DNA of 64,000 nt from Hexactinellida sp. DTS-2022 (lineage: Eukaryota > Porifera > Hexactinellida). Below the pieces are notes generated by a model. The model did no database searches. It was not told where the DNA came from and saw nothing but the letters and a program-made list of their open reading frames with translations. The stretch spans positions 5,459,042 through 5,523,041 of the forward strand of contig JAPNXP010000010.1 of assembly GCA_028753945.1 (NCBI GenBank), given 5' to 3'. This document shows, piece by piece, positions 1-64,000 of this stretch (positions are counted from its first letter, which is position 1; each line of letters begins with the position of its first letter). Made by a program: the position numbers and the translations under genes.

Positions 1-1
1 A

Positions 2-1189
2 GAATTTGGGTTAAACATCATTGAACCAAATAGTGAATCGGGTCAAGATGAGTTCTCAACAGATATGAGCAAAATTAAACTGAATTCCAAAATTGACATT
101 GCATTGAGTAATAATAATGGTCGAGTTAACCTTATGTTAATTGGTAAGAGCGGTAGTGGACAAACCTCATTGATTTCATATCTCACCAAAAATGCTAAAT
201 TACAAGGTGCTGACACAATGTTTGCTCAAAGGTTCCAAGGGGAAACGTTCGATCTCATAATTAACGGAGGCAATGCAACTGTTAGAGTTCACGAATCACC
301 AGGGATGTGTAGTGGGTTTGAAGTTCCCCAGCTGGAGGAACATTGGAATAATCTGATAGAAACTGTAAATCAACAGGGAGGGGTTAGCCTATTTCTACTA
401 TTGATCAAGTCAAACGAACGAGTCACATCACAGTTCATTGACGAGCTAGAAGAGTTCTCAGTACTGTACTTTGGTGACAAGCGAATGTTCTGGGAGAGAA
501 CGGTTGTCATATTCACTGCAATTGATGAGCTAACTAACTGCAACACGTTTAAAGAAAGAGTTGAAAAGATCACGTTACAGGTGAATATGCGAGGGTTGGA
601 AAAGCTGAAACGTGTGATTGATCAAACGGGAAAGGAATGTCTCTATGTCAATTGTTTTGATGAAAGAGATAAACAACGCATTGTAAACGACCTGACAAAC
701 ATGATTGTTTCCATGTTGCCAGATTATTTTCCGCATACCAAAGGAATAGATCTCCTTGAACCAGTTTTTAAAACAAATGAAAACAGTATTGAAATTGCTC
801 CAATATTACCCTCCAAACCGCACCATCTAATCGATAATAGTAATTTAGCGAAAACGGATTGTGAGCCAAATCTTCGCCCGCCGAATCAATTCGATCCAAA
901 TGATATCATAACAGTAAGCGAAAATGAAAAACCAAACAAATTTTTGATGAGTGAACCTATCTCTGTATATCGAACTGTAGACTTAAATACCTCACATGAT
1001 CCTGATCTCAATTTTCTGCAAGAATTCGATAGAGAGCAACTAATCTCGCTTTTAGAAGAAATATGCAATGACAAAAATATTTATGGGAAATGTAAGACAA
1101 GGCACAGTGAATTATTTTCGGAAAAGAGTCCCTATGAGCCAAAAACGAAAAAAACCAAACATAAGAAAAAATGGTACCATTGGAATTGA
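2..1189 (+). CDS. Degenerate AIG1/GIMAP-like GTPase-fold protein (5' end open)
   Basis: The product resembles AIG1/GIMAP GTPases, membrane-associated septin-like G proteins. The reading frame is open from base 2, so the gene may continue left of the window; the first in-frame ATG is at 65 (374 residues from there). Counting from that Met, the P-loop region reads IGKSGSGQTS near residue 26: the Lys that should contact phosphates is Gln (codon CAA). The G3 region reads ESPGM where the family has DTPGF, and the G4 region reads FTAID where T/NKxD is expected. All three nucleotide motifs are thus altered while the fold-defining context remains, so I infer a pseudo-GTPase or strongly modified binder. 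The C-terminus (from about residue 225) is low complexity and ends in a Lys-rich stretch with aromatic residues. It lies 354 bp upstream of an intact GIMAP gene on the same strand, which suggests a tandem pair. Family assignment is fairly sure; loss of GTP binding is inference. Confidence 0.72.
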   Translation, partial: EFGLNIIEPNSESGQDEFSTDMSKIKLNSKIDIALSNNNGRVNLMLIGKSGSGQTSLISYLTKNAKLQGADTMFAQRFQGETFDLIINGGNATVRVHESPGMCSGFEVPQLEEHWNNLIETVNQQGGVSLFLLLIKSNERVTSQFIDELEEFSVLYFGDKRMFWERTVVIFTAIDELTNCNTFKERVEKITLQVNMRGLEKLKRVIDQTGKECLYVNCFDERDKQRIVNDLTNMIVSMLPDYFPHTKGIDLLEPVFKTNENSIEIAPILPSKPHHLIDNSNLAKTDCEPNLRPPNQFDPNDIITVSENEKPNKFLMSEPISVYRTVDLNTSHDPDLNFLQEFDREQLISLLEEICNDKNIYGKCKTRHSELFSEKSPYEPKTKKTKHKKKWYHWN

Positions 1190-1465
1190 ACTGAGTTCAA
1201 TTAATACAATTAACGAATTGGACATGATAAAGCAATTATTTGCATCTAAGGTAAATTATGTGCGGTAATTATTATACATTTGTAAGTGGGTTAGTATAGT
1301 AAATATGTACACTGGGATACACTATGTTGAAATTTGCAACAATTAGAATTAAATTACTTAATATCGGCCAACCATTTCTAATGTAATTTTAAGTCACGAG
1401 GTTATATATTTAGATAAGAAATGTTCCTCTGTGAATCTGGGATTTATATTGAAGAGTATGGCCGA

Positions 1466-1473
1466 TATATAAG
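1466..1473 (+). promoter_or_regulatory. TATA box of the intact GIMAP gene
   Basis: TATATAAG lies 77 bp before the ATG at 1543. With the usual 25-30 bp spacing, transcription would start near 1500 and leave a 5' UTR of about 40 bases. Position and match are seen; use is inferred. Confidence 0.5.
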
Positions 1474-1542
1474 TGAGCCTTAAAAATTTCAAGTAAATTC
1501 TGTAAACTTAGCTCATTCTCAATTAGCAACGACGATAATATA

Positions 1543-2526
1543 ATGGGAAACACTCATGGAGGTACAGTAAAAATAAAGAAGAATTACAACGAATACACCA
1601 TAATGCTGGTGGGGAAAATCGGTGCGGGTAAGAGCAGTCTAGGGAACTACCTTCTTAAGGGAGACCATTTCAAGGCGTCAGACAGTTTAGGGCGAGTCAC
1701 TGATAAGAACATGTGTCAGTGTACGAATCTGCCCGGGGGAATAACATTGAGGATAATCGACACACCTGGGTTTGGAGACTTCAGGGAGAGTAAAGAAGTG
1801 AAAAGAGACTTGGCAGACGCTTTCTTCGAAGCAAAAGACGGAGTGGATGCGTTTATATTCGTGATAAGTGCAGCTGAACGAATTGGGAAGGAAATGGTGG
1901 GACAATTCGAAATGTTCCGAAAATTCATGGATCATGAACATTTCTACGATTATGTGATTCCGGTTTTTACTAAAGTCGACACTAGACTGCAGAGTAGAGG
2001 CGTGAAAGATATCCATTCTTACGAAAAACAAGAACGCATAATTTTTGATGAACTGAAAGACAAACAACTAGAAGAGTTCAATGACAAAGTCCTCAAACAG
2101 GCAGGCGAAAGCTGGATGTGCATCTCCAACAATGCAAGAGATGAATTCTACTATAAACACATAATTGGGAAATTAATCGGTACGATCGAGAAGATCCGCA
2201 TGAAAAGGAATGGCATGGTCTGCACAAGTCTCATTATGGAGAAAGCTAAGGATATAACGGAGATGGAGAGGGAGAAAAACAAGAGAGCACAAGATGAAGA
2301 AATCAAAAGGTTGGTGGTTGGACTGTTGCTGCATATCTTAATAAATAATATGCAAGGTGAGGAGTTTGATGAAGTTTTCGGAGACGACACCGAACGGAGA
2401 AAGAAGGCTTCAGAAAGTGAGAAAGATAAGGAGCCCAGTACCTCAGAATCGAGTCAGACAGGAGCAACTGGCACAGCTGAGGATGTGAAATCCAAAGACT
2501 CTGGCCTTGAGGTCCACCCTCCTTAA
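1543..2526 (+). CDS. AIG1/GIMAP-family GTPase
   Basis: A 327-residue GIMAP-type GTPase with intact motifs: P-loop GKIGAGKSS at about residues 25-33, G3 DTPGFGD at about 73-79, and G4 FTKVD at about 145-149. GIMAPs bind GTP, assemble on membranes and are linked to immunity and cell survival in animals and plants. The N-terminus MGNTHGG fits an N-myristoylation signal (Gly at 2, small residue at 6), which would provide membrane attachment in place of the C-terminal hydrophobic tail of some vertebrate members. After the G domain there is a charged helical region, a short hydrophobic segment near residue 260 and a Ser/Glu/Lys-rich disordered tail. The frame is a single exon, with a TATA box 77 bp upstream. 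The degenerate paralogue just upstream shares orientation. Family call is secure; the myristoylation call is motif-based. Confidence 0.9.
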   Translation: MGNTHGGTVKIKKNYNEYTIMLVGKIGAGKSSLGNYLLKGDHFKASDSLGRVTDKNMCQCTNLPGGITLRIIDTPGFGDFRESKEVKRDLADAFFEAKDGVDAFIFVISAAERIGKEMVGQFEMFRKFMDHEHFYDYVIPVFTKVDTRLQSRGVKDIHSYEKQERIIFDELKDKQLEEFNDKVLKQAGESWMCISNNARDEFYYKHIIGKLIGTIEKIRMKRNGMVCTSLIMEKAKDITEMEREKNKRAQDEEIKRLVVGLLLHILINNMQGEEFDEVFGDDTERRKKASESEKDKEPSTSESSQTGATGTAEDVKSKDSGLEVHPP

Positions 2527-3194
2527 TGGTCACCATTAATCTTAAGTGTTTACTGTATAATAATGGATTATTTCTTTACTTTTATTTAGGCTCGTAGAAA
2601 CTTGAGTTTGCAACCTCTGTACTATTTTGACCCTATGCATGATTAAAGAAATATACAATAGTAATTATATAACAGAAGATAATTCATCACGTAATAAGAG
2701 GATTTACTCTTAAGAAGGGTTACCCCAGGATAATCTTGGAATCCGTGGAGGATTGGCAAGTTTGACCATGATTTTTTTTGTTCGGAATTGATTGAGGAAC
2801 TGGTAAGAGCTACAGAGTACAGACTTTAAATTTGACAGGGAGATAAGGAATACTGCATCAAGTTCTAAGCATCTCAGAAAATATTCACGACTTCCATCCG
2901 AAAAGGTGATAATACTTTTAACCAATTAAATTCGTTGAGTTGTCCCAGTATGGATTAGCAGCTAGCATTCAATTAATATAATATATTTTAGTCTCTCTAT
3001 CAATCGTTAAGTGTGCATTATGCCTAACTGAGACTGTAATTTAATAAATTCATGCATCCAATCAGTCAATTGTGTTCCTCTATCTAGCCATTTATACACT
3101 TCTAAGTTTTCATTATGTCTATTTGATATCCAATAATTAAGAATCAATGCAATAACTTCTCCACAGAACAAAGTCAGGGGTCTACAGAGTTATA

Positions 3195-3289
3195 CAGTTC
3201 CTTAGTAATATTGAATTTGGAGTCGGTTTTCGTTAACGGTGAACGCATTTTACGGTTCCCTCGTGTTCGTACTAACGAGATTCTACTGT
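3195..3289. mobile_element. Short TA-flanked MITE (family B, CGTTAGTACGAAC type)
   Basis: The right end reads CGTACTAACGAGATTCTACTG followed by TA in shortened form, matching longer copies at 27068, 30792 and 54266; the left end CAGTTCCTTAGTA is less similar. TA flanks on both sides fit the pogo/Tc1-mariner target choice. Confidence 0.5.
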
Positions 3290-3399
3290 ATATAGGTAAT
3301 CAATTTGTGCGGTGTTAGTTGTTCCACTTTGCTGACCAACAGAACTTCCTATTATTTATATTACGCATTGGTCCTACAAATCCCTACTGATGAAAAAGC

Positions 3400-3590
3400 A
3401 GTGTATTATACAGCCATTTGTAAATACGCTCCTAATCCTGCTCTGATCCAATTTTCATACGCCTAAATCACAAATTAATGTTACCGTATAGGAGAGGATT
3501 CAAAATTTTCGCGCTCCTAAATTGAAATTTAAAAAAAATCATGCTCCAAAAGGAGCGTCTCGCGCTCCTGGATAATTCCTTGTGAAAAAG
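3400..3590. repeat. Repeat family J (AAATACGCTCC / GGAGCG) copy
   Basis: Begins with CAGTGTATTATACAGCC and contains TCGCGCTCC and GGAGCGTCTCGCGCTCC, matching a copy at 25742-25992 and shorter inverted fragments near 39330 and 47450. Internal GGAGCG/CGCTCC words allow foldback. It is probably a non-autonomous DNA element; no transposase is visible. Confidence 0.6.
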
Positions 3591-4264
3591 GCACTTGAAT
3601 TTATTCAAATGTAATTACATCTCAAATTATATAGCATCTTAAAGTTTGCACGGGGTAATTACATAGATAAAGCTCAAGGGGCATGAGTTACAAACCCCTT
3701 CCCTACAGAATAAGTTTATTAATTACCTATCGCTTAATTACCTACAATTATTTCACATTCACCAACATTACAAATTTGGTATCGATATCGAGTGCAAGGA
3801 ATTGAGGATAAATCCTAATCCACAATGGTGGAACACATAATTATTGAAGCATTATTTTGTGAAATTGTTGACGGCAAATATACACTTTTTAGTTTCTAGT
3901 TTGACTCTACAGTTTGTATACATACTGTATTTAAATAATATATCATAAAATATAAATATGGTAACTTTCTCACAAAATCACAACAAAATTGCGATCAGCT
4001 GATCGGGTAATGTGACAACACATTATTCGGTTCTATTTGTTAATCTACTCATATTAAAACAATTATATATTTAATTAATTAATAAGGTAAATATATTAAC
4101 GGCATCACAAAGTTTCATAACTGCAATAAGAGTATTTTAATTATTGGTAATTATCAACAAAAAAACAGATGAATCAATGAATATTATAATTACACAAAAT
4201 AGAATAAGATAATAGTAATATTTTAAGCAATAAATACATATAAATTGAGGCACTATTTGAATCT

Positions 4265-5401
4265 TCATAATAGGGGCTGCTTGATATTCTCGTAGTTATA
4301 TCTGTATACAATATAACGCGACTTGTACCTTTTAACACAGACATGTATGAGTGGAATAATTGTTACACATATTATAGGAAAACTACTGGAAAAGGAGTAT
4401 ATAATTAATAAGATGCTCTCAACAATAGGTTCATAACTATGAATTTTTAAGTAAATTGATTTAAACAGAATTATATTTGGAATGGTATGATTCCCTCCGA
4501 CAATATAGTTAAATATACACATCGAATTTGCTGTAAATTTAAAGCCATAGTACAAATTATGGACAGTCATAAAAATTACTAGGAAAAAGATGGAAATAAG
4601 CAAAGTTTTCTGGAAAATACGATAAAAACTGTAAGCAGACAACTGCTCTCTATACAAAACCTTATTGCTAGAATGCAATTCTATTTCTCTAAAATTTGAC
4701 CTAAGAACACGACAGAGAATTCGGCTATCTCTAAACAGGACTAACCAATTGATCAGGAGGAGGAGAGGGAACAGAAACACAGATATTAAGAGCGTTTGAA
4801 TTGTGGAGCAAAAGAGAATCAAACCAAACTGCACAGCTAACCATAATATGTATTTCCATAGAGTTTTCTTGAAGGAATGGTTCAGGTATCTAGCTGCTAG
4901 ATAACGATTCAAGATAGACAAAAGGACAATTAGCAAGTAAAATAAGAAATATATGAACGTATACATTAAAATGTAAAAAGGAAAGAAAATGAGATGTGCA
5001 AATGTATTTGATAAATGGCAATTTGGATATTTAGAATGGAATTTTTTCCTTTCATTATTAAAATTAGCAGCTAATGGCTGGGTGTATAACCATAGGAATA
5101 AAATTAACCAGAAAATTCCACACAGTTCGACACTCAAACACATTACCATAAGAATGTACTTCACGAAGTGTGTTTTAAGATTGTACAGTTTCCTGTGTTG
5201 GGAGAGATACTCTACGTCTCTATAGATGGGATGCAAATTTGGAGTTTTTTTGCATATTCTATATTTTATAGCCACTTTAACGCACTCTTTTAGGCATTGT
5301 ATTATCCATCCTATGTTGAAAAGGATCGTAAGTAGTATATTTACAGAATAGATATACATTCCTAAATTTGCACTCTCCATTAAGTCTGATGTCCAATTCA
5401 T
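4265..5401 (-). CDS. Seven-helix membrane protein of unknown family
   Basis: A 378-residue single-exon protein with about seven strongly hydrophobic segments, near residues 13-37, 80-107, 136-163, 184-206, 207-226, 268-290 and 328-357. Loops are Lys/Arg-rich on one side. It shares topology and a loop pattern with the product of 22156-23211: after the fifth helix both have a basic loop with L-x-R-x-x-R followed some 20 residues later by a (L/Y)YRxQ-like turn (YREQ here, YFRTQ there). I recognise no conserved receptor motif such as DRY, NPxxY or a rhodopsin-type Cys pair, so calling it a GPCR would be unsupported. A lineage-specific receptor-like or transporter-like family is possible. It is flanked by AT-rich gene-poor DNA and converges with the GIMAP gene. 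Confidence 0.65.
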   Translation of the reverse strand: MNWTSDLMESANLGMYIYSVNILLTILFNIGWIIQCLKECVKVAIKYRICKKTPNLHPIYRDVEYLSQHRKLYNLKTHFVKYILMVMCLSVELCGIFWLILFLWLYTQPLAANFNNERKKFHSKYPNCHLSNTFAHLIFFPFYILMYTFIYFLFYLLIVLLSILNRYLAARYLNHSFKKTLWKYILWLAVQFGLILFCSTIQTLLISVFLFPLLLLINWLVLFRDSRILCRVLRSNFREIELHSSNKVLYREQLSAYSFYRIFQKTLLISIFFLVIFMTVHNLYYGFKFTANSMCIFNYIVGGNHTIPNIILFKSIYLKIHSYEPIVESILLIIYSFSSSFPIICVTIIPLIHVCVKRYKSRYIVYRYNYENIKQPLL

Positions 5402-6842
5402 AATAATAGTCCAATTAAAATTTCCTTGTGTAAATTATGCCATTAATACAATATATTTATACTTGAGAATGCTATAAATTGAATGGGTAATTTTTTAATG
5501 AAAATTAATTATGATGATTCAATGTATATTCAAAATTTGCATAAACAAATGTTTTAGTATTGCATCATGTAATCCATATCATTCAGATAAACTAAGACAA
5601 CCCTTTTCCTTACACACAGTTTCAATATAATGAGATAATACACTATATTTAAATGATTGAATATTACTTACCGTTTCAGTAAATTCAGGGGAAAATATTT
5701 AAGTTGAGAATACTGAATAAATTTCTGACAATTCTATATGTTGTACATGTTCTGTTGATTCTTTGGGATAAATACTTACATTGATTATCTATTGGTGACT
5801 AATTAATAATTATCATTAGTTAATTATATAATATATATATCCATTATAGTATCTTACTCTTTAATTAATTAATTATTTTACTTCGTTGCCCAATAATGTA
5901 AGAGTCAAACCGGAAGTTAATCAATTTCATTTGAAATTGAAAGTAAAAATGAGGTTTTCTATTTATACCTTTTACCCCAGGAGAACGAATGGGTTACTAA
6001 TTAATTAACAATATAAAATGTTATATATCCCTGATCAGTGATCACAAATGTAAATGGGCCATGTAGCGGTAGTGGTGTATCAGAGCTATGGAGTTTGATG
6101 CATTATCCCCAATGCTCCCACTTAACTCTCAACAAAAAATTGTTGGTAGGGTTGTGCAAACCCTATAGGAGCATATGACAAGGAATTGGGGATATTGCCC
6201 AATTTAATAATCTTCAGGGTTCATGAGAAATAATTGTAATCAATAAATATTCTTATAAAACCAAATATTACTGTACTGGAATTGAATTATGTTGGACTAG
6301 GTTTAATAAGTAAATGCCTGTTATTTTCCAAGATTAATTACAATCTTCCAGTATAACAGGCATATTATATGTGGGCACTCCCATCTGGTACCCCTAATGG
6401 GTAGCCAGGACCTGTCTATGCCACAAACATTCTATCTATACTATTATTTAAATGAATCTATCGGTCTGTGATTTTGACTTGTAACACTCACTCTATTCAG
6501 TCAAGTGATAACTTATACTAAAATAAATGCACATAAACTGGTTAATTAAAGCTGTGTCTATGAGGTTGACATCAGAAGACTTAATATTCCCATTATCTTA
6601 TGCATGCATAATACAAGCATTTAGCAATCGGATGGCATTGAAATCAATTGAATGTTCATAAGACAGTATTAATTGGGTAAATTAAAATTTTCATATTTCG
6701 CATTCATTGAATTATAACAAAGCCAATTTCATTAGCATTAGAAATGACAATGTTAGCAATAGATAGATTTGAATTTTGGTACAATTCAGAAATTCAATTC
6801 TACATTTAATACAGTACACTTATTACAAAATTATTCCAATAG
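5402..6842. other. Gene-free stretch between divergent genes
   Basis: The membrane-protein gene and the IQ/coiled-coil gene diverge from here, so promoters of both should lie within it. I see a repeat shared with 12045-12115 (inverted) and 19830-19920 around 5925-5990 (TTTATACCTTTTACCCCAG), and no coding region. Confidence 0.5.
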
Positions 6843-8944
6843 ATGAATTCTAACTTAGAAGTAGATTCTTCTAATAAGAAAGAATCAAATGATGAAATTA
6901 ATCTTGCATTCAAAATGAAACAAACAGAGCAAAGCGATATAGAAATGAATAAAGCAAACTCAGAAGAGGCTGATTTTCTAAGCGTTTCATTGCCTGTTGT
7001 TCCGATGAAAACTTTACTTGAAGCTTACACACAGAAGAAAGTGAATGCAAATAGTGGAGCTGAAAACACAGACTATTATCAAACAAGGAATAGTATAAGA
7101 GAGATGATAAGGGGAGATTCTGATTCCATAGACAGTTCCTATTCTGATGAGTCACAGGATCAAATCAATTACAATACAGATACTTTGAAATGTGAAGAGA
7201 GTGTATCTCGAAATGTTATGCAGATTTGCAAAAGGTTAGAAATTTTTAGAAATTATATTTATAGAACTTTTGGGCTTTTAATTAACAAATAATTTTATTG
7301 TTTATAGGTTGGAAGATTTAATTACAACACAATCGAGTCAAATCTCACAGCTAACAACTGAGGTCAGTTTAAATTTATTGATGATACTATTTATTATATT
7401 TTTTATTAATTTTATTGTCTTAATTTATGTTTATGCAAATAAACTGGATCTGGGCTTCCAATGTAATATTATGTATTATTTGAAGAATGATTGACTACCG
7501 TAGGTTAAAGAGCTAAAGAGATGGAGAGCAAACCAAGAGAAGATACAAGCTACACTCGTAATACAGAAATATTGGTAATCCTATTATAATTAACTACTAT
7601 ATTTAACATTTGCACTGGCGTAAATTCATTGCATTACCAACAGACTATAATAATTTACATAGTAAGTCGGGTCAAATATTCTAACATAATTGTAATGAGA
7701 GCTTGACTGTTGTAATCCATCAAAAGTTGTAACATTTAACTTCCTTATAAGGCGTAAAGTATGGAAATCAAAGAACACAATTCTACTCACGAAAGAGACT
7801 CAAACAGATGAGAACATAAAAATGATGGAAAAGATAAATGAACTCAACAACGAAGTAAGTTTGTAAATATTTTCGTGTAAGACTTTAATGCTTGAAATAA
7901 AGTAGAAATCGTTAATACATCCATGGATTATGAATTATTTAAGATTTGTAAGCACTATTAGTTATAAACTAAGTTTCCAAAGCATCTATATTCTATGAAA
8001 GATTAACTCGGTTAGTACAAGTTTCTTGTTCAGTACACCCTCCGTTATTCCAACACCGGTTTGGCAATATATCTTAATTTAGATTGCTTCATAATGCGTT
8101 CATCTTGGCTTTCTTTTACTATATACCTCGGGCTCTATTCGGAATAATTTTTGAGGGTTTCTCATCCTAATATTAACGTACTGACATTGGATAGATAGAT
8201 ACTTAATTAACAATAAGCATACTATAATCCATATACAGTAGAACCTGTCTAATTCGCCACCCGTTAGGATAGGGAAAATGTCGAATTGCCAAATTGTTGG
8301 TCTTAATTAAATTCAGTTTGGATATTATTGTTAAACAAATTTATTAATTATTAAATGAACATTTATAGTTATTTAATACATACATGTATTAAAAAAGTGC
8401 GAATGTTCACCATCTCTGAGATTATCAACATGTGTATTAGAGATAGTGAAGATAAAACCAAACTTCCAATTAACCAATTGTTATTTATTGCAAGTAACAC
8501 ACCTATACAAAATTACGAATGGATCCTTAACAAAAAATCTAAAATAACTGCTGTGCAGACATTTTCCAATAAACCACTAAATATAGTGCCTCCAGAATAA
8601 TATGCTGTCGGCACAGCTGTAATTTTAGATTTTTTGTTAAGACCCATTCGTATAGGTCACTAATAGTTGTGTTACTTGCCATAAATAACAATTGGTTAAT
8701 TGGAATTTTCTTTTGTTTTGTTTGTGATACAGGATTATTGATTAGCAAGGGTCTACTGTATAAACATGAGGGTAGGCACGTATTACCCGAGTTTTACTAG
8801 AATAATCCAAATAATTCAATATTGAATTGTAATATATTGTAGGTGATTTTAATAAAAGATTTTCTAAAGAACGTACTGGAACAGTCTATGAAAGAAGGAA
8901 AATCATCTGTCACACAACCACAAGATAGAACAGAAGGAAGTTAG
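6843..8944 (+). CDS. Coiled-coil protein with an IQ motif, five exons
   Basis: Exons 6843-7234, 7308-7362, 7504-7574, 7752-7854 and 8843-8944 join in frame (phases 2, 0, 2, 0) with GT-AG borders to a 240-residue protein ending at TAG 8942-8944. The first 120 residues are acidic, Ser/Asn-rich and probably disordered. From about residue 125 comes a heptad-like coiled coil, then VIQKYWRKVW near residue 170, a good match to the IQ calmodulin-binding consensus, and a second coiled coil to about residue 225. I do not recognise an orthologue. The layout, a short coiled coil around one IQ motif, is common in centrosomal and ciliary proteins, but that is only a hint. Introns 1-3 are 73-177 bp; intron 4 is 988 bp and contains a 523-bp MITE. 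The exon model rests on splice signals and continuous frame, not transcripts. Confidence 0.7.
8236..8758. mobile_element. MITE with internal foldback (family N) in intron 4
   Basis: Ends CAGTAGAACCTGTCTAAT and GGGTCTACTG, each next to TA. The interior (about 8455-8720) is an imperfect inverted repeat with AATTAACCAATTGTTATTTA on one arm and its complement on the other. Related interior sequence (GCTGTCGGCACAG, ATTTTAGATTTTTT) recurs at 34010-34140 and 30315-30345. The open frames inside are by-products of the palindrome. Confidence 0.65.
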
Positions 8945-10409
8945 TTATCCATAAATTTGCATATTATTTAATTCAAATTAATTAAGTTAATACTTTAAGA
9001 TAAATGTTTGCTAATCCAGAAGAATCTCTGGTTATACACAAAACGATATGAAACGAAATGTGTTGAGTAAGCAGATTGTGCCTCTCTTGTAACACCTTTG
9101 TGTCATGGGGGATAACACAGAGGCTGACTAGAGAGGTGATTGACTGGAATATCAATGCTGGTTTAATTGAGATGATATATTTATTGTGATGGGTTTATAT
9201 TAATATCGATTAGATACTAAAGAGGGATCCTTATAAAGAATAGTAGGCTAGGTAAATATCAAATTTTCAATCCAATTCCATCTATATTTTGATCTTGAAA
9301 GACGTGTAAGTTAGAAATCAAACTACGTATGTTAAGTAATTCAGTAGTTTATCGATTATACGAAAAATATTCTTCGGATTAGTGAATACTCTATTACATT
9401 TTTCTACATTTGGATCATATTATGCATCATTGTTAAGTACCTATCTTTTCACGTACATATTAGGGTGAGCAAGCCTGGATTCGGTTAACCGGCTAACAGT
9501 TGCTAATATTGGTTAGGGTTACAGATTTCATTTACCAGTTAGCCGGTCTGTTGAAAATCAACATTATTAATCGAAATTATTGTATAAATAAGTAAATAAT
9601 TTAATTTTGTTACCATTTCCTATCACTAAATAATATATTTTCTGTAACTACACTGTTTCCAACTTACCCCAATTACGAAATGTATATCAGTTATTGTATT
9701 ACTTATGTGAGTCCAAATATTGTAGTATAAAAGAGAAGCTTCTATAAATTCTTTGTATTGAGGAGGATGGGCGGTTAACCGGTTAACCATGGCGAGAAAT
9801 CGAATCGTAAGTGTAGCCTAAGAAAGGTTAACCAACCCCACCCTTGGGTGAGAATACCTCGATAATACCCTATGTACGTAAGTAGATATTTTGGTATACA
9901 AACTATCACACATTTCAAAATGTGTATTTGGCAGACCCACTATTCGGTTAGCGAAGGTGTACTGTACAGTAAGGTCTGCTTATTATGAACAAGATTCCGT
10001 CTGCTTAATGTGAATATTTTTTATTATGAACAAGCCCTATGGTCCCAATTTAACAACTTACATAGGGTTTGTATTAAGTTGAGTTCACTTATTATGAAGT
10101 CTCTCTATTATGAACACAATATTCGGTCCCTTGAATGTTCAAATAGAAGAACCTGACTGTATTTCTAATTTTGGAATATATTAAAATATTGTCTCTTGAT
10201 ATTTGTCCAGATTAACCAGTGTTCCATTTAAGCGGAGTCGACTGTATTCAATAAAAGCATTTCGTATCGAAGTAGTATAACATAAGTTGACCCAGGTATT
10301 AATTGGACATTTCAATGTAGCATTAATGAATTAAAAGTTTTAATGAGAACGAAAAACTCAAATACAACTTAAAGATAATTAAATTCATTCAAAAGGTTAA
10401 TATTAGTCA
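8945..10409. other. Gene-free stretch with MITE remains
   Basis: No coding region is supported. It carries an AACCGGCTAAC/GGTTAACCGG-type repeat at about 9475-9835, MITE M at 9967-10159 and an isolated right end of a family A MITE (AAGCGGAGTCGACTG) near 10232-10249. Confidence 0.5.
9967..10159. mobile_element. MITE (family M, GCTTATTATGAAC type)
   Basis: Left end CAGTAAGGTCTGCTTATTAT, right end AAGAACCTGACTG, both next to TA; internal TTATTATGAAC words repeat several times. A fragment (CAGTAAGGGCTGCTTATT) occurs near 27010. Confidence 0.6.
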
Positions 10410-11147
10410 TTAAATATAAATTCGTTCCAGAAAGGTAATGTTACCTCTACACAGAGGGCATTCCCTTAGCGCAGCATCAGTGGCAAGGAGTTTAGCACAA
10501 TCTATGCATAAGCAAGCATGGTTACATGGACGTATAAGCATACATTTAGGATTTGTGATACATACGACACATAGAGTATCTTCTTGATGAGCGACGCTAA
10601 TTTTCCTCTTTCTAACTCTCTCCACAGATTGTTCAGCAGGTTGTACTTGCGTTTGGAATTCGGGAATAATTTCCTCTTCTTGGTTTTGCTTTTTACCCAG
10701 TACTGTGTATGCGAATTTAATTGCAGAGAATGCCAATTTAAATGGAATTAGTAGAGGAGAGAAATACAAATCAATTGTGGCTAAAATGGGTTTGAAAGCT
10801 TGTCTGACGCATGACACCCTTGAAGCTTTTATAATTAGATATGCTATAACGATTACCAGTAATATCTTACCGATAGCAACTGGTAGGTAGAGTAAAAGGT
10901 TCAAAATAAATCCTCCAATATTCACTATGTAGTTAATTATGTTAAACATAACTTTGAATATTGGATAACCGATATAGTCGAAAAGGAATGGGATTACTTG
11001 TGTTAAAACGAATGGAAGAAATCGGGAAATAAGTAAATATAGAAATACTGATCCAAGGTAAAATAGCGATTTCAGTGATTCAATAAGAAAACAAATTGGT
11101 GTGGCGATTAGTGTCCATCCTATTGTTAACACGGTGTCCAACAACAT
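10410..11147 (-). CDS. RNF26-like: RNF26-like multi-pass RING E3 ubiquitin ligase
   Basis: A 245-residue single-exon protein. The first 160 residues hold about five hydrophobic segments, so it is predicted to sit in an internal membrane. The last 55 residues form a C3HC4-type RING with CVVC, a CNH core, CIDC and CPLC spaced as in RING fingers, and the chain ends nine residues later in ERIYI. That layout (membrane helices, then an extreme C-terminal RING with a short hydrophobic tail) is the one of RNF26, an ER membrane ubiquitin ligase that positions endosomes and regulates STING in mammals. It is shorter than human RNF26 (about 430 residues). Ubiquitin ligase activity is inferred from the RING; orthology is likely but rests on architecture and the C-terminal motif only. 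A 29-bp tandem duplication lies just upstream of the ATG. Confidence 0.75.
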   Translation of the reverse strand: MLLDTVLTIGWTLIATPICFLIESLKSLFYLGSVFLYLLISRFLPFVLTQVIPFLFDYIGYPIFKVMFNIINYIVNIGGFILNLLLYLPVAIGKILLVIVIAYLIIKASRVSCVRQAFKPILATIDLYFSPLLIPFKLAFSAIKFAYTVLGKKQNQEEEIIPEFQTQVQPAEQSVERVRKRKISVAHQEDTLCVVCITNPKCMLIRPCNHACLCIDCAKLLATDAALRECPLCRGNITFLERIYI

Positions 11148-11167
11148 TGAATATTATTGCTAATAAA

Positions 11168-11225
11168 TAGCTATTAAAAGGAACATGCATAGAGGATAGC
11201 TATTAAAAGGAACATGCAAAGAGGA
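11168..11225. repeat. 29-bp tandem duplication upstream of the RING gene
   Basis: Two copies of a 29-bp unit (TAGCTATTAAAAGGAACATG... then CAT/CAA and AGAGGA) differ at one base. They begin 21 bp upstream of the minus-strand ATG, in the presumed 5' UTR or promoter. Confidence 0.85.
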
Positions 11226-11363
11226 TAGCATTTGAAATATGATACTATATACGTACATAATTATATTAGTTATAGTAATAGACTCTCGTTAGTATATCCC
11301 GACATTAAAACTTTAATGTTTACCATGATGTTAAAAAAACCCAGATCTACGTATATATCTATA

Positions 11364-11542
11364 CAGTCGACTCCGCTTAATAGTCACCTCGTACCAGGTT
11401 ACTTTGACCCGATTAAGCGGAGAATCTATTAACTGAAAATATTTAAGCCAAACTGTCATTCCGTCCTATAAATCCTGTGAAATTTTGAACCGATTAAGCA
11501 GTGAAATCTATTAACCGGTGCTCTATTAAGCGGAGTATACTG
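11364..11542. mobile_element. MITE family A (full copy)
   Basis: Left end CAGTCGACTCCGCTTAATAG, right end CTATTAAGCGGAGTATACTG, TA on both sides, 179 bp. Sub-terminal repeats of the CGATTAAGCGG type lie inside. Sister copies are at 17811, 20488, 28532, 49106 and 54780. Confidence 0.85.
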
Positions 11543-11828
11543 TATATTTAAATCGTTTATGGACATGTTCCTAACTTCTTACTAACGAAAGTTTGTTATT
11601 ACTGTGTAAATGAAAATTACGATAAAATGGAATAAGGCCTTACTTTATACTTGCATATCGGTCAACACCAAAAGGTTCGGCCGATATAGTAAAGTAATCC
11701 AATGAAATAATATTTTGTAATATCACACAGACATTACTAGTTTGTTTTCATTTTGATACAAATAAGGGAATAAAATAAAATAGAGAATCATAAATGTAGT
11801 ATAACTATTAAGTGATAAATAAGCCTGA

Positions 11829-14800
11829 CTAGAACTCTTCTGGATTGAATACTTGTATGCGCTTGTTCTCGCTGTCACAAACCAACAATTGATTTGTAGA
11901 AGACATGTAATGAAGTCCCACGGGAAGTTTGAATTCTCCTAAACCGTCTCCTTCTTGTCCTATTCTCTTCATTCGGATCATATCGCCTTGGTACACTAAG
12001 CATTAGTGATTAACTTAACTTAACTTCATATGACAAGATGCCTGGGGTCCAAGGTATAAATAGGAAAAAAACCCACTTTAATTTTCACTTTCAATTGAAA
12101 TTAAATTAAATTTCACTTTTACTTTCACCTTCAATTGGCAACTAAGAGTTTTAAATACTGTGTCCGTGTAAGTTGACGGTGTAACCAATACAGTCTTAGT
12201 AAGCCAAGAGATATTGTCATAACCTGCTATTCTTAATATATTATGTAAACATCATCCTGTAAATTTGTTCCAAAATACTATCATTATTTTTTTGATAATA
12301 AATCTATGCCTAACAAAGTATAGAATATATCCCATTTTGTGGGGGAAGATAGAATTAATGATGATCTATATACGTATGATTGTAAATGGAAACTAGCGCA
12401 AAATATTGTGATTGTATTTCAGAGTAGATTTGTTTATAAACTAGTCCAATTTCCATACGTTTTCTGGGCCTATAATACAATTGGATGCTACACGTAAAAC
12501 TGTTCTATAAAAACCTGCATTTTGGTTAACCACCTATAATTTTGTGTTGCGCTGAATCCGATATGAGAACAGTACCAGACGGCAATGTACACATTCTGAT
12601 TGGTTGTGTCATTTCCTGTCCCAAGAGACAGCTTCCGAACTGGTATAGAAGATCCCCAGAGAAGTTATATGCGTTAACACACGGGTTGCCATTATGACAG
12701 ACTAGGATGTCATCTTTAGGTCCGATAGCCACTGCACTAGGTAGACGGACCTAGGAGAAACCAATTGTTAAATGAGTACAAGCAATTTCTAAATAGACTC
12801 CTGAGCTTGAGCGAATAATAAGGGGCTGTTCATGACGTTACGTTATGTTTCCGAGGGGGGATTAATTCATTTGAAAAACTATCCTTTTTCATCAGAAAAT
12901 GGTCAGAAAAGCAGAACATAGGGAGGGGATGTTGAGTTTTCGGGAATTTTCGATACTAGTAGGGTCAAAATCTAAGATTCCGTGACCAACCTCGGCAAGT
13001 TAAGTTTTATGCCTGATTCTGATACTTTAGGGAATATCTCGCGATTTAAGCTCCCATGCTGGTCTCGAAAATTTGGGCGAACTTTTTTATAGCGACAAAT
13101 TCAAAGGGTCTCCGGCAATCATTTTGAAAAATTAAGGTCCTCTCTGAATATTTCATAAATTGAGATTATAGTTTTTGAACAGTATATAATAGTACTAGCT
13201 GCACTGAAAATTTCAACTAAATCGGAACTATACTTTTAATGTAATAACCTTTTGAAGATTCTTACGTCATTTGTCATCATAGGAGGTCCATTCCATACTA
13301 TTTTTTGAGGGATTTAAAGCATATCTTATCCTATATACATGCAATAGCCTTTTAACTCGCTATGTATTATGTCTCCATGTAAATAGCGGTAATAGACCTA
13401 AATTTAGCACATTTGACTATACAAAAATTCTAAAATCCAGTCCATTGACGTCAAAATTGTGAAAAAGTGGGCGAAAAAAACGATTATGGGTCAAAGAATT
13501 TCGCTTCGTCATCCCCATGTGAGATCCCCAGAAGAGTCAAAAGTGCTAAATTTAGGTCTATTACCGAGATTTACATGGAGACATACTACATAGCCAGTTA
13601 AAAGGTAATTGCATGTATATAGGATAAGATATGCTTCAAATCCCTTAAAAAATAGTTTAAAGAATGGACCTCCCATGGTGACAAATGATTTAGGAATCTT
13701 CAAAAGGTCATTACATCAAAAGTATAGTCCCGATTTAGTTGAAATTTTCAGTGCAGCTACTACTTATTGTATACTGTTCAAAAACACTATAATCTCAACC
13801 ATAATAGTCTATGTCTCAATTTATGAAATGTTCAGAGAGGGACCTTAATTTTCAAAATGATTGCCGGAGGCCCTTTAAATTTGTCGCTATAAAAAAGTTT
13901 GCCCAAATTTTCGAGACCAGCATGGGAGCTTAAATCGCGAGATATACCCTAAAGCAGGGTTTCATCTAGGCGTACGCGACGCGCCTCCAGGCGCGTAATT
14001 TTGGAAGGAAATTTTTCTAGGCGCGGCGAAAATCGAGAGATGCGCCCATAGACGTAATACAAATTGAATATTTTAGGCGCGTGTGAGCGAGCTCAAACTT
14101 AATCTAGGCGCGTCGAAAATTTTGCCTGGATGAAAGCCTGCCCTAAAGTATCAGAATCAGGCATAAAACTTAACTTACCGAAGGTTGGTCACGGAATCTT
14201 AGATTTTGACCCTACTTTATGTAATGTTTGAACGGTGACTAATACAATTGCATATAGAGTGGCAGATATCTAATTAAGATACACATACATGAAGCCAGGT
14301 CTCAATTTCGATTTAGATCTATAAATAGGATATAAGTAAGAATAATCCTTTATAATATACGTATTATAAAGTGATAGCGATTTACACCACTAAGTTTATA
14401 CAGTAGAAATCGGGGGTTTTTGCCTCTCCGGGTTATTTTGCCTCCTTGCTTCTCCTTGTTTCTTCATAACCTCATAGCACTGTATAATGTTAAATACGGG
14501 TTTTTTTGCGTATCGGGTATGTTTGCCTCTTTTTCCATGCATTTAGGGGGGCAAAAAACCCGATTTCGACTGTAGTGCTTAAAAATTGAGATATTTGGTA
14601 GGATATACTGATTACTATATAGGGGATACTAATAGGCAATAATACAAACTAAAAGATACATTCAAAAGAATTGCAGACAAGCAGTATCCTTCTGACACAC
14701 AACTACAATCCGTCCTGTGTTGTCTAGCACTATTCCCCACGGGCTATAGAACTCCCCAATACCCTGGCCATTCTTCCCAATCCTGTGTATCTCTTCTCCC

Positions 14801-17800
14801 TCCTGATTGAATACACACACACAGTGATTACCGAAGTCACTCATAATGATGTTGTATTCTCTGTCTATGTCGAAACAGTATGGATTGTTTGTTTGCTTAC
14901 CATTGCCACGAGTTATCAGTCTGTTGGTTAGAACGTGATTTGAATCGAACACAAACATACACGGATCACTTTGATCTAGCACCAATACTCTGTCTCGTGT
15001 AACCTTAATATCACGTGGTTGGTTAAACACACCTATTCCTAGCATGGAATGGAACTTGAGATCCTCTGTGAAGATTTGGACTCTGTTATTGTTACAGTCA
15101 CAGACATAGACATCGTTAGTTCTATCAGAGACAGACAGACCGTATGGATAGTTGAACTGAGCTTCTCCACTCCCATTGCTACCAACACTCTTGATTAGTT
15201 TGCCTTCTAGCTCGTACATACTAATACAATGACCACTGTATTGTGTAACTAGCACGCTATTATGAGTTATACAGATACCCACTGGATTATTCATATTCTC
15301 ACAGAACATGAAGAGATAGTCTCCGTTACAGGTAAATACCTGTACTCGATTGTTGCTTAAATCCGCTATGTAAATGTGTCCAGTCTTGTAATGCACTGCT
15401 ATGCCTCTGGGATTATACAATTCTCCAGGAGCTTTCTGTTCGCTAGACTTCTTGCAGCAGTAGGCAGTAGGCAGCCGTTTAGCCTTGTAGTCCGGTACAA
15501 CAGGCTTCACTTGGGGAGAGAAGGTGCGGGTGGGAGATACGTTAGTCTGACCGTTAAGCTTAATACTCCCTAGCTGTTCAATGTCAGTCTCGAATAGACT
15601 GTCCCACTCGAACTCAATGCTACCGTCTGTATCAGCTGTTAGCTCTGTCAGTTTGGTATCGAGTAGTGAGATTATTTGTTCCCGGGTATTAGTCAGCTGA
15701 TTAGCTTTCAAATATTCTTGGTTCGATGATTTTGCGTTTCCTATTGCCTCTGTCAGTTCGTTTTGTAGCAGCAGCTTATGATTGTACTCCTGCTCTATGT
15801 TATCGACCAGAGACAGGAGATAGTTCTCTCTCGCTACTAGAGCTTCATGAGATTTCTTGAAACTAGTTTGAATCTTTTTCCTGGTTTCAGTTATTTGTTT
15901 GCGGAATTCAGTTACAGTATTTTTAGCTGCCATTTCAAATAAATTGTACTTTGCTAATAGTAAATATATACTAATAATATTCAAACTGAAATTTGATCTA
16001 ATCTTAGTGTAGCTAAGAGCCTATAACTAAATGAATTAAGTTACAAATTATATTTAGCTCAATTGAAACAGATCTGTAAAACCTCCTATACAGAGGGTCG
16101 TATTACCACCAAATGTTCAAACTTAGTATCTTAACACTGTACTTAATTAAACTCGTATTGAAGAAACACCTCTCTATAAGCGGATACAAATTAATGTGTC
16201 AGGGTTTTATACAGGATTTTTCTTCAGGGGGGGGAAAGTCTGCTAGTACCAGGATCCACTAAATAATTGCTTCGCCGGCTGGGGGTCTGGGGGGCGCTGT
16301 TAGCCCCCCAGTAGGGTCCAGGGGCGAAGCCCCTGGAAGCCAGATACAATTTATAGTGCAGAGTATTATTGCTAACAATGGAGAGCTATTGCGGTAAATT
16401 AATCAAATAGTATTTGAAGCTGTGGTAACTAATGGAAGATAATTATAGCTTCTGGCACAATTTCATTAATGAATATCACTAGTAATGTTTGAATGGTATG
16501 TGTGGAGAAGATACAGAACTTTTAACATAAAATATTCTAGCCTAGAGAAGAATACGTCGATTTGTCTCTTTATAAAAGGCTAAAAACACCTAATTTTAAC
16601 TGAAAATAAGAACTTAGCAGCATATTTCCAGGGGGGGGGGAACTCAAGCTAGGGGGGGGAAATCCCGGGGCGCCCCCCCTCTGTATAATACCCTGTGTGT
16701 TATGGCCTATCATTGTATAATCCAATATAATCCTGTCTCAAATAAAATTCAATAATACTATATCAAGTTTCCGAATAAACGATATATATTTGCTATTTAG
16801 GCTATAGTATATACATATATACCCATCATATACTTTGTTGTATAAAGAAGGGCATACATGCTTAATGGAGAATTGCTGTGCGTGGAGGTACACATTGAAT
16901 TAGCTAATTTGATAATGACAACCAAAATAACTTAAGGAGTCCAATTTACTTTGGCGTAGCCAAGAATCAGTGCTACGAATTTTTGCTGCTTTTCCAAAAT
17001 TCCATCATCAGTAGGCCCCAGCCTATGCCACTGTTTATCAAAAAATTGTAAAATGTAAGATTGAAAAATATATATAATAACAAACCTTTCCCGGTTTATT
17101 ACCACCGCTACCGATCATATGTGAGAACTTGAGATCGGGAGTGAATACCTGCACCCTACTGTTATGGCAGTCTGCTACCATTAAATGGTTCTGATACACA
17201 CATAGGCCCAGTGGAGTCTGGAACTGACCCTCTCTGGATCCGAAGTACCCCAGATACTTGTAGAACTTACCGCAGCTTTTCTCATACACCTGCAAATAAA
17301 AATTTCATAAATATTGAATACGTATACACTGAATTCCCGTTATAACGAAGTCGGATATAACGAAATAACCGCTTACAACGAATTGGAGATTTTCCCCCCA
17401 GAGCACTAAATGCATTAATTATTATCCGCTTATAACGAATATCGGATATAACAAAGAAATTTACTGGTCCAAAGCACTTCGTTATAACGAGAGTTGACTG
17501 TAGCCCCAATACAATACAAAATTATCACAAACTATCGAAATTATACTTTATTAAATTTATATGCCATTGTTCAAACGTTTCGCAACTCTTCCAAGGTGTT
17601 GTTAACCAATGTGTGACAGACCATCCTTTTGTATTACAAAATGTCAAAAAGCTCAATAGGGAGTGTTGTATGACAGTTTTACTACCATGACAAACCTAGT
17701 TGTGCAATAGTAATATGTGATACGATCAAAGAGCTAGTAATTCTGTCATGGTATACTAGTAATAGAGGTAGTAAAACTGTCATATAACAAGACTATAATT

Positions 17801-19431
17801 TCGCACCATACAGTCAACTCCGCCTAATAGAGCCATCGGTTAATAGGTTTCTCCGCTTAATCGGGTCAAAACAACCTGGTCCGAGGTGGCTCTATTAAGC
17901 GAAGTCGACTGTATTTCATTCTGTTTACTTACTTCAATTCGATGCTCACTGAAAACACTAACGAATATATAAGTGTCAGATATCTTCAGATCTGAGAACG
18001 TCATTGGCCGAGTCGGTCTCTGATGCGATACGACGTCCTTCAGATGTCCCTGTGGATCCAGGATCTTAACACAAGGGTCCACTTCTAGAGATAGGATGTA
18101 CAGGTTGCCAGCTGTATCGCTGTCACATGCCCAGGGCTTGAAAGTGGCGCCGTAGGAAGTGCCGCTAGGGGGGAGGGTCCTCTGAGGGAGAACTGGCGTG
18201 TACGAGATTATCTCAATCTACAGACAATAATAATAGTATGAGTATACGTATACGTATAGTTAGTTAGTTTTCCAGCCCATAGGTAGATATAAGGTGCCGT
18301 TCAAATGCAAATTCGCATAAGTTGATCACCCCCTCCCTATGTCACCATTTTTTTTTTAAAAAGGGAGGGTATGTCACACATTGGCTACCCCGGTACCCCC
18401 TTTGGAAGCGTTATATTACGTAAGTTACGCTTGAATGTCCCCTGTGCATAAAGTATCTTTTTCTGTTTTTCGAGCTTTCTATTCATAGAGTGAAAAGACG
18501 ATTTTTGGCGTTAACTGAGGCTATTCTTTTGAAGTTAGGGGCCATTCAAACGAAATGTAAAGCAAAATTCCCTATATTGGGCACCCCCTCTCTATGTCAC
18601 GCTTTTTTTTTTTTACCTTAGTAGTTAGTACAAATAGGAATACTCCAGGATAAAACTCTAGTCTTTGCCAATACAGTAGATGCCGGTTATAAGAACATCG
18701 TCGGGAACTGCAAATAAGTATTTTCTTATAACCAACATAAATTATATAGGGGTATATGCCAGGCCGGTATCCAGAAAGTGATAGTGGGTGGTGCTATAGA
18801 ATTGCAGGGGGGGGCTGAATCTCATAATTATAAAAAACTAGGCATATTCAACGGAGTTTAATGGGACAGTAAGAATTCTCAGGGGGGGGCCTCAAAGTTC
18901 TCCTCGGCTACGGGCCTGGTATATGCAAACCGTTTTCCCAGTAGAATGTTCTTATAACCGGTGTTCTTATATCCGCCATCTACTGTATAGTATATGGACT
19001 AATGCCAGGAATTAAGAGTTGACTGTGGCCTTTACCTTCCCAACGTATTTGAGTTGGTATAGAAAAGAGCTGTCTAGGAAGAAAGAAATTTGTGGTTGCT
19101 TTTTGACTTCAGTCATTAGGTCCTTCAGTTTGCTATCAACTTCCTGACGCACGTACATCATCAAGTTGTCGCTCTCGCCACTTATCGCTTCGTTGAATGC
19201 CTGTTTTGCTCTGTTTATTACAGAGACCTTGTGTTGTAGTTCTGAAATAGATTTTTCATTGGCGTGTAGTATGTCGTCCAGTTGTTGTAGAATGGCATGT
19301 CTCCTTTCTTCAAGATGTCTGAATAATTGAGAGAACCTAACTTCAACCTCTTCTTTGATTCGTCGTATTATCTCGGAAAATGTGGTAGAACTGCTTATGC
19401 TAGGTGACTGAGGTGGAGAAGGTGTAGCCAT
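11829..19431 (-). CDS. Coiled-coil NHL-repeat protein, five exons (host of a nested NHL gene)
   Basis: Exons, 5' to 3': 19431-19036, 18217-17933, 17289-17086, 12750-12534, 11995-11829. All borders are GT-AG on the minus strand and the joined frame gives 422 residues. Residues 1-130 are an amphipathic coiled coil without RING or B-box; the rest is a beta-propeller of NHL type with blades such as GQFQTPLGLCV...VADCHNSRVQVF and, at the end, LVCDSENKRIQVF. NHL propellers of TRIM/Brat-like proteins bind RNA or protein; without a RING a ligase role is not expected. Intron 3 (4335 bp) contains a whole intronless NHL gene on the same strand plus a long palindrome; introns 1 and 2 contain MITEs E, A and C. 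The model is supported by unbroken NHL periodicity across each junction. The true ligand is unknown. Confidence 0.82.
12959..14215. mobile_element. Long palindromic foldback element, copy 1
   Basis: The two halves are inverted copies of one another: GTAGGGTCAAAATCTAAG at the left end and its complement at the right, with arms of roughly 500 bp around a centre near 13480. A second copy is at 61387-62352. Internal words such as CTCGCGATTTAAGC occur in both arms. No transposase or coding frame is supported. The right arm is interrupted by a hAT-type insertion at 13955-14140. It lies inside intron 3 of the five-exon NHL gene. Confidence 0.8.
13955..14140. mobile_element. hAT-type MITE with 8-bp target duplication
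   Basis: Ends CAGGGTTTCATCTAGGC and GCCTGGATGAAAGCCTG are inverted repeats, and CCCTAAAG flanks both sides (13947-13954, 14141-14148). The interior is rich in GGCGCG. It interrupts the right arm of the palindrome, so it is the younger element. Confidence 0.85.
14401..14572. mobile_element. MITE family D
   Basis: Ends CAGTAGAAATCGGGGGTTTT and AAAACCCGATTTCGACTG with TA on both sides; internal TTTTTGCCTC words. Sister copies at 23816-23899 and 54038-54196. Confidence 0.85.
14662..15933 (-). CDS. Intronless coiled-coil NHL protein A, nested in an NHL-gene intron
   Basis: 423 residues from the ATG at 15933 (an upstream in-frame TTG is not a credible start). Residues 1-100 form a coiled coil (FRKQITETRKKIQ...), a linker follows (FEWDSLFETD, then a Pro/Lys-rich stretch to about 170), and residues 180-423 form six NHL-type blades, for example GIAVHYKTGHIYIAD, VQVFTCNGDYLF and WGIVLDNTGRIVVVC. 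No RING or B-box. It is nearly identical in its C-terminal three quarters to the gene at 59722-60993, while the coiled coils are strongly diverged. Differences between the two cluster beside each blade's Pro and after its Asp. The gene lies on the same strand as its host, inside intron 3, 447 bp from a palindromic element. Binding through the variable propeller face is inferred from NHL structures (Brat, TRIM71 bind RNA there); the ligand is unknown. Confidence 0.85.
   Translation of the reverse strand: MAAKNTVTEFRKQITETRKKIQTSFKKSHEALVARENYLLSLVDNIEQEYNHKLLLQNELTEAIGNAKSSNQEYLKANQLTNTREQIISLLDTKLTELTADTDGSIEFEWDSLFETDIEQLGSIKLNGQTNVSPTRTFSPQVKPVVPDYKAKRLPTAYCCKKSSEQKAPGELYNPRGIAVHYKTGHIYIADLSNNRVQVFTCNGDYLFMFCENMNNPVGICITHNSVLVTQYSGHCISMYELEGKLIKSVGSNGSGEAQFNYPYGLSVSDRTNDVYVCDCNNNRVQIFTEDLKFHSMLGIGVFNQPRDIKVTRDRVLVLDQSDPCMFVFDSNHVLTNRLITRGNGKQTNNPYCFDIDREYNIIMSDFGNHCVCVFNQEGEEIHRIGKNGQGIGEFYSPWGIVLDNTGRIVVVCQKDTACLQFF
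16200..16695. mobile_element. hAT-like non-autonomous element
   Basis: Ends CAGGGTTTTATACAGGA and CTGTATAATACCCTG form an imperfect inverted repeat like that of the element at 35468-35953. The interior has G-runs and GGGGCGAAGCCCCTGG, a small perfect hairpin. The flanks share only TGTGT, so an 8-bp target duplication is not demonstrated. Confidence 0.6.
17327..17500. mobile_element. MITE family C
   Basis: Ends CACTGAATTCCCGTTATAAC and TCGTTATAACGAGAGTTGACTG (shortened), TA on both sides; lies in intron 2 of the five-exon NHL gene. Sister copy at 28405-28767. Confidence 0.8.
17811..17911. mobile_element. MITE family A (short copy)
   Basis: Ends CAGTCAACTCCGCCTAATAG and TTAAGCGAAGTCGACTG, TA-flanked, 101 bp; in intron 2 of the five-exon NHL gene, 21 bp from exon 2. 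Confidence 0.8.
18674..18985. mobile_element. MITE family E with internal insertion
   Basis: Ends CAGTAGATGCCGGTTATAAG and ATCCGCCATCTACTG, TA-flanked. The copy is twice the length of the sister copies (25606-25744, 59186-59325) because of extra G-rich sequence in the middle. Upstream (about 18295-18620) lie degenerate GGGGCCATTCAAACG / CACCCCCTC-TATGTCAC repeats. Confidence 0.75.
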
Positions 19432-20487
19432 TGCTAATGGGCAATTAATATATGAATAACTTCAAACACAAATTCAGTTTGTTACCCTGAAAAATCGTAG
19501 CACATTGAAAATTATAAATGATCTATAGTACTTACTGATAAAATAAGACTAATAAATTCCTAAACAAACTTTGAGAATATGGTATCACTATAAAATGACA
19601 TAATTAATAATGAGAATCCTTATATAGAGCTGAGCTTTGTAGAGTTTAGATTTTTTCCCATCTAAAAGCCCAGGCTTACTTTCTAAAGGTCAATTTCAAT
19701 CTCTGGAAATAAACTGACCTTTCTCATTGCCTGAATACACATAGTGAAAAACTGAACTCTACTAGAGCTGAGCTCTATATAAGTAATTTCATTAATAATT
19801 ATACATATAAAATATATTTGGGGCCGTTCAAACTTCAAACATTACTTAATTTCAATTGAAAGTTATAGTGAAAATGAGATTTTTATATTTATACCTTTTA
19901 CCCCAAGGCAACGAAGGGTTTTAAGATAGGTCCTGTAATATTTGGTAATTAGTTATAATATTTTGTTCATAGTTAGTTGATATTGATAGTTACTAAGTTT
20001 AGTGTATTAGATAGCATTTTAATTGTTTGTAAATTATAATTTAATGCAATAAACTCACATAAGCGTACTTTTCCTAGTTCAAAACTATTTTTAGAACAGT
20101 GATAAATTTTGTTATACAGATCTCCATATCATGTCAATTGATGTTACCTAAAGTAATTGTAATTACTAATAATTACGCTTAATTACTACTAAACTAAAAT
20201 ACGTGAGCAGGGAGTAGCGAAGCCGATTGTTGCTAATCGATATATTCCATTTACTAGCCTGTCGCCATTGTGGAATTTTATAGAATTTATTATTTCATTC
20301 AATAAATAATATAAGAACGAAGTTTAATTAGTGAAATATATACACGTACGTACAAGAAGAAAAAAAGAACAAAATTACAATAAATATTAGCTACATCTAC
20401 ACCTAATAATAATGTTACTGTGGGGTGGGGTATATACGTATAGTGTTTAAATCGCATTAAATAAATTGATTAAATAAATTGGCTATA

Positions 20488-20595
20488 CAGTAGACTCCCA
20501 GTTTGACACAAAATATTTTCGGTTAATAGATTTATCAGCTAAATCGGGTCAAACTACCCTCGGACCAAAGTGGACCTATTAAGCGGAGTCGACTG
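20488..20595. mobile_element. MITE family A (diverged left end)
   Basis: Right end CTATTAAGCGGAGTCGACTG is typical, left end CAGTAGACTCCCAGTTTGAC is diverged; TA on both sides. Confidence 0.7.
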
Positions 20596-21284
20596 TATGT
20601 AGTATGTTTTTATTTATATATTAACATTGTAAAAAAACTTTACGTTACTCCCACTGTAGTATTAGGTTAGTTTTTACAACATCAAACTCATGATATATGA
20701 TATGACAAGATTCTATAAAGTATTATTAATTAGTTACTAAAGCATGGCCTATGTTTCGTATATTATTTCTTGAATGAGGAAAGGTCTTGGGAGTTGCAGG
20801 GGGTCATTACGAATATTATATATTTTGCTTTTTATCTTTTACTTCATTTTATGATTTACCATATATTTATTACAACAATTGACTACAAAACATACAAAAA
20901 GACTTAACCTTTTGACAAATATAGATGTTGGAAAGAAATTCGATAAAATCTGAAATCCATACTTTGAATGGCTATAAAAATACTTGCCGTAATGTAAATG
21001 TGAAGAAATTACATATCATCAAATAGAACTGCATAACAGAACCGAATTTCGCTTTATCTGTGTTCGCATTTACGAGACTACTCTATTTGAGTAGGTGAAA
21101 ATACAAATTCATTAACATAAACAGTAGCATTTATTGGATACCTTGCTCTTTTTGCAAATATTTGAATAATTCAAAGATACTGTGATAATAATAAAGTTCT
21201 ATGACTAGCACATAAAACTAATTATGAAATCACAATTATCATTAATGTTAATTAAATCGCATAAAAATATTTCTGAAAACTCAC

Positions 21285-21338
21285 CCTGGTTCCAGTTTGT
21301 CTATGTAGACACCAATCTGAACCCGAAAGATCAGCCAT
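21285..21338 (-). CDS. Possible first exon of an unidentified gene
   Basis: On the minus strand an ATG at 21338 opens 18 codons (MADLSGSDWCLHRQTGTR) followed by a strong donor, AGG|GTGAGT. I could not find a convincing next exon between here and 19432, and I do not recognise the product. It could be chance. Confidence 0.2.
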
Positions 21339-21380
21339 GTTTTATGGTTTAATTTTAATTAATTATTAATTATTGATTTA

Positions 21381-21555
21381 CAGTGCAACCTCGATTATCC
21401 GGACTTTGATTATCCGGACTCTTCGATTATCCGGACATTGGTCCAAATCCCACTCGTATACTATTATATATAAAATGACATCGATTATGCGGACTTTAGC
21501 TTATACGGACATTTTCGTTCGGTCCCAATGGGTCCGGATAATCGAGGTTGCACTG
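21381..21555. mobile_element. MITE family G (GATTATCCGGAC type)
   Basis: Ends CAGTGCAACCTCGATTATCC and its exact complement, TA on both sides, 175 bp; inner GATTATCCGGAC words repeat. Confidence 0.88.
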
Positions 21556-22155
21556 TATTTCGGAGAGTAGATCAATAATATAACAGGTATAAACTGCTTG
21601 AGTATTATTATAATTATTAATTAGTATAACAAGAAATACTTTTAAAGTGAAACAATTTTCTAATGTAATAAATTACAGTATTCACTATTAATATCATTTG
21701 TTATTTGCACATTCCGTTTAGAAAGTAGTGCCCTCAGAAAATATATTTACAGTTAATAAATTAATGATATGGAATAAAATGCAGATTGGTGCCAAGGGGG
21801 ACAGCTCTGTCCATCAACAGAAAAAGGACTTGTAACATTAATTTTGAAGAAATAGACAAATACTGGACAATTTTAGTAGTCTCTTCGGATAGGAGGACAT
21901 AGAAATTTTGTTAATAGATACTGATATTTATTTGCCAACACATTGATTTTAGTCTGTAAAATATAGCTATATGACTGGTCCCACTTGTTTGACTTCATAT
22001 TTAACTTATCATTGACGGGGATAATATTTTTAAACTGTCTAATTTATTATTTGCAACATCATTTACAACAAATAAACTCAATGAACCACTTAGAATAAAA
22101 ATATTTAAACATTGCATGTGCAATACAATAAAAATTCTACATTCAAACCACAAAA

Positions 22156-23211
22156 TTAATATGAAACTTTTCTATATCTACTCCGTCCATTTTCTATCTC
22201 CACCAGCTTGTAATGAATTGGCTTGGAAATGAATCGCCTATACTCTAGTGCTTTCCAAATATAGATGAAAAATATATTATAGTTAGCCAGAGTTGTAACG
22301 AGTGCCCAATTTATAGTAAATATTCGAGCCATTGTCCCAATTGCAAGCATCCCAACTATCCAAATTGACAAAGTTTTAGTATTCTTCATATCGTCCAGTA
22401 TATTGGTTTGGTAAATAAGGAAATATGAACTTTTATACATTTGCAAGATTGCAGTCAAGATAAGATATATCTCAAATGAAAATCCAAATATTATGGAACT
22501 CCATTTAAAGTTTACTGCTTGTGTACGGAAATATCTATACTTCTTAGGTTCATATATGTAATCCAAACATTTTGATTTCAAACTTGTGTATAATTTCCTC
22601 ATTCTTCTATAGAGAATCCAACATAAATAAATTTGGATTGTATCAGCTACAAGGATTCCAAAATGCTTAATTATTTCATTTCCAACTGTGCAGAGAGCGA
22701 ATGTAATAATACATAACCAAAATATTCTCCAACTTTGTTGATGAATAATTTTAAAATTAATCTTTGAGTCGACTAATACTTCATATAAGAATTGTGCTAG
22801 CATATTGACTGTACTAACCACGAGTAATGTTCCTACAATAAACATCGGTTCAAGGAAAATCCGAGTGACATCACATCCTTGATGGTAGACTAATTTAGTA
22901 CGATGACATATAATGCGCATAAAAACCTCATCTAGGCCTCTCGAAAGAACTATTACAACTTCTATGAATAAAGCTAAGCTTGATACCCCAAATTTAACAT
23001 AATTAACCGTAGCTTTCTTATAATTAGCGTCATTGAAACTTTCCGTTGTATTTCTAACTCTTTTCCAGTATCTAGAAGAATAAGCGAGCAGCAAAACATT
23101 TAGCAATAAAATTGGCACACCAGTAAAATAGATCAGTATGATTGGATAAAGAAGAAATAGATCGATTTTAAAATGAAGATAATAAGTAGTAATATTGGAA
23201 AGTACAAACAT
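22156..23211 (-). CDS. Seven-helix membrane protein, paralogue of 4265-5401
   Basis: 351 residues, single exon. Hydrophobic segments near 19-44, 72-92, 118-145, 163-182, 186-204, 240-262 and 285-315. A short N-terminus with an NIT glycosylation site, a two-Cys loop between helices 2 and 3 (IICH...GCDVT) and a basic loop after helix 5 (LYRRMRKLY...KSKC) are visible. Topology and the basic loop match the protein encoded at 4265-5401, so both look like members of one family. No known receptor or channel signature was found; a lineage-specific seven-helix family is the most that can be claimed. Confidence 0.65.
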   Translation of the reverse strand: MFVLSNITTYYLHFKIDLFLLYPIILIYFTGVPILLLNVLLLAYSSRYWKRVRNTTESFNDANYKKATVNYVKFGVSSLALFIEVVIVLSRGLDEVFMRIICHRTKLVYHQGCDVTRIFLEPMFIVGTLLVVSTVNMLAQFLYEVLVDSKINFKIIHQQSWRIFWLCIITFALCTVGNEIIKHFGILVADTIQIYLCWILYRRMRKLYTSLKSKCLDYIYEPKKYRYFRTQAVNFKWSSIIFGFSFEIYLILTAILQMYKSSYFLIYQTNILDDMKNTKTLSIWIVGMLAIGTMARIFTINWALVTTLANYNIFFIYIWKALEYRRFISKPIHYKLVEIENGRSRYRKVSY

Positions 23212-24383
23212 ATTTTTTGTGTCTATATAAAATCAGGTTTATTTATATAGTATATACTGTTCAGCTAAGTAATTTTAATTTCATTTTATTCAATCAATTA
23301 TTAAGCGATTACATAATTTATTGTATAATGAACTGAAACTGCACTAGCTCATCTGTCTGAATATTTCATTTTCAAAGTATGAATTATCTCTAACAGTTCT
23401 ACCTGTGACATTCTGATAAAAGTGACTTTGTTGAAAGCGTATTAATTAAAAATACCTGACCTAGTATTATCAGAATTACCAATCTACATTTTGAATTGTA
23501 TTGTATCCTGTTGCCTTACTCATCTAGATACTGAAAATAAGTATGTAATGAGTCGCGAAAATTATGCTAATTATAAGACCTAACTTAGTTAAATTTGTGT
23601 GTCTAGCTTACTAATCTTTCTTGAAATCTTTAGATTATACAGTGGAACTCGCTTAGTAGTAACTCGGCTTATAACGTTTTCTCGGTTACTTCTATAATTT
23701 TCTTCCTATCTGATCCATTATAAATGATTCGGTTAATACGTACTCGGATAAGACGTACCAATTTCTATTTCCAAGTAAATAAAATGTATTTATTGAATTC
23801 GTTTAGTACGTATTACAGTCGAAATCGAGGTTTTTTGCCACGGGGTTTTTTGCCTCTTTTCCCATGCATTTAGGAGGCAAAAAACCCCGATTTCGACTGT
23901 ACGTATCTAGAAAACTTTCAGCAGAACTCAATTAGTATTTGTTTTAAGTGAGTAGGTGACAAATAAAATACTATATTCTTATCGTCATGTTAAATAATTG
24001 AATGTCCTTTTCTTGTTTCCCAGGCTTGTAATACAATTGTTTCTACTGTATTACAAGCTCTGGTAAAAGTTATTGATCCTTTCCCATCTTATAGAATATT
24101 ATGATAATTATATGATATCACAATAGATAGACAATTCTAAATGTTTATAATAAACTCATAAATCAGTTCTATGAATCAGATTACCCTTGTATTTACAATG
24201 ATACCTATCAGCCTATTCAATATGCTTTGTCTCTTCCTGATTTACTATTCTAAAATTTATTTCAGTATACGATATGGAGTTATGTACATAGAATAACTTA
24301 CAATTGCCCTTATTACCTATTAGCTATTGCCATTACTTATAAATTAGAATGCATAGAAACTAAATATATTATTGATTTGCCTA
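23212..24383. other. Intergenic, divergent promoters and MITEs
   Basis: Between the membrane-protein gene and GDPGP1. A family H-like element (CAGTGGAACTCGCTTAGTAG, from 23640) runs into MITE D at 23816-23899. A short palindrome built on GCTTGTAATACA lies at about 24024-24062. Confidence 0.5.
23816..23899. mobile_element. MITE family D (minimal 84-bp copy)
   Basis: Almost nothing but its two ends: CAGTCGAAATCGAGGTTTTT and AAAACCCCGATTTCGACTG, TA-flanked. Confidence 0.85.
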
Positions 24384-25388
24384 ATGGCAGTTGAAGTGAA
24401 TTGGTCGGATATTGGAGATTTGGACAAACTAGTCAAAGAGACATGGATTGTAGCAAAACCTCACCTTTGGTTCGAATTAGACCACCCTCCTCCTACACTA
24501 CGAATTGTAGGCATATACGGTCTCGTATTAGTAGATAACAAACCTCGTTTCGATACCAGGAGGAAACCGCCGCCCTTCAATCATTTGCTACAAGAATTCA
24601 GTGAAGATGATGGATTTAATTTCAATAAAATTAAAAAAGAAGAAATAATGGTTTTTATCTCTAAAGTTGATATGCATTTACCGAAAAATTATCTAACGAT
24701 AGCTATCAACGTATCTCCTCTATACAAATACCATTCTCTAATACTGCCTTATCCACAGGAGTGTAAAGGACAATTATTCGACGAATTTAATCTCAGAATT
24801 CTTATGGATTTTGCTATGAAATGCACTGACCAGAATATGCTTATTCTTGGCAATAGTTTGTTAGCACATGCGTCAGTAAATCATATCCATTTCCATTTAT
24901 TATACCCTGCATTCACTCCTGCATGTGCTTTTGCCCGTGGCGAGATATATGTCAGTTCTTGTCGACTTCTGAAAGGTTATTTTTTCCCTGGTTTCCTATT
25001 TGTTGCTACTGATGAAAACTTGGATCGAGTTAAATACGATTTGGTTATGGTAATCGAGGTTCTACAAATGCGAGATATCCCACATAATATAGTGTTCTGT
25101 AAACGAGCAGATAAGGCAACTCTTATTCTCGTATTTCCGAGGAAATCTACTATACTTACACAGAAATCTCACGGAATGCCAAACGAACATAAAATCCCGT
25201 TTTTCCTCGCAGCATCCGAGTTATCAGGTATTATTCCAGTTTGTGAAGGGTTTGGCGATCTCACTGAATCTGATTGTTTACGTATTATGAAAGAATCAAT
25301 GTTAGACGATGATACATTCAAGGCATTGATTCGACATGTTAAGGTTATGGTTAGTCTGTTAGAGTGTAGGAATCAAGATCCCGTCTGA
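24384..25388 (+). CDS. GDPGP1: GDP-D-glucose phosphorylase
   Basis: 334 residues from the ATG at 24384. The enzyme splits GDP-D-glucose with phosphate to GDP and glucose-1-phosphate, in a repair role against misloaded sugar nucleotide; it is the animal relative of plant VTC2 and belongs to the HIT/GalT superfamily. Seen: the histidine-triad core NHIHFHLLYP near residues 167-176, preceded by SPLYKYHSLILPYPQEC, the conserved lead-in strand of the family, and GNSLLAHASVNH. Length is close to the human protein (385). Single exon. An in-frame TTG 12 bp upstream is not used as start. The next gene, PIBF1, begins about 600 bp downstream on the same strand, separated by MITEs E and J. Confidence 0.88.
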   Translation: MAVEVNWSDIGDLDKLVKETWIVAKPHLWFELDHPPPTLRIVGIYGLVLVDNKPRFDTRRKPPPFNHLLQEFSEDDGFNFNKIKKEEIMVFISKVDMHLPKNYLTIAINVSPLYKYHSLILPYPQECKGQLFDEFNLRILMDFAMKCTDQNMLILGNSLLAHASVNHIHFHLLYPAFTPACAFARGEIYVSSCRLLKGYFFPGFLFVATDENLDRVKYDLVMVIEVLQMRDIPHNIVFCKRADKATLILVFPRKSTILTQKSHGMPNEHKIPFFLAASELSGIIPVCEGFGDLTESDCLRIMKESMLDDDTFKALIRHVKVMVSLLECRNQDPV

Positions 25389-25605
25389 TTAGTAGTTACT
25401 TACAACACCAACTCACTTAATACACCGGATAAAATAAGCTAGTATATATCCTTATATTGGAAATTAACTTTCTTCTTCGCTTATATTATATTTTTGTTTA
25501 AATATACCGTATTCGTATTCTCCTGTATAAGCTAGTACAGTAAGTACGTAGTCCTAATGCAAAATATGAAAATGCGGAACTAATAGTTACCAGTGACTGT
25601 ATCTA

Positions 25606-25744
25606 CAGTAGATACCGGATATAAGAACACCGGTTATAAGAACATTCTACTGGAAAACGGTTGCCATGTACCCTATATATTTATGCCGGTTATAAGAACA
25701 TTATATGCAGTTCCCTACGTTGTTCTTATAACCTGCATCCAGTG
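25606..25744. mobile_element. MITE family E
   Basis: Ends CAGTAGATACCGGATATAAG and CTTATAACCTGCATCCAGTG, TA-flanked; middle contains GTTATAAGAACA twice. It abuts the family J repeat. Confidence 0.75.
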
Positions 25745-25992
25745 TATTATTATAAACCCATTTATAAATACGCTCCTTGGTCTGAATCTGTCTGATCCTA
25801 TTTTCATGCGTCTAAATCACATAATAATCTTGCGGTATAGGAGTGGATTCAAATTTTTCGCGCTCCTAATTAAAATTTTCCAAAATTCAAAAGGAGCGTC
25901 TCGCGCTCCTGGATAATTCCTATAAACGGAATCTAGTGTATTATGCAGCCATTTGTAAATACGCTCTTAATCCTGGTATGATCCAATCCATT
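25742..25992. repeat. Repeat family J copy reaching the PIBF1 start codon
   Basis: Similar to 3400-3590 along most of its length (CGCGCTCC, GGAGCGTCTCGCGCTCC), then a second start-like segment (GTGTATTATGCAGCCATTTG) that runs up to TGATCCAATCC just before the ATG at 25993. The presumed 5' UTR of PIBF1 is therefore repeat-derived. Confidence 0.65.
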
Positions 25993-28900
25993 ATGGCTAG
26001 TTATACACATAGTATGCATGCGTCTGATTTCAGTATCGGGAGTGTGTTCTCCGACCTCTCGGCGAGTCTGCTCGCCACAAAGCCTATAACGGAGCTGTCC
26101 ACCTCTCTCACGCTATCCGACACTGCGCTAGGCACCATAGGAACAGCTGGCGCTTATGACGTCACGCTGAGCAGTGAGTGCACGAGTGATCTGTTCTCGT
26201 CGCTGAGTCACAGTCAGACCGAGCTCTCGCTTCGCTTGGATAAGCTACGTAGGGAGGGGAAGTGTGAACAGATCGGTTGGGAGCTGGAGAGAAAGGAACT
26301 GCTGCACAGACTGCAGATTGTAATGTTAGAGCAGTCGCAACAGAAACTGAGAGCCGAGACAGAGGAGGCACAGAGACTCACGGAGTGGGAGGAGATGGAG
26401 GAGGGCATGCAGACTGCTAATGCGCATGTTAGAATGCTACAGGTATGTCTGTACATAATGGATATACAGGTAAAACTCCCAAAGCGGCACCCATCGGGAG
26501 AATTATTTTGTGCCGCTTCTCGGAGGTTGCCGCTACTCGGAGGTGCCGCTTTGGGAGGTTTACCTGTAATGGATATAGTGATAATGGTGGGACATTTTGT
26601 CCAAATTATCACTACAGTGGAATTGCTTTATTAGTAACTCGCATTTTGCATGAAATTTGGTTGCTAATAGGGGAGTTTCTAATAAAGCAATTCCACTGTA
26701 TATCCAATACGTATATCACTATATCCATTATATCACTATATCCACTGTTTCACTGCATCTAATATATAACTGTATACATTGTCAATACTCATATTCTCAT
26801 AAGTATAATCAAATTCCTTATCGAATTCAACTTGTAACTATATTTATACTATAAAATATGATAGTATGGGGCCAAGGATGGTGAAAAATCCAATATTCTT
26901 GTATAATCTGTGCACAAATTATCACTATATCGGTATATCCGATATCACTATATCCATTATGTACTGTAACGCTATGGACCATTGGAATGTGTGTTGTAAA
27001 GTATAAGATGCAGTAAGGGCTGCTTATTGTGGAATTTTTTCGTCTACTTTGATATTAAAACTTTTTACAGTAGAACCTCGTTAGTACGAACACCAGGGGA
27101 CCGTGAAAATATGTACTCCTTATCCGGAACTCGTATTACCCAATATCATTTGTATTGAAAAGGCTTTGAAGCGGACTGAAATAGTGTTCGTATTTACCGG
27201 AATTTCGTATTAACCGTGTTCATACTAACGAGGTTCTACTGTATATTATATCCACATGTACAGTATAAGCAATCCTGACAAACATTAACAATATAATACT
27301 TACACCATGTATAATTCTTATTCTCAGATACAGCTGCAATCTGCTACATCCACTGCAGATAAGAGATTGCCAGACACACGTGATCACGCTGTAATGATAG
27401 AGAAGCTACGCGATAAGATCCTAGAGCTAGAGGGAAAGGAGAAGGAAATTCGCGAGTCTCTCGCTTCAACACAGGTCCATACATCGCGGCTTTTAACACC
27501 TCAGGAGTATAGCATGCTAAAACAGTGTCCAGCTACTATATTGCCGATACAAGATCAACTTAGAATGTTCGTGTTTGAGTCAAATAAGGCTATTCATTTG
27601 GAGCTGGAGAATACGAAACAATTCTCTGACAATTATTTGAAGGAAATTGAAACGATCAAATTAGAAAACATTACTTTTAAAATGGAAATCCAACAGTTGA
27701 ATTCAGAAAAATCTAAACTGAAAGATGAATTGGAGAAAGCTAGTGTGCGTATTGACAATTTGCGAGATGAAATAAGGACTGGAGATCACAGGCTAGATAC
27801 CTATGATCAACTTGTGGAGGATAGGAATGCTATGAGACAAGAAATGGAACATTCTAGAATGAACTGTGCACAGTTACAGGTTGACATAAAGGCTCGTACT
27901 GACGAGTGTAGGAATTTAACTGATGAAGTAATCCTATTGAGACAGACAAGCTCTCTACTTTCACAGGACAAATCCTATCTCTCTAAACAGAGTAGCGAGC
28001 TGGGCATTAGATGCGATAGCATGGAAGAGAGAGTGAGGAGCTCTGATAGAGAAATTATAGAGCTGAGACAAGCGAGAGAGCTGCTGTATGAAAAGTTCTT
28101 ACAAGTGAGTGTACTCTGTTCTCTCTAATAGTCCACCAGTGGGCAATTAGCCCAAAGTGGTATATTAGAGAATATGGACTATTACAGATATATAAATATT
28201 TGATTTGGACAAGTAAATAAGTGGACAATTAGAGAAACAGACTGTATACAGAATACAGTAGAACCTGCATAATCCGGAACGCATTTTTACGGTCCCCTGC
28301 TGTTCGTACTAACGAGGTTCTACTGTATTAGGATTGAAAAGTATCGGATATATTAACATATTTCCTTTGACCGGTATCAACTGTATATTCATTCTTCCCA
28401 ACTACAGTGAACTTTCGTTATAACGAAGTGCTTGGGACCTGTAAATTCCTTCGTTATATCCGGATATTCGTTATACACGGATAATAATTAATGCATTTAG
28501 TGTTCTAGGGGAAAATTTCCATTTCGTTATACAGTAGACTCCGCTTAATAGAGTCACCTCGGGACCAAGTCGATTTGATCCGATTAAGCGGAGAAACCGA
28601 TTAACCGAAAATATTTTAAGCCAAAATGTTATTCCGTCCTATAAATCCTGTGAAATTTTGACACGATTAAGCAGTGAAATCTATTAACCGGTGGCTCTAT
28701 TAAGCGGAGTCGACTGTAATTGGTTATTTCGTTATATCCGGATGTTCGTTATAAGGGGAGTTTACTGTAGCTTCTATCTTGTTTGCTATCGTATAGGTAC
28801 GCGAGAGTTTCAAGAGTGAGTTTGAAAAGAAAATGAATGAGGAGGTATTCTCGCTACGAGACCGCACTGAGGGAGAGATTAACCGGCTTAGAGGCACAAC

Positions 28901-29879
28901 TCGGGAAATGCACGAGAGAGAAATATCTTCTGAGAGAGAAGCGAGAGAGGGCGCTGTGTTGGAGAGGGAACAGGGACGAAAGGAATTATCCGATTTACAA
29001 ACCAGATATGAGTCAATACTGTCAGAGTATAGGCAGCTACAAATGTCAACAGATTCACGAGTGAGTCAGTTGGATCAGGAATTAAGAATGACTCGATTTG
29101 AGTTGGAGAAGAGTCAAATGCTACAAGAAGAATATTTATTGAATCTAAAGCAATCTCAAGTTGAAGTGGATAAGTTTAGGAAAAAACTGGATACTTCAAC
29201 GCAAGAATGTTATTCGAGAGATTCTGAGTTCGCACAGCATAGAGCCCAATTGGAGGCTAGGAATTCTGAGCTATCAGAGAGACTAAAATCCTACGAGAAT
29301 CTGGATAGGGATATGGACCAGGCTGTCATTGACGCGGCACAGATTGAGAACGAAGATGAGTGCAAGCGAATGCTCGGCATCCTTGGTTTGTATGACACAA
29401 CTGTGAGTGGGAAAGGAGTGCGAGCTTTGCGACAAAGCGCACATTTAGCCAGACAAGTTCTCAAGCTTGAAAAAGATAAAACTGAACTACAAAATACTTT
29501 GAAAGAAAGTGAAATGAAACTTGATTCTCTAACAGATAGGTTAGTTCAGGTACAAGATACCGCGGAAATGTCAAAACAGCCGAATTCCTATCTCACAGAT
29601 ATGTTGCGAAGCAAAGACACAGAATTGAAAGACGTGAGAGGGCGAGTTAAACATTTGAAAGAACAAGTTGAAACACTCAAAACTGAGAATGAACATATAA
29701 ATAATTCGAGATCCACGCTTGCTACAGATTTACAGCGTTTGATGATCAAGAGAGAAGAGATGGAACATGTCAGGGAATCTGTTTCAGCTCTACGGGAATC
29801 AGCACGTGTGGCAATGGAACAGTTAGGACCTGACCCTAAGCCTGTTGTATTCATTAATGCGTCTAAACATAGGACTTAA
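25993..29879 (+). CDS. PIBF1: PIBF1/CEP90 centriolar satellite coiled-coil protein, three exons
   Basis: Exons 25993-26442, 27328-28104 and 28797-29879, all phase 0, give 769 residues (human about 757). PIBF1/CEP90 is a coiled-coil protein of centriolar satellites and distal appendage assembly, needed for ciliogenesis. Recognisable family stretches: ERKELLHRLQ in exon 1, GDHRLDTYDQLVEDRNA in exon 2, YEKFLQ|VRESFKSEFE across the second junction, IENEDECKRMLGILG and LRQSAHLARQVLKLEK in exon 3. Nearly the whole chain is heptad coiled coil after an N-terminal Ser/Thr-rich 80 residues. The ATG at 25993 is chosen because it has G at +4; another in-frame ATG lies at 25978 inside the repeat. Both introns are filled with MITEs, and exon 3 starts 30 bp after a nested pair. 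Confidence 0.92.
26467..26566. mobile_element. MITE family I (CTCGGAGGTTTACCTG type)
   Basis: Ends CAGGTAAAACTCCCAAAGCG and its near complement CTTTGGGAGGTTTACCTG, TA-flanked; in PIBF1 intron 1. Similar elements at 35395-35462 and ending near 30700. Confidence 0.8.
26615..26698. mobile_element. MITE family H (TTATTAGTAAC type)
   Basis: Ends CAGTGGAATTGCTTTATTAG and CTAATAAAGCAATTCCACTG are exact inverted repeats with TA flanks, 84 bp; PIBF1 intron 1. Confidence 0.9.
27068..27241. mobile_element. MITE family B (full copy)
   Basis: Ends CAGTAGAACCTCGTTAGTAC and ACTAACGAGGTTCTACTG, TA-flanked, 174 bp; PIBF1 intron 1. Confidence 0.9.
28114..28244. mobile_element. MITE family F (CTCTAATAGTCCAC type)
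   Basis: Left part TTCTCTCTAATAGTCCACC starts about 10 bp after the PIBF1 exon 2 donor; right end AATTAGAGAAACAGACTG. Sister copy at 53857-54020. Confidence 0.7.
28256..28325. mobile_element. MITE family B (70-bp deletion derivative)
   Basis: Ends CAGTAGAACCTGCATAATCC and ACTAACGAGGTTCTACTG, TA-flanked; PIBF1 intron 2. Confidence 0.75.
28405..28767. mobile_element. MITE family C carrying a nested MITE A
   Basis: Outer ends CAGTGAACTTTCGTTATAAC and GTTATAAGGGGAGTTTACTG. At 28532-28716 a complete family A element (CAGTAGACTCCGCTTAATAG ... GCGGAGTCGACTG) sits in the TA of a CGTTATA word, so A inserted into C. The block ends 30 bp before PIBF1 exon 3. Confidence 0.88.
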
Positions 29880-29989
29880 CTTATTTATTTGTAACGCTAC
29901 CTGTATCGCTTAATTAACACTACAATTCAAATTATTCTCATTAATTAAAGGTTGTTCTTCCTATAGTTTAACATATTCTATTTTATTAG

Positions 29990-32922
29990 ATTTCATTGAG
30001 GATTTACAAGCCGTCATACAGACAGACAGTAGTCTATTGTTGACATGGAGCCTGTATAATTCTACGAATATTACAGGATTCTATATCTGCATAAATGGAC
30101 ATCAAGTTGGAATGGTTTGTTTTTGTAATTAAATGCTACGTTGGAAAAATCAGTGGATAGTTATTCATATAATATATTTTATTAGTGTAGTCCTATAAGG
30201 ACAGTAGTCACAGTATACCACAGCTAATTAGGCTAATTGCTATTCTATATCAGTTATGATCTTGCATAGTAATCTTATAGTGTACGTATATAAGTAGTAT
30301 ATTTATGCCAAATGTGTTGGCACAGCTATAATTTTAGATATTTTTCAGATAGGCACTTAAACATTTATTTATTTTCTATATTTACAATTACTAAGAGATC
30401 TAATTATAGAAATTTAGGAAATTAGAGGAGTCAATGTGAAGTAAGGGAATCCACAATTTCCTTCATTATACTATCTATAAATCTTAGGTCCATATTATAG
30501 ACAGTAGACACATGAAATCTCTAAGGTTGAGACCTTGGTGTAACTCAACACTGCAGATGTCGCAACCGACCCGAATCGTGGTGTAACTCCAAAAAATCTT
30601 GGTGCAAAATTTACACCAAGATTGGCCTTAAGGCTATATAAGGGCACTCTCCGAGATAAGGCACATAATTATTATCACGATGATGCCGTATTTCGGAGGT
30701 TTACCTGTATACGTATATTTAATCCAAATATGTTGCCCAGCTGTTTATCTTTGGTTATTACTCTAAAGTTATTTATAAAACTTTACATATACAGTAAGAC
30801 CTCGTTAGTACGAACATGGTTAATATGAATTTCCGGATAAGAGGAACAAACAGTTCCACAAAATCAGGTCCCTATAATGGTTATTCAATGGGTATTACTC
30901 CGGTTAATACGAACTCCGTATAAAGCGAACAACTTTTTACCGTCCGTTGGTGTTCGTATTAACGAGGTTCTGCTGTACACTTCTCTGATTATTTATGATC
31001 CATAATTATTTTTAAATTGAAATACTATAGGCTTTTTGTACGTGCACCTTTAATTCCATGCTTTTATATGATTTGTCATCAATTTCAATGAAAAAATTGA
31101 GCTATAATGTGATATTAATCTATATAGACATATGCATAAAACTTTAGTGACAGGGCCATACTATTTAGCTTACATTTATCAATAATATAATTTAATTTTC
31201 AGTTATTGTTCGAGTTAGTTGTGATGAGGAATAATGAGGAATTTGCAACTTCACTGGTAGCCACATTCCCAACTGTAGAGCTGAGCAAAATTTTTTGCTC
31301 AGCTCTCAACCATGATAGAAGCTTGATACTGATTTATAGTACAAAGATTTATTACAGAAGGCGTACCTTTTTTGGAACTGTGGTGTCTGGGCCACCTATA
31401 GATGAGCATTCTATTGACATATTCACTTTGGAAGGTTATCATGTAACAAGGAAAATAATAATAAAGAAGAAGAGACCGTATTATGATAAAGTGATTTATA
31501 ATATAAGGTTTACAGATCACATGATAATTGTATGTGACGGTTTGTTTAGACCTGCTATTCTAACTGATTTCTCACTTAAATTCCCTTTGTTTGCACACAA
31601 AGTAGTTTTTATTGAGTTCGACGAGACAGGAAATATCTACACTAATGGTGGTGAAAGAAACAAAATTGCTGTTTATTCACAGAATTGGGAACTCAAAGAA
31701 ATGCTAAATATTGACCTACCAGATAATTACATTATCTCCTCTCTCCATATTAGGGATGATACCATGGTTGTACTATCTACGGAGAATACATTTTTTGGCA
31801 CAGTTCGTAGATTTGTCCGATCAACAGGAAAATTAGTAAAATATTTGAAAGTTCCTGAATTTTGTCCTTTGAATGAAATATGTATTGATCAGCTCAGTAA
31901 TATTATTCTTTGCACGGATAATGGAATTCGCATTTGGCAGAAAAATGGCGAATTAGGCCTCATTATGTTTGGAGGAAAACAATATAGTCAAATTCTATTA
32001 ACTAACAATAATCAGTTAATTCTAATTACTCCTAATGGTGTAATTCATGTCCACAGATTAATAGACATTGTTAATTATCTCTGTTGAACATCTCATGAAC
32101 ATTTCATGAACTCTTGTTACTGTGTTGTATACTACCTTAGTTTTGTATCTTTTTCATAATGTTCAATAATTTTGAGGTATTACATTGTTGTATGTACTGA
32201 ATATAATAATATTGTGGTTTGTTTATGAATTATTAGTTATCACAATAGTTTTCCATACAAACTTAATACCGAATATTTGTTTTACCCATAGCTTGTATTT
32301 CCCATCAGGTTAGCAGTAAAAAGACTAAAGCACTTTTAGAAGGACTAAACCCGACAGCTTACTACAAGTGAGTATGTTACATAGATTATGATTATCAATC
32401 AAACCTCGTTCGTACGAATACCAGACCGTCAACATTAATTCGAAGTTAATATTAACCGTTGCATAAAGTTGAATAACCAGAATTAGGAATTTATATTGCC
32501 GTGATCGTACTAATGAGAGGTTTATAGAAGTTATATTTATCAGTTTTGTCTATAATAGGATATGCCTAGTTGAACAAACTTGTATGTCTCAGGCTAGGGA
32601 ATCTAATCCTGTATTCGTCTGTATTAACCAAATGCAATTAATATATCAAGAAAGTAACAAAGATAACCCGATCTCCTTACAGAATGGAGCTAGTAACAAT
32701 AATACTGAATTACAAGATAATTTGAATGAAGATAGAGAGCTTCCTACAAATCAATTTGGTGATGAAGTAGGAATAGCTTTGAGCTCTGTCGAAATAGAAT
32801 CTTGCAATGAAGGGAAGAAGGAGTTGAACAGAACTTACGAGTTAGAGGAACAGCTTATGGAGATTAGACAGCAGTTAACTCAAGGCAGAGATGACACTGA
32901 TCAACAGACTGACTGTATCTAG
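29990..32922 (+). CDS. Partial fibronectin-III-like gene, 3' exons only
   Basis: Three exons join in frame: 29990-30114, 32309-32367 and 32598-32922, with GT-AG borders. The product has an FN3-like pattern split by the first intron: LLLTWSLYNSTNITGFYICI, then after the junction ALLEGLNPTAYY, corresponding to the conserved Trp strand and the Leu-x-Pro-x-Tyr loop of FN3. The last exon is acidic and ends in a short coiled coil (ELEEQLMEIRQQLTQ) and TAG 32920-32922. The first exon needs one base from an upstream exon, which I could not find: PIBF1 stops 110 bp before and has no fitting donor that I trust. It may be a remnant, a gene with distant 5' exons, or an alternative 3' end of PIBF1. Its 2.2-kb first intron contains the propeller gene at 31224-32087. 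Confidence 0.42.
30640..30705. mobile_element. MITE family I, decayed left end
   Basis: Right part ATTTCGGAGGTTTACCTG followed by TA matches the families at 26467 and 35395; left part CACTCTCCGAGATAAGGCAC is diverged. The 3' flank (TATTTAATCCAAATATGTTG) is shared, inverted, with about 35360-35390, so it moved with the propeller-gene duplications. Confidence 0.55.
30792..30975. mobile_element. MITE family B
   Basis: Ends CAGTAAGACCTCGTTAGTAC and ATTAACGAGGTTCTGCTG, TA-flanked, 184 bp; upstream of the propeller gene at 31224. Confidence 0.85.
31224..32087 (+). CDS. Propeller-like tandem family, member 1 (beta type, N-terminus lost)
   Basis: 287 residues from the ATG at 31224. It belongs to a seven-member local family with about six beta-propeller-like repeats, visible as strand pairs ending IDIFTLEGYHV, KIAVYSQNWEL, RRFVRSTGKLV, IRIWQKNGEL and IHVHRLID, and a core FIEFDETGNIYT. 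This copy lacks some 45 bases after the ATG relative to members at 38217 and 46352, so the basic KRxKT-type segment is missing. It contains a small palindrome (GAGCTGAGCAAAA and complement) absent from sisters. The gene is intronless and lies inside an intron of the FN3-like gene, same strand. The family resembles NHL or WD propellers in rhythm, but I cannot assign it to a named family. Confidence 0.68.
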   Translation: MRNNEEFATSLVATFPTVELSKIFCSALNHDRSLILIYSTKIYYRRRTFFGTVVSGPPIDEHSIDIFTLEGYHVTRKIIIKKKRPYYDKVIYNIRFTDHMIIVCDGLFRPAILTDFSLKFPLFAHKVVFIEFDETGNIYTNGGERNKIAVYSQNWELKEMLNIDLPDNYIISSLHIRDDTMVVLSTENTFFGTVRRFVRSTGKLVKYLKVPEFCPLNEICIDQLSNIILCTDNGIRIWQKNGELGLIMFGGKQYSQILLTNNNQLILITPNGVIHVHRLIDIVNYLC

Positions 32923-33090
32923 TTATACCTTCGAACTCTATAGTAGTAGGTTATAGGATAATTATAGTTATTCCACCTATATCACTAATTGTTATCACTT
33001 GTATATTTACAAATAAACAAGTATCCATTGTATCCGTATTTACAGTTACTGGGCTATTAACTGCAGCTGCATGGCTACGTAAACTCCAAC

Positions 33091-33372
33091 TTATGTTATG
33101 TTTGGGAGTATATGTAGTATGTACCAGTGGTCGACAAAACCGTGTTTGGTTGGGAACCTAGGATGGCCACTAAAATCATACTCGTGATGGCATCTATATC
33201 GCGAAGCGACCGATACCGAAGGGCTCGTAGTTATTAAAAACTCTTTACTTGTTGACTGACTCAACTTTTTGAGCTCAATTACAACGCAACCATTTATCTT
33301 GCTTGCAATAGTAGCAGCCTCATTTCCATGGCCACAAACGTCGAGGAACTTTTGAACATTTTCAAGTGCCAC
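33091..33372 (-). other. Unrecognised minus-strand frame, partly repeated elsewhere
   Basis: 93 codons. The first 40 (ENVQKFLDVCGHGNEA...) have a diverged, frame-disrupted counterpart at about 43895-44015 in the same orientation, with ENVQKF and LKKLSQS kept. The last part is a repeat (CAGTGGTCGACAAAA, GATGGC) also found at about 39390-39470, 44470-44545 (inverted) and 47520-47600. It may be a relic exon carried along by the local duplications; no function can be given. Confidence 0.3.
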
Positions 33373-34009
33373 TATCGCCTACAGATATGCGTTCAGAATA
33401 TATGGAGAGGGACATACAGCTTTTGCTCTATTTAGATCTATAGCGATTAACCAAGGAGCAGGTTTTTGGCCTATGTGTCTACTTCTATTGACCTAATATC
33501 TATATTATTACAACTCGATTGTTGTGGTTTGTGTGTTTGTCCGGATTGTATTAATATAGTGATGGGGGTATAGGAACCGCATACATAATTAAGAAATAAA
33601 CTAACTTCCAAATGTCATAATAGGTAAACAAGTATGCCGATTTCGAATTTCACATTTACTAATTTATAATATGAATATTTGTTGTTGTTGTTTACACAAA
33701 TTGGTAAACAAATTAATGAAAATTCAAAATCAACCTAGAAGTTTGCTTTCAACGGATATTAGAATTATTGGTAAACATGTTAAAACTTTGGAAAATGGTA
33801 GAAACTAGAAAGGGTAAGATCTAAGAAGGCCGCATAGCGGCTATTAACTAGAAGTGCGTAGCACCGATCCATCGCAAAGCGACCGAGACCGAAGGGCTCG
33901 TTGACTGAAACTAGAATATCTCTGAAATGAAGTGAGCTAAAGGAAACTTCCAACACACTAAGAGTATTTACGTCAGAAATACCTTTCTGGAATGGTTTAG
34001 CACCTTTAC

Positions 34010-34140
34010 AAAAAATCTAAAATTGCAGCTTTGCCGATAGCAAGTTCTTTTGGAGGCACTATCAAACGAACAACCACCAAAAGATAGTGACTTCAATGGA
34101 ACATGCTGTCGGCACAGTTGCAATTTTAGATTTTTTAGTG
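34010..34140. repeat. Foldback repeat related to the 8455-8720 interior
   Basis: AAAAAATCTAAAATTGCAGC at the left and its complement TTGCAATTTTAGATTTTTTAG at the right (shortened), separated by about 85 bp; GCTGTCGGCACAG occurs as at 8610. Confidence 0.6.
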
Positions 34141-34399
34141 CTAGTATATTTATATTCTTCGTATGGATTAATGATTCAACTGCCGTTCAAGCCACCGTTG
34201 GCGTTCGTTCAGCTCAAGTTCAATAAGTTCGTTCGTGAACATTTCATTCCTGTATACAAGTATAATGAAAAAGATCAATTACAAGAGTTCATAAAAGTTC
34301 ATGTGATGTTTAACAGAGATAATTAACCAGTCTATTAATCTATGGACAATAATTATACCATTAGGAAATATCAGAATTATCTGAGAATTGTATGTTAAT

Positions 34400-35203
34400 A
34401 GAATTCGTTAAATTATTTTGCCTTAAACATGATTCTTCCCATTACGTCATTATTCTGCCAAACTCGAATTCCACTCCTTGTGTTAACAATAGTATTTGTG
34501 AACTGATCAATATAGATATCATTCAAATGCGGGGGATCATGTTCAACAAATTTTTAATTGTTTATTAATTTCCTTGTTGATCTCACAAATCTAGAAATTG
34601 TGTAAACTGGAAGATGGTTGTATGATAGTACATACAACCATGGTATCCTCTCTAATATGGAGAGAGAAGATAACAGAATTATCTGGTAGGTCAATTTCAA
34701 ACACTTCTTTGAATTCCAAATTCTGTGAATAACAGCAATTTTGTCTCTTTCACCAAAAGTATAGATATTTCCTGTCTCGTCAAACTCAATAAAAAATGTT
34801 TTATATCGAGAGAAAGGGACCATATGTGAGAAATCAGTTAGAATAGTAGGTGTAAACAAACCGCCACATACCATTATCATGTGATCTGTAAACCTAACAT
34901 TCCAAAACCTGCGACTAGTATACGTTTTCTGTCCTAGTGTTTTTCTTGTTACATGATAACCTTCTAGAGTAAATATGTCAATGAAACGCTCATCTGAAAA
35001 CAACCCTGATACCCAAGTTAGACGCCATCGGACAAATCCACTTGAACTATAGATCAGTATCAAGTTCCTATCATGGTTGAGTGCTGAGCAAATAATATTA
35101 TTTACAGTTGGGAATGTGGCTATCAGTGAGTTGGAAATCCATCATTATTGGTTTTCCGAAGTTTTGAGTTTCTATCAATATCAACAGATGTAAATCTCTT
35201 CAT
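34400..35203 (-). pseudogene. Propeller-like tandem family, alpha-type pseudogene, inverted
   Basis: Runs opposite to its sisters. The ATG at 35203 opens a copy of the alpha N-terminus (SVDIDRNSKL) but the frame stops after about 25 codons where a base is missing relative to the copies at 36117 and 44741. The middle is readable again (FIEFDETGNIYT at about 34765-34800), then leaves frame around 34735 and returns near 34620. C-terminal sequence can be followed to about 34410. The 5' flank (35204-35460) matches the flanks of the intact alpha genes. This is a decayed host gene. Confidence 0.8.
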
Positions 35204-35394
35204 AAGAAGTAAACAAAATATGGATATTCAATGTTATTCATACAAGTGCAAACAAAAAGCATATAGTATTTCTATGTAAACAATAATTATGGTTCATAAA
35301 TAATAAGAGCATATGCATATGTAGTTTTTCAATTTAGAGTGCTAAACCAAAAGATAAACAGCTGGGCAACATATTTGGTTTAAATATACGTATA

Positions 35395-35462
35395 CAGGTA
35401 AACCTCCGAGATATGCCATCATCGTGAGAATAATTATGTGCCGTATCTCGGAGGTTTACCTG
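35395..35462. mobile_element. MITE family I (68-bp copy)
   Basis: Ends CAGGTAAACCTCCGAGATA and TATCTCGGAGGTTTACCTG are exact inverted repeats with TA flanks. Confidence 0.9.
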
Positions 35463-35467
35463 TATAC

Positions 35468-35953
35468 CAGGGTTTTATCCAGGAGCGACCATACGCCTAA
35501 AGGCGTATAAATTGGGATATGTTTGCGTTTAGGACCCCGAAAACTGCCAAAAGTCTCCATAGAGTAATACAAAACTAACCTTTTAGGCCAGGGGTGTGCA
35601 ACCTGCGGCCCGCAATGCTCTGTGCTGCGGGCCGCGAAGTAATCCTAACAATCACAGATTTCACACTAAGGAACACATATGTGACTTTGTGACAATTATT
35701 AGAATTTTGTGACAATATTTCTCTTACCCGTCAAAATACTTAATCATTCTAATATTTCAAAATTTAAACAATGTTTTCTTCTAATCTAATTCTAAAGATT
35801 CGAAAATATATCCGAATCGCGGCCCGTGAACAGATCTGAGAAGCACAATGCGGTCCAGTGTTAAAAGAGGTTGCACACACCTGTTTTAGGCGTACAAAAT
35901 TCATACTCTAGTGACCTTAGGAGTGTGCTATTCTATTCCTGTATAATACCCTG
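35468..35953. mobile_element. hAT-type element with a second hAT nested in it
   Basis: Outer ends CAGGGTTTTATCCAGGAG and CTGTATAATACCCTG; CTGTATAC duplicated at 35460-35467 and 35954-35961. Inside, 35589-35883 is another element with CAGGGGTGTGCAACCTGCGG and GGTTGCACACACCTG ends and an exact TTTTAGGC duplication on both sides. No transposase frame remains in either. Confidence 0.9.
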
Positions 35954-36116
35954 CTGTATACGTATATTTATTACACTTAACTTAAATAAGTGAAAATTTT
36001 ATACTTCTCTGATTCTTTGTGAACCATAATTATTATTTATATTGAAATACTTTATGCTTTTTGTTTATACTTCTATGAATAACATTGAATGTCATATTAT
36101 ATTTTAGCAACTGTAA

Positions 36117-37019
36117 ATGAAGAGATCTGCATCTGTTGATATTGATAGAAACTCAAAACAGCTGAAAACCAATAATAATGGATTTCCAACTTCACTGACA
36201 GCCACTTTCCCAACTGTAAAAAATATTGTTTGCTCAGCACTCAACCATGATAGGAACTTGATACTGATCTATAGTTCAAATTTTTTTGTTCACCGATGGC
36301 GTGTAACTTGGGGATCAGGATTGTTTTCAGATGAGGGTTTCATTGATATATTTACTCTAGAAGGTTATCATGTAACAAGAAAAACATTGGGGAAGAAGAT
36401 GCATACTAGTCTAAGGATTTGGAATGTTAGGTTTACAGATCACATGATAATGTTATGCGGCGGTACGTTTACACCTACTATTCTAACTGATTTCTCACAT
36501 AAGGTCCCTTTCACTCGATATAAAACATTTTTTATTGAGTTCGACGAGACAGGAAATATCTACACTATTGGTGAAAGAAACAAAATTGCTGTTTATTCAC
36601 AAAATTTGGTATTCAAAGAAGGATTTGAAATTCACCTACCAGATAATTCTGTTATCTTCTCTCTCCATATTAGAGAGGATACCATGGTTGTACTATCTTA
36701 CAACATTAGGCGTATTCATGTTTACACAATCTCTAGATTTGTCAGATCAACAAGGAAATTAGTAAACAATTTTGAATTGGCTGACAATTGTCCCCAGCAT
36801 TTGAATAATATCTGTATTGATCAGTTCAGAAATGTTATTGTTAGCACACGTCTGGGAATTCGAGTTTGGCAGAGAAATGGCGCATTGAGACACATCATGT
36901 TTAAGGCAAATGCATTTATACGAATTCTATTAACAGACAATTCTCAGATCATTCTGATTTTTCCTAACGGTAGAATTAATGTCTATAGATTAATAGACAT
37001 GGTTAATTATCGATGTTGA
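36117..37019 (+). CDS. Propeller-like tandem family, alpha-type member 1
   Basis: 300 residues, intronless. The N-terminus MKRSASVDIDRNSKQLKTNN has two basic clusters spaced like a bipartite nuclear signal and a possible RxxS phosphosite; this is inference. About six propeller-like repeats follow (IDIFTLEGYHV, KIAVYSQNLVF, SRFVRSTRKLV, IRVWQRNGAL, INVYRLID). The copy at 44741-45643 is identical at protein level from about residue 140 onward but differs at about 13 residues before that. About 110 bp of upstream sequence is shared with other family members (TGATTCTTTGTGAACCATAA), probably including the promoter. The role is unknown; a propeller scaffold suggests a binding protein. Confidence 0.75.
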   Translation: MKRSASVDIDRNSKQLKTNNNGFPTSLTATFPTVKNIVCSALNHDRNLILIYSSNFFVHRWRVTWGSGLFSDEGFIDIFTLEGYHVTRKTLGKKMHTSLRIWNVRFTDHMIMLCGGTFTPTILTDFSHKVPFTRYKTFFIEFDETGNIYTIGERNKIAVYSQNLVFKEGFEIHLPDNSVIFSLHIREDTMVVLSYNIRRIHVYTISRFVRSTRKLVNNFELADNCPQHLNNICIDQFRNVIVSTRLGIRVWQRNGALRHIMFKANAFIRILLTDNSQIILIFPNGRINVYRLIDMVNYRC

Positions 37020-37172
37020 ACATCACGTGAACCTTTATGAACTCTTATACAATCAAATCTCCCTTATCCGGGCACTGTCGTCCGCAGGGTGCACATAACT
37101 GGGAATTTTTCCGGATCTCAGTATTGATTGTAATGACTAGTAAGTGCATGTCCAAATCCAAAGTGTCTATTC

Positions 37173-37627
37173 ATGGCCTACTTAATATACGGCCGTGTAT
37201 GTCACCGAGAAGGCCAAAAAAATAGAAGGCCAGGTTAGAAATTTCATTCTAAGCTTAACCGCAATTCTGAGATTCTCAAAAGTGATTCAATTGGTCTCGC
37301 AATGGTTGATTACCCCATAAACAACCCAAATAATAACAATAGGAGGCATAGTTTAGCCAGGGGCGTCCTGGCCATACAAGCCAGCGGGGAATCCCCGCTG
37401 GGCCCCCCTTGCGAGGTTCATAATTTGGGCTCCTAGTTTTATAAGGCCCCCTTGGGGGCCCTTATAAGGCTATTATATCTGTACAAAAGCATAGAAATTT
37501 CCACGATGGGCCCCCCCCTGGCCAGGACGCCCCTGAGTTTAGCTTAGAATGAAATTTATAAACTGGCCTTCTATTTTTTTGGCCTTCTCGGTGACATACA
37601 CGGACGTATATTAATTAAGTAGGCCAT
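37173..37627. mobile_element. Long-TIR element with a nested hAT MITE
   Basis: Arms of about 85 bp (ATGGCCTACTTAATATACGG ... and complement at 37540-37627). The duplicate locus near 45755 lacks the element, so it inserted after the segmental duplication. Inside, 37358-37535 is a hAT-type MITE (CAGGGGCGTCCTGGCC ends) with AGTTTAGC on both sides. Target duplication of the outer element is imperfect (TGTCTATTC versus GGTCAATTC, possibly 9 bp). Confidence 0.8.
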
Positions 37628-37899
37628 GGTCAATTCCATATTTTTTGGATTCTTTCAAACATCATAAAATATTGAAGTAATGGGTTGTGGATAATTTAAG
37701 ATATCACGTATTTGTTTTTTATATTTTTGTCATTAACTCCATTTTTGGTTGAATTAATATATGTTTAGCTTGGATTTACACCAATAAGAGTGCCCGGATC
37801 TCGGAGGTTTGAGTGTACTTATACGTATATAATTTGTCATCAACATTCAATGAATTTTTATATTGTATTGTTAATTTGTATAGACTAGTATAGACATAT

Positions 37900-38131
37900 T
37901 GTATTTCCCCAAATATGCGCCGGGTCAATAAAAATGGCATTGGTATGATTCAATTAAAACACATTTGTTGATGTAATTCCATTGATTTTGGCAACTTCGG
38001 TATGTATACTGTCGGTGAGAACCATTAGAACGGACCTAGATATTTTTTTCTGGATTTTTCAACAAAATTTCAGGATACATTTGGTCCATGAAAACAATAA
38101 GCGCCTGGCGTTTATTCGGTGCAATACGGTA
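37900..38131. mobile_element. MITE family K (GTATTTCCCC...AATAAGCGCC type)
   Basis: Left end GTATTTCCCCAAATATGCGC, right end CGCCTGGCGTTTATTCGG..ATACGG. The same element lies at 46027-46266 in the duplicated block, so this pair is duplicate and not an independent insertion; other copies at 52285-52630 and 58887-59118. Confidence 0.75.
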
Positions 38132-38216
38132 TGCATATAAATTATAGTGACAGGGCCTATATTAATTAGCGACATTTAGCATTATCTGCATCAATTTACT
38201 GTTATTGTTTGTTGTA

Positions 38217-39125
38217 ATGAGGAGATCTGCTAGTGCATTATTTGATAAAAGTTCTAAAAGGTTGAAAACCAATGATGATGAATTTACAACTCTAAGGGTA
38301 GCCACATTCCCAACTGTAAAACTCAATATTAAATGCTCAGCACTCAACCATGATAAAAACTTGATACTGATTTATAGTGTAAATAATACTAACAGAAGTT
38401 TGCTTGGCAGTTTGGGAACTCGGGTGTTTGGGTCACCTATAGAGGAGCGAGCAATTGACATATTTACTCTAGAAGGTTATCATTTAACAAGGATAATAAT
38501 AGAGAAGAAGAAAGTCCGTTATAATCTAATGATTGATAATGTTAGGTTTACAGATCACATGATAATGGTTTGCGACGGTTTGTTTAGACCTGCTATTCTA
38601 ACTGATTTCTCACTTAAATTCCCTTTGTTTGCACACAAAGTAGTTTTTATTGAGTTCGACGAGACAGGAAATATCTACACTAATGGTGGTGAAAGAAACA
38701 AAATTGCTGTTTATTCACAGAATTGGGAATTTAAAGAAGTGTTTGAAATTGACCTACCAAATAATTATGTTATCTTCTCTCTCCATATTAGGGATGATAC
38801 CATGGTTGTTCGATCCAGGCAGAATAATTTTTTTGACACAGTTCGTAGATTTGTCCGGTCAACAGGGAAATTTGTAAAATATTTGAAACTTCCTGAATTT
38901 TGTCCAATGAATGAAATCTGTATTGATCAGCTCAGTAATATTATTCTTTGCACAAATAATGGAATTCGCATTTGGCAGAAAAATGGCGAATTAAGCCCCA
39001 TTATGTTTGGAGGAAAACAATATAGTCAAATTCTATTAACGAACAATTATCAGATCATTCTAATTACTCCAAATGGTGTAATTCATGTCCACAGATTAAC
39101 AGACATTGTTAATTATCTCTGTTGA
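38217..39125 (+). CDS. Propeller-like tandem family, beta-type member 2
   Basis: 302 residues from the ATG at 38217 (an upstream in-frame TTG is not a start). N-terminus MRRSASALFDKSSKRLKTND has the two basic clusters of the family. Blade-like repeats: IDIFTLEGYHL, FIEFDETGNIYT, KIAVYSQNWEF, RRFVRSTGKFV, IRIWQKNGEL, IHVHRLTD. Compared with beta members at 31224 and 46352, the segment after residue 65 (between the first two blades) is the most variable in sequence and length. It is followed at 39688-39729 by a truncated copy of the TRMU start, which shows it is part of a duplicated block. Confidence 0.75.
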   Translation: MRRSASALFDKSSKRLKTNDDEFTTLRVATFPTVKLNIKCSALNHDKNLILIYSVNNTNRSLLGSLGTRVFGSPIEERAIDIFTLEGYHLTRIIIEKKKVRYNLMIDNVRFTDHMIMVCDGLFRPAILTDFSLKFPLFAHKVVFIEFDETGNIYTNGGERNKIAVYSQNWEFKEVFEIDLPNNYVIFSLHIRDDTMVVRSRQNNFFDTVRRFVRSTGKFVKYLKLPEFCPMNEICIDQLSNIILCTNNGIRIWQKNGELSPIMFGGKQYSQILLTNNYQIILITPNGVIHVHRLTDIVNYLC

Positions 39126-39329
39126 ACAAATGAACATTTCATGAACTCTTGTTATTGTGTTGTCTACTACATAGTGAGCCATCTTGAATGACTGCCTTTG
39201 GCTTGTTAGTTATTAGTTTTTAGATTTTAGATAATCCTCTCACAGTCCACAGTTTTATTACTTATTTTGTATCTTTTTCTTTATGTAGTATATTTAGTTT
39301 ATGATTTAGGCGTTTTAAAATTGGATCAG

Positions 39330-39385
39330 AACAGGATTTAGGAGCGTATTTACAAATGGCTGTATAATACACTGTGTGGGAGTGT
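39330..39385. repeat. Repeat family J fragment (inverted)
   Basis: AGGAGCGTATTTACAAATGG and CTGTATAATACACTG match the start of family J in reverse; the duplicate locus has the same fragment near 47450-47505. Confidence 0.6.
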
Positions 39386-39687
39386 ATGTACCAGTGGTCG
39401 ACAAAATCGTGTTTGGTTATGATGTCCACCAAAATGAAGCTCGTGATGGCATTAATAAGCCTATGCTATTTTACTATACGTTCACATGATTAATCACTCT
39501 GAAATAGTTTTCTAAGAACTTTAACAACTTTGTTTGAGCCTCGAGAATGCATTTTAGTGCCTGTGGCTTAGATTTGTCATCAGAAATTTGATTTTGTCGA
39601 GCACTACTCTATGTACGACATTGAATGATAAAAATTATTTCTTTAGCTGGCATAATTAACACACACACGTAGTATATTTAATAGATT

Positions 39688-39729
39688 ATGGTGAGTCGAG
39701 TGCTAGTAGCAATGTCTGGGGGAATAGAC
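39688..39729 (+). pseudogene. Truncated duplicate of the TRMU 5' end
   Basis: 42 bases beginning with the TRMU start codon (ATGGTGAGTCGAGTGC..., ending GGGGAATAGAC) match 47850-47891 with three differences seen, including the second ATG, which is GTG here. The match stops abruptly at a CAGGCTTGGACC sequence. The upstream 1.8 kb is also shared. It marks the right edge of the older duplicated block. Confidence 0.88.
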
Positions 39730-40392
39730 CAGGCTTGGACCGGGTCACGGGTCACTTAATTTGATTGATTCGTTTCTTCACAGTAATGCTAATTAAATTG
39801 TATTGGTTTGTAAAATATAAAACAGAAACATTCATCTAATATTAGTAAGGCGTTTACTATTTATGAGAGATAGTACTTCAATTGAAATACCTAATAATAC
39901 CTGTGTCTCTATTAGAAAATCGGTTTTGTTCATAAATATAATTCATTCATTTATTTTCAATTTATTTCTCAATCTTTTCTTGCAGTCTGGAAAATGGAGT
40001 CTATGTTGTCTCACCTTAATCTGTTTCACCATCTTCATAGCACCAAAAAATCAGTATATTTCTCCCAATTGTTTGGGTCCATATTTGAAAAGTGGCAGTT
40101 AGTCCAGTGATCTTAAAAAAATTTTGTGTTGTAAGTGACAAAATCATACAAACATTTCTTTTGGAAGTCACAAGGATCTATAATTTCTCTTTTCAATGGG
40201 TGTTACTCTTTAGTGATCTTTGTCATCGCATGAACCATTTTCTCCTTAGTCTCCAAAGTAACGTGTTGGTCGAAGAAGGATTGAGCAACTAATTCCTCAC
40301 TTAATCACTTAAGTACCAAAGATGGTTTAAAAAACTTTTAACAGTCACTCTCGATATATCCTCATTGGAGATCCTATACATGTCTAATTGTT
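39730..40392. other. Sequence of uncertain origin after the duplication break
   Basis: Begins CAGGCTTGGACCGGGTCAC, which looks like a hAT end. The minus strand around 40000-40310 has short readable pieces (SEELVAQSFFDQHV, then LYDFVTYNTKFF) with stops between. A decayed transposase is possible, but I see no diagnostic motif. Confidence 0.35.
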
Positions 40393-41843
40393 GGGTCTGA
40401 CTGAATGGTGGAAAATGGTGGAAAACATCCGAGAGTGGTGGAAAATGGTGGAAAATGGTGGAATTTCTGAATTTTCGTCGAAATGACTGAATGGTGGAAA
40501 GTGGTGGAATTTCTAAAAATCGACTGAAAGGTGGAAAATGGTGGAAAATGGTGGAAAATGGTGGAAAACGACTGAATGGTGGAAAATGGTGGAAAACGAC
40601 TGAATGGTGGAAAATGGTGGAAAACGACTAATTTTGCTCAGCGTTCTGCTTCCGGTGCCAACCAGAGTGGACCATGGGCCATGGCCATGGGTCAACATTT
40701 GTGACCCATCACCCATCGTATTTGTTAATCATTGACCCATGACACAATTTACTACTAGGAACCTTTGTTTTGTTATAAAAACTTATCTGAAACAAAGGCT
40801 TATAAACATTCATTATGGTTGTAGATGAATAGATTTTTTAAACATTAAACTAGACCCATAACATAATATGAGTTTACTGATATAAGGAGTAGCTTGGCTA
40901 GTATAACTTTGCTTTACTTAAACTTTACAACTTTTCAAAAACTAAAACTACAGGTAAGTTGGCTCTATGCCTTGGTGTCTATCCGATGCCTTATTTTAAA
41001 AAAAGTATTTTGTTGGGGCTGACTGAATAGTGGAATCTAGTGGAATCTAGTGGAATTACTAAATTTTAGTGGAATCGAGTGGATTTTCTAAAAGCCGATT
41101 GAACAGTGGAATCGAGTGGAATTTGACTGAATAGTGGACGAGTGGAATTTTATTAAATTGTTAAACACTACGTATATGCTATAAGCTACGTGTGTATCAT
41201 ATTACGTTAATTTTCGCCCATGTAAAATTGTTTGCAATGATTAAACTAGTGTTGTGCATGAAGTGGGACAATATGATACTATATTAGTATTCTTACTAAT
41301 CATCTCTATTGAACTGCCCAATGAATACCAACTGGATTTGATAAGGAATTGTTGATAAATAATGTTAATAAGATGTGTCTAAATAACATGGTAACAAAGC
41401 CTAACTAATAAATCCTATTGTGTCACTTCATGCACAACACTAGTTCAATCATTGCAAACAATTTTACATGGGCGAAAATTAACGTAATATGATACACACG
41501 TAGCTTATAGCATATACGTAGTGTTTAACAATTTAATCAAATTCCACTCGATTCCACTATTCAATCAAAGATTCCACTATTCAGTCAGCCCCCGTTTTTC
41601 CACCATTCAGGCGTTTTCCACCGTTTTCCACCATTTTCCACCATTCAGTCGTTTTCCACCATTTTCCACCATTCAGTCATTTTCCACCATTATCCACCAT
41701 TCAGTCGTTTTCCACCATTTTCCACCATTTTCCACCTTTCAGTCGATTTTTAGAAATTCCACCACTTTCCACCATTCAGACATTTCGACGAAAATTCAGA
41801 AATTCCACCATTTTCCACCATTTTCCACCATTCAGTCAGACCC
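40393..41843. mobile_element. Mutator-like foldback element with minisatellite arms
   Basis: Left end GGGTCTGACTGAATGGTGGA, right end its complement; CTAATTGTT flanks both sides (40384-40392, 41844-41852), a 9-bp duplication typical of Mutator-like elements. Each arm (about 235-250 bp) is built of GGTGGAAAAT and GACTGAATGG units. A second inverted pair lies inside at 41015-41592 (GGGGCTGACTGAATAGTGG ends, GTGGAATC units). Frames read through the arms are meaningless repeats. About 385 bp between the left arm and the inner pair includes a GGGTCA/TGACCC-rich segment. No transposase is visible. Confidence 0.85.
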
Positions 41844-42771
41844 CTAATTGTTTTAATAATTGAATTTCCTGTGCTGGGGCATTCGAAGCAGAATTAGCCC
41901 TAACCAGACCTTGATATAGACGCGGACAACAAAGTAACAGATATTCTTCATACCGATTTATTCTACTGTAACAATCTGAATTGGCCTCGATACATCCATA
42001 TCTTGCATAGCGTAGACTCCGGTAGGGCTGGTAGGGCCATGGCCCTACCAATAATTGTCTTTTCTCCATAGAAGCTAACACAAATATGCCAAGATGGCCC
42101 TACCAATCCTAACATCCAGCCTATAAGGGCCTACCAATCTCCAAAACGAGTCTACGCCCCTGTCTTTGGAAATAAATTGCCTTTGCCATTCCACCTTGCT
42201 CTATGTTATGCACCAGGGGCCATTATATCAATTCCACGGGAAGGTATGACACCCAAAAAAATAGTTCATTAAATATCGAAGGTCACGGCCGCTTATATCT
42301 AATTAAATATTGTGGAACCTGATACTCGAGAGATATTCCAAAAGAGGCAATGCAAACTGAGTAATTTAGGCGCTTGACTGAGCTCAAATTAAATCTAGGC
42401 GCTCAAAAAAATGGTCGGTTATGAAACGAAAATTATATAATCCCTCCCTACATCTCATTTTTGCCATTTTGTAATAAAAAAGGATTGGTTGTCACATTGG
42501 TAACACTTACCTCCTTGAGCATTAAAAGGTTACCATGTAACAACAAAGAAGGGGAAATACAGTATAGTATGTTTAACTAAACGTGTCGCACAGCTGTCAG
42601 CATTTATCTATTGGACATCCGTGACTCTCAAAGGAAACATGAATACTTATCTGATTATTTGTGAACCACAACTATTGTTTGCATAGAAATATGTGCTTTT
42701 AGTATGTATGAAGAATATTGAATATGCATATTTCTTGTACGTAATTAATCCCATATTTTGTTTGACCAGTA
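41844..42771. other. Gene-free stretch upstream of the gamma propeller gene
   Basis: Contains a small element with GTAGACTCC and GAGTCTACGCCCCTG ends near 42005-42160 (GTAGGGCCATGGCCCTAC in its left part is a perfect palindrome) and, from about 42655, the family's conserved upstream sequence (TGATTATTTGTGAACCACAA). Confidence 0.5.
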
Positions 42772-43683
42772 ATGAAAAGATCTTCGACATCAGTTGATAG
42801 AGGTTTTAAACAGAGGAAAATCAATAATGATGATTTTCCGACTTCACTGATAGCCAGATTCCGAACTAATAATAGGATTATTTTCTCAGCACTCAACCAT
42901 GATAGAAATTTGATACTCATTTATAGTGGAGGTAGAATTTTCAGAAGGAAAGCAACTTTGGATTCCTGGCGCTTTAACGAGAAGCGCATTATTGACATAT
43001 TCACTATAGAAGGATATCATGTAACAAGAAAAATAATGGAGATGAATACGTGTACTAGTTTCATGATTGGTAATGCTAGGTTTACCGATCACATGATAAT
43101 GATATGCGACAGATCGTTGGATCGGAAACCTGTTATTCTGACTGATTTCTCACTTAAGTTCCCTTTATTTCTGGATAAAACAGTTTTTGTTGAATTCGAC
43201 GAGAAAGGAAATATCTACACTAATGGTGAGGGAAACAAAATAGCAGTATATTCACAAAATTTGGAATTCAAAGAAACGTTTGAAATCGACCTACCAGATA
43301 ATTCTGTTATTACCTCACTCCATATTAGGGATGATACCATGGTTGTACTGTCTTACAAGATTGGGCGGTCTCTTAAAGGTTGCACTGTTCGTAGATTTGT
43401 TCGATCAACAAGGAAATTAGTGAACTATTTGGAATTTGATACACTTGGTCAAGTATGTTTGAATGATATCTGTATTGATCAATTTTGCAATATTTTTCTT
43501 AGCACACGTGATGGAATTCGCATTTGGCATAAGAATAGCAAACTAGGCCCCATTATGTTTATGTTTGGAGGAAAAGAATATTTACAAATTCTATCAACAG
43601 ATAATTCTCAGATTATTTTAATTGCTCCTAATGGTATAATTAATATCTGCAGATTAAGATTTACTGTTCATTATCTCTGTTAA
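42772..43683 (+). CDS. Propeller-like tandem family, gamma-type member
   Basis: 303 residues, intronless, the most diverged member. N-terminus MKRSSTSVDRGFKQRKINND keeps both basic clusters. Repeats: IDIFTIEGYHV, FVEFDEKGNIYT, KIAVYSQNLEF, RRFVRSTRKLV, IRIWHKNSKL, INICRLRF. It lies between the two halves of the segmental duplication and is not itself duplicated, so it may be the older neighbour. Conserved upstream sequence begins about 110 bp before the ATG. Confidence 0.75.
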   Translation: MKRSSTSVDRGFKQRKINNDDFPTSLIARFRTNNRIIFSALNHDRNLILIYSGGRIFRRKATLDSWRFNEKRIIDIFTIEGYHVTRKIMEMNTCTSFMIGNARFTDHMIMICDRSLDRKPVILTDFSLKFPLFLDKTVFVEFDEKGNIYTNGEGNKIAVYSQNLEFKETFEIDLPDNSVITSLHIRDDTMVVLSYKIGRSLKGCTVRRFVRSTRKLVNYLEFDTLGQVCLNDICIDQFCNIFLSTRDGIRIWHKNSKLGPIMFMFGGKEYLQILSTDNSQIILIAPNGIINICRLRFTVHYLC

Positions 43684-43754
43684 ACTCCAATAAAACATTT
43701 CATGAAATAATTCATTTCATTATGATCTTTTTATTATGCTATAGAATTTGTCAA

Positions 43755-43912
43755 TACCTAATGAATTTTTTAATAACTATAAAACTTATTAGTATCAACA
43801 TGTGATATTACACTTTAAACAAGTAAATTAATATACTATTTTAAAGTCGTAATATCACATGTTGATTCTAATAAGTACTAATAGTTTTTAAAACTCATTA
43901 AGTGAAGATTGG
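43755..43912. repeat. Near-perfect palindrome of about 155 bp
   Basis: AATCAACATGTGATATTACG on one arm pairs with its complement ATATCACATGTTGAT; arms of about 60 bp around a short centre near 43825. It lies just 3' of the gamma gene and is probably a MITE. Confidence 0.7.
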
Positions 43913-44740
43913 CTCAACTTCTTGAGCTTAAATACAAAGCAACAATCTATCGTGCTGGAAATAGTAACAGTCTGTCTTCCATGGCCACAAACGAACTTTT
44001 GAACATTTTCAGGTGCCACTATCGGCTCCTTATAGGTAATTCAGTATAAATGGAGAAGTGTTCAACATAAAGCTTTTTGCTGAATTTAAATCTACGTATA
44101 CCGATTAACCGAGGAGCAGGTTTTGGCCTAGAGATTCCATCTGTCTACTGTCTATATGGCCCTAAGATTTATAGATAGTATAATGAAGGAAATTGTGGAT
44201 TCCCTTGCTTCATATCCTCAAATTTCTAAATTTCGACAATTAGATCTCTTAGTATGTGTAATTGTAGAATAAATAATAACATAAATAAATGTTTAAGTGC
44301 TATTTGAGAATTATTCAGGAATGTATGACTATTTTGGATATGTCAGATGATTGCCGCATCTCGGAGGTAATTTGCAGTATAAATTTCAATCCGGATTTCA
44401 GGATCAAATGTGAGGTACATCTCCAGATGTATAGGTACAAACAGCAAAATAGCATAGTTATATTAATGCCACCACGAGTTTCATTTTGGTGGCTATCCTA
44501 AGTTCCTAACCAAACACTATTTTGTCGACCACTGGTACATAAATAAATAAATAATCAGAGCAGAGTATATGTAGTTTTTCACTTTAGATAAACAAAAGAT
44601 AAACAGTATCACTCTAAATTTAAAACTACATATGCACTGCTCTGATTATTTATGAATAATTATTGTTTACATATAAATATTATATTCTTTTGTTTGCACT
44701 TGTATGAATAACATTGAATATCCATATTTTGTTTACTTCT

Positions 44741-45643
44741 ATGAAGAGATCTGCATCTGTTGATATTGATAGAAACTCAAAACAGCTGAAAACAAATAAT
44801 GATGGATTTCCAACTACTCTGATAGCCACATTCCCAACTGTAAAAAATATTGTTTGCTCAGCACTCAACCATGATATGAACTTGATACTGATCTATAGTT
44901 CAAATTTTTTTGTTAACCGATGGGGTCTAACTTGGGGATCAGGATTGTTTTCAGATGAGGGTACCATTGATATATATACTCTAGAAGGTTATCATGTAAC
45001 AAGAAAAACATTAGGGAAGAAGACGCATGCTAGTCTAAGGATTTGGAATGTTAGGTTTACAGATCACATGATTATGTTATGCGGCGGTACGTTTACACCT
45101 ACTATTCTAACTGATTTCTCACATAAGGTCCCTTTCTCTCGATATAAAACATTTTTTATTGAGTTCGACGAGACAGGAAATATCTACACTATTGGTGAAA
45201 GAAACAAAATTGCTGTTTATTCACAAAATTTGGTATTCAAAGAAGGATTTGAAATTCACCTACCAGATAATTCTGTTATCTTCTCTCTCCATATTAGAGA
45301 GGATACCATGGTTGTACTATCATACAACATTAGGCGTATTCATGTTTACACAATTTCTAGATTTGTCAGATCAACAAGGAAATTAGTAAACAATTTTGAA
45401 TTGGCTGACAATTGTCCCCAGCATTTGAATAATATCTGTATTGATCAGTTCAGAAATGTTATTGTTAGCACACGTCTGGGAATTCGAGTTTGGCAGAGAA
45501 ATGGCGCATTGAGACACATCATGTTTAAGGCAAATGCATTTATACGAATTCTATTAACAGACAATTCTCAGATCATTCTGATTTTTCCTAACGGTAGAAT
45601 TAATGTCTATAGATTAATAGACATGGTTAATTATCGATGTTGA
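44741..45643 (+). CDS. Propeller-like tandem family, alpha-type member 2
   Basis: 300 residues from the ATG at 44741; same length as 36117-37019. From about residue 140 to the stop the protein is identical to alpha member 1 and the DNA almost so. Before that, by hand alignment, about 13 residues differ against four silent changes, for example TSL/TTL, HRWRV/NRWGL and GFID/GTID. 3' flanking sequence remains similar for several hundred bases. The N-terminal basic motif (KRSAS...KQLKT) is conserved. The gene is intronless; its role is unknown. Confidence 0.75.
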   Translation: MKRSASVDIDRNSKQLKTNNDGFPTTLIATFPTVKNIVCSALNHDMNLILIYSSNFFVNRWGLTWGSGLFSDEGTIDIYTLEGYHVTRKTLGKKTHASLRIWNVRFTDHMIMLCGGTFTPTILTDFSHKVPFSRYKTFFIEFDETGNIYTIGERNKIAVYSQNLVFKEGFEIHLPDNSVIFSLHIREDTMVVLSYNIRRIHVYTISRFVRSTRKLVNNFELADNCPQHLNNICIDQFRNVIVSTRLGIRVWQRNGALRHIMFKANAFIRILLTDNSQIILIFPNGRINVYRLIDMVNYRC

Positions 45644-46026
45644 ACATCACGTGAACCTTTATGAACTCTTATACGCTCTAATCTCCCTTATCTGGGAATT
45701 TGCCCGGATCTCAGTAATGCAATGGCTAGTACATGTCCAAAGTGTCTAATCTATATTTTTTAGATTCATTCAAGCATCATAAAATGTTGATGTAACGGGT
45801 TGTGGATAATTTAATATATGCACGTATTTGTTATTTATTTTTGTCATTTAACTCCATTATTGGTTGAATGAATACATGTTTATCTTGGAATTACACCAAT
45901 AAGTGTCCCCAGTTTATGGAGGTGCCCGGATCTTTCCGGATATTTGAGTGTACTTGTATAGAATTTGTCATCAACTTTTAATTAACTTTTGAGTTATGAT
46001 GTGTTGTTAATTTGTATAGACATACC

Positions 46027-46266
46027 GTATTTCCCCAAATAAGCGCCGGGTCAATAAAATTGGCATATTTATGATAAGATTAAAACAGTTTAATTGACAA
46101 CTGGAGTATAATTCCATTGATTTTGGCAACTTCAGTATGTAACCTGTTGGTGAGAAACATTAGAATCGACCTAAACATTATTTTCAGGATTTTTCATAAA
46201 ACTTTCAAAATAAATTTGGTCCATGAAAACAATAAGCGTCTGGCGCTTATTCGGTGCAATACGGTA
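46027..46266. mobile_element. MITE family K (duplicate of 37900-38131)
   Basis: GTATTTCCCCAAATAAGCGC at the left and GCTTATTCGGTGCAATACGG at the right; located at the same distance before the beta gene as in the other block. Confidence 0.75.
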
Positions 46267-46351
46267 TGCATTTACATTATAGTGATAGGGCCTATATTAT
46301 TTAGTGACATTTAGCATTCTCTGCTTCAATTTACTGTTATTGTTTGTTGTA

Positions 46352-47251
46352 ATGAGGAGATCTGCTAGTGCATTATTTGATAAAAGTTCTAAAAGGTTGA
46401 AAACCAATAATGATGAATTTACAACTCTAAGGATAGCCACATTCCCAACGGTAAATCTCAATATTTGCTCAGCACTCAACCATGATAAAAACTTGATACT
46501 GATCTATAGTGGAAGAAGAATAAATAGGGTGGTACCAACTTGGGTGTTTGGGACATTTAAAGAGGAGCGTTCTATTGACATATTTACCCTAGAAGGTTAT
46601 CATGTAACAAGAAAAATAATAAAGAAGAAGAAAATCTGTTATAGTCGAATGATTGAGAATGTAAGGTTTACGGATCACATGATAATGGTATGTGACGGTT
46701 TCTTTAGATCTGCTATTCTAACTGATTTCTCACTTAAATTCCCTTTGTTTGTACACAAAGTAGCTTTTATTGAATTCGATGAGACGGGAAATATCTACAC
46801 TAATGGTGGTGAAAGAAACAAAATTGCTGTTTATTCACAGAATTTGGAGTTCAAAGAAATGCTAAATATTGACCTACCAGATAATTATATTATCACCTCA
46901 CTCCATATTAGGGATGATATCATGGTTGTTCTATCCAGGGAGAATAATTCAGTTGGAACAGTTCATAGATTTGTCCGATCAACAGGGAAATTAGTGAAAC
47001 ATTTGGAACTTTCTAAATTTTATTACCACCGTCTGAATGAAATCTGTATTGATCAGCTCAGTAATATTATTCTTTGCACAGATAATGGAATTCGTATTTG
47101 GCAGAGAAATGGCGAATTAAGCCCTATTATGTTTGGAGGAAAACAATATAAGCAAATTCTATTAACGAACAATTATCAGTTAATTCTAATTACTCCAAAT
47201 GGCAGAATTAATCTCCATAGATTAATAGACATTGTTAATTATCTCTGTTGA
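46352..47251 (+). CDS. Propeller-like tandem family, beta-type member 3
   Basis: 299 residues from the ATG at 46352 (an upstream in-frame GTG is not a start). N-terminus MRRSASALFDKSSKRLKTNN. Repeats IDIFTLEGYHV, FIEFDETGNIYT, KIAVYSQNLEF, HRFVRSTGKLV, IRIWQRNGEL, INLHRLID. The segment around residues 62-78 (GRRINRVVPTWVFGTFKE) differs strongly from beta member 2 while both flanks are nearly the same, so variation is local. TRMU follows 598 bp downstream on the same strand. Confidence 0.75.
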   Translation: MRRSASALFDKSSKRLKTNNDEFTTLRIATFPTVNLNICSALNHDKNLILIYSGRRINRVVPTWVFGTFKEERSIDIFTLEGYHVTRKIIKKKKICYSRMIENVRFTDHMIMVCDGFFRSAILTDFSLKFPLFVHKVAFIEFDETGNIYTNGGERNKIAVYSQNLEFKEMLNIDLPDNYIITSLHIRDDIMVVLSRENNSVGTVHRFVRSTGKLVKHLELSKFYYHRLNEICIDQLSNIILCTDNGIRIWQRNGELSPIMFGGKQYKQILLTNNYQLILITPNGRINLHRLIDIVNYLC

Positions 47252-47849
47252 ACAAATGAACATTTCATGAACTCTTGTTACTGTGTTGTATACTACATAG
47301 TGGGCCAGCATGAAATGACTGCCTTTGGCTTGTTAGTTATTAGTTTTTAGATTTTAGGTAATTCTCTCAACAATCCACAGTTTTATTACTTATTTTGTAT
47401 CTTTTTCATTATGTAGTATATTTAATTTATGATTTAGGCGTATTAAGATTGGATCAGACCAGGATTAGGAGCGTATTACAAATGGCTGTATAATACACTG
47501 TGTGGGAGTGTATGTACCTGTGGTCGACAAAATCGTGTCTAATTAGAAACTTAGGATAGCCACCAAAATGAAGTTCGTGATGGCATTAATAAGCCTATGC
47601 TATTTTGCTATGCGTATACATCTGGAGATGTACCTCACATTTGATCCTACTATCCCGAGCCACATCATAATACTTTTCTAAGAACTTTGAAAAACTTGGT
47701 TTGAGCCTCGAGAATGCAAATTTAGTGGCTTAGATTGGTTATCATAAATTTGATTTTGTCGAGCACTACTCTATATACTAGATTGCATGAGGAAATTTAT
47801 TTCTTTAGCTGGCATAATTAATACACATACGTAGTATAATTAATAGATT

Positions 47850-48974
47850 ATGATGAGTCGAGTGCTGGTAGCAATGTCTGGGGGAATAGACTCTAGTGTG
47901 AGTGCTCTATTGTTGAAGAGACAGGGATATGATGTACATGCTGTGATAATGAAGAACTGGGACCATGGGGAAGAAGGCTCTAATTGCTCCTTTGAAAAAG
48001 ACAGCAGAGATGTTGAATGGGTCTGTCAGAAAATCGGAATAGATTATTCAGTCATTGATTTCACTACACAATACTGGAATTACGTTTTTCAGCCTTTCTT
48101 AACTAATCTCAACAGTGGATATACACCCAATGCTGATGTACTTTGCAATAAATTTATAAAATTCAATTTCCTATTGAAACAACTCCCCAGGTTTTCAGCT
48201 AATTATTTGGCGACAGGACACTATGCACGTACAAACGGTACCAGATTACTTCGTGCTAGAGACACAAACAAAGATCAGTCATATTTTCTATCTCTCACAA
48301 ATCCATTGGTATTCTCTAAAGTATTATTTCCAGTAGGAGATATGTTGAAATCCCACGTGCAACAACTTGCAAGAGAAGCTGAACTATTTCCAATATTAGC
48401 ACGTAAGGAAAGTATGGGACTTTGTTTTGTAGGGAAACGAAATAATTTTCATGAATTTCTCTCACAATACATCCCTTATAATCAAGGTGAGATTATTTCC
48501 CTCGACGGAACATATATTGGGAAACATCTCGGGCATCAGTTCTACACCATAGGACAAAGAGCTAGGTTACGAGGACAGCCGAAAGGAATGTATGTCGTAG
48601 CAAAAGATGCTGTGAATAATAGAATCTATGTAGTAAATGATCCTAATCATCCAGCGATGTTTTCTAATAGTTTCATTGTAGAATTCCCAAGCTGGTCCAT
48701 TGATGAATTCCCATTTATGTGCTATGTTAAGACCCGATATCTTTCTAGCCTTACATACTGTGTACTTAAGCATGTGGGAGATAATAGTGTACATGTGCAG
48801 TGTTTGTTTGAATCGATTCGCGCTGTCACTCCCGGACAAATTGCTGTGTTTTATTCCGGAGACATTTGCTTAGGAGGAGCGGCCATCTTATCAAGAGAAT
48901 TAGAGAAGTGTCCCATTAGTGTAACTGATACTTTTATTCACTCAAAAGCAAATTTAAGCGTGCAATTGAATTGA
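47850..48974 (+). CDS. TRMU: tRNA-specific 2-thiouridylase (mitochondrial type, MnmA/TRMU)
   Basis: 374 residues, single exon. The enzyme activates and thiolates U34 of mitochondrial tRNAs for Lys, Glu and Gln with ATP and sulfur relayed through cysteines. Seen: the PP-loop SGGIDSS at residues 10-16, the first catalytic Cys in NADVLCNKF (Cys99), the GHYAR motif, and the second Cys in GLCFVGKRN (about residue 192), followed by the C-terminal barrel domain. Two adjacent ATGs are possible; a duplicate copy of the 5' end has only the first, so I keep 47850. No clear presequence is visible, as the PP-loop begins at once, so mitochondrial import is assumed from the family. Human TRMU has about 421 residues. 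Confidence 0.93.
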   Translation: MMSRVLVAMSGGIDSSVSALLLKRQGYDVHAVIMKNWDHGEEGSNCSFEKDSRDVEWVCQKIGIDYSVIDFTTQYWNYVFQPFLTNLNSGYTPNADVLCNKFIKFNFLLKQLPRFSANYLATGHYARTNGTRLLRARDTNKDQSYFLSLTNPLVFSKVLFPVGDMLKSHVQQLAREAELFPILARKESMGLCFVGKRNNFHEFLSQYIPYNQGEIISLDGTYIGKHLGHQFYTIGQRARLRGQPKGMYVVAKDAVNNRIYVVNDPNHPAMFSNSFIVEFPSWSIDEFPFMCYVKTRYLSSLTYCVLKHVGDNSVHVQCLFESIRAVTPGQIAVFYSGDICLGGAAILSRELEKCPISVTDTFIHSKANLSVQLN

Positions 48975-49946
48975 ATTCGTAAATATTTGGAGTTTTAGGG
49001 ATATTTTCTATCACTTATAATATGATGTAATTTAGTTATGTTCCGAAATTTGAAAACATATGTAATATCTACTTATATAGTTCAAGTCAGATTGATTTTT
49101 CAGTACAGTTGACTCCACATAATTGGGTTCTAGAAAGCTTCCGAAGTTAGCCATTGTCTCATTTATATCAGACGGTATATTTGGATGGATCTGTTATTGG
49201 TGATTTGTTCTGAATAACTGCATAAGCTATTGCCTAATTAAGCGGATTTGACTGTATTTTCTATGGGTATGAATTACTTTTTGTATGAAATTAGCTAATA
49301 CAGAAATTCCAAAGAGTGAGATGAATAAGAATTTATTGTTACTCGGGCTGTAGACAGTGGGAAAGTCAACTCTCATATCTCATACTTGGTGAAGAGGAGA
49401 TATAAAGGAAAATGTGTCATCATAAGTATACTAACTGTTTGCAGTTCTTCTAATAAATTTAATTTGTAATATTTTTTGTGTAAAGACGTTATTATTATTA
49501 TTTTTTGCTTATTCTTAATGAGAAAAACTTGAACATCCATATATTTTCTGCATAATAGTCAGGGAAATCTTAGGAACTAGAAAGTATGTGAACTTGTTTT
49601 CCCAATTAATATGAGTAGTAGACTAGTTAGTTACAATAGTAGTACACTAGGATTTCTTAAAATTTGTACTGTACAGATGGCTCGCCTTATCTTAGCGTCT
49701 GCTCAATCTGCTAGCGCCTGTTCGTTTTGTCATATTTTAAGCAGAATTTAACTTATGTTTTGTAAACTAATATTATTTTACTGGAAGAGAATGCCTCGTT
49801 CAATGTATGAAGGTAATTTTATATAATAAATATAATTATTCACTCTATAGTCAAGTAGAAATACGTAAATGAACTCTCTTTAATGTGTGTAGCATGTTCT
49901 GTGGGATCATCTTATTATATTGTATCAATTTGTTTGAGAAGACTAT
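48975..49946. other. Intergenic between convergent TRMU and GATE-16
   Basis: One family A-like MITE at 49106-49254; otherwise AT-rich sequence without recognised features. Confidence 0.5.
49106..49254. mobile_element. MITE family A (old copy)
   Basis: Ends CAGTTGACTCCACATAATTG and CTAATTAAGCGGATTTGACTG (shortened), TA-flanked, internally diverged. Confidence 0.65.
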
Positions 49947-50300
49947 CTAATTTCCGAATGTATTCTCTCCCCCATAAGCTATGTACAGAAATCCATCCTC
50001 ATCTTTATTCTCCTCATAAATACTGCTTATAGGAGTGCTAGTTGTCGGCATTGTTTTGTTGACGAATAGGAACATTGCCTTTTCAGGAGGTAGTTGTATT
50101 CGCCTACGAATAATGTACATAAACTGAGCGACACTTAGATCAGAAGGCACAAGGTATTTCTTCTTGTCGATATCTGCAATGGGAGATTTCGGTACTTTTT
50201 CAACAATAACCGGTATCCTATCTTGGTACTTTAATAATATTTTCGCAGACTCCTTGCAACGAGCTTCGAACGAACAAGTTTCTTTGAATTCCCACCTCAT
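49947..50300 (-). CDS. GABARAPL2: ATG8-family ubiquitin-like modifier, GABARAPL2/GATE-16 type
   Basis: 117 residues from the ATG at 50300, the exact length of human GABARAPL2; the frame extends upstream only with non-ATG codons. ATG8 proteins are conjugated to phosphatidylethanolamine on autophagosomes and act in fusion and Golgi traffic. Seen: MRWEFKE at the start, [48 protein letters not shown] and the C-terminal [16 protein letters not shown] and ENTFG favour the GATE-16 branch over GABARAP or LC3. One residue (Asn) follows the glycine that ATG4 exposes. Single exon. It is divergent from MED10, with a 906-bp shared upstream region. Confidence 0.95.
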
Positions 50301-51206
50301 ACTATACTTACTTTTGAATACAATTATTATCCTTTCTTTCAATCAATCTATATTTATATATAAATAATGAGAGAAGACTCAACAGCTGGGGCTTAATGTT
50401 ATAACCTGAAGCAATAGCAAATATGTTATCTTTGTTTGGAAGTGGCTTCTGAACTTGAATGATCAATGCTTTGCTTCAAATTAACTTGTGTAGATTGAAT
50501 CAGTGAGTACTGATTGTAATCAGATCATTGTTAGATTTCATATCAAAAGGAGGTTTCGGAATTCACTGCTGCTGGATTCAATACATGAGCATATGATAGA
50601 GCCATACCAAACATGTTGGTTAATTAACTTGTTATGTGTGCCACGATATATGTTAGTAGGACGAACACGGTTAGTACGTACAGTAATCCATTTTATTAAA
50701 AAGTTATAATGTACTACAAATTCTGGGAAACGAACAAATTTGGAAGTTCGTCAGCCTGATCTTTTTGGGGTCATAGTATTGCTTAGATGGCCATATACCA
50801 CATAGAATCTTGAAATTTCTCCTCAAACGACGATTAAAATCCTTAAGCCATCCCTTAGGTTAGCATCCTTTCCTTGTTAAAATGTACGGTAAAAAATATC
50901 CAGAACTAGCAGGATACTTTTGCCCTAAATAATTGTGATCTTAGCCACCACAAGCCAACCTTTCTTTGTAATAATAATATGATACATAATATTATAATAT
51001 TATCGCGTATTTTATTCATATTCTAACAAAATGTTCCGTAATATACTTTCCGTAACGTTTCCGAGGGATTTATAGGACAGACAGTACTTACTGTATTACA
51101 TACTTTTAACCTGCGATGATCACTTTCGGGAACGCAGGTGTTTGTAAAATTGACAGATTTACTGTATTTACTTTTTATCCTTATAAAGTCAGTCTATCTA
51201 GCGATA
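50301..51206. promoter_or_regulatory. Divergent upstream region of GATE-16 and MED10
   Basis: A 906-bp AT-rich stretch between two divergent housekeeping genes. No clear TATA box or repeat was identified. It should contain both promoters. Confidence 0.4.
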
Positions 51207-51635
51207 ATGGACCCTAGAAATCCGACAGGTAAGGAACACGGGAAAGACGAGCTAGGCTACCTCTGTCACTATCTGGAGCAAATGATTGATGACACGAGGA
51301 CAGTAGGAATAATGGTGAGTGATTTTCAGAGCGGAAATCAACACCGTCTACTCCAGCATCTGAACAAGATAATAGAGAATCTACGAATGTTAGACAACTG
51401 TAAGGGTGATTTAATGGAGATTATGATACCTCGAGATGTTCTGAATTACGTAGACGAAGGGAAGAGTCCTGAATTGTATAACAAAGATTGTATGGAGAAG
51501 TCGTTAGCTAAACACAAGGTTGTACAGGAGAAAGTCAATGTATACAAGAGAATGCATGATCAGTTGTTGAAAGATTTGAAGGAGTATTATCCTGAGATGG
51601 TACATGTTTATAAGAAATCACGCAAATCTCTCTGA
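51207..51635 (+). CDS. MED10: Mediator complex subunit 10
   Basis: 142 residues from the ATG at 51207; human MED10 has 135. It is a small helical subunit of the Mediator middle module that bridges activators and RNA polymerase II. Seen: VGIMVSDFQSGNQHRLLQHL, matching the conserved SDFQ segment, IPRDVLNYVDEGKSPELY, matching the IP.EV..YID.GRNP.LY family motif, and the CMEKSLAKHKVVQEKV helix. The frame extends 69 bases upstream without an ATG, so the start is clear. Single exon. Confidence 0.92.
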   Translation: MDPRNPTGKEHGKDELGYLCHYLEQMIDDTRTVGIMVSDFQSGNQHRLLQHLNKIIENLRMLDNCKGDLMEIMIPRDVLNYVDEGKSPELYNKDCMEKSLAKHKVVQEKVNVYKRMHDQLLKDLKEYYPEMVHVYKKSRKSL

Positions 51636-52850
51636 TTTTTGTTTTGAGTTGACTTGAATTAATACTTAATTAAGAATGCTGACAGTTGTAATATACACAG
51701 TAGAGCTTTTGTTATTAATTATAGGGGCGAACTTGTGGTGAAAATGCGAATTTTGATCTAATTATTGTAAATTTTTTTAAACCGTATTTCTTCAGATAAT
51801 AACCCGGTCACGGAATAATTCGTCCAGACGGATTATTTTTTACCCCGGACCAAATATTTCAGACATTTTTTATCTGGTTGAATACTAATGTATTTCAAAT
51901 GGAGTTATACATTGTAGATTTGGGTTTCGCAAACTCGCATATCAACTTTTGAGAATACGTATCACAATATGATCACACCTAAATTTGACATCCATTTAAG
52001 GGTTCACGAAAATTTCGCCGAGGAATATCCGTCTGAAATATAAATATCGACAATTACCTTTCCCCCAGCACCTCTTACACTTTTCTCTATACTCACAAAA
52101 AAATTTCCTAAATTATTTTAAATGATTTATTCTCAACGAGAATATTAAAATGGACAGTAAGATTAATCAAAAACTCTGGTAATTAAAAAAAAGTTAATAA
52201 TTTGGCCATTCGTTTCCATCCATGGTCAAAATTTGACCATCTTAATAGCACTTCAGTTATCAACTAATGGTTATTAATTTTATCTGACAAAATGCCATTT
52301 TTATTGACCCGGCGCCATAGGCGTCGTAACCCGCCCGGGCGGCCCGCAAGGGTTGCCCGTATGCTACTAATACTATACCCGGAGTTTACCCGGACATTAC
52401 CCGGAATTTCCGGGCGGCCCGAAGGATTGACCTTTGCATTTACGACGCCTATGCCCGGCGCTTATTCGGGGAAATACGCTATTAAATTCTTTTAGGCAAT
52501 TAGGGTTTATTGTCGTGAGAACTATTATAATCCACCATTATACTATTTTCGGGATTTTTCAAAAAAATTGAGGACAAGTTTGGTCCACGAAACAATAAGC
52601 GCCAGGACGCTTATCTGGGAAATACGATAATCGGCCGGCTAACAGTTGAGGAAAATATAATATTATTATCAAAAGTGACAGACTGTTTGTTTGTTGATTA
52701 TTTTCTTTCTTCTAAAAAGGGATAAATCAACTTTGCAACTTTAGTAGAATCTCTCTTCAAATAGACCTATTTATATAGTGTCACTTACTACACCTATTTA
52801 TTTATTTATTTAATCGTTACATTCCTTACAGTCAACTTGGATAGTTAGCA
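51636..52850. other. Intergenic with a nested MITE pair
   Basis: No gene. MITE K at about 52285-52630 carries a hAT-type insertion at 52316-52453; the rest is unique AT-rich DNA. Confidence 0.5.
52285..52630. mobile_element. MITE family K interrupted by a hAT-type element
   Basis: Family K words GGCGCTTATTCGGGGAAATACG and AATAAGCGCC are present (first one shortened in other copies). At 52316-52453 lies an element with CATAGGCGTCGTAA and TTACGACGCCTATG ends and an exact CCCGGCGC duplication on both sides; its interior CCGGGCGGCCCG words are unusually GC-rich for this region. Confidence 0.8.
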
Positions 52851-53696
52851 ATGTCACTATCAGACAGTCACTTGGCGCCGGGTAAGACTACATACGTTCC
52901 ATCTGTACGAGTTGGTAACTGGAGAGAAGATTTGGCTTTGGAGGAGGAGACAGTGAAAGATTTCATTTCCAAGAAAGAATCTGGAGATCTGTTGATCCAG
53001 AAATCGAGTTCTCTCCTTCTGCAGGTCACTGCACCTATAGAAATATCATCAGAAAAAGATACACTATCATTCGGCGATAAAATAATTCTGTATCATGTTA
53101 ATACACAGCGTACGCTCTCAGCTCATATTCCATTCGGAGTTCTACATTCCTCTTTCACTATACAGTCTCCATGTGCAGTGACAGCTTCATTCAGCATGGT
53201 ACCGTGTATACGTAACACGTTTTCAATCGAGAGTGTATCTAAAGAGGTAGAAGAGGGAGAGACGGTTAAATTCGGACAACCTTTTTACCTCAAAACACAG
53301 TCGGGACCTGGTGGCGAATTGTACTTGCATAGCGATACAGCTACATTTGCCAAAGACGCCAAATACAGCAGACAACAAGAAGTACTGCTTGTCTCTCCTG
53401 CTTCCTATTTCTGTGCTTGGACTTTACTCTGTGTGGCGAAGAGAGATCGCTTGGAGTTAGAAGGAGAATCGGTACCAGCTAACACCGTTGTTGTTCTCAA
53501 CCATTGTAAGACTAACCAGAATCTAGCGTGTTTATCGCAGTACTCCGTAAGAACTATGTTTGGACGAGAGCATGAAGTGACTACTCATACGCACTACACT
53601 AAATACAAAACAATTGATGTACAAAATCAATGGGTGGTTATGAATAGAGCTCCGAATAAAGTGATTGAAGATGCAGTGAAGTCTCCTGAATCTTAG
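52851..53696 (+). CDS. CFAP161: Cilia- and flagella-associated protein 161
   Basis: 281 residues, single exon (human about 301). CFAP161 is a microtubule inner protein of axonemal doublets. Seen: VRVGNWREDLALEEETVKDF at the N-terminus, matching the family's VRIGNW.ED..LEEE opening, FGDKIILYH, and the C-terminal VPANTVVVLNHCKTNQNLAC and FGREHEVTTHTH. The gene implies motile cilia in this organism. It is preceded by a TATTTATTTATTTAAT-rich stretch and followed by MITE F at 53857. Confidence 0.92.
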   Translation: MSLSDSHLAPGKTTYVPSVRVGNWREDLALEEETVKDFISKKESGDLLIQKSSSLLLQVTAPIEISSEKDTLSFGDKIILYHVNTQRTLSAHIPFGVLHSSFTIQSPCAVTASFSMVPCIRNTFSIESVSKEVEEGETVKFGQPFYLKTQSGPGGELYLHSDTATFAKDAKYSRQQEVLLVSPASYFCAWTLLCVAKRDRLELEGESVPANTVVVLNHCKTNQNLACLSQYSVRTMFGREHEVTTHTHYTKYKTIDVQNQWVVMNRAPNKVIEDAVKSPES

Positions 53697-53856
53697 AACA
53701 GTACCATAACTTATCTCTTCAAATCAACACTTATACGTACGTAACTTTTATTATTATTTTATTATTTCAAATGTACTTCTTATACACACATACTCTCCCA
53801 CTATATTTCAATTATAATACAGATATTTTATTTGAACATTAGGACATGTATAGATA

Positions 53857-54020
53857 CAGTCAGTTCTCTCTAATAGTACACTTCTCTAATAGTCCACTTT
53901 TCTAATAGTCCACTTATTTTCTTGTCCAAATTACTATTTATATATCTGTAATAGTCCATATTCTCTAATAGTCCACTTTGGGCCAATTTCCCACTGGTGG
54001 ACTATTAGAGAGAACAGTGT
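53857..54020. mobile_element. MITE family F
   Basis: Left end CAGTCAGTTCTCTCTAATAG, right GACTATTAGAGAGAACAGTG; several internal TCTAATAGTCCAC words. Confidence 0.8.
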
Positions 54021-54037
54021 GTAGTGTCTTTCTGCTG

Positions 54038-54196
54038 CAGTCGAAATCGGGGTTTTTTGCCCCCCAAATGCATGGAAAAAGAGGCAAAAAACCCCGTATT
54101 AACATTATACAGTGCTATGAGGTTATGAAGAAGCAAGGAGGCAAAATAACCCGGAGAGGCAAAAAAACCCGTGGCAAAAATCCCCGATTTCGACTG
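54038..54196. mobile_element. MITE family D
   Basis: Ends CAGTCGAAATCGGGGTTTTT and CCCCGATTTCGACTG; interior repeats AGGCAAAAAACCCC in both directions. Confidence 0.85.
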
Positions 54197-54265
54197 TAAT
54201 AAGTTAGCAGTTTTCTAGAGTTTATATTTGAACAATTTCCTATATAAATACCTTGATTGTAGTTA

Positions 54266-54437
54266 CAGTTGAACCTCGTTAGTACGAACACAGTCAATAC
54301 CAATTTCCGGTTAGTGCGAACAAATTTTGGGCCCTTCAAAGAAGTTTCAATACAAATGATATTGGTTAATACGAATTTCGGGTAAGGCGAACAAATTTTG
54401 ACGGTCCCTTGGTGTTCATACTAACGAGGTTCTACTG
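54266..54437. mobile_element. MITE family B
   Basis: Ends CAGTTGAACCTCGTTAGTAC and ACTAACGAGGTTCTACTG, TA-flanked, 172 bp. Confidence 0.88.
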
Positions 54438-54679
54438 TATATTGACCGCTATAAGCATCCCTCGATTTACTCTCCGTTGTTGGCTAAAAATAATATTCGC
54501 CTCATTGGAGAGTTGGTGAAATTACTGAACAGCAATTGAATCTTGGTTTTTTCGTTAAAAAATATCTAAGACCAAGTATATTGATGAAACCCGTCGAATT
54601 ATATTCGCCTTATCTTAATTTCGAATTATTGGCCCCACTAAGTATTTAGAAGTTCTTTTTAAGAGCACCGAAACAAGTA

Positions 54680-54999
54680 CAAATTTCAGGGGACGTAAAA
54701 CGCATTCTCCTTATACGGAATTCGTAAATATTATCAATATCATTTGTATTGAAAGCTTTGAAAGGGATAATATCATATACAGTCAACTCCTCTTAATAGA
54801 GCCACCGGTTAATAGATTTCCGCTTAATCGGGTCAAAATTTACAGGATTTATAGGACAGGAATTACATTTTGGCTTAAAATATTTCTCCGCATTATCGGG
54901 TCAAAGTAACCTGGTCCCGAGGTGACTCTATTAAGCGGAGTCGACTGTATATCATATCATAGAAATAGTGTTCATATTCATACTAACGAGGTTCTACTA
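54680..54999. mobile_element. MITE B remnant with a nested MITE A, directly upstream of SMC2
   Basis: Family B right end (ACTAACGAGGTTCTACTA) stops at about 54999. At 54780-54946 a complete family A element (CAGTCAACTCCTCTTAATAG ... GCGGAGTCGACTG) splits it at a TA. The B right end lies about 36 bp before the SMC2 ATG. Confidence 0.82.
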
Positions 55000-55035
55000 T
55001 ACGTAATTGCTTATTCACTGTACATTAGCTATACA

Positions 55036-58000
55036 ATGTATATCAAAGATATAATCATAGACGGATTCAAGTCTTACGCTAAGAGAACACAGGTGGGAGA
55101 ATTCGATCCTGAATTCACTGCAATAACAGGACTGAATGGTAGCGGTAAGTCTAACATACTGGACGCTATATGCTTTGTGCTTGGTATTACAAACTTAGGA
55201 CAAGTGCGAGCTAGCAGTCTACAAGACTTAGTCTACAAAAGCGGGCAAACTGGCATCACTAAGGCAACCGTAACAATAACATTTGATAACACAGATAAAG
55301 CACAGAGTCCTATGGGGTACCATTGGAAAGATAGCATAACTGTTACCAGACAAGTTGTCATAGGAGGTCGTAACAAATACCTCATAGACGGAGTACAAGC
55401 CACACCAGGGCGAATCCATGATTTGTTCACTTCAGTTCAACTCAATATACACAATCCACACTTTCTGATTATGCAGGGACGCATAACTAAAGTACTGAAC
55501 ATGAAACCACCTGAGATCCTATCTCTCCTGGAGGAGGCTGCTGGCACTAGAATGTGGGAGAATAAGAAGTGTACTGCTCAGCGTACGATTGACAAGAAGA
55601 ACCAAAGGCTGGAAGAGATAAACGATGTGCTTGAGACTGAAATAAACCCAACACTCACACGACTGCATTCAGAGAGAGCTGCGTATCTCTCCTATCAGAG
55701 ATGCACTTCTCAGCTGGAACAGTTGACACGTCTACAACTAGCTAAAGACTTTCTACACACAGAATCCATATTAGAGAATTCTAATACTGCGATAGAAGAG
55801 TGCGCGAGTGAAAGAGAGAACATTAAATTGGTTATAGGTGAGTCCCAACAGAAGATAATCAGTACTCAAGGCAAAATGGTTGAAGCGAGAGAAAACATTG
55901 GACAGGAGACTCAGAATGAACTGAGAGAGCTACAGAGTATGCTTGATAAGGAAGGGAAAATTCACGCGAAACAGGAATCGCTTCTGCAGAGTATAGATGA
56001 AGATATCGAGATGGAGAGAAAGAAAATACAGCGACTGTTGAAATCTGCGCTGGAAGATAAACAAATTCTCGAGTCTAGACAAGGAGAAGTCGGTAGCTAC
56101 GAACAAACGTTTAATCGTTTGAAACAGAACGTGACCGACGCTCATACGGGTCTAGAAAAGGCCCAGGCCCAGTACCAAGCTGTTTCTACAGGTAACTTCT
56201 CTTCTCTCCAGGAAGGAGAGGGATCTCAGAGCTTACAACAACAACTGATGGCTTGTTCCACAGCTATTTCTGAGGCAAAGACTGATCTACAGCAAGCAGA
56301 GATGAGATTCAAACAAGCCACGGTAGAAATGAAGCAAGCGGAGATTCAGTGTAAGGAAGGACAGGCTGAGTATGATATGGAGAAATCCCAGTTGGAAAGT
56401 TCTGAGAAGATTTCTAATTCAATCGAAGGTAAGTTAGAACATATAACGTTCAAGCCAGAGCAATATGAGAGTATTATGGAAGAGCGTATCGCTTTAGGAA
56501 ATGCGTTAACACAACTGAGAGGTGAAGCTAATAAGCTTAAAATGGAGAATCCTTTCCTTAACAAACTACAGTTCAATTATAAAAGAACCGCAGGGCTTAA
56601 CGAACAGACCGTTAAAGGTGTAGTCGCTAGGAAATTGGTTGTTAAGGACGCTAGTTTCTACACCGCATTGGAATGTGCGGCTGGTGGGAAACTCTACAGT
56701 ATAATAGTAGACACAGAGGATACTGGGAAAAAGCTGTTGAAAAGCGGGTTGGAATACAGAGTCACATTAGTTCCATTGAATAAAATAGAAGCGAGGGAAA
56801 TTCCAAAAGATAAACTGCAACGTATAAAAGCGTCAACAAACAATCAAGCTTGGGAGGCACTTTCTCTAATTGAATATCCGTCTGAATTACACGCTGCAAT
56901 GGTATATGCGTTTGGTAACATTGTTGTATGTCGCGATAATGAACTGGCTTCTAAGGTAACCTTTGGGTTCGGTGTAACCACGGTTACACTAGATGGCAAT
57001 AAGTATGAGCCAGCTGGCATTGTGCATGGTGGATCGCCAGACAGCAAACAGATTTTCTTAAAACTATCCAAACTCGATAAAGCCATCACAGATATCGAAG
57101 GCTTGGATGCTCAACTGAAAGGTGTGACTAATAAAATAACACAAATGGAGCGAGATAAAGTGCAATACGATAAGTTGTATCAAGAATTAGAAATCCAACA
57201 GCACGAATCTAGGAATTTAAAGACTAGGCTTCTACAGAGCTATGTGGGACAGAAAGTGCAGCTTTTTGAGAAACTTAAAGAAGAGGTTGCATCTGAAAAA
57301 GTTAAGATTTCTAAATCAAAAGAAACACTTGAATTAAAACATGTTTTGAAGTCGGATTTAGAAATGAAAATCTCTAACATAGACCAATACCGTGAAGAGG
57401 AAGTTAAGCGTGTACAGGATCAGTTACAAGCGTGTAAGCAAACTGTGCAGTCAACAGAAACCGCGCTGAGAGAGAAAGAAGGGTCTATGCAGTCTGTATT
57501 GGCCGAAGCTGAAGGCTTAAGGAATAGCATTCAACAGTACGAAACCGAAATGGAGCAAAGGAATGCTACACTTGAGACTAAGCAAAGTACGCAGGCTAAA
57601 GAGAGAGAAATCGAACAGGAAATACAGAATAAAGTTAGTGCACTGAGTGAACAGGTAGAAATGAAAAAGAACGAACTGAAATCCTCTTGTCATGAACTGA
57701 GAATGATGGAAGATAAGATTCAAAAGTTAGAGGAGAAAAAACAAACTCTAATTTTACAAGAAAAATCAGCTGAGCATAAGTTAGCTAAACTAAAGAAAGA
57801 TATGAAAGATGCCAGCTCTCTTGTCGACCAAATGCTACAGAAATACAATTGGATTGCTTCGGAAAAGCAATACTTTGGAGTGCCGAATTCCGCGTTTGAT
57901 TTCTCCATAATGAAAGATGAAGCTTTGAGATCTAAGATAAGTTCTCTCACTGGAGAGAAAGAGAAATTGAGTAACAGTGTTAACATGCGAGCAATGACAA

Positions 58001-58557
58001 TGTTGGGACAGGCAGAAGAGAAGTATACAGAGTTAATGAGGAAGAAAGTGATCGTAGAAAATGACAAATGTAAAATAGCTAATCTCATCAGTGAATTAGA
58101 TGCTAAAAAGAACGAAGCTTTAGACAAGGCTTGGCATCAAGTTAACAAAGATTTCCAATCGATATTCACTACATTATTGCCTGGCGCAACTGCAAAACTC
58201 GAGCCACCAGAAGGAGCTAGCTTCTTAGAAGGATTAGAGTTTAGAATTGCGTTTGGTGGAATGTGGAAAGAAAGTCTTTCAGAGCTCTCAGGTGGACAAC
58301 GGTCTTTAATCGCTCTATCGCTTATCCTATCGCTTCTCCTATTCAAACCAGCTCCTCTGTACATACTCGATGAAATTGATGCCGCATTAGATCTCTCACA
58401 CACACAAAATATCGGTTTAATGTTACAGACTCACTTCAAAGGATCACAGTTCATCGTGGTATCACTGAAAGAAGGGATGTTTAATAACGCAAATATACTA
58501 TTCAAGACTAAGTTTGTAGAGGGAGTATCAACTGTTACTCGTCATCAACAGAAGTAG
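55036..58557 (+). CDS. SMC2: Structural maintenance of chromosomes protein 2 (condensin)
   Basis: 1173 residues in one exon (human 1197). SMC2 pairs with SMC4 in condensin I and II and drives chromosome compaction as an ATPase. From the ATG at 55036: MYIKDIIIDGFKSYA opens the head; Walker A GLNGSGKSN at 32-40; long coiled coil; hinge at about 515-640 (GVVARKLVVKD, ALECAAGGKLYSIIVD); second coiled coil; ABC signature LSGGQRSL near 1085; Walker B and D-loop YILDEIDAALD near 1110. The upstream in-frame codons derive from the MITE and are not coding. An uninterrupted 3.5-kb frame is striking for an animal SMC gene, though other genes here are also intronless. SMC1 exon 1 starts 800 bp downstream on the same strand. 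Confidence 0.97.
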   Translation: MYIKDIIIDGFKSYAKRTQVGEFDPEFTAITGLNGSGKSNILDAICFVLGITNLGQVRASSLQDLVYKSGQTGITKATVTITFDNTDKAQSPMGYHWKDSITVTRQVVIGGRNKYLIDGVQATPGRIHDLFTSVQLNIHNPHFLIMQGRITKVLNMKPPEILSLLEEAAGTRMWENKKCTAQRTIDKKNQRLEEINDVLETEINPTLTRLHSERAAYLSYQRCTSQLEQLTRLQLAKDFLHTESILENSNTAIEECASERENIKLVIGESQQKIISTQGKMVEARENIGQETQNELRELQSMLDKEGKIHAKQESLLQSIDEDIEMERKKIQRLLKSALEDKQILESRQGEVGSYEQTFNRLKQNVTDAHTGLEKAQAQYQAVSTGNFSSLQEGEGSQSLQQQLMACSTAISEAKTDLQQAEMRFKQATVEMKQAEIQCKEGQAEYDMEKSQLESSEKISNSIEGKLEHITFKPEQYESIMEERIALGNALTQLRGEANKLKMENPFLNKLQFNYKRTAGLNEQTVKGVVARKLVVKDASFYTALECAAGGKLYSIIVDTEDTGKKLLKSGLEYRVTLVPLNKIEAREIPKDKLQRIKASTNNQAWEALSLIEYPSELHAAMVYAFGNIVVCRDNELASKVTFGFGVTTVTLDGNKYEPAGIVHGGSPDSKQIFLKLSKLDKAITDIEGLDAQLKGVTNKITQMERDKVQYDKLYQELEIQQHESRNLKTRLLQSYVGQKVQLFEKLKEEVASEKVKISKSKETLELKHVLKSDLEMKISNIDQYREEEVKRVQDQLQACKQTVQSTETALREKEGSMQSVLAEAEGLRNSIQQYETEMEQRNATLETKQSTQAKEREIEQEIQNKVSALSEQVEMKKNELKSSCHELRMMEDKIQKLEEKKQTLILQEKSAEHKLAKLKKDMKDASSLVDQMLQKYNWIASEKQYFGVPNSAFDFSIMKDEALRSKISSLTGEKEKLSNSVNMRAMTMLGQAEEKYTELMRKKVIVENDKCKIANLISELDAKKNEALDKAWHQVNKDFQSIFTTLLPGATAKLEPPEGASFLEGLEFRIAFGGMWKESLSELSGGQRSLIALSLILSLLLFKPAPLYILDEIDAALDLSHTQNIGLMLQTHFKGSQFIVVSLKEGMFNNANILFKTKFVEGVSTVTRHQQK

Positions 58558-58886
58558 TTAGTGCAACTTATAAGCAAGTTTAATACACGGACTTATATCA
58601 ATTATAATATAGATAATATTGGTCTTTTGTTTGTCATCATTGTAAACAAGAATTCTTTCCATACATGAAAGTATCTAGGGTAGATAGAGATATCGACCCC
58701 AAAAAATAATGTAATTTCCATAGATTGAACTGGTTCAACACTGTTAATATTTTAATATAAACTATTGATGATTTTAAGTTAGCACAAATTTGCTTCTTAA
58801 AAAGGAAAATTACAGTTATAGGTATTTAAACTACTTCAAAATCACTTGAAATTAACGAAATATTACGATTTGGAATTTCTTCATAC

Positions 58887-59118
58887 ACCGTATTTCCCCG
58901 CCGGATCAATAAAAATGGCATTTGTATGATATAATTAATACTCATTACTTGATAACTGAAGTGTGATTACATTAGGCAATACGTATCAGTATGTTTACTG
59001 TCGTTGAGAACCATTAAAATCCACCTAATTATTATTTTCTGGATATCTCTCAAAATAAATTAGGGGTAATTAGGCCCACGAAAATAATAAGCATGGCGCT
59101 TATTCGGGGAAATATGGT
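58887..59118. mobile_element. MITE family K
   Basis: CCGTATTTCCCCGCCGG at the left and GGCGCTTATTCGGGGAAATA at the right; interior TGGCATTTGTATGAT shared with the other copies. Confidence 0.75.
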
Positions 59119-59185
59119 ACTATTATTTTTTGGTTAACCAAATCACAAAATATATTTTGAAGAACAAGTCTATCTTTATTCATTA

Positions 59186-59325
59186 CAGTGTATGCCGGTT
59201 ATAAGAACATCGTCGGGAACTGCATATATTGTTCTTATAACTGACATAATTATATAGGGTCTATGGCAACCGTTTTCCAGTAAATGTTCTTATATCAAGC
59301 ATGTTCTTATATCCGGCATCTACTG
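59186..59325. mobile_element. MITE family E, directly upstream of SMC1
   Basis: Ends CAGTGTATGCCGGTTATAAG and ATATCCGGCATCTACTG, TA-flanked; it stops 32 bp before the SMC1 ATG. Confidence 0.85.
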
Positions 59326-59357
59326 TATTATAATTTATACAATATTAGCTAGGTGCA

Positions 59358-59466
59358 ATGGGCTTTTTAGTCCAGCTCGAGTTAGAAAACTTCAAATCTT
59401 ACAGAGGGAGACAGATAATTGGACCTTTCAAGAGGTTCACAGCTATTATAGGACCAAATGGTGTAG
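59358..59466 (+). CDS. SMC1A: SMC1 (cohesin) first exon
   Basis: The ATG at 59358 opens [20 protein letters not shown] and continues [16 protein letters not shown], the unmistakable SMC1 N-terminus up to Walker A. A strong donor GTAAGT follows at 59467, so the Lys-Ser of Walker A would come from exon 2. A second GTAAGT lies four bases further. I find no continuation in the remaining 4.5 kb, which carries two minus-strand genes. Either intron 1 exceeds 4.5 kb and contains them, or this exon is an orphan left by a rearrangement. One residue, Val where human has Ser in GPNGSGK, is in a tolerant position. SMC1 with SMC3 forms the cohesin ring. Confidence 0.85.
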
Positions 59467-59721
59467 GTAAGTAAGTATCTATATTATTCTAACTGGATTT
59501 GTTTGTTTGTTTGTATATTTGGATGGTATTAAAGAGATAGGGGAATAGAAACCGCATCATATGGAGACTTCCAATTAAACAAAATAATCTTTAATTATTA
59601 GCAGTTATCTATTAACATAGAAATATAACATTTATTGTCACACTCACTAATTTAAATCATATTAAGCAACTGTGTAAAAATCCTACCATTGTTGGGAGTA
59701 AATAATCAGCGAATTATAAAG

Positions 59722-60993
59722 TTAAAAGAATTGCAGACAAGCAGTATCCTTCTGACACACAACTACAATCCGTCCTGTGTTGTCTAGCACTATTCCCCAG
59801 GGGTTATTGAACTCCCCAATACCCTGACCATTCTTCCCAATCCTGTGTATCTCTTCTCCCTCCTGATTGAATACACACACACAGTGATTACTCCAGTCAC
59901 TCATAATGATGTTGTATTCTCTGTCTATGTCGAAACAGTATGGACAGCTTGTTTGCTTACCATTGCCACGAGTTATCAGTCTGTTGGTTAGAACGTGATT
60001 TGTATCGAACACAAACATACACGGATCACTCATATCTAGCACCAATACTCTGTCTCGTGTAACCTTAATATCACGTGGATAGTTAAACACACCTATTCCT
60101 AGCATGGAATGGAACTTGAGATCCTCTGTGAAGATTTGGACTCTGTTATTGCTACAATCACAGACATAGACATCGTTAGTTCTATCAGAGACAGCCAGAC
60201 CGGTTGGACAGTTGAACTGAGCTTCTCCACTCCCTTTGCTACCAACACTCTTGATTAGTTTGCCTTCTAGCTCGTACATACTAATACAATGACCATTGTA
60301 TTGTGTAACTAGCACGCTATTATGAGTTATACAGATACCCACTGGATTATTCATCTTCTCACTGAACATGAAGAGATAGTCTCCGTTACAGGTAAATACC
60401 TGTACTCGATGGTTGCCCTCATCCGCTATGTAAATGTGTCCAGTCTTGTAATGCACTGCTATACGTTTGGGATTATACAATTCTCCAGGAGCTTTCTGTT
60501 CGCTAGACTTCTTGCAGCAGTAGGCAGTAGGCAGCCGTTTAGCCTTGTAGTCCGGTACAACAGGCTTCACTTGGGGAGAGAAGGTGCGGGTGGGAGATAC
60601 GTTAGTCTGACCGTTAAGCTTAATACTCCCTAGCTGTTCAATGTCAGTCTCGAATAGACTGTCCCACTCGAACTCAATGCTACCGTCTATATCAGCTGTT
60701 AGCTCTTCGATTTTTCTTTCGATTGAAGTGTAAAAATCTTCTCTTATGTCGGTGACCTTGTTCGATTTCAAAATGCTTGAGCTGAGTGATTTGATTTGAT
60801 TTAGAGATTCCACTGAATCTCGTATTTCTTTAGTTTTCCTATAAAATTCGTTTTCGATTTCATCAACTCGAGACACGAGTACATTCTCTCTTTTACAAAG
60901 AGCTTCATGCGTCCTAGTAAAGCTCTCTTGGATCCTCTTTCGAGTCTCTTTTATTTGATTTGCGAAGTTTGCATTGACTTGTCCACTTGCCAT
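59722..60993 (-). CDS. Intronless coiled-coil NHL protein B
   Basis: 423 residues, same length as NHL A (14662-15933). Coiled coil at 1-100 (FANQIKETRKRIQESF), linker with FEWDSLFETD, then six NHL blades. From the stop codon back to about base 60705 the DNA is about 96% identical to NHL A, and upstream of that the genes diverge at once. Blade-specific replacements relative to A include DLSNN/DEGNH, NYPYG/NCPTG, FNQP/FNYP, SDFGN/SDWSN and FYSPW/FNNPW. No RING or B-box. The gene has no introns and sits between SMC1 exon 1 and RAB28. I infer a secreted-free, intracellular binding protein, since no signal peptide is seen; the ligand is unknown. Confidence 0.85.
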   Translation of the reverse strand: MASGQVNANFANQIKETRKRIQESFTRTHEALCKRENVLVSRVDEIENEFYRKTKEIRDSVESLNQIKSLSSSILKSNKVTDIREDFYTSIERKIEELTADIDGSIEFEWDSLFETDIEQLGSIKLNGQTNVSPTRTFSPQVKPVVPDYKAKRLPTAYCCKKSSEQKAPGELYNPKRIAVHYKTGHIYIADEGNHRVQVFTCNGDYLFMFSEKMNNPVGICITHNSVLVTQYNGHCISMYELEGKLIKSVGSKGSGEAQFNCPTGLAVSDRTNDVYVCDCSNNRVQIFTEDLKFHSMLGIGVFNYPRDIKVTRDRVLVLDMSDPCMFVFDTNHVLTNRLITRGNGKQTSCPYCFDIDREYNIIMSDWSNHCVCVFNQEGEEIHRIGKNGQGIGEFNNPWGIVLDNTGRIVVVCQKDTACLQFF

Positions 60994-61386
60994 TGTTATA
61001 CGTTTATTTGATCTAGATTCAAATACAGTTTATATACTATGTATGTAATTGGAGCTATATCTAGACTCTAGAGTATAGGTACACAGTGTAATTTAATATC
61101 TAATAGCTAATTATAGTCAAAAGTTCTTATGATGGAAACTTGGTTGAAATAATAAGTGACTAAGCCAAGGTACAAACTACTTCATGATTCAAGTACTGAC
61201 AGAATACTTGGATTAGGAAGTACTTCGTGAGATGGGAGGTGAAACCTGACCAACTTTTGGTAAGATTAGTGCTGTAAGTTTGCACACCTGCACTATTTGC
61301 TTCAGTTAGTACAGTTGTACGGTTTAAACCTGACCATTAAATGTGACTGCACTGCCCTGCTTTGGCTTTGTAATACTTTTTAAATA

Positions 61387-62352
61387 GTAGGGTCAAAATC
61401 TAAGATTCCGTGACCAACAACCTTCGGCATGTTAAGTTTTATGCCTGATTCTGATACTTTAGGTATATCTCGCGATTTAAGCTCGTATGCCGGTCTCGAA
61501 AATTTGGACAAACTTTTTTGTAGCTCCGGCAATCATTTTGAAAAATTAAGGCCCCTCTCTGAACATTCCATAAATTGAGATTAGAGTGTTTTTGAACAGT
61601 ATACAATAACTGTCAATAAGTACTAGCCGCACTGAAAATTTCAACTAAATCGGGACTATACTTTTTATGTAATAGCCTTTTGAAGATTCCTACGTCATTT
61701 GTCACCATGGGAGGTCCATTCTTAAAAAGTTTTTTTAAGGGATTTGACTATACAAAAATTAAAAAATCCAGTCAATTGACGTCAAAATTGTGATAATTAT
61801 ATATATAAAGTGGGCGAATAAAACGATTATGGGTCAATTTTTTTTGCTTCGTCACCCCCATGTGATGTGAGATCCCCAGAAGAGTCAAAGTGCTAAGTTT
61901 AGGTCTATTACCGAGATTTACATGGAGACATACTACATAGCGAGTTAAAAGGTTATTGCATGTATATAGGATAAGATATGCTTCAAATCCCTTAAAAAAA
62001 ACTTTTTAAGAATGGACCTCCCATGGTGACAAATGACGTAGGAATCTTCAAAAGGTTATTACATTAAAAGTATAGTCCCGATTTAGTTGAAATTTTCAGT
62101 GCAGCTAGTACTTATTGTGTACTGTTCAAAAACACTCTAATCTCAATTTATGAAATGTTCAGAGAGGGCCTTAATTTTTCAAAATGCTTGCCGGTGGCCC
62201 TTTTGAATTTGTCGCAATAAAAAAGTTCGCCCAAATTTTCGAGACCGGCATGGGAGCCTAAATCGCGAGATATTCCCTAAAGTATCAGAATCAGGCATAA
62301 AACTTAACATGCCGAAGGTTGTTGGTCACGGAATCTTAGATTTTGACCCTAC
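61387..62352. mobile_element. Long palindromic foldback element, copy 2
   Basis: Ends GTAGGGTCAAAATCTAAG and complement, 966 bp, uninterrupted counterpart of 12959-14215. Arms share CCTTCGGCATGTTAAG, CTCGCGATTTAAGC and related words; centre near 61850. Lies 394 bp upstream of the NHL B start. Confidence 0.82.
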
Positions 62353-62366
62353 AAAAACCAAGTATC

Positions 62367-62442
62367 AAAAAATACGAAATAAATTTTATGTAGACCATCT
62401 ATAAAAATAGATGGTCTACATAAATTTATTTCATATTTTTTT
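62367..62442. repeat. Near-perfect 76-bp hairpin
   Basis: TTATGTAGACCATCTAT pairs with ATAGATGGTCTACATAA around a short A-rich loop, and pairing continues outward through AAATAAA-type sequence with one bulge and one mismatch; stem about 33 bp. It begins 15 bp after the palindromic element. Confidence 0.75.
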
Positions 62443-62638
62443 ATAAGGTTGTAAGGTTAATTATGTGCTAATTTGTAGTATAATAGGATAAACGTACTTA
62501 TTTCCCCTTCTACTTACAATAATTCCAGGCATCTTTTCAATAGTTTTTTAATTTTTGATAAAAGTGATACAAAATGCAATGGATTGGTTTACACTAAATG
62601 TATTTAGATGTATGTAGTTAGTTAGGATAGCCAGTTAG

Positions 62639-63648
62639 TTACTGTAATGAACAAGCTACACTCGATGTGTGTCCTTGAGTGGATATCCTTGGTCTGTCCA
62701 TTAACATTGGTTCTTGCACCATAACAGCTTTCACTACTCCTTTCCATTCTTCAATTTCAGATTTGGAAGGGTTTATCTGAAGTGCTAGAGAGGATAACCA
62801 TTTGAAACAGTATTCTACTTGGTCGTTAGTTTTCGCGGAAATACGACAACTTTCTAGACTGTTGTCTCTCGCGAATTTTAGATGTTTCTCTTTCGGAATA
62901 TTTGCTTTATAATCTAAATCTATTTTATTTGCAACTAGAGCCACTATAGGATAACTTTTGACCTTTGTATTTTCACCGAAAGCTTTCTTCACTTCGCTAA
63001 GCCAATCCTTGATATTCGCAAATGTATTATAGTTAGTGACATCATAAACCAATAGCACTATGTCACTTCCCTGCAAGTATGTTTGTAGCATTGATCCTCC
63101 TATGCTCTGACCACCTATGTCCCATACGTGTAGCGTTACGTGTGTGTTGCTGTTGCCTAACTCGAATTGCTGAAGAAAGAAATCTATTCCTATCGTTTGC
63201 TCGTATTTTACACCGTAAGTGCTGTGAGAGAATCTATGGTAATTATTAGTGAGTAAAATTATTCACACAACTTGTATGAGCAAGTAGTATTTAGGTTCGA
63301 AAATTAAATTTTATATTCCATCCTAGTCTAACATATAAACCTTTGGGGTGAAAAATATGCAAACTTTGTTAAATATTTTCTTCCTAAAAGTAATAACCTA
63401 TAATTTGTTTCTTCTTAGCAAATCAAATCTAATCAAGCTACTTATCTAATATCTAGACCCGTGACCTAGACCCTATAATTCTTATTACTGTGTCAGTTAA
63501 TAAATTATTACAAATAACTACCTAGGTTTTACCTGCGAGCTAGTGAAGTTTTGCCAGTTGTACCGTCGCCTAAAATAACTGCTTTTAGTCTGTAAAGCTG
63601 ATCTGAATCTTCAATTCTGTCACTGAAGTGAGGATTTATAGAAGCCAT
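62639..63648 (-). CDS. RAB28: Small GTPase RAB28, two exons
   Basis: Exons 63648-63533 and 63233-62639 join in frame (phase 2) to 236 residues (human 220-221). RAB28 acts at the cilium and in shedding of membrane from photoreceptors and ciliated neurons. Seen: P-loop GDGTTGKTS in exon 1, switch I region KYEQTIGIDFF, WDIGGQSIGG (the RAB28-typical form of WDTAGQE), NKIDL, and SAKT. The C-terminus CSLQ is a CAAX box predicted for farnesylation, as in human RAB28 (CAVQ), unlike the double-Cys tail of most Rabs. The 299-bp intron has GT-AG borders. With PIBF1 and CFAP161 it is the third cilium-related gene here, though dispersed. Confidence 0.94.
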
Positions 63649-64000
63649 ATTTTGTTCCCAAGTTTCTTAGATTTCCAGTAAATATTGTTTTATATTTTCT
63701 GCTTATAATTAATTAAGGGTTGTTTTGAATTTGTATGAACATACAGTGGTGTAACAACAATTGCTCCAATAGCATGTTACTCCAACCCAAGGGAATATTA
63801 AAATGTTAATTAATTAACTCCTCTTATTGCAAAGTCGAATATTAGCAACAAATTTCATGCTATTACGCGAACACTGTATTCTGGAATCTATATTATAATA
63901 TACGTACATTAAATAGTTCTAGTAATCAGTGTTGCCGATATAGAAGTTAGATTTTAAAAAGTTACGTAGTAGATCCTAAATAAGTCTTATTTCTAGCCCA
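63649..64000. other. Upstream region of RAB28 and window end
   Basis: A TA-flanked segment 63744-63875 (CAGTGGTGTAACAACAATTG ... GCGAACACTG) may be a decayed MITE of the H type. No gene is seen to the window end. Confidence 0.4.

Follow-up and report, generated by a model that had tools for sequence, protein, structure and literature searches.

We found that two NHL-propeller genes of the glass sponge Hexactinellida sp., here called N1 and N2, share a nearly identical segment in which changes that replace an amino acid far outnumber silent ones and are concentrated on one face of the modelled propeller. Both genes lie in the 64-kb window, by which we mean the whole stretch of DNA that was analysed. 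Our best reading of these two copies is positive selection on a recognition face. It appears to have acted on a backbone that had been made nearly uniform shortly before, most simply by ectopic gene conversion, and it may have left the rest of the propeller almost untouched.

N1 and N2 are paralogues of equal length (Table 1), and the open reading frame of N1 extends upstream as far as a TTG codon at position 15984. Both match the Pfam NHL family, with E=1e-27 for N1 and E=1e-29 for N2, and NHL, DUF5128 and SGL are the only Pfam families found in them at E<=0.001. No RING or B-box match was obtained at this threshold from the genomic reading frames, upstream of which further exons are possible. 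Codons 1-96 look helical by eye in both proteins, and no coiled-coil family of Pfam matched either one at E<=0.001. When N2 was compared by sequence with solved structures, the best matches were the NHL domains of TRIM2, Thin, TRIM3 and TRIM71. The six blades within each protein, as aligned, are widely different from one another. Other genes within the window include SMC, MED10, CFAP161, ATG8 and AIG1, a set that points to an animal.

Table 1. Features of the two NHL genes (positions within the window).
Feature	Positions	Strand	Description
Gene N1	14662-15933	minus	Single uninterrupted ORF, 423 aa from ATG (ORF lists)
Gene N2	59722-60993	minus	Single uninterrupted ORF, 423 aa; paralogue of N1 (ORF lists)
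N1 NHL propeller, codons 160-423	14665-15456	minus	Holds 22 of the 23 replacement codons
N2 NHL propeller, codons 160-423	59725-60516	minus	Modelled region; Foldseek matches to NHL structures
N1 N-terminal part, codons 1-96	15646-15933	minus	Homologous to N2; silent sites saturated
N2 N-terminal part, codons 1-96	60706-60993	minus	Homologous to N1; silent sites saturated
Near-identical tract in N1	14656-15646	minus	From codon 97 to slightly beyond the stop codon (BLASTN)
Near-identical tract in N2	59716-60706	minus	BLASTN partner of 14656-15646

The near-identical tract and its borders were observed directly. BLASTN aligned the two copies over 991 bp with 38 mismatches and no gaps, which bears out the gap-free alignment at a constant offset of 45060 that an earlier reading from sequence alone had proposed. 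Both ends of the tract are sharp; even the stop codon differs between the genes (TGA/TAA), and codons 103-175 show no difference at all. Upstream of the tract, the alignment remains gap-free over codons 1-96, which share 38 of their 96 residues and whose silent sites are saturated (NG86 dS 2.69, dN 0.64, pS 0.73). Downstream, the 3' flanks are unrelated, and in 1.5 kb of sequence the sole matches, of 11 and 16 bases, are at chance level. Because the N-terminal codons are saturated and the flanks unrelated, the tract looks recently homogenised, and ectopic gene conversion would most simply account for a segment shared, at matching place and frame, by two old full-length paralogues. Such a conversion would have its right edge at the stop codon, beyond which homology ceases. 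We set aside the idea that one gene arose from the other by retroposition, given the saturated N-termini, a tract that stops at the stop codon and the lack of any common 3' sequence.

A recount over codons 97-423 returned 35 base differences, 23 replaced codons and three silent ones (279, 389 and 398), in agreement with the approximate figures of the sequence-only reading; the one replacement outside the propeller lies before it, at codon 102. Seven codons carry two or three changes, where that reading had spoken of several, and its examples (CAA/ATG, CAA/TAT, LSNN/EGNH, YPY/CPT, FG/WS) are all present. When 35 changes were scattered neutrally over the tract, starting from N1 or N2 with kappa 1-4 (six settings of 5000 runs each), the runs contained on average 7.1-9.1 silent codons, and three or fewer occurred with P = 0.011-0.059. 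The mean number of multi-hit codons was 1.2, and seven or more were reached in 0 of 5000 runs at all six settings. The assertion that silent changes are too few for neutral drift thus stands in its direction but is borderline when taken alone, and the shortage, as a matter of counts in two sequences, does not by itself prove positive selection.

The expectation of an omega well above 1 was not supported for the tract as a whole. Over the whole tract, NG86 gave dN 0.0394, dS 0.0265 and omega 1.49, a value that is not significantly greater than 1 for this single gene pair (bootstrap 0.74-4.74, with 14% of the resamples at or below 1). Two of 119 fourfold sites differ. Two recent duplicates from a different family in the window (36117/44714), with dS 0.035 and dN 0.019, may serve as a rough local comparison. 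This pair, one of 15 in its family, was picked for its similar dS, and others there have dN near dS. A structure model of a second family in the window, at 31-47 kb, is of low confidence (pLDDT 52.8, pTM 0.56).

Stronger than the silent shortage are the clustering of the changes and the positions of the replacements. AlphaFold2, supplied with the last 264 residues as a two-sequence alignment with N2 first, produced a model (pLDDT 78.7, pTM 0.82) whose strands are ordered as in a six-bladed propeller. Foldseek searches with the N2 model retrieved the NHL structures of Thin and TRIM71 first, followed by TRIM2, TRIM3 and Brat, with E-values down to 1.1e-18. In NHL propellers the D-A and B-C loops form the top face, and the A-B and C-D loops form the bottom. 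We took the faces from this strand order, not from coordinates. Strands were assigned for residues 8-263. Two elements, the first D-A loop (residues 8-15) and strand D in blade 4, were positioned manually, and the strand limits rest on one model from two sequences.

On this model, 15 of the 22 propeller replacements fall into the 76 residues of the top loops (D-A 7/53, B-C 8/23) and one into the 51 residues of the bottom loops (A-B 0/28, C-D 1/23). Strand A holds the other six among its 38 residues, and strands B, C and D have none in 91. The difference is significant between top and bottom loops (Fisher P=0.0019) and between top loops and all else (P=0.0001), and the observed count of 15 was reached in 1 of 255 circular shifts. 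Codon 331 in a bottom loop and codon 267 inside strand A are exceptions to the top-loop placement. The proposed concentration on one propeller face was therefore recovered, as was the proposed periodicity beside the conserved Pro and after the conserved Asp of each blade, since 13 of 24 such positions are changed against 9 of 233 others. This set (Pro-1, Pro+1, Asp+1 and Asp+2) was picked after the pattern and the HET-E positions were known, so its Fisher P of 3e-10 should be read beside register slides of 1-10 residues, which give at most 5. In the motif register used, Val (codon 412) stands in for the 'Asp' in blade 6, and Gln does so in blade 2.

Substitution rates follow the same division. 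Top-loop dN (0.119) exceeds tract dS 4.5-fold (P about 0.0009), and dN is 0.008 in the bottom loops and 0 in strands B-D. Top-loop dS is likewise raised, to 0.065 (2.67 changes in 43 sites), so that the local ratio is just 1.8, on tiny counts. Among the 33 unreplaced codons that adjoin a replaced codon, 32 are identical in all bases, which makes the changes appear to have been introduced codon by codon on one backbone. This observation also led us to reject, at codon resolution, a patchy survival of ancient divergence, in which the loops would simply have escaped conversion: codons 1-96 differ at most of their silent sites, yet the neighbours of the replaced codons do not. The idea of a diversified recognition surface is partly supported: the one-face concentration favours it, and the tract omega is not significant.

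These observations could be joined as follows. N1 and N2 would be old paralogues that combine the helical-looking N-terminus with an NHL propeller and carry no detectable RING or B-box. Ectopic gene conversion may recently have made the linker and propeller, from codon 97 to the stop, nearly identical, after which diversifying (positive) selection would have altered codons of the D-A and B-C loops again and again, with strands B-D and the bottom loops almost unchanged. The products may function as recognition proteins, in which a TRIM-like N-terminus would serve assembly and the top face would bind a variable ligand. For this account as a whole, from old paralogues through converted tract and selected top-face loops to recognition function, we consider the chances evenly balanced. 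A protein seems a likelier ligand than an RNA backbone, because the top loops have no basic excess (loop counts: five K+R and six D+E in N1, seven of each in N2). RNA-binding NHL domains of the Brat/LIN41 type are marked by a top surface of positive charge. The RNA binding that the sequence-only reading had suggested by analogy with Brat and TRIM71 is weakly disfavoured by the same counts.

Other processes could have produced a similar pattern. Short top-loop variants might have been copied among many family members onto one homogenised backbone, with selection possibly acting as well. The multi-base codon changes would suit such templated exchange, and so would the five adjacent pairs of replaced codons, where 1.8 are expected (P=0.026), and the position of two of the three silent changes within two codons of a replacement; moreover, one conversion event is already assumed in our best explanation. 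The proximity of silent changes to replacements is not significant, however (P=0.10), and the nearly invariant neighbouring codons imply that all donors would need the same backbone. No donor was found in viral and prokaryotic collections: viral contigs gave no pattern match for relatives, and in prokaryotic contigs 7 and then 128 pattern stretches were obtained, none of which was confirmed, although absence from such collections says little. We regard exchange as possible but doubtful, with the proviso that two sequences cannot tell mutation with selection apart from exchange with same-backbone donors.

Relaxed constraint seems unlikely to us. The top loops would then be merely tolerant and would have drifted neutrally after duplication or conversion, a notion compatible with a tract omega that does not significantly exceed 1 and with a local top-loop ratio that rests on few changes; the bottom loops of the very same domain have nevertheless stayed almost unchanged, and top-loop dN clearly surpasses tract dS. 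A mutator directed at these codons, for example one like a diversity-generating retroelement, would explain why the changes are gathered in few codons but is very improbable, as there is no base bias: the changes comprise 16 transitions and 19 transversions. Adenine-targeted mutagenesis in particular was rejected, with adenine making up 12 of the 35 changed bases in N1 (T 10, C 7, G 6) and 11 of 35 in N2 (G 12, T 8, C 4). An assembly or haplotype artefact, for which nothing positive speaks in the single assembled sequence considered, can hardly be credited for two intact reading frames that lie 45 kb apart in one window and have different N-termini and flanks. Positive selection on the top face thus remains the reading that we prefer.

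In their six-bladed NHL propeller, N1 and N2 resemble TRIM2/3, TRIM71/LIN-41, Thin, Brat and Mei-P26, among which their best sequence and structural matches lie. The RNA-binding face of Brat and LIN41 is the top surface (PMC9070667; PMC5908797). The TRIM-NHL proteins (class VII TRIM) are marked by a RING, a B-box and a coiled coil ahead of the propeller; N1 and N2 show no RING or B-box match, and by residue counts their top loops have no basic excess. Diversification between near-identical copies is not described in the consulted passages of the TRIM-NHL literature, and among the literature matches listed no title or abstract start describes such a diversification of an NHL face. A C-terminal recognition domain under positive selection is reported for TRIM-type proteins, namely for TRIM5alpha and the teleost finTRIMs, the latter a multigene family (PMC2657112). 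Judged from the parts of that paper considered here, finTRIMs and TRIM5alpha carry B30.2 together with RING and B-box and have family-wide evidence, whereas N1 and N2 carry NHL, neither RING nor B-box was found in them, and the evidence is one pair. From the targets of diversity-generating retroelements they differ in the lack of adenine bias among their substitutions.

A parallel in position is offered by the HET-D/HET-E proteins of the fungus Podospora anserina, whose copies are homogenised by exchange (PMC1805685). In WD40 propellers the D-A and B-C loops lie on the top face, and the positively selected WD40 codons of HET-D/HET-E sit there in pairs that flank conserved sites, codons 7 and 9 within the d-a loop, codons 25 and 27 within the b-c turn (PMC1805685). 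The variable loops of N1 and N2 are likewise D-A and B-C, and each blade keeps its Pro. For the variable codons, the likeness to the fungal proteins, as far as they are described in the passages considered, is confined to position, since the tract omega of the sponge pair does not significantly exceed 1. Selection was tested on 69 repeats in HET-D/HET-E (PMC1805685) and on one gene pair here. Instead of flanking pairs, Pro-1 and Pro+1 are both changed in only one of the six blades. In the fungus, repeats are exchanged both inside single genes and from gene to gene, whereas N1 and N2 appear homogenised between two genes while their blades differ, and neither contains near-identical repeats within the gene, unlike the concerted repeats of HET-D/HET-E. 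The propellers themselves are of different types, WD40 in the fungus and NHL in the sponge.

HET-D and HET-E reportedly combine their WD40 repeats with NACHT and HET domains. Pfam searches of N1 and N2 at E<=0.001 gave no match to WD40, NACHT or HET domains; judged by their domain content, the sponge genes are not members of the HET-D/HET-E family.

We tentatively suggest, though we rate it as rather less than probable, that N1 and N2 belong to an animal NHL multigene family that forms a variable recognition repertoire, for immunity or for self/non-self discrimination, with a backbone kept by conversion and diversified top loops, as in the fungal WD40 genes. If this were true across the family, the combination of a fixed backbone with a variable top face would reach beyond the WD40 incompatibility genes of fungi and include NHL proteins of animals. 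Such a family would then be a candidate variable-recognition system beyond those built on immunoglobulin, B30.2 and leucine-rich-repeat domains.

Both NHL-propeller genes, N1 and its paralogue N2, are flanked by a copy of an element with inverted-repeat arms, which is possibly a foldback or MITE-like element and lies a short way 3' of N1 and 5' of N2. On the minus strand, NHL-like exon fragments and a helical-looking ORF extend over positions 11832-19431, and together they perhaps constitute a further multi-exon NHL gene that holds N1 within one of its introns.

Features of the window other than N1 and N2
Feature	Position	Strand	Remark
AIG1/GIMAP-type GTPase ORF	65-1189		weak match, under Pfam cut-off
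AIG1/GIMAP-type GTPase ORF	1543-2526		strong match
NHL-like exon fragment	11832-12002	minus	
NHL-like exon fragment	12529-12750	minus	weak
Inverted-repeat element	12957-14216		
NHL-like exon fragment	17041-17304	minus	
Helical-looking ORF	19012-19431	minus	
Tandem-family ORFs	31206, 36117, 38205, 42772, 44714, 46304		intact
Shorter ORF	34554-35063	minus	apparent relative of tandem family, judged by eye
SMC gene	54922-58557		
Inverted-repeat element	61385-62352		

The SMC protein is encoded by one uninterrupted ORF, which is unusual in an animal gene of this length (1211 aa). Two adjacent ORFs of the AIG1/GIMAP type occupy positions 1-2526.

A tandem family of six ORFs, each of about 300 aa, spans positions 31206-47251. 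A Pfam scan of two full-length copies returned no family above cut-off. The proteins contain a stretch of variable length at residues ~55-75, and several pairs show dN close to dS (for example, 0.277 versus 0.281).
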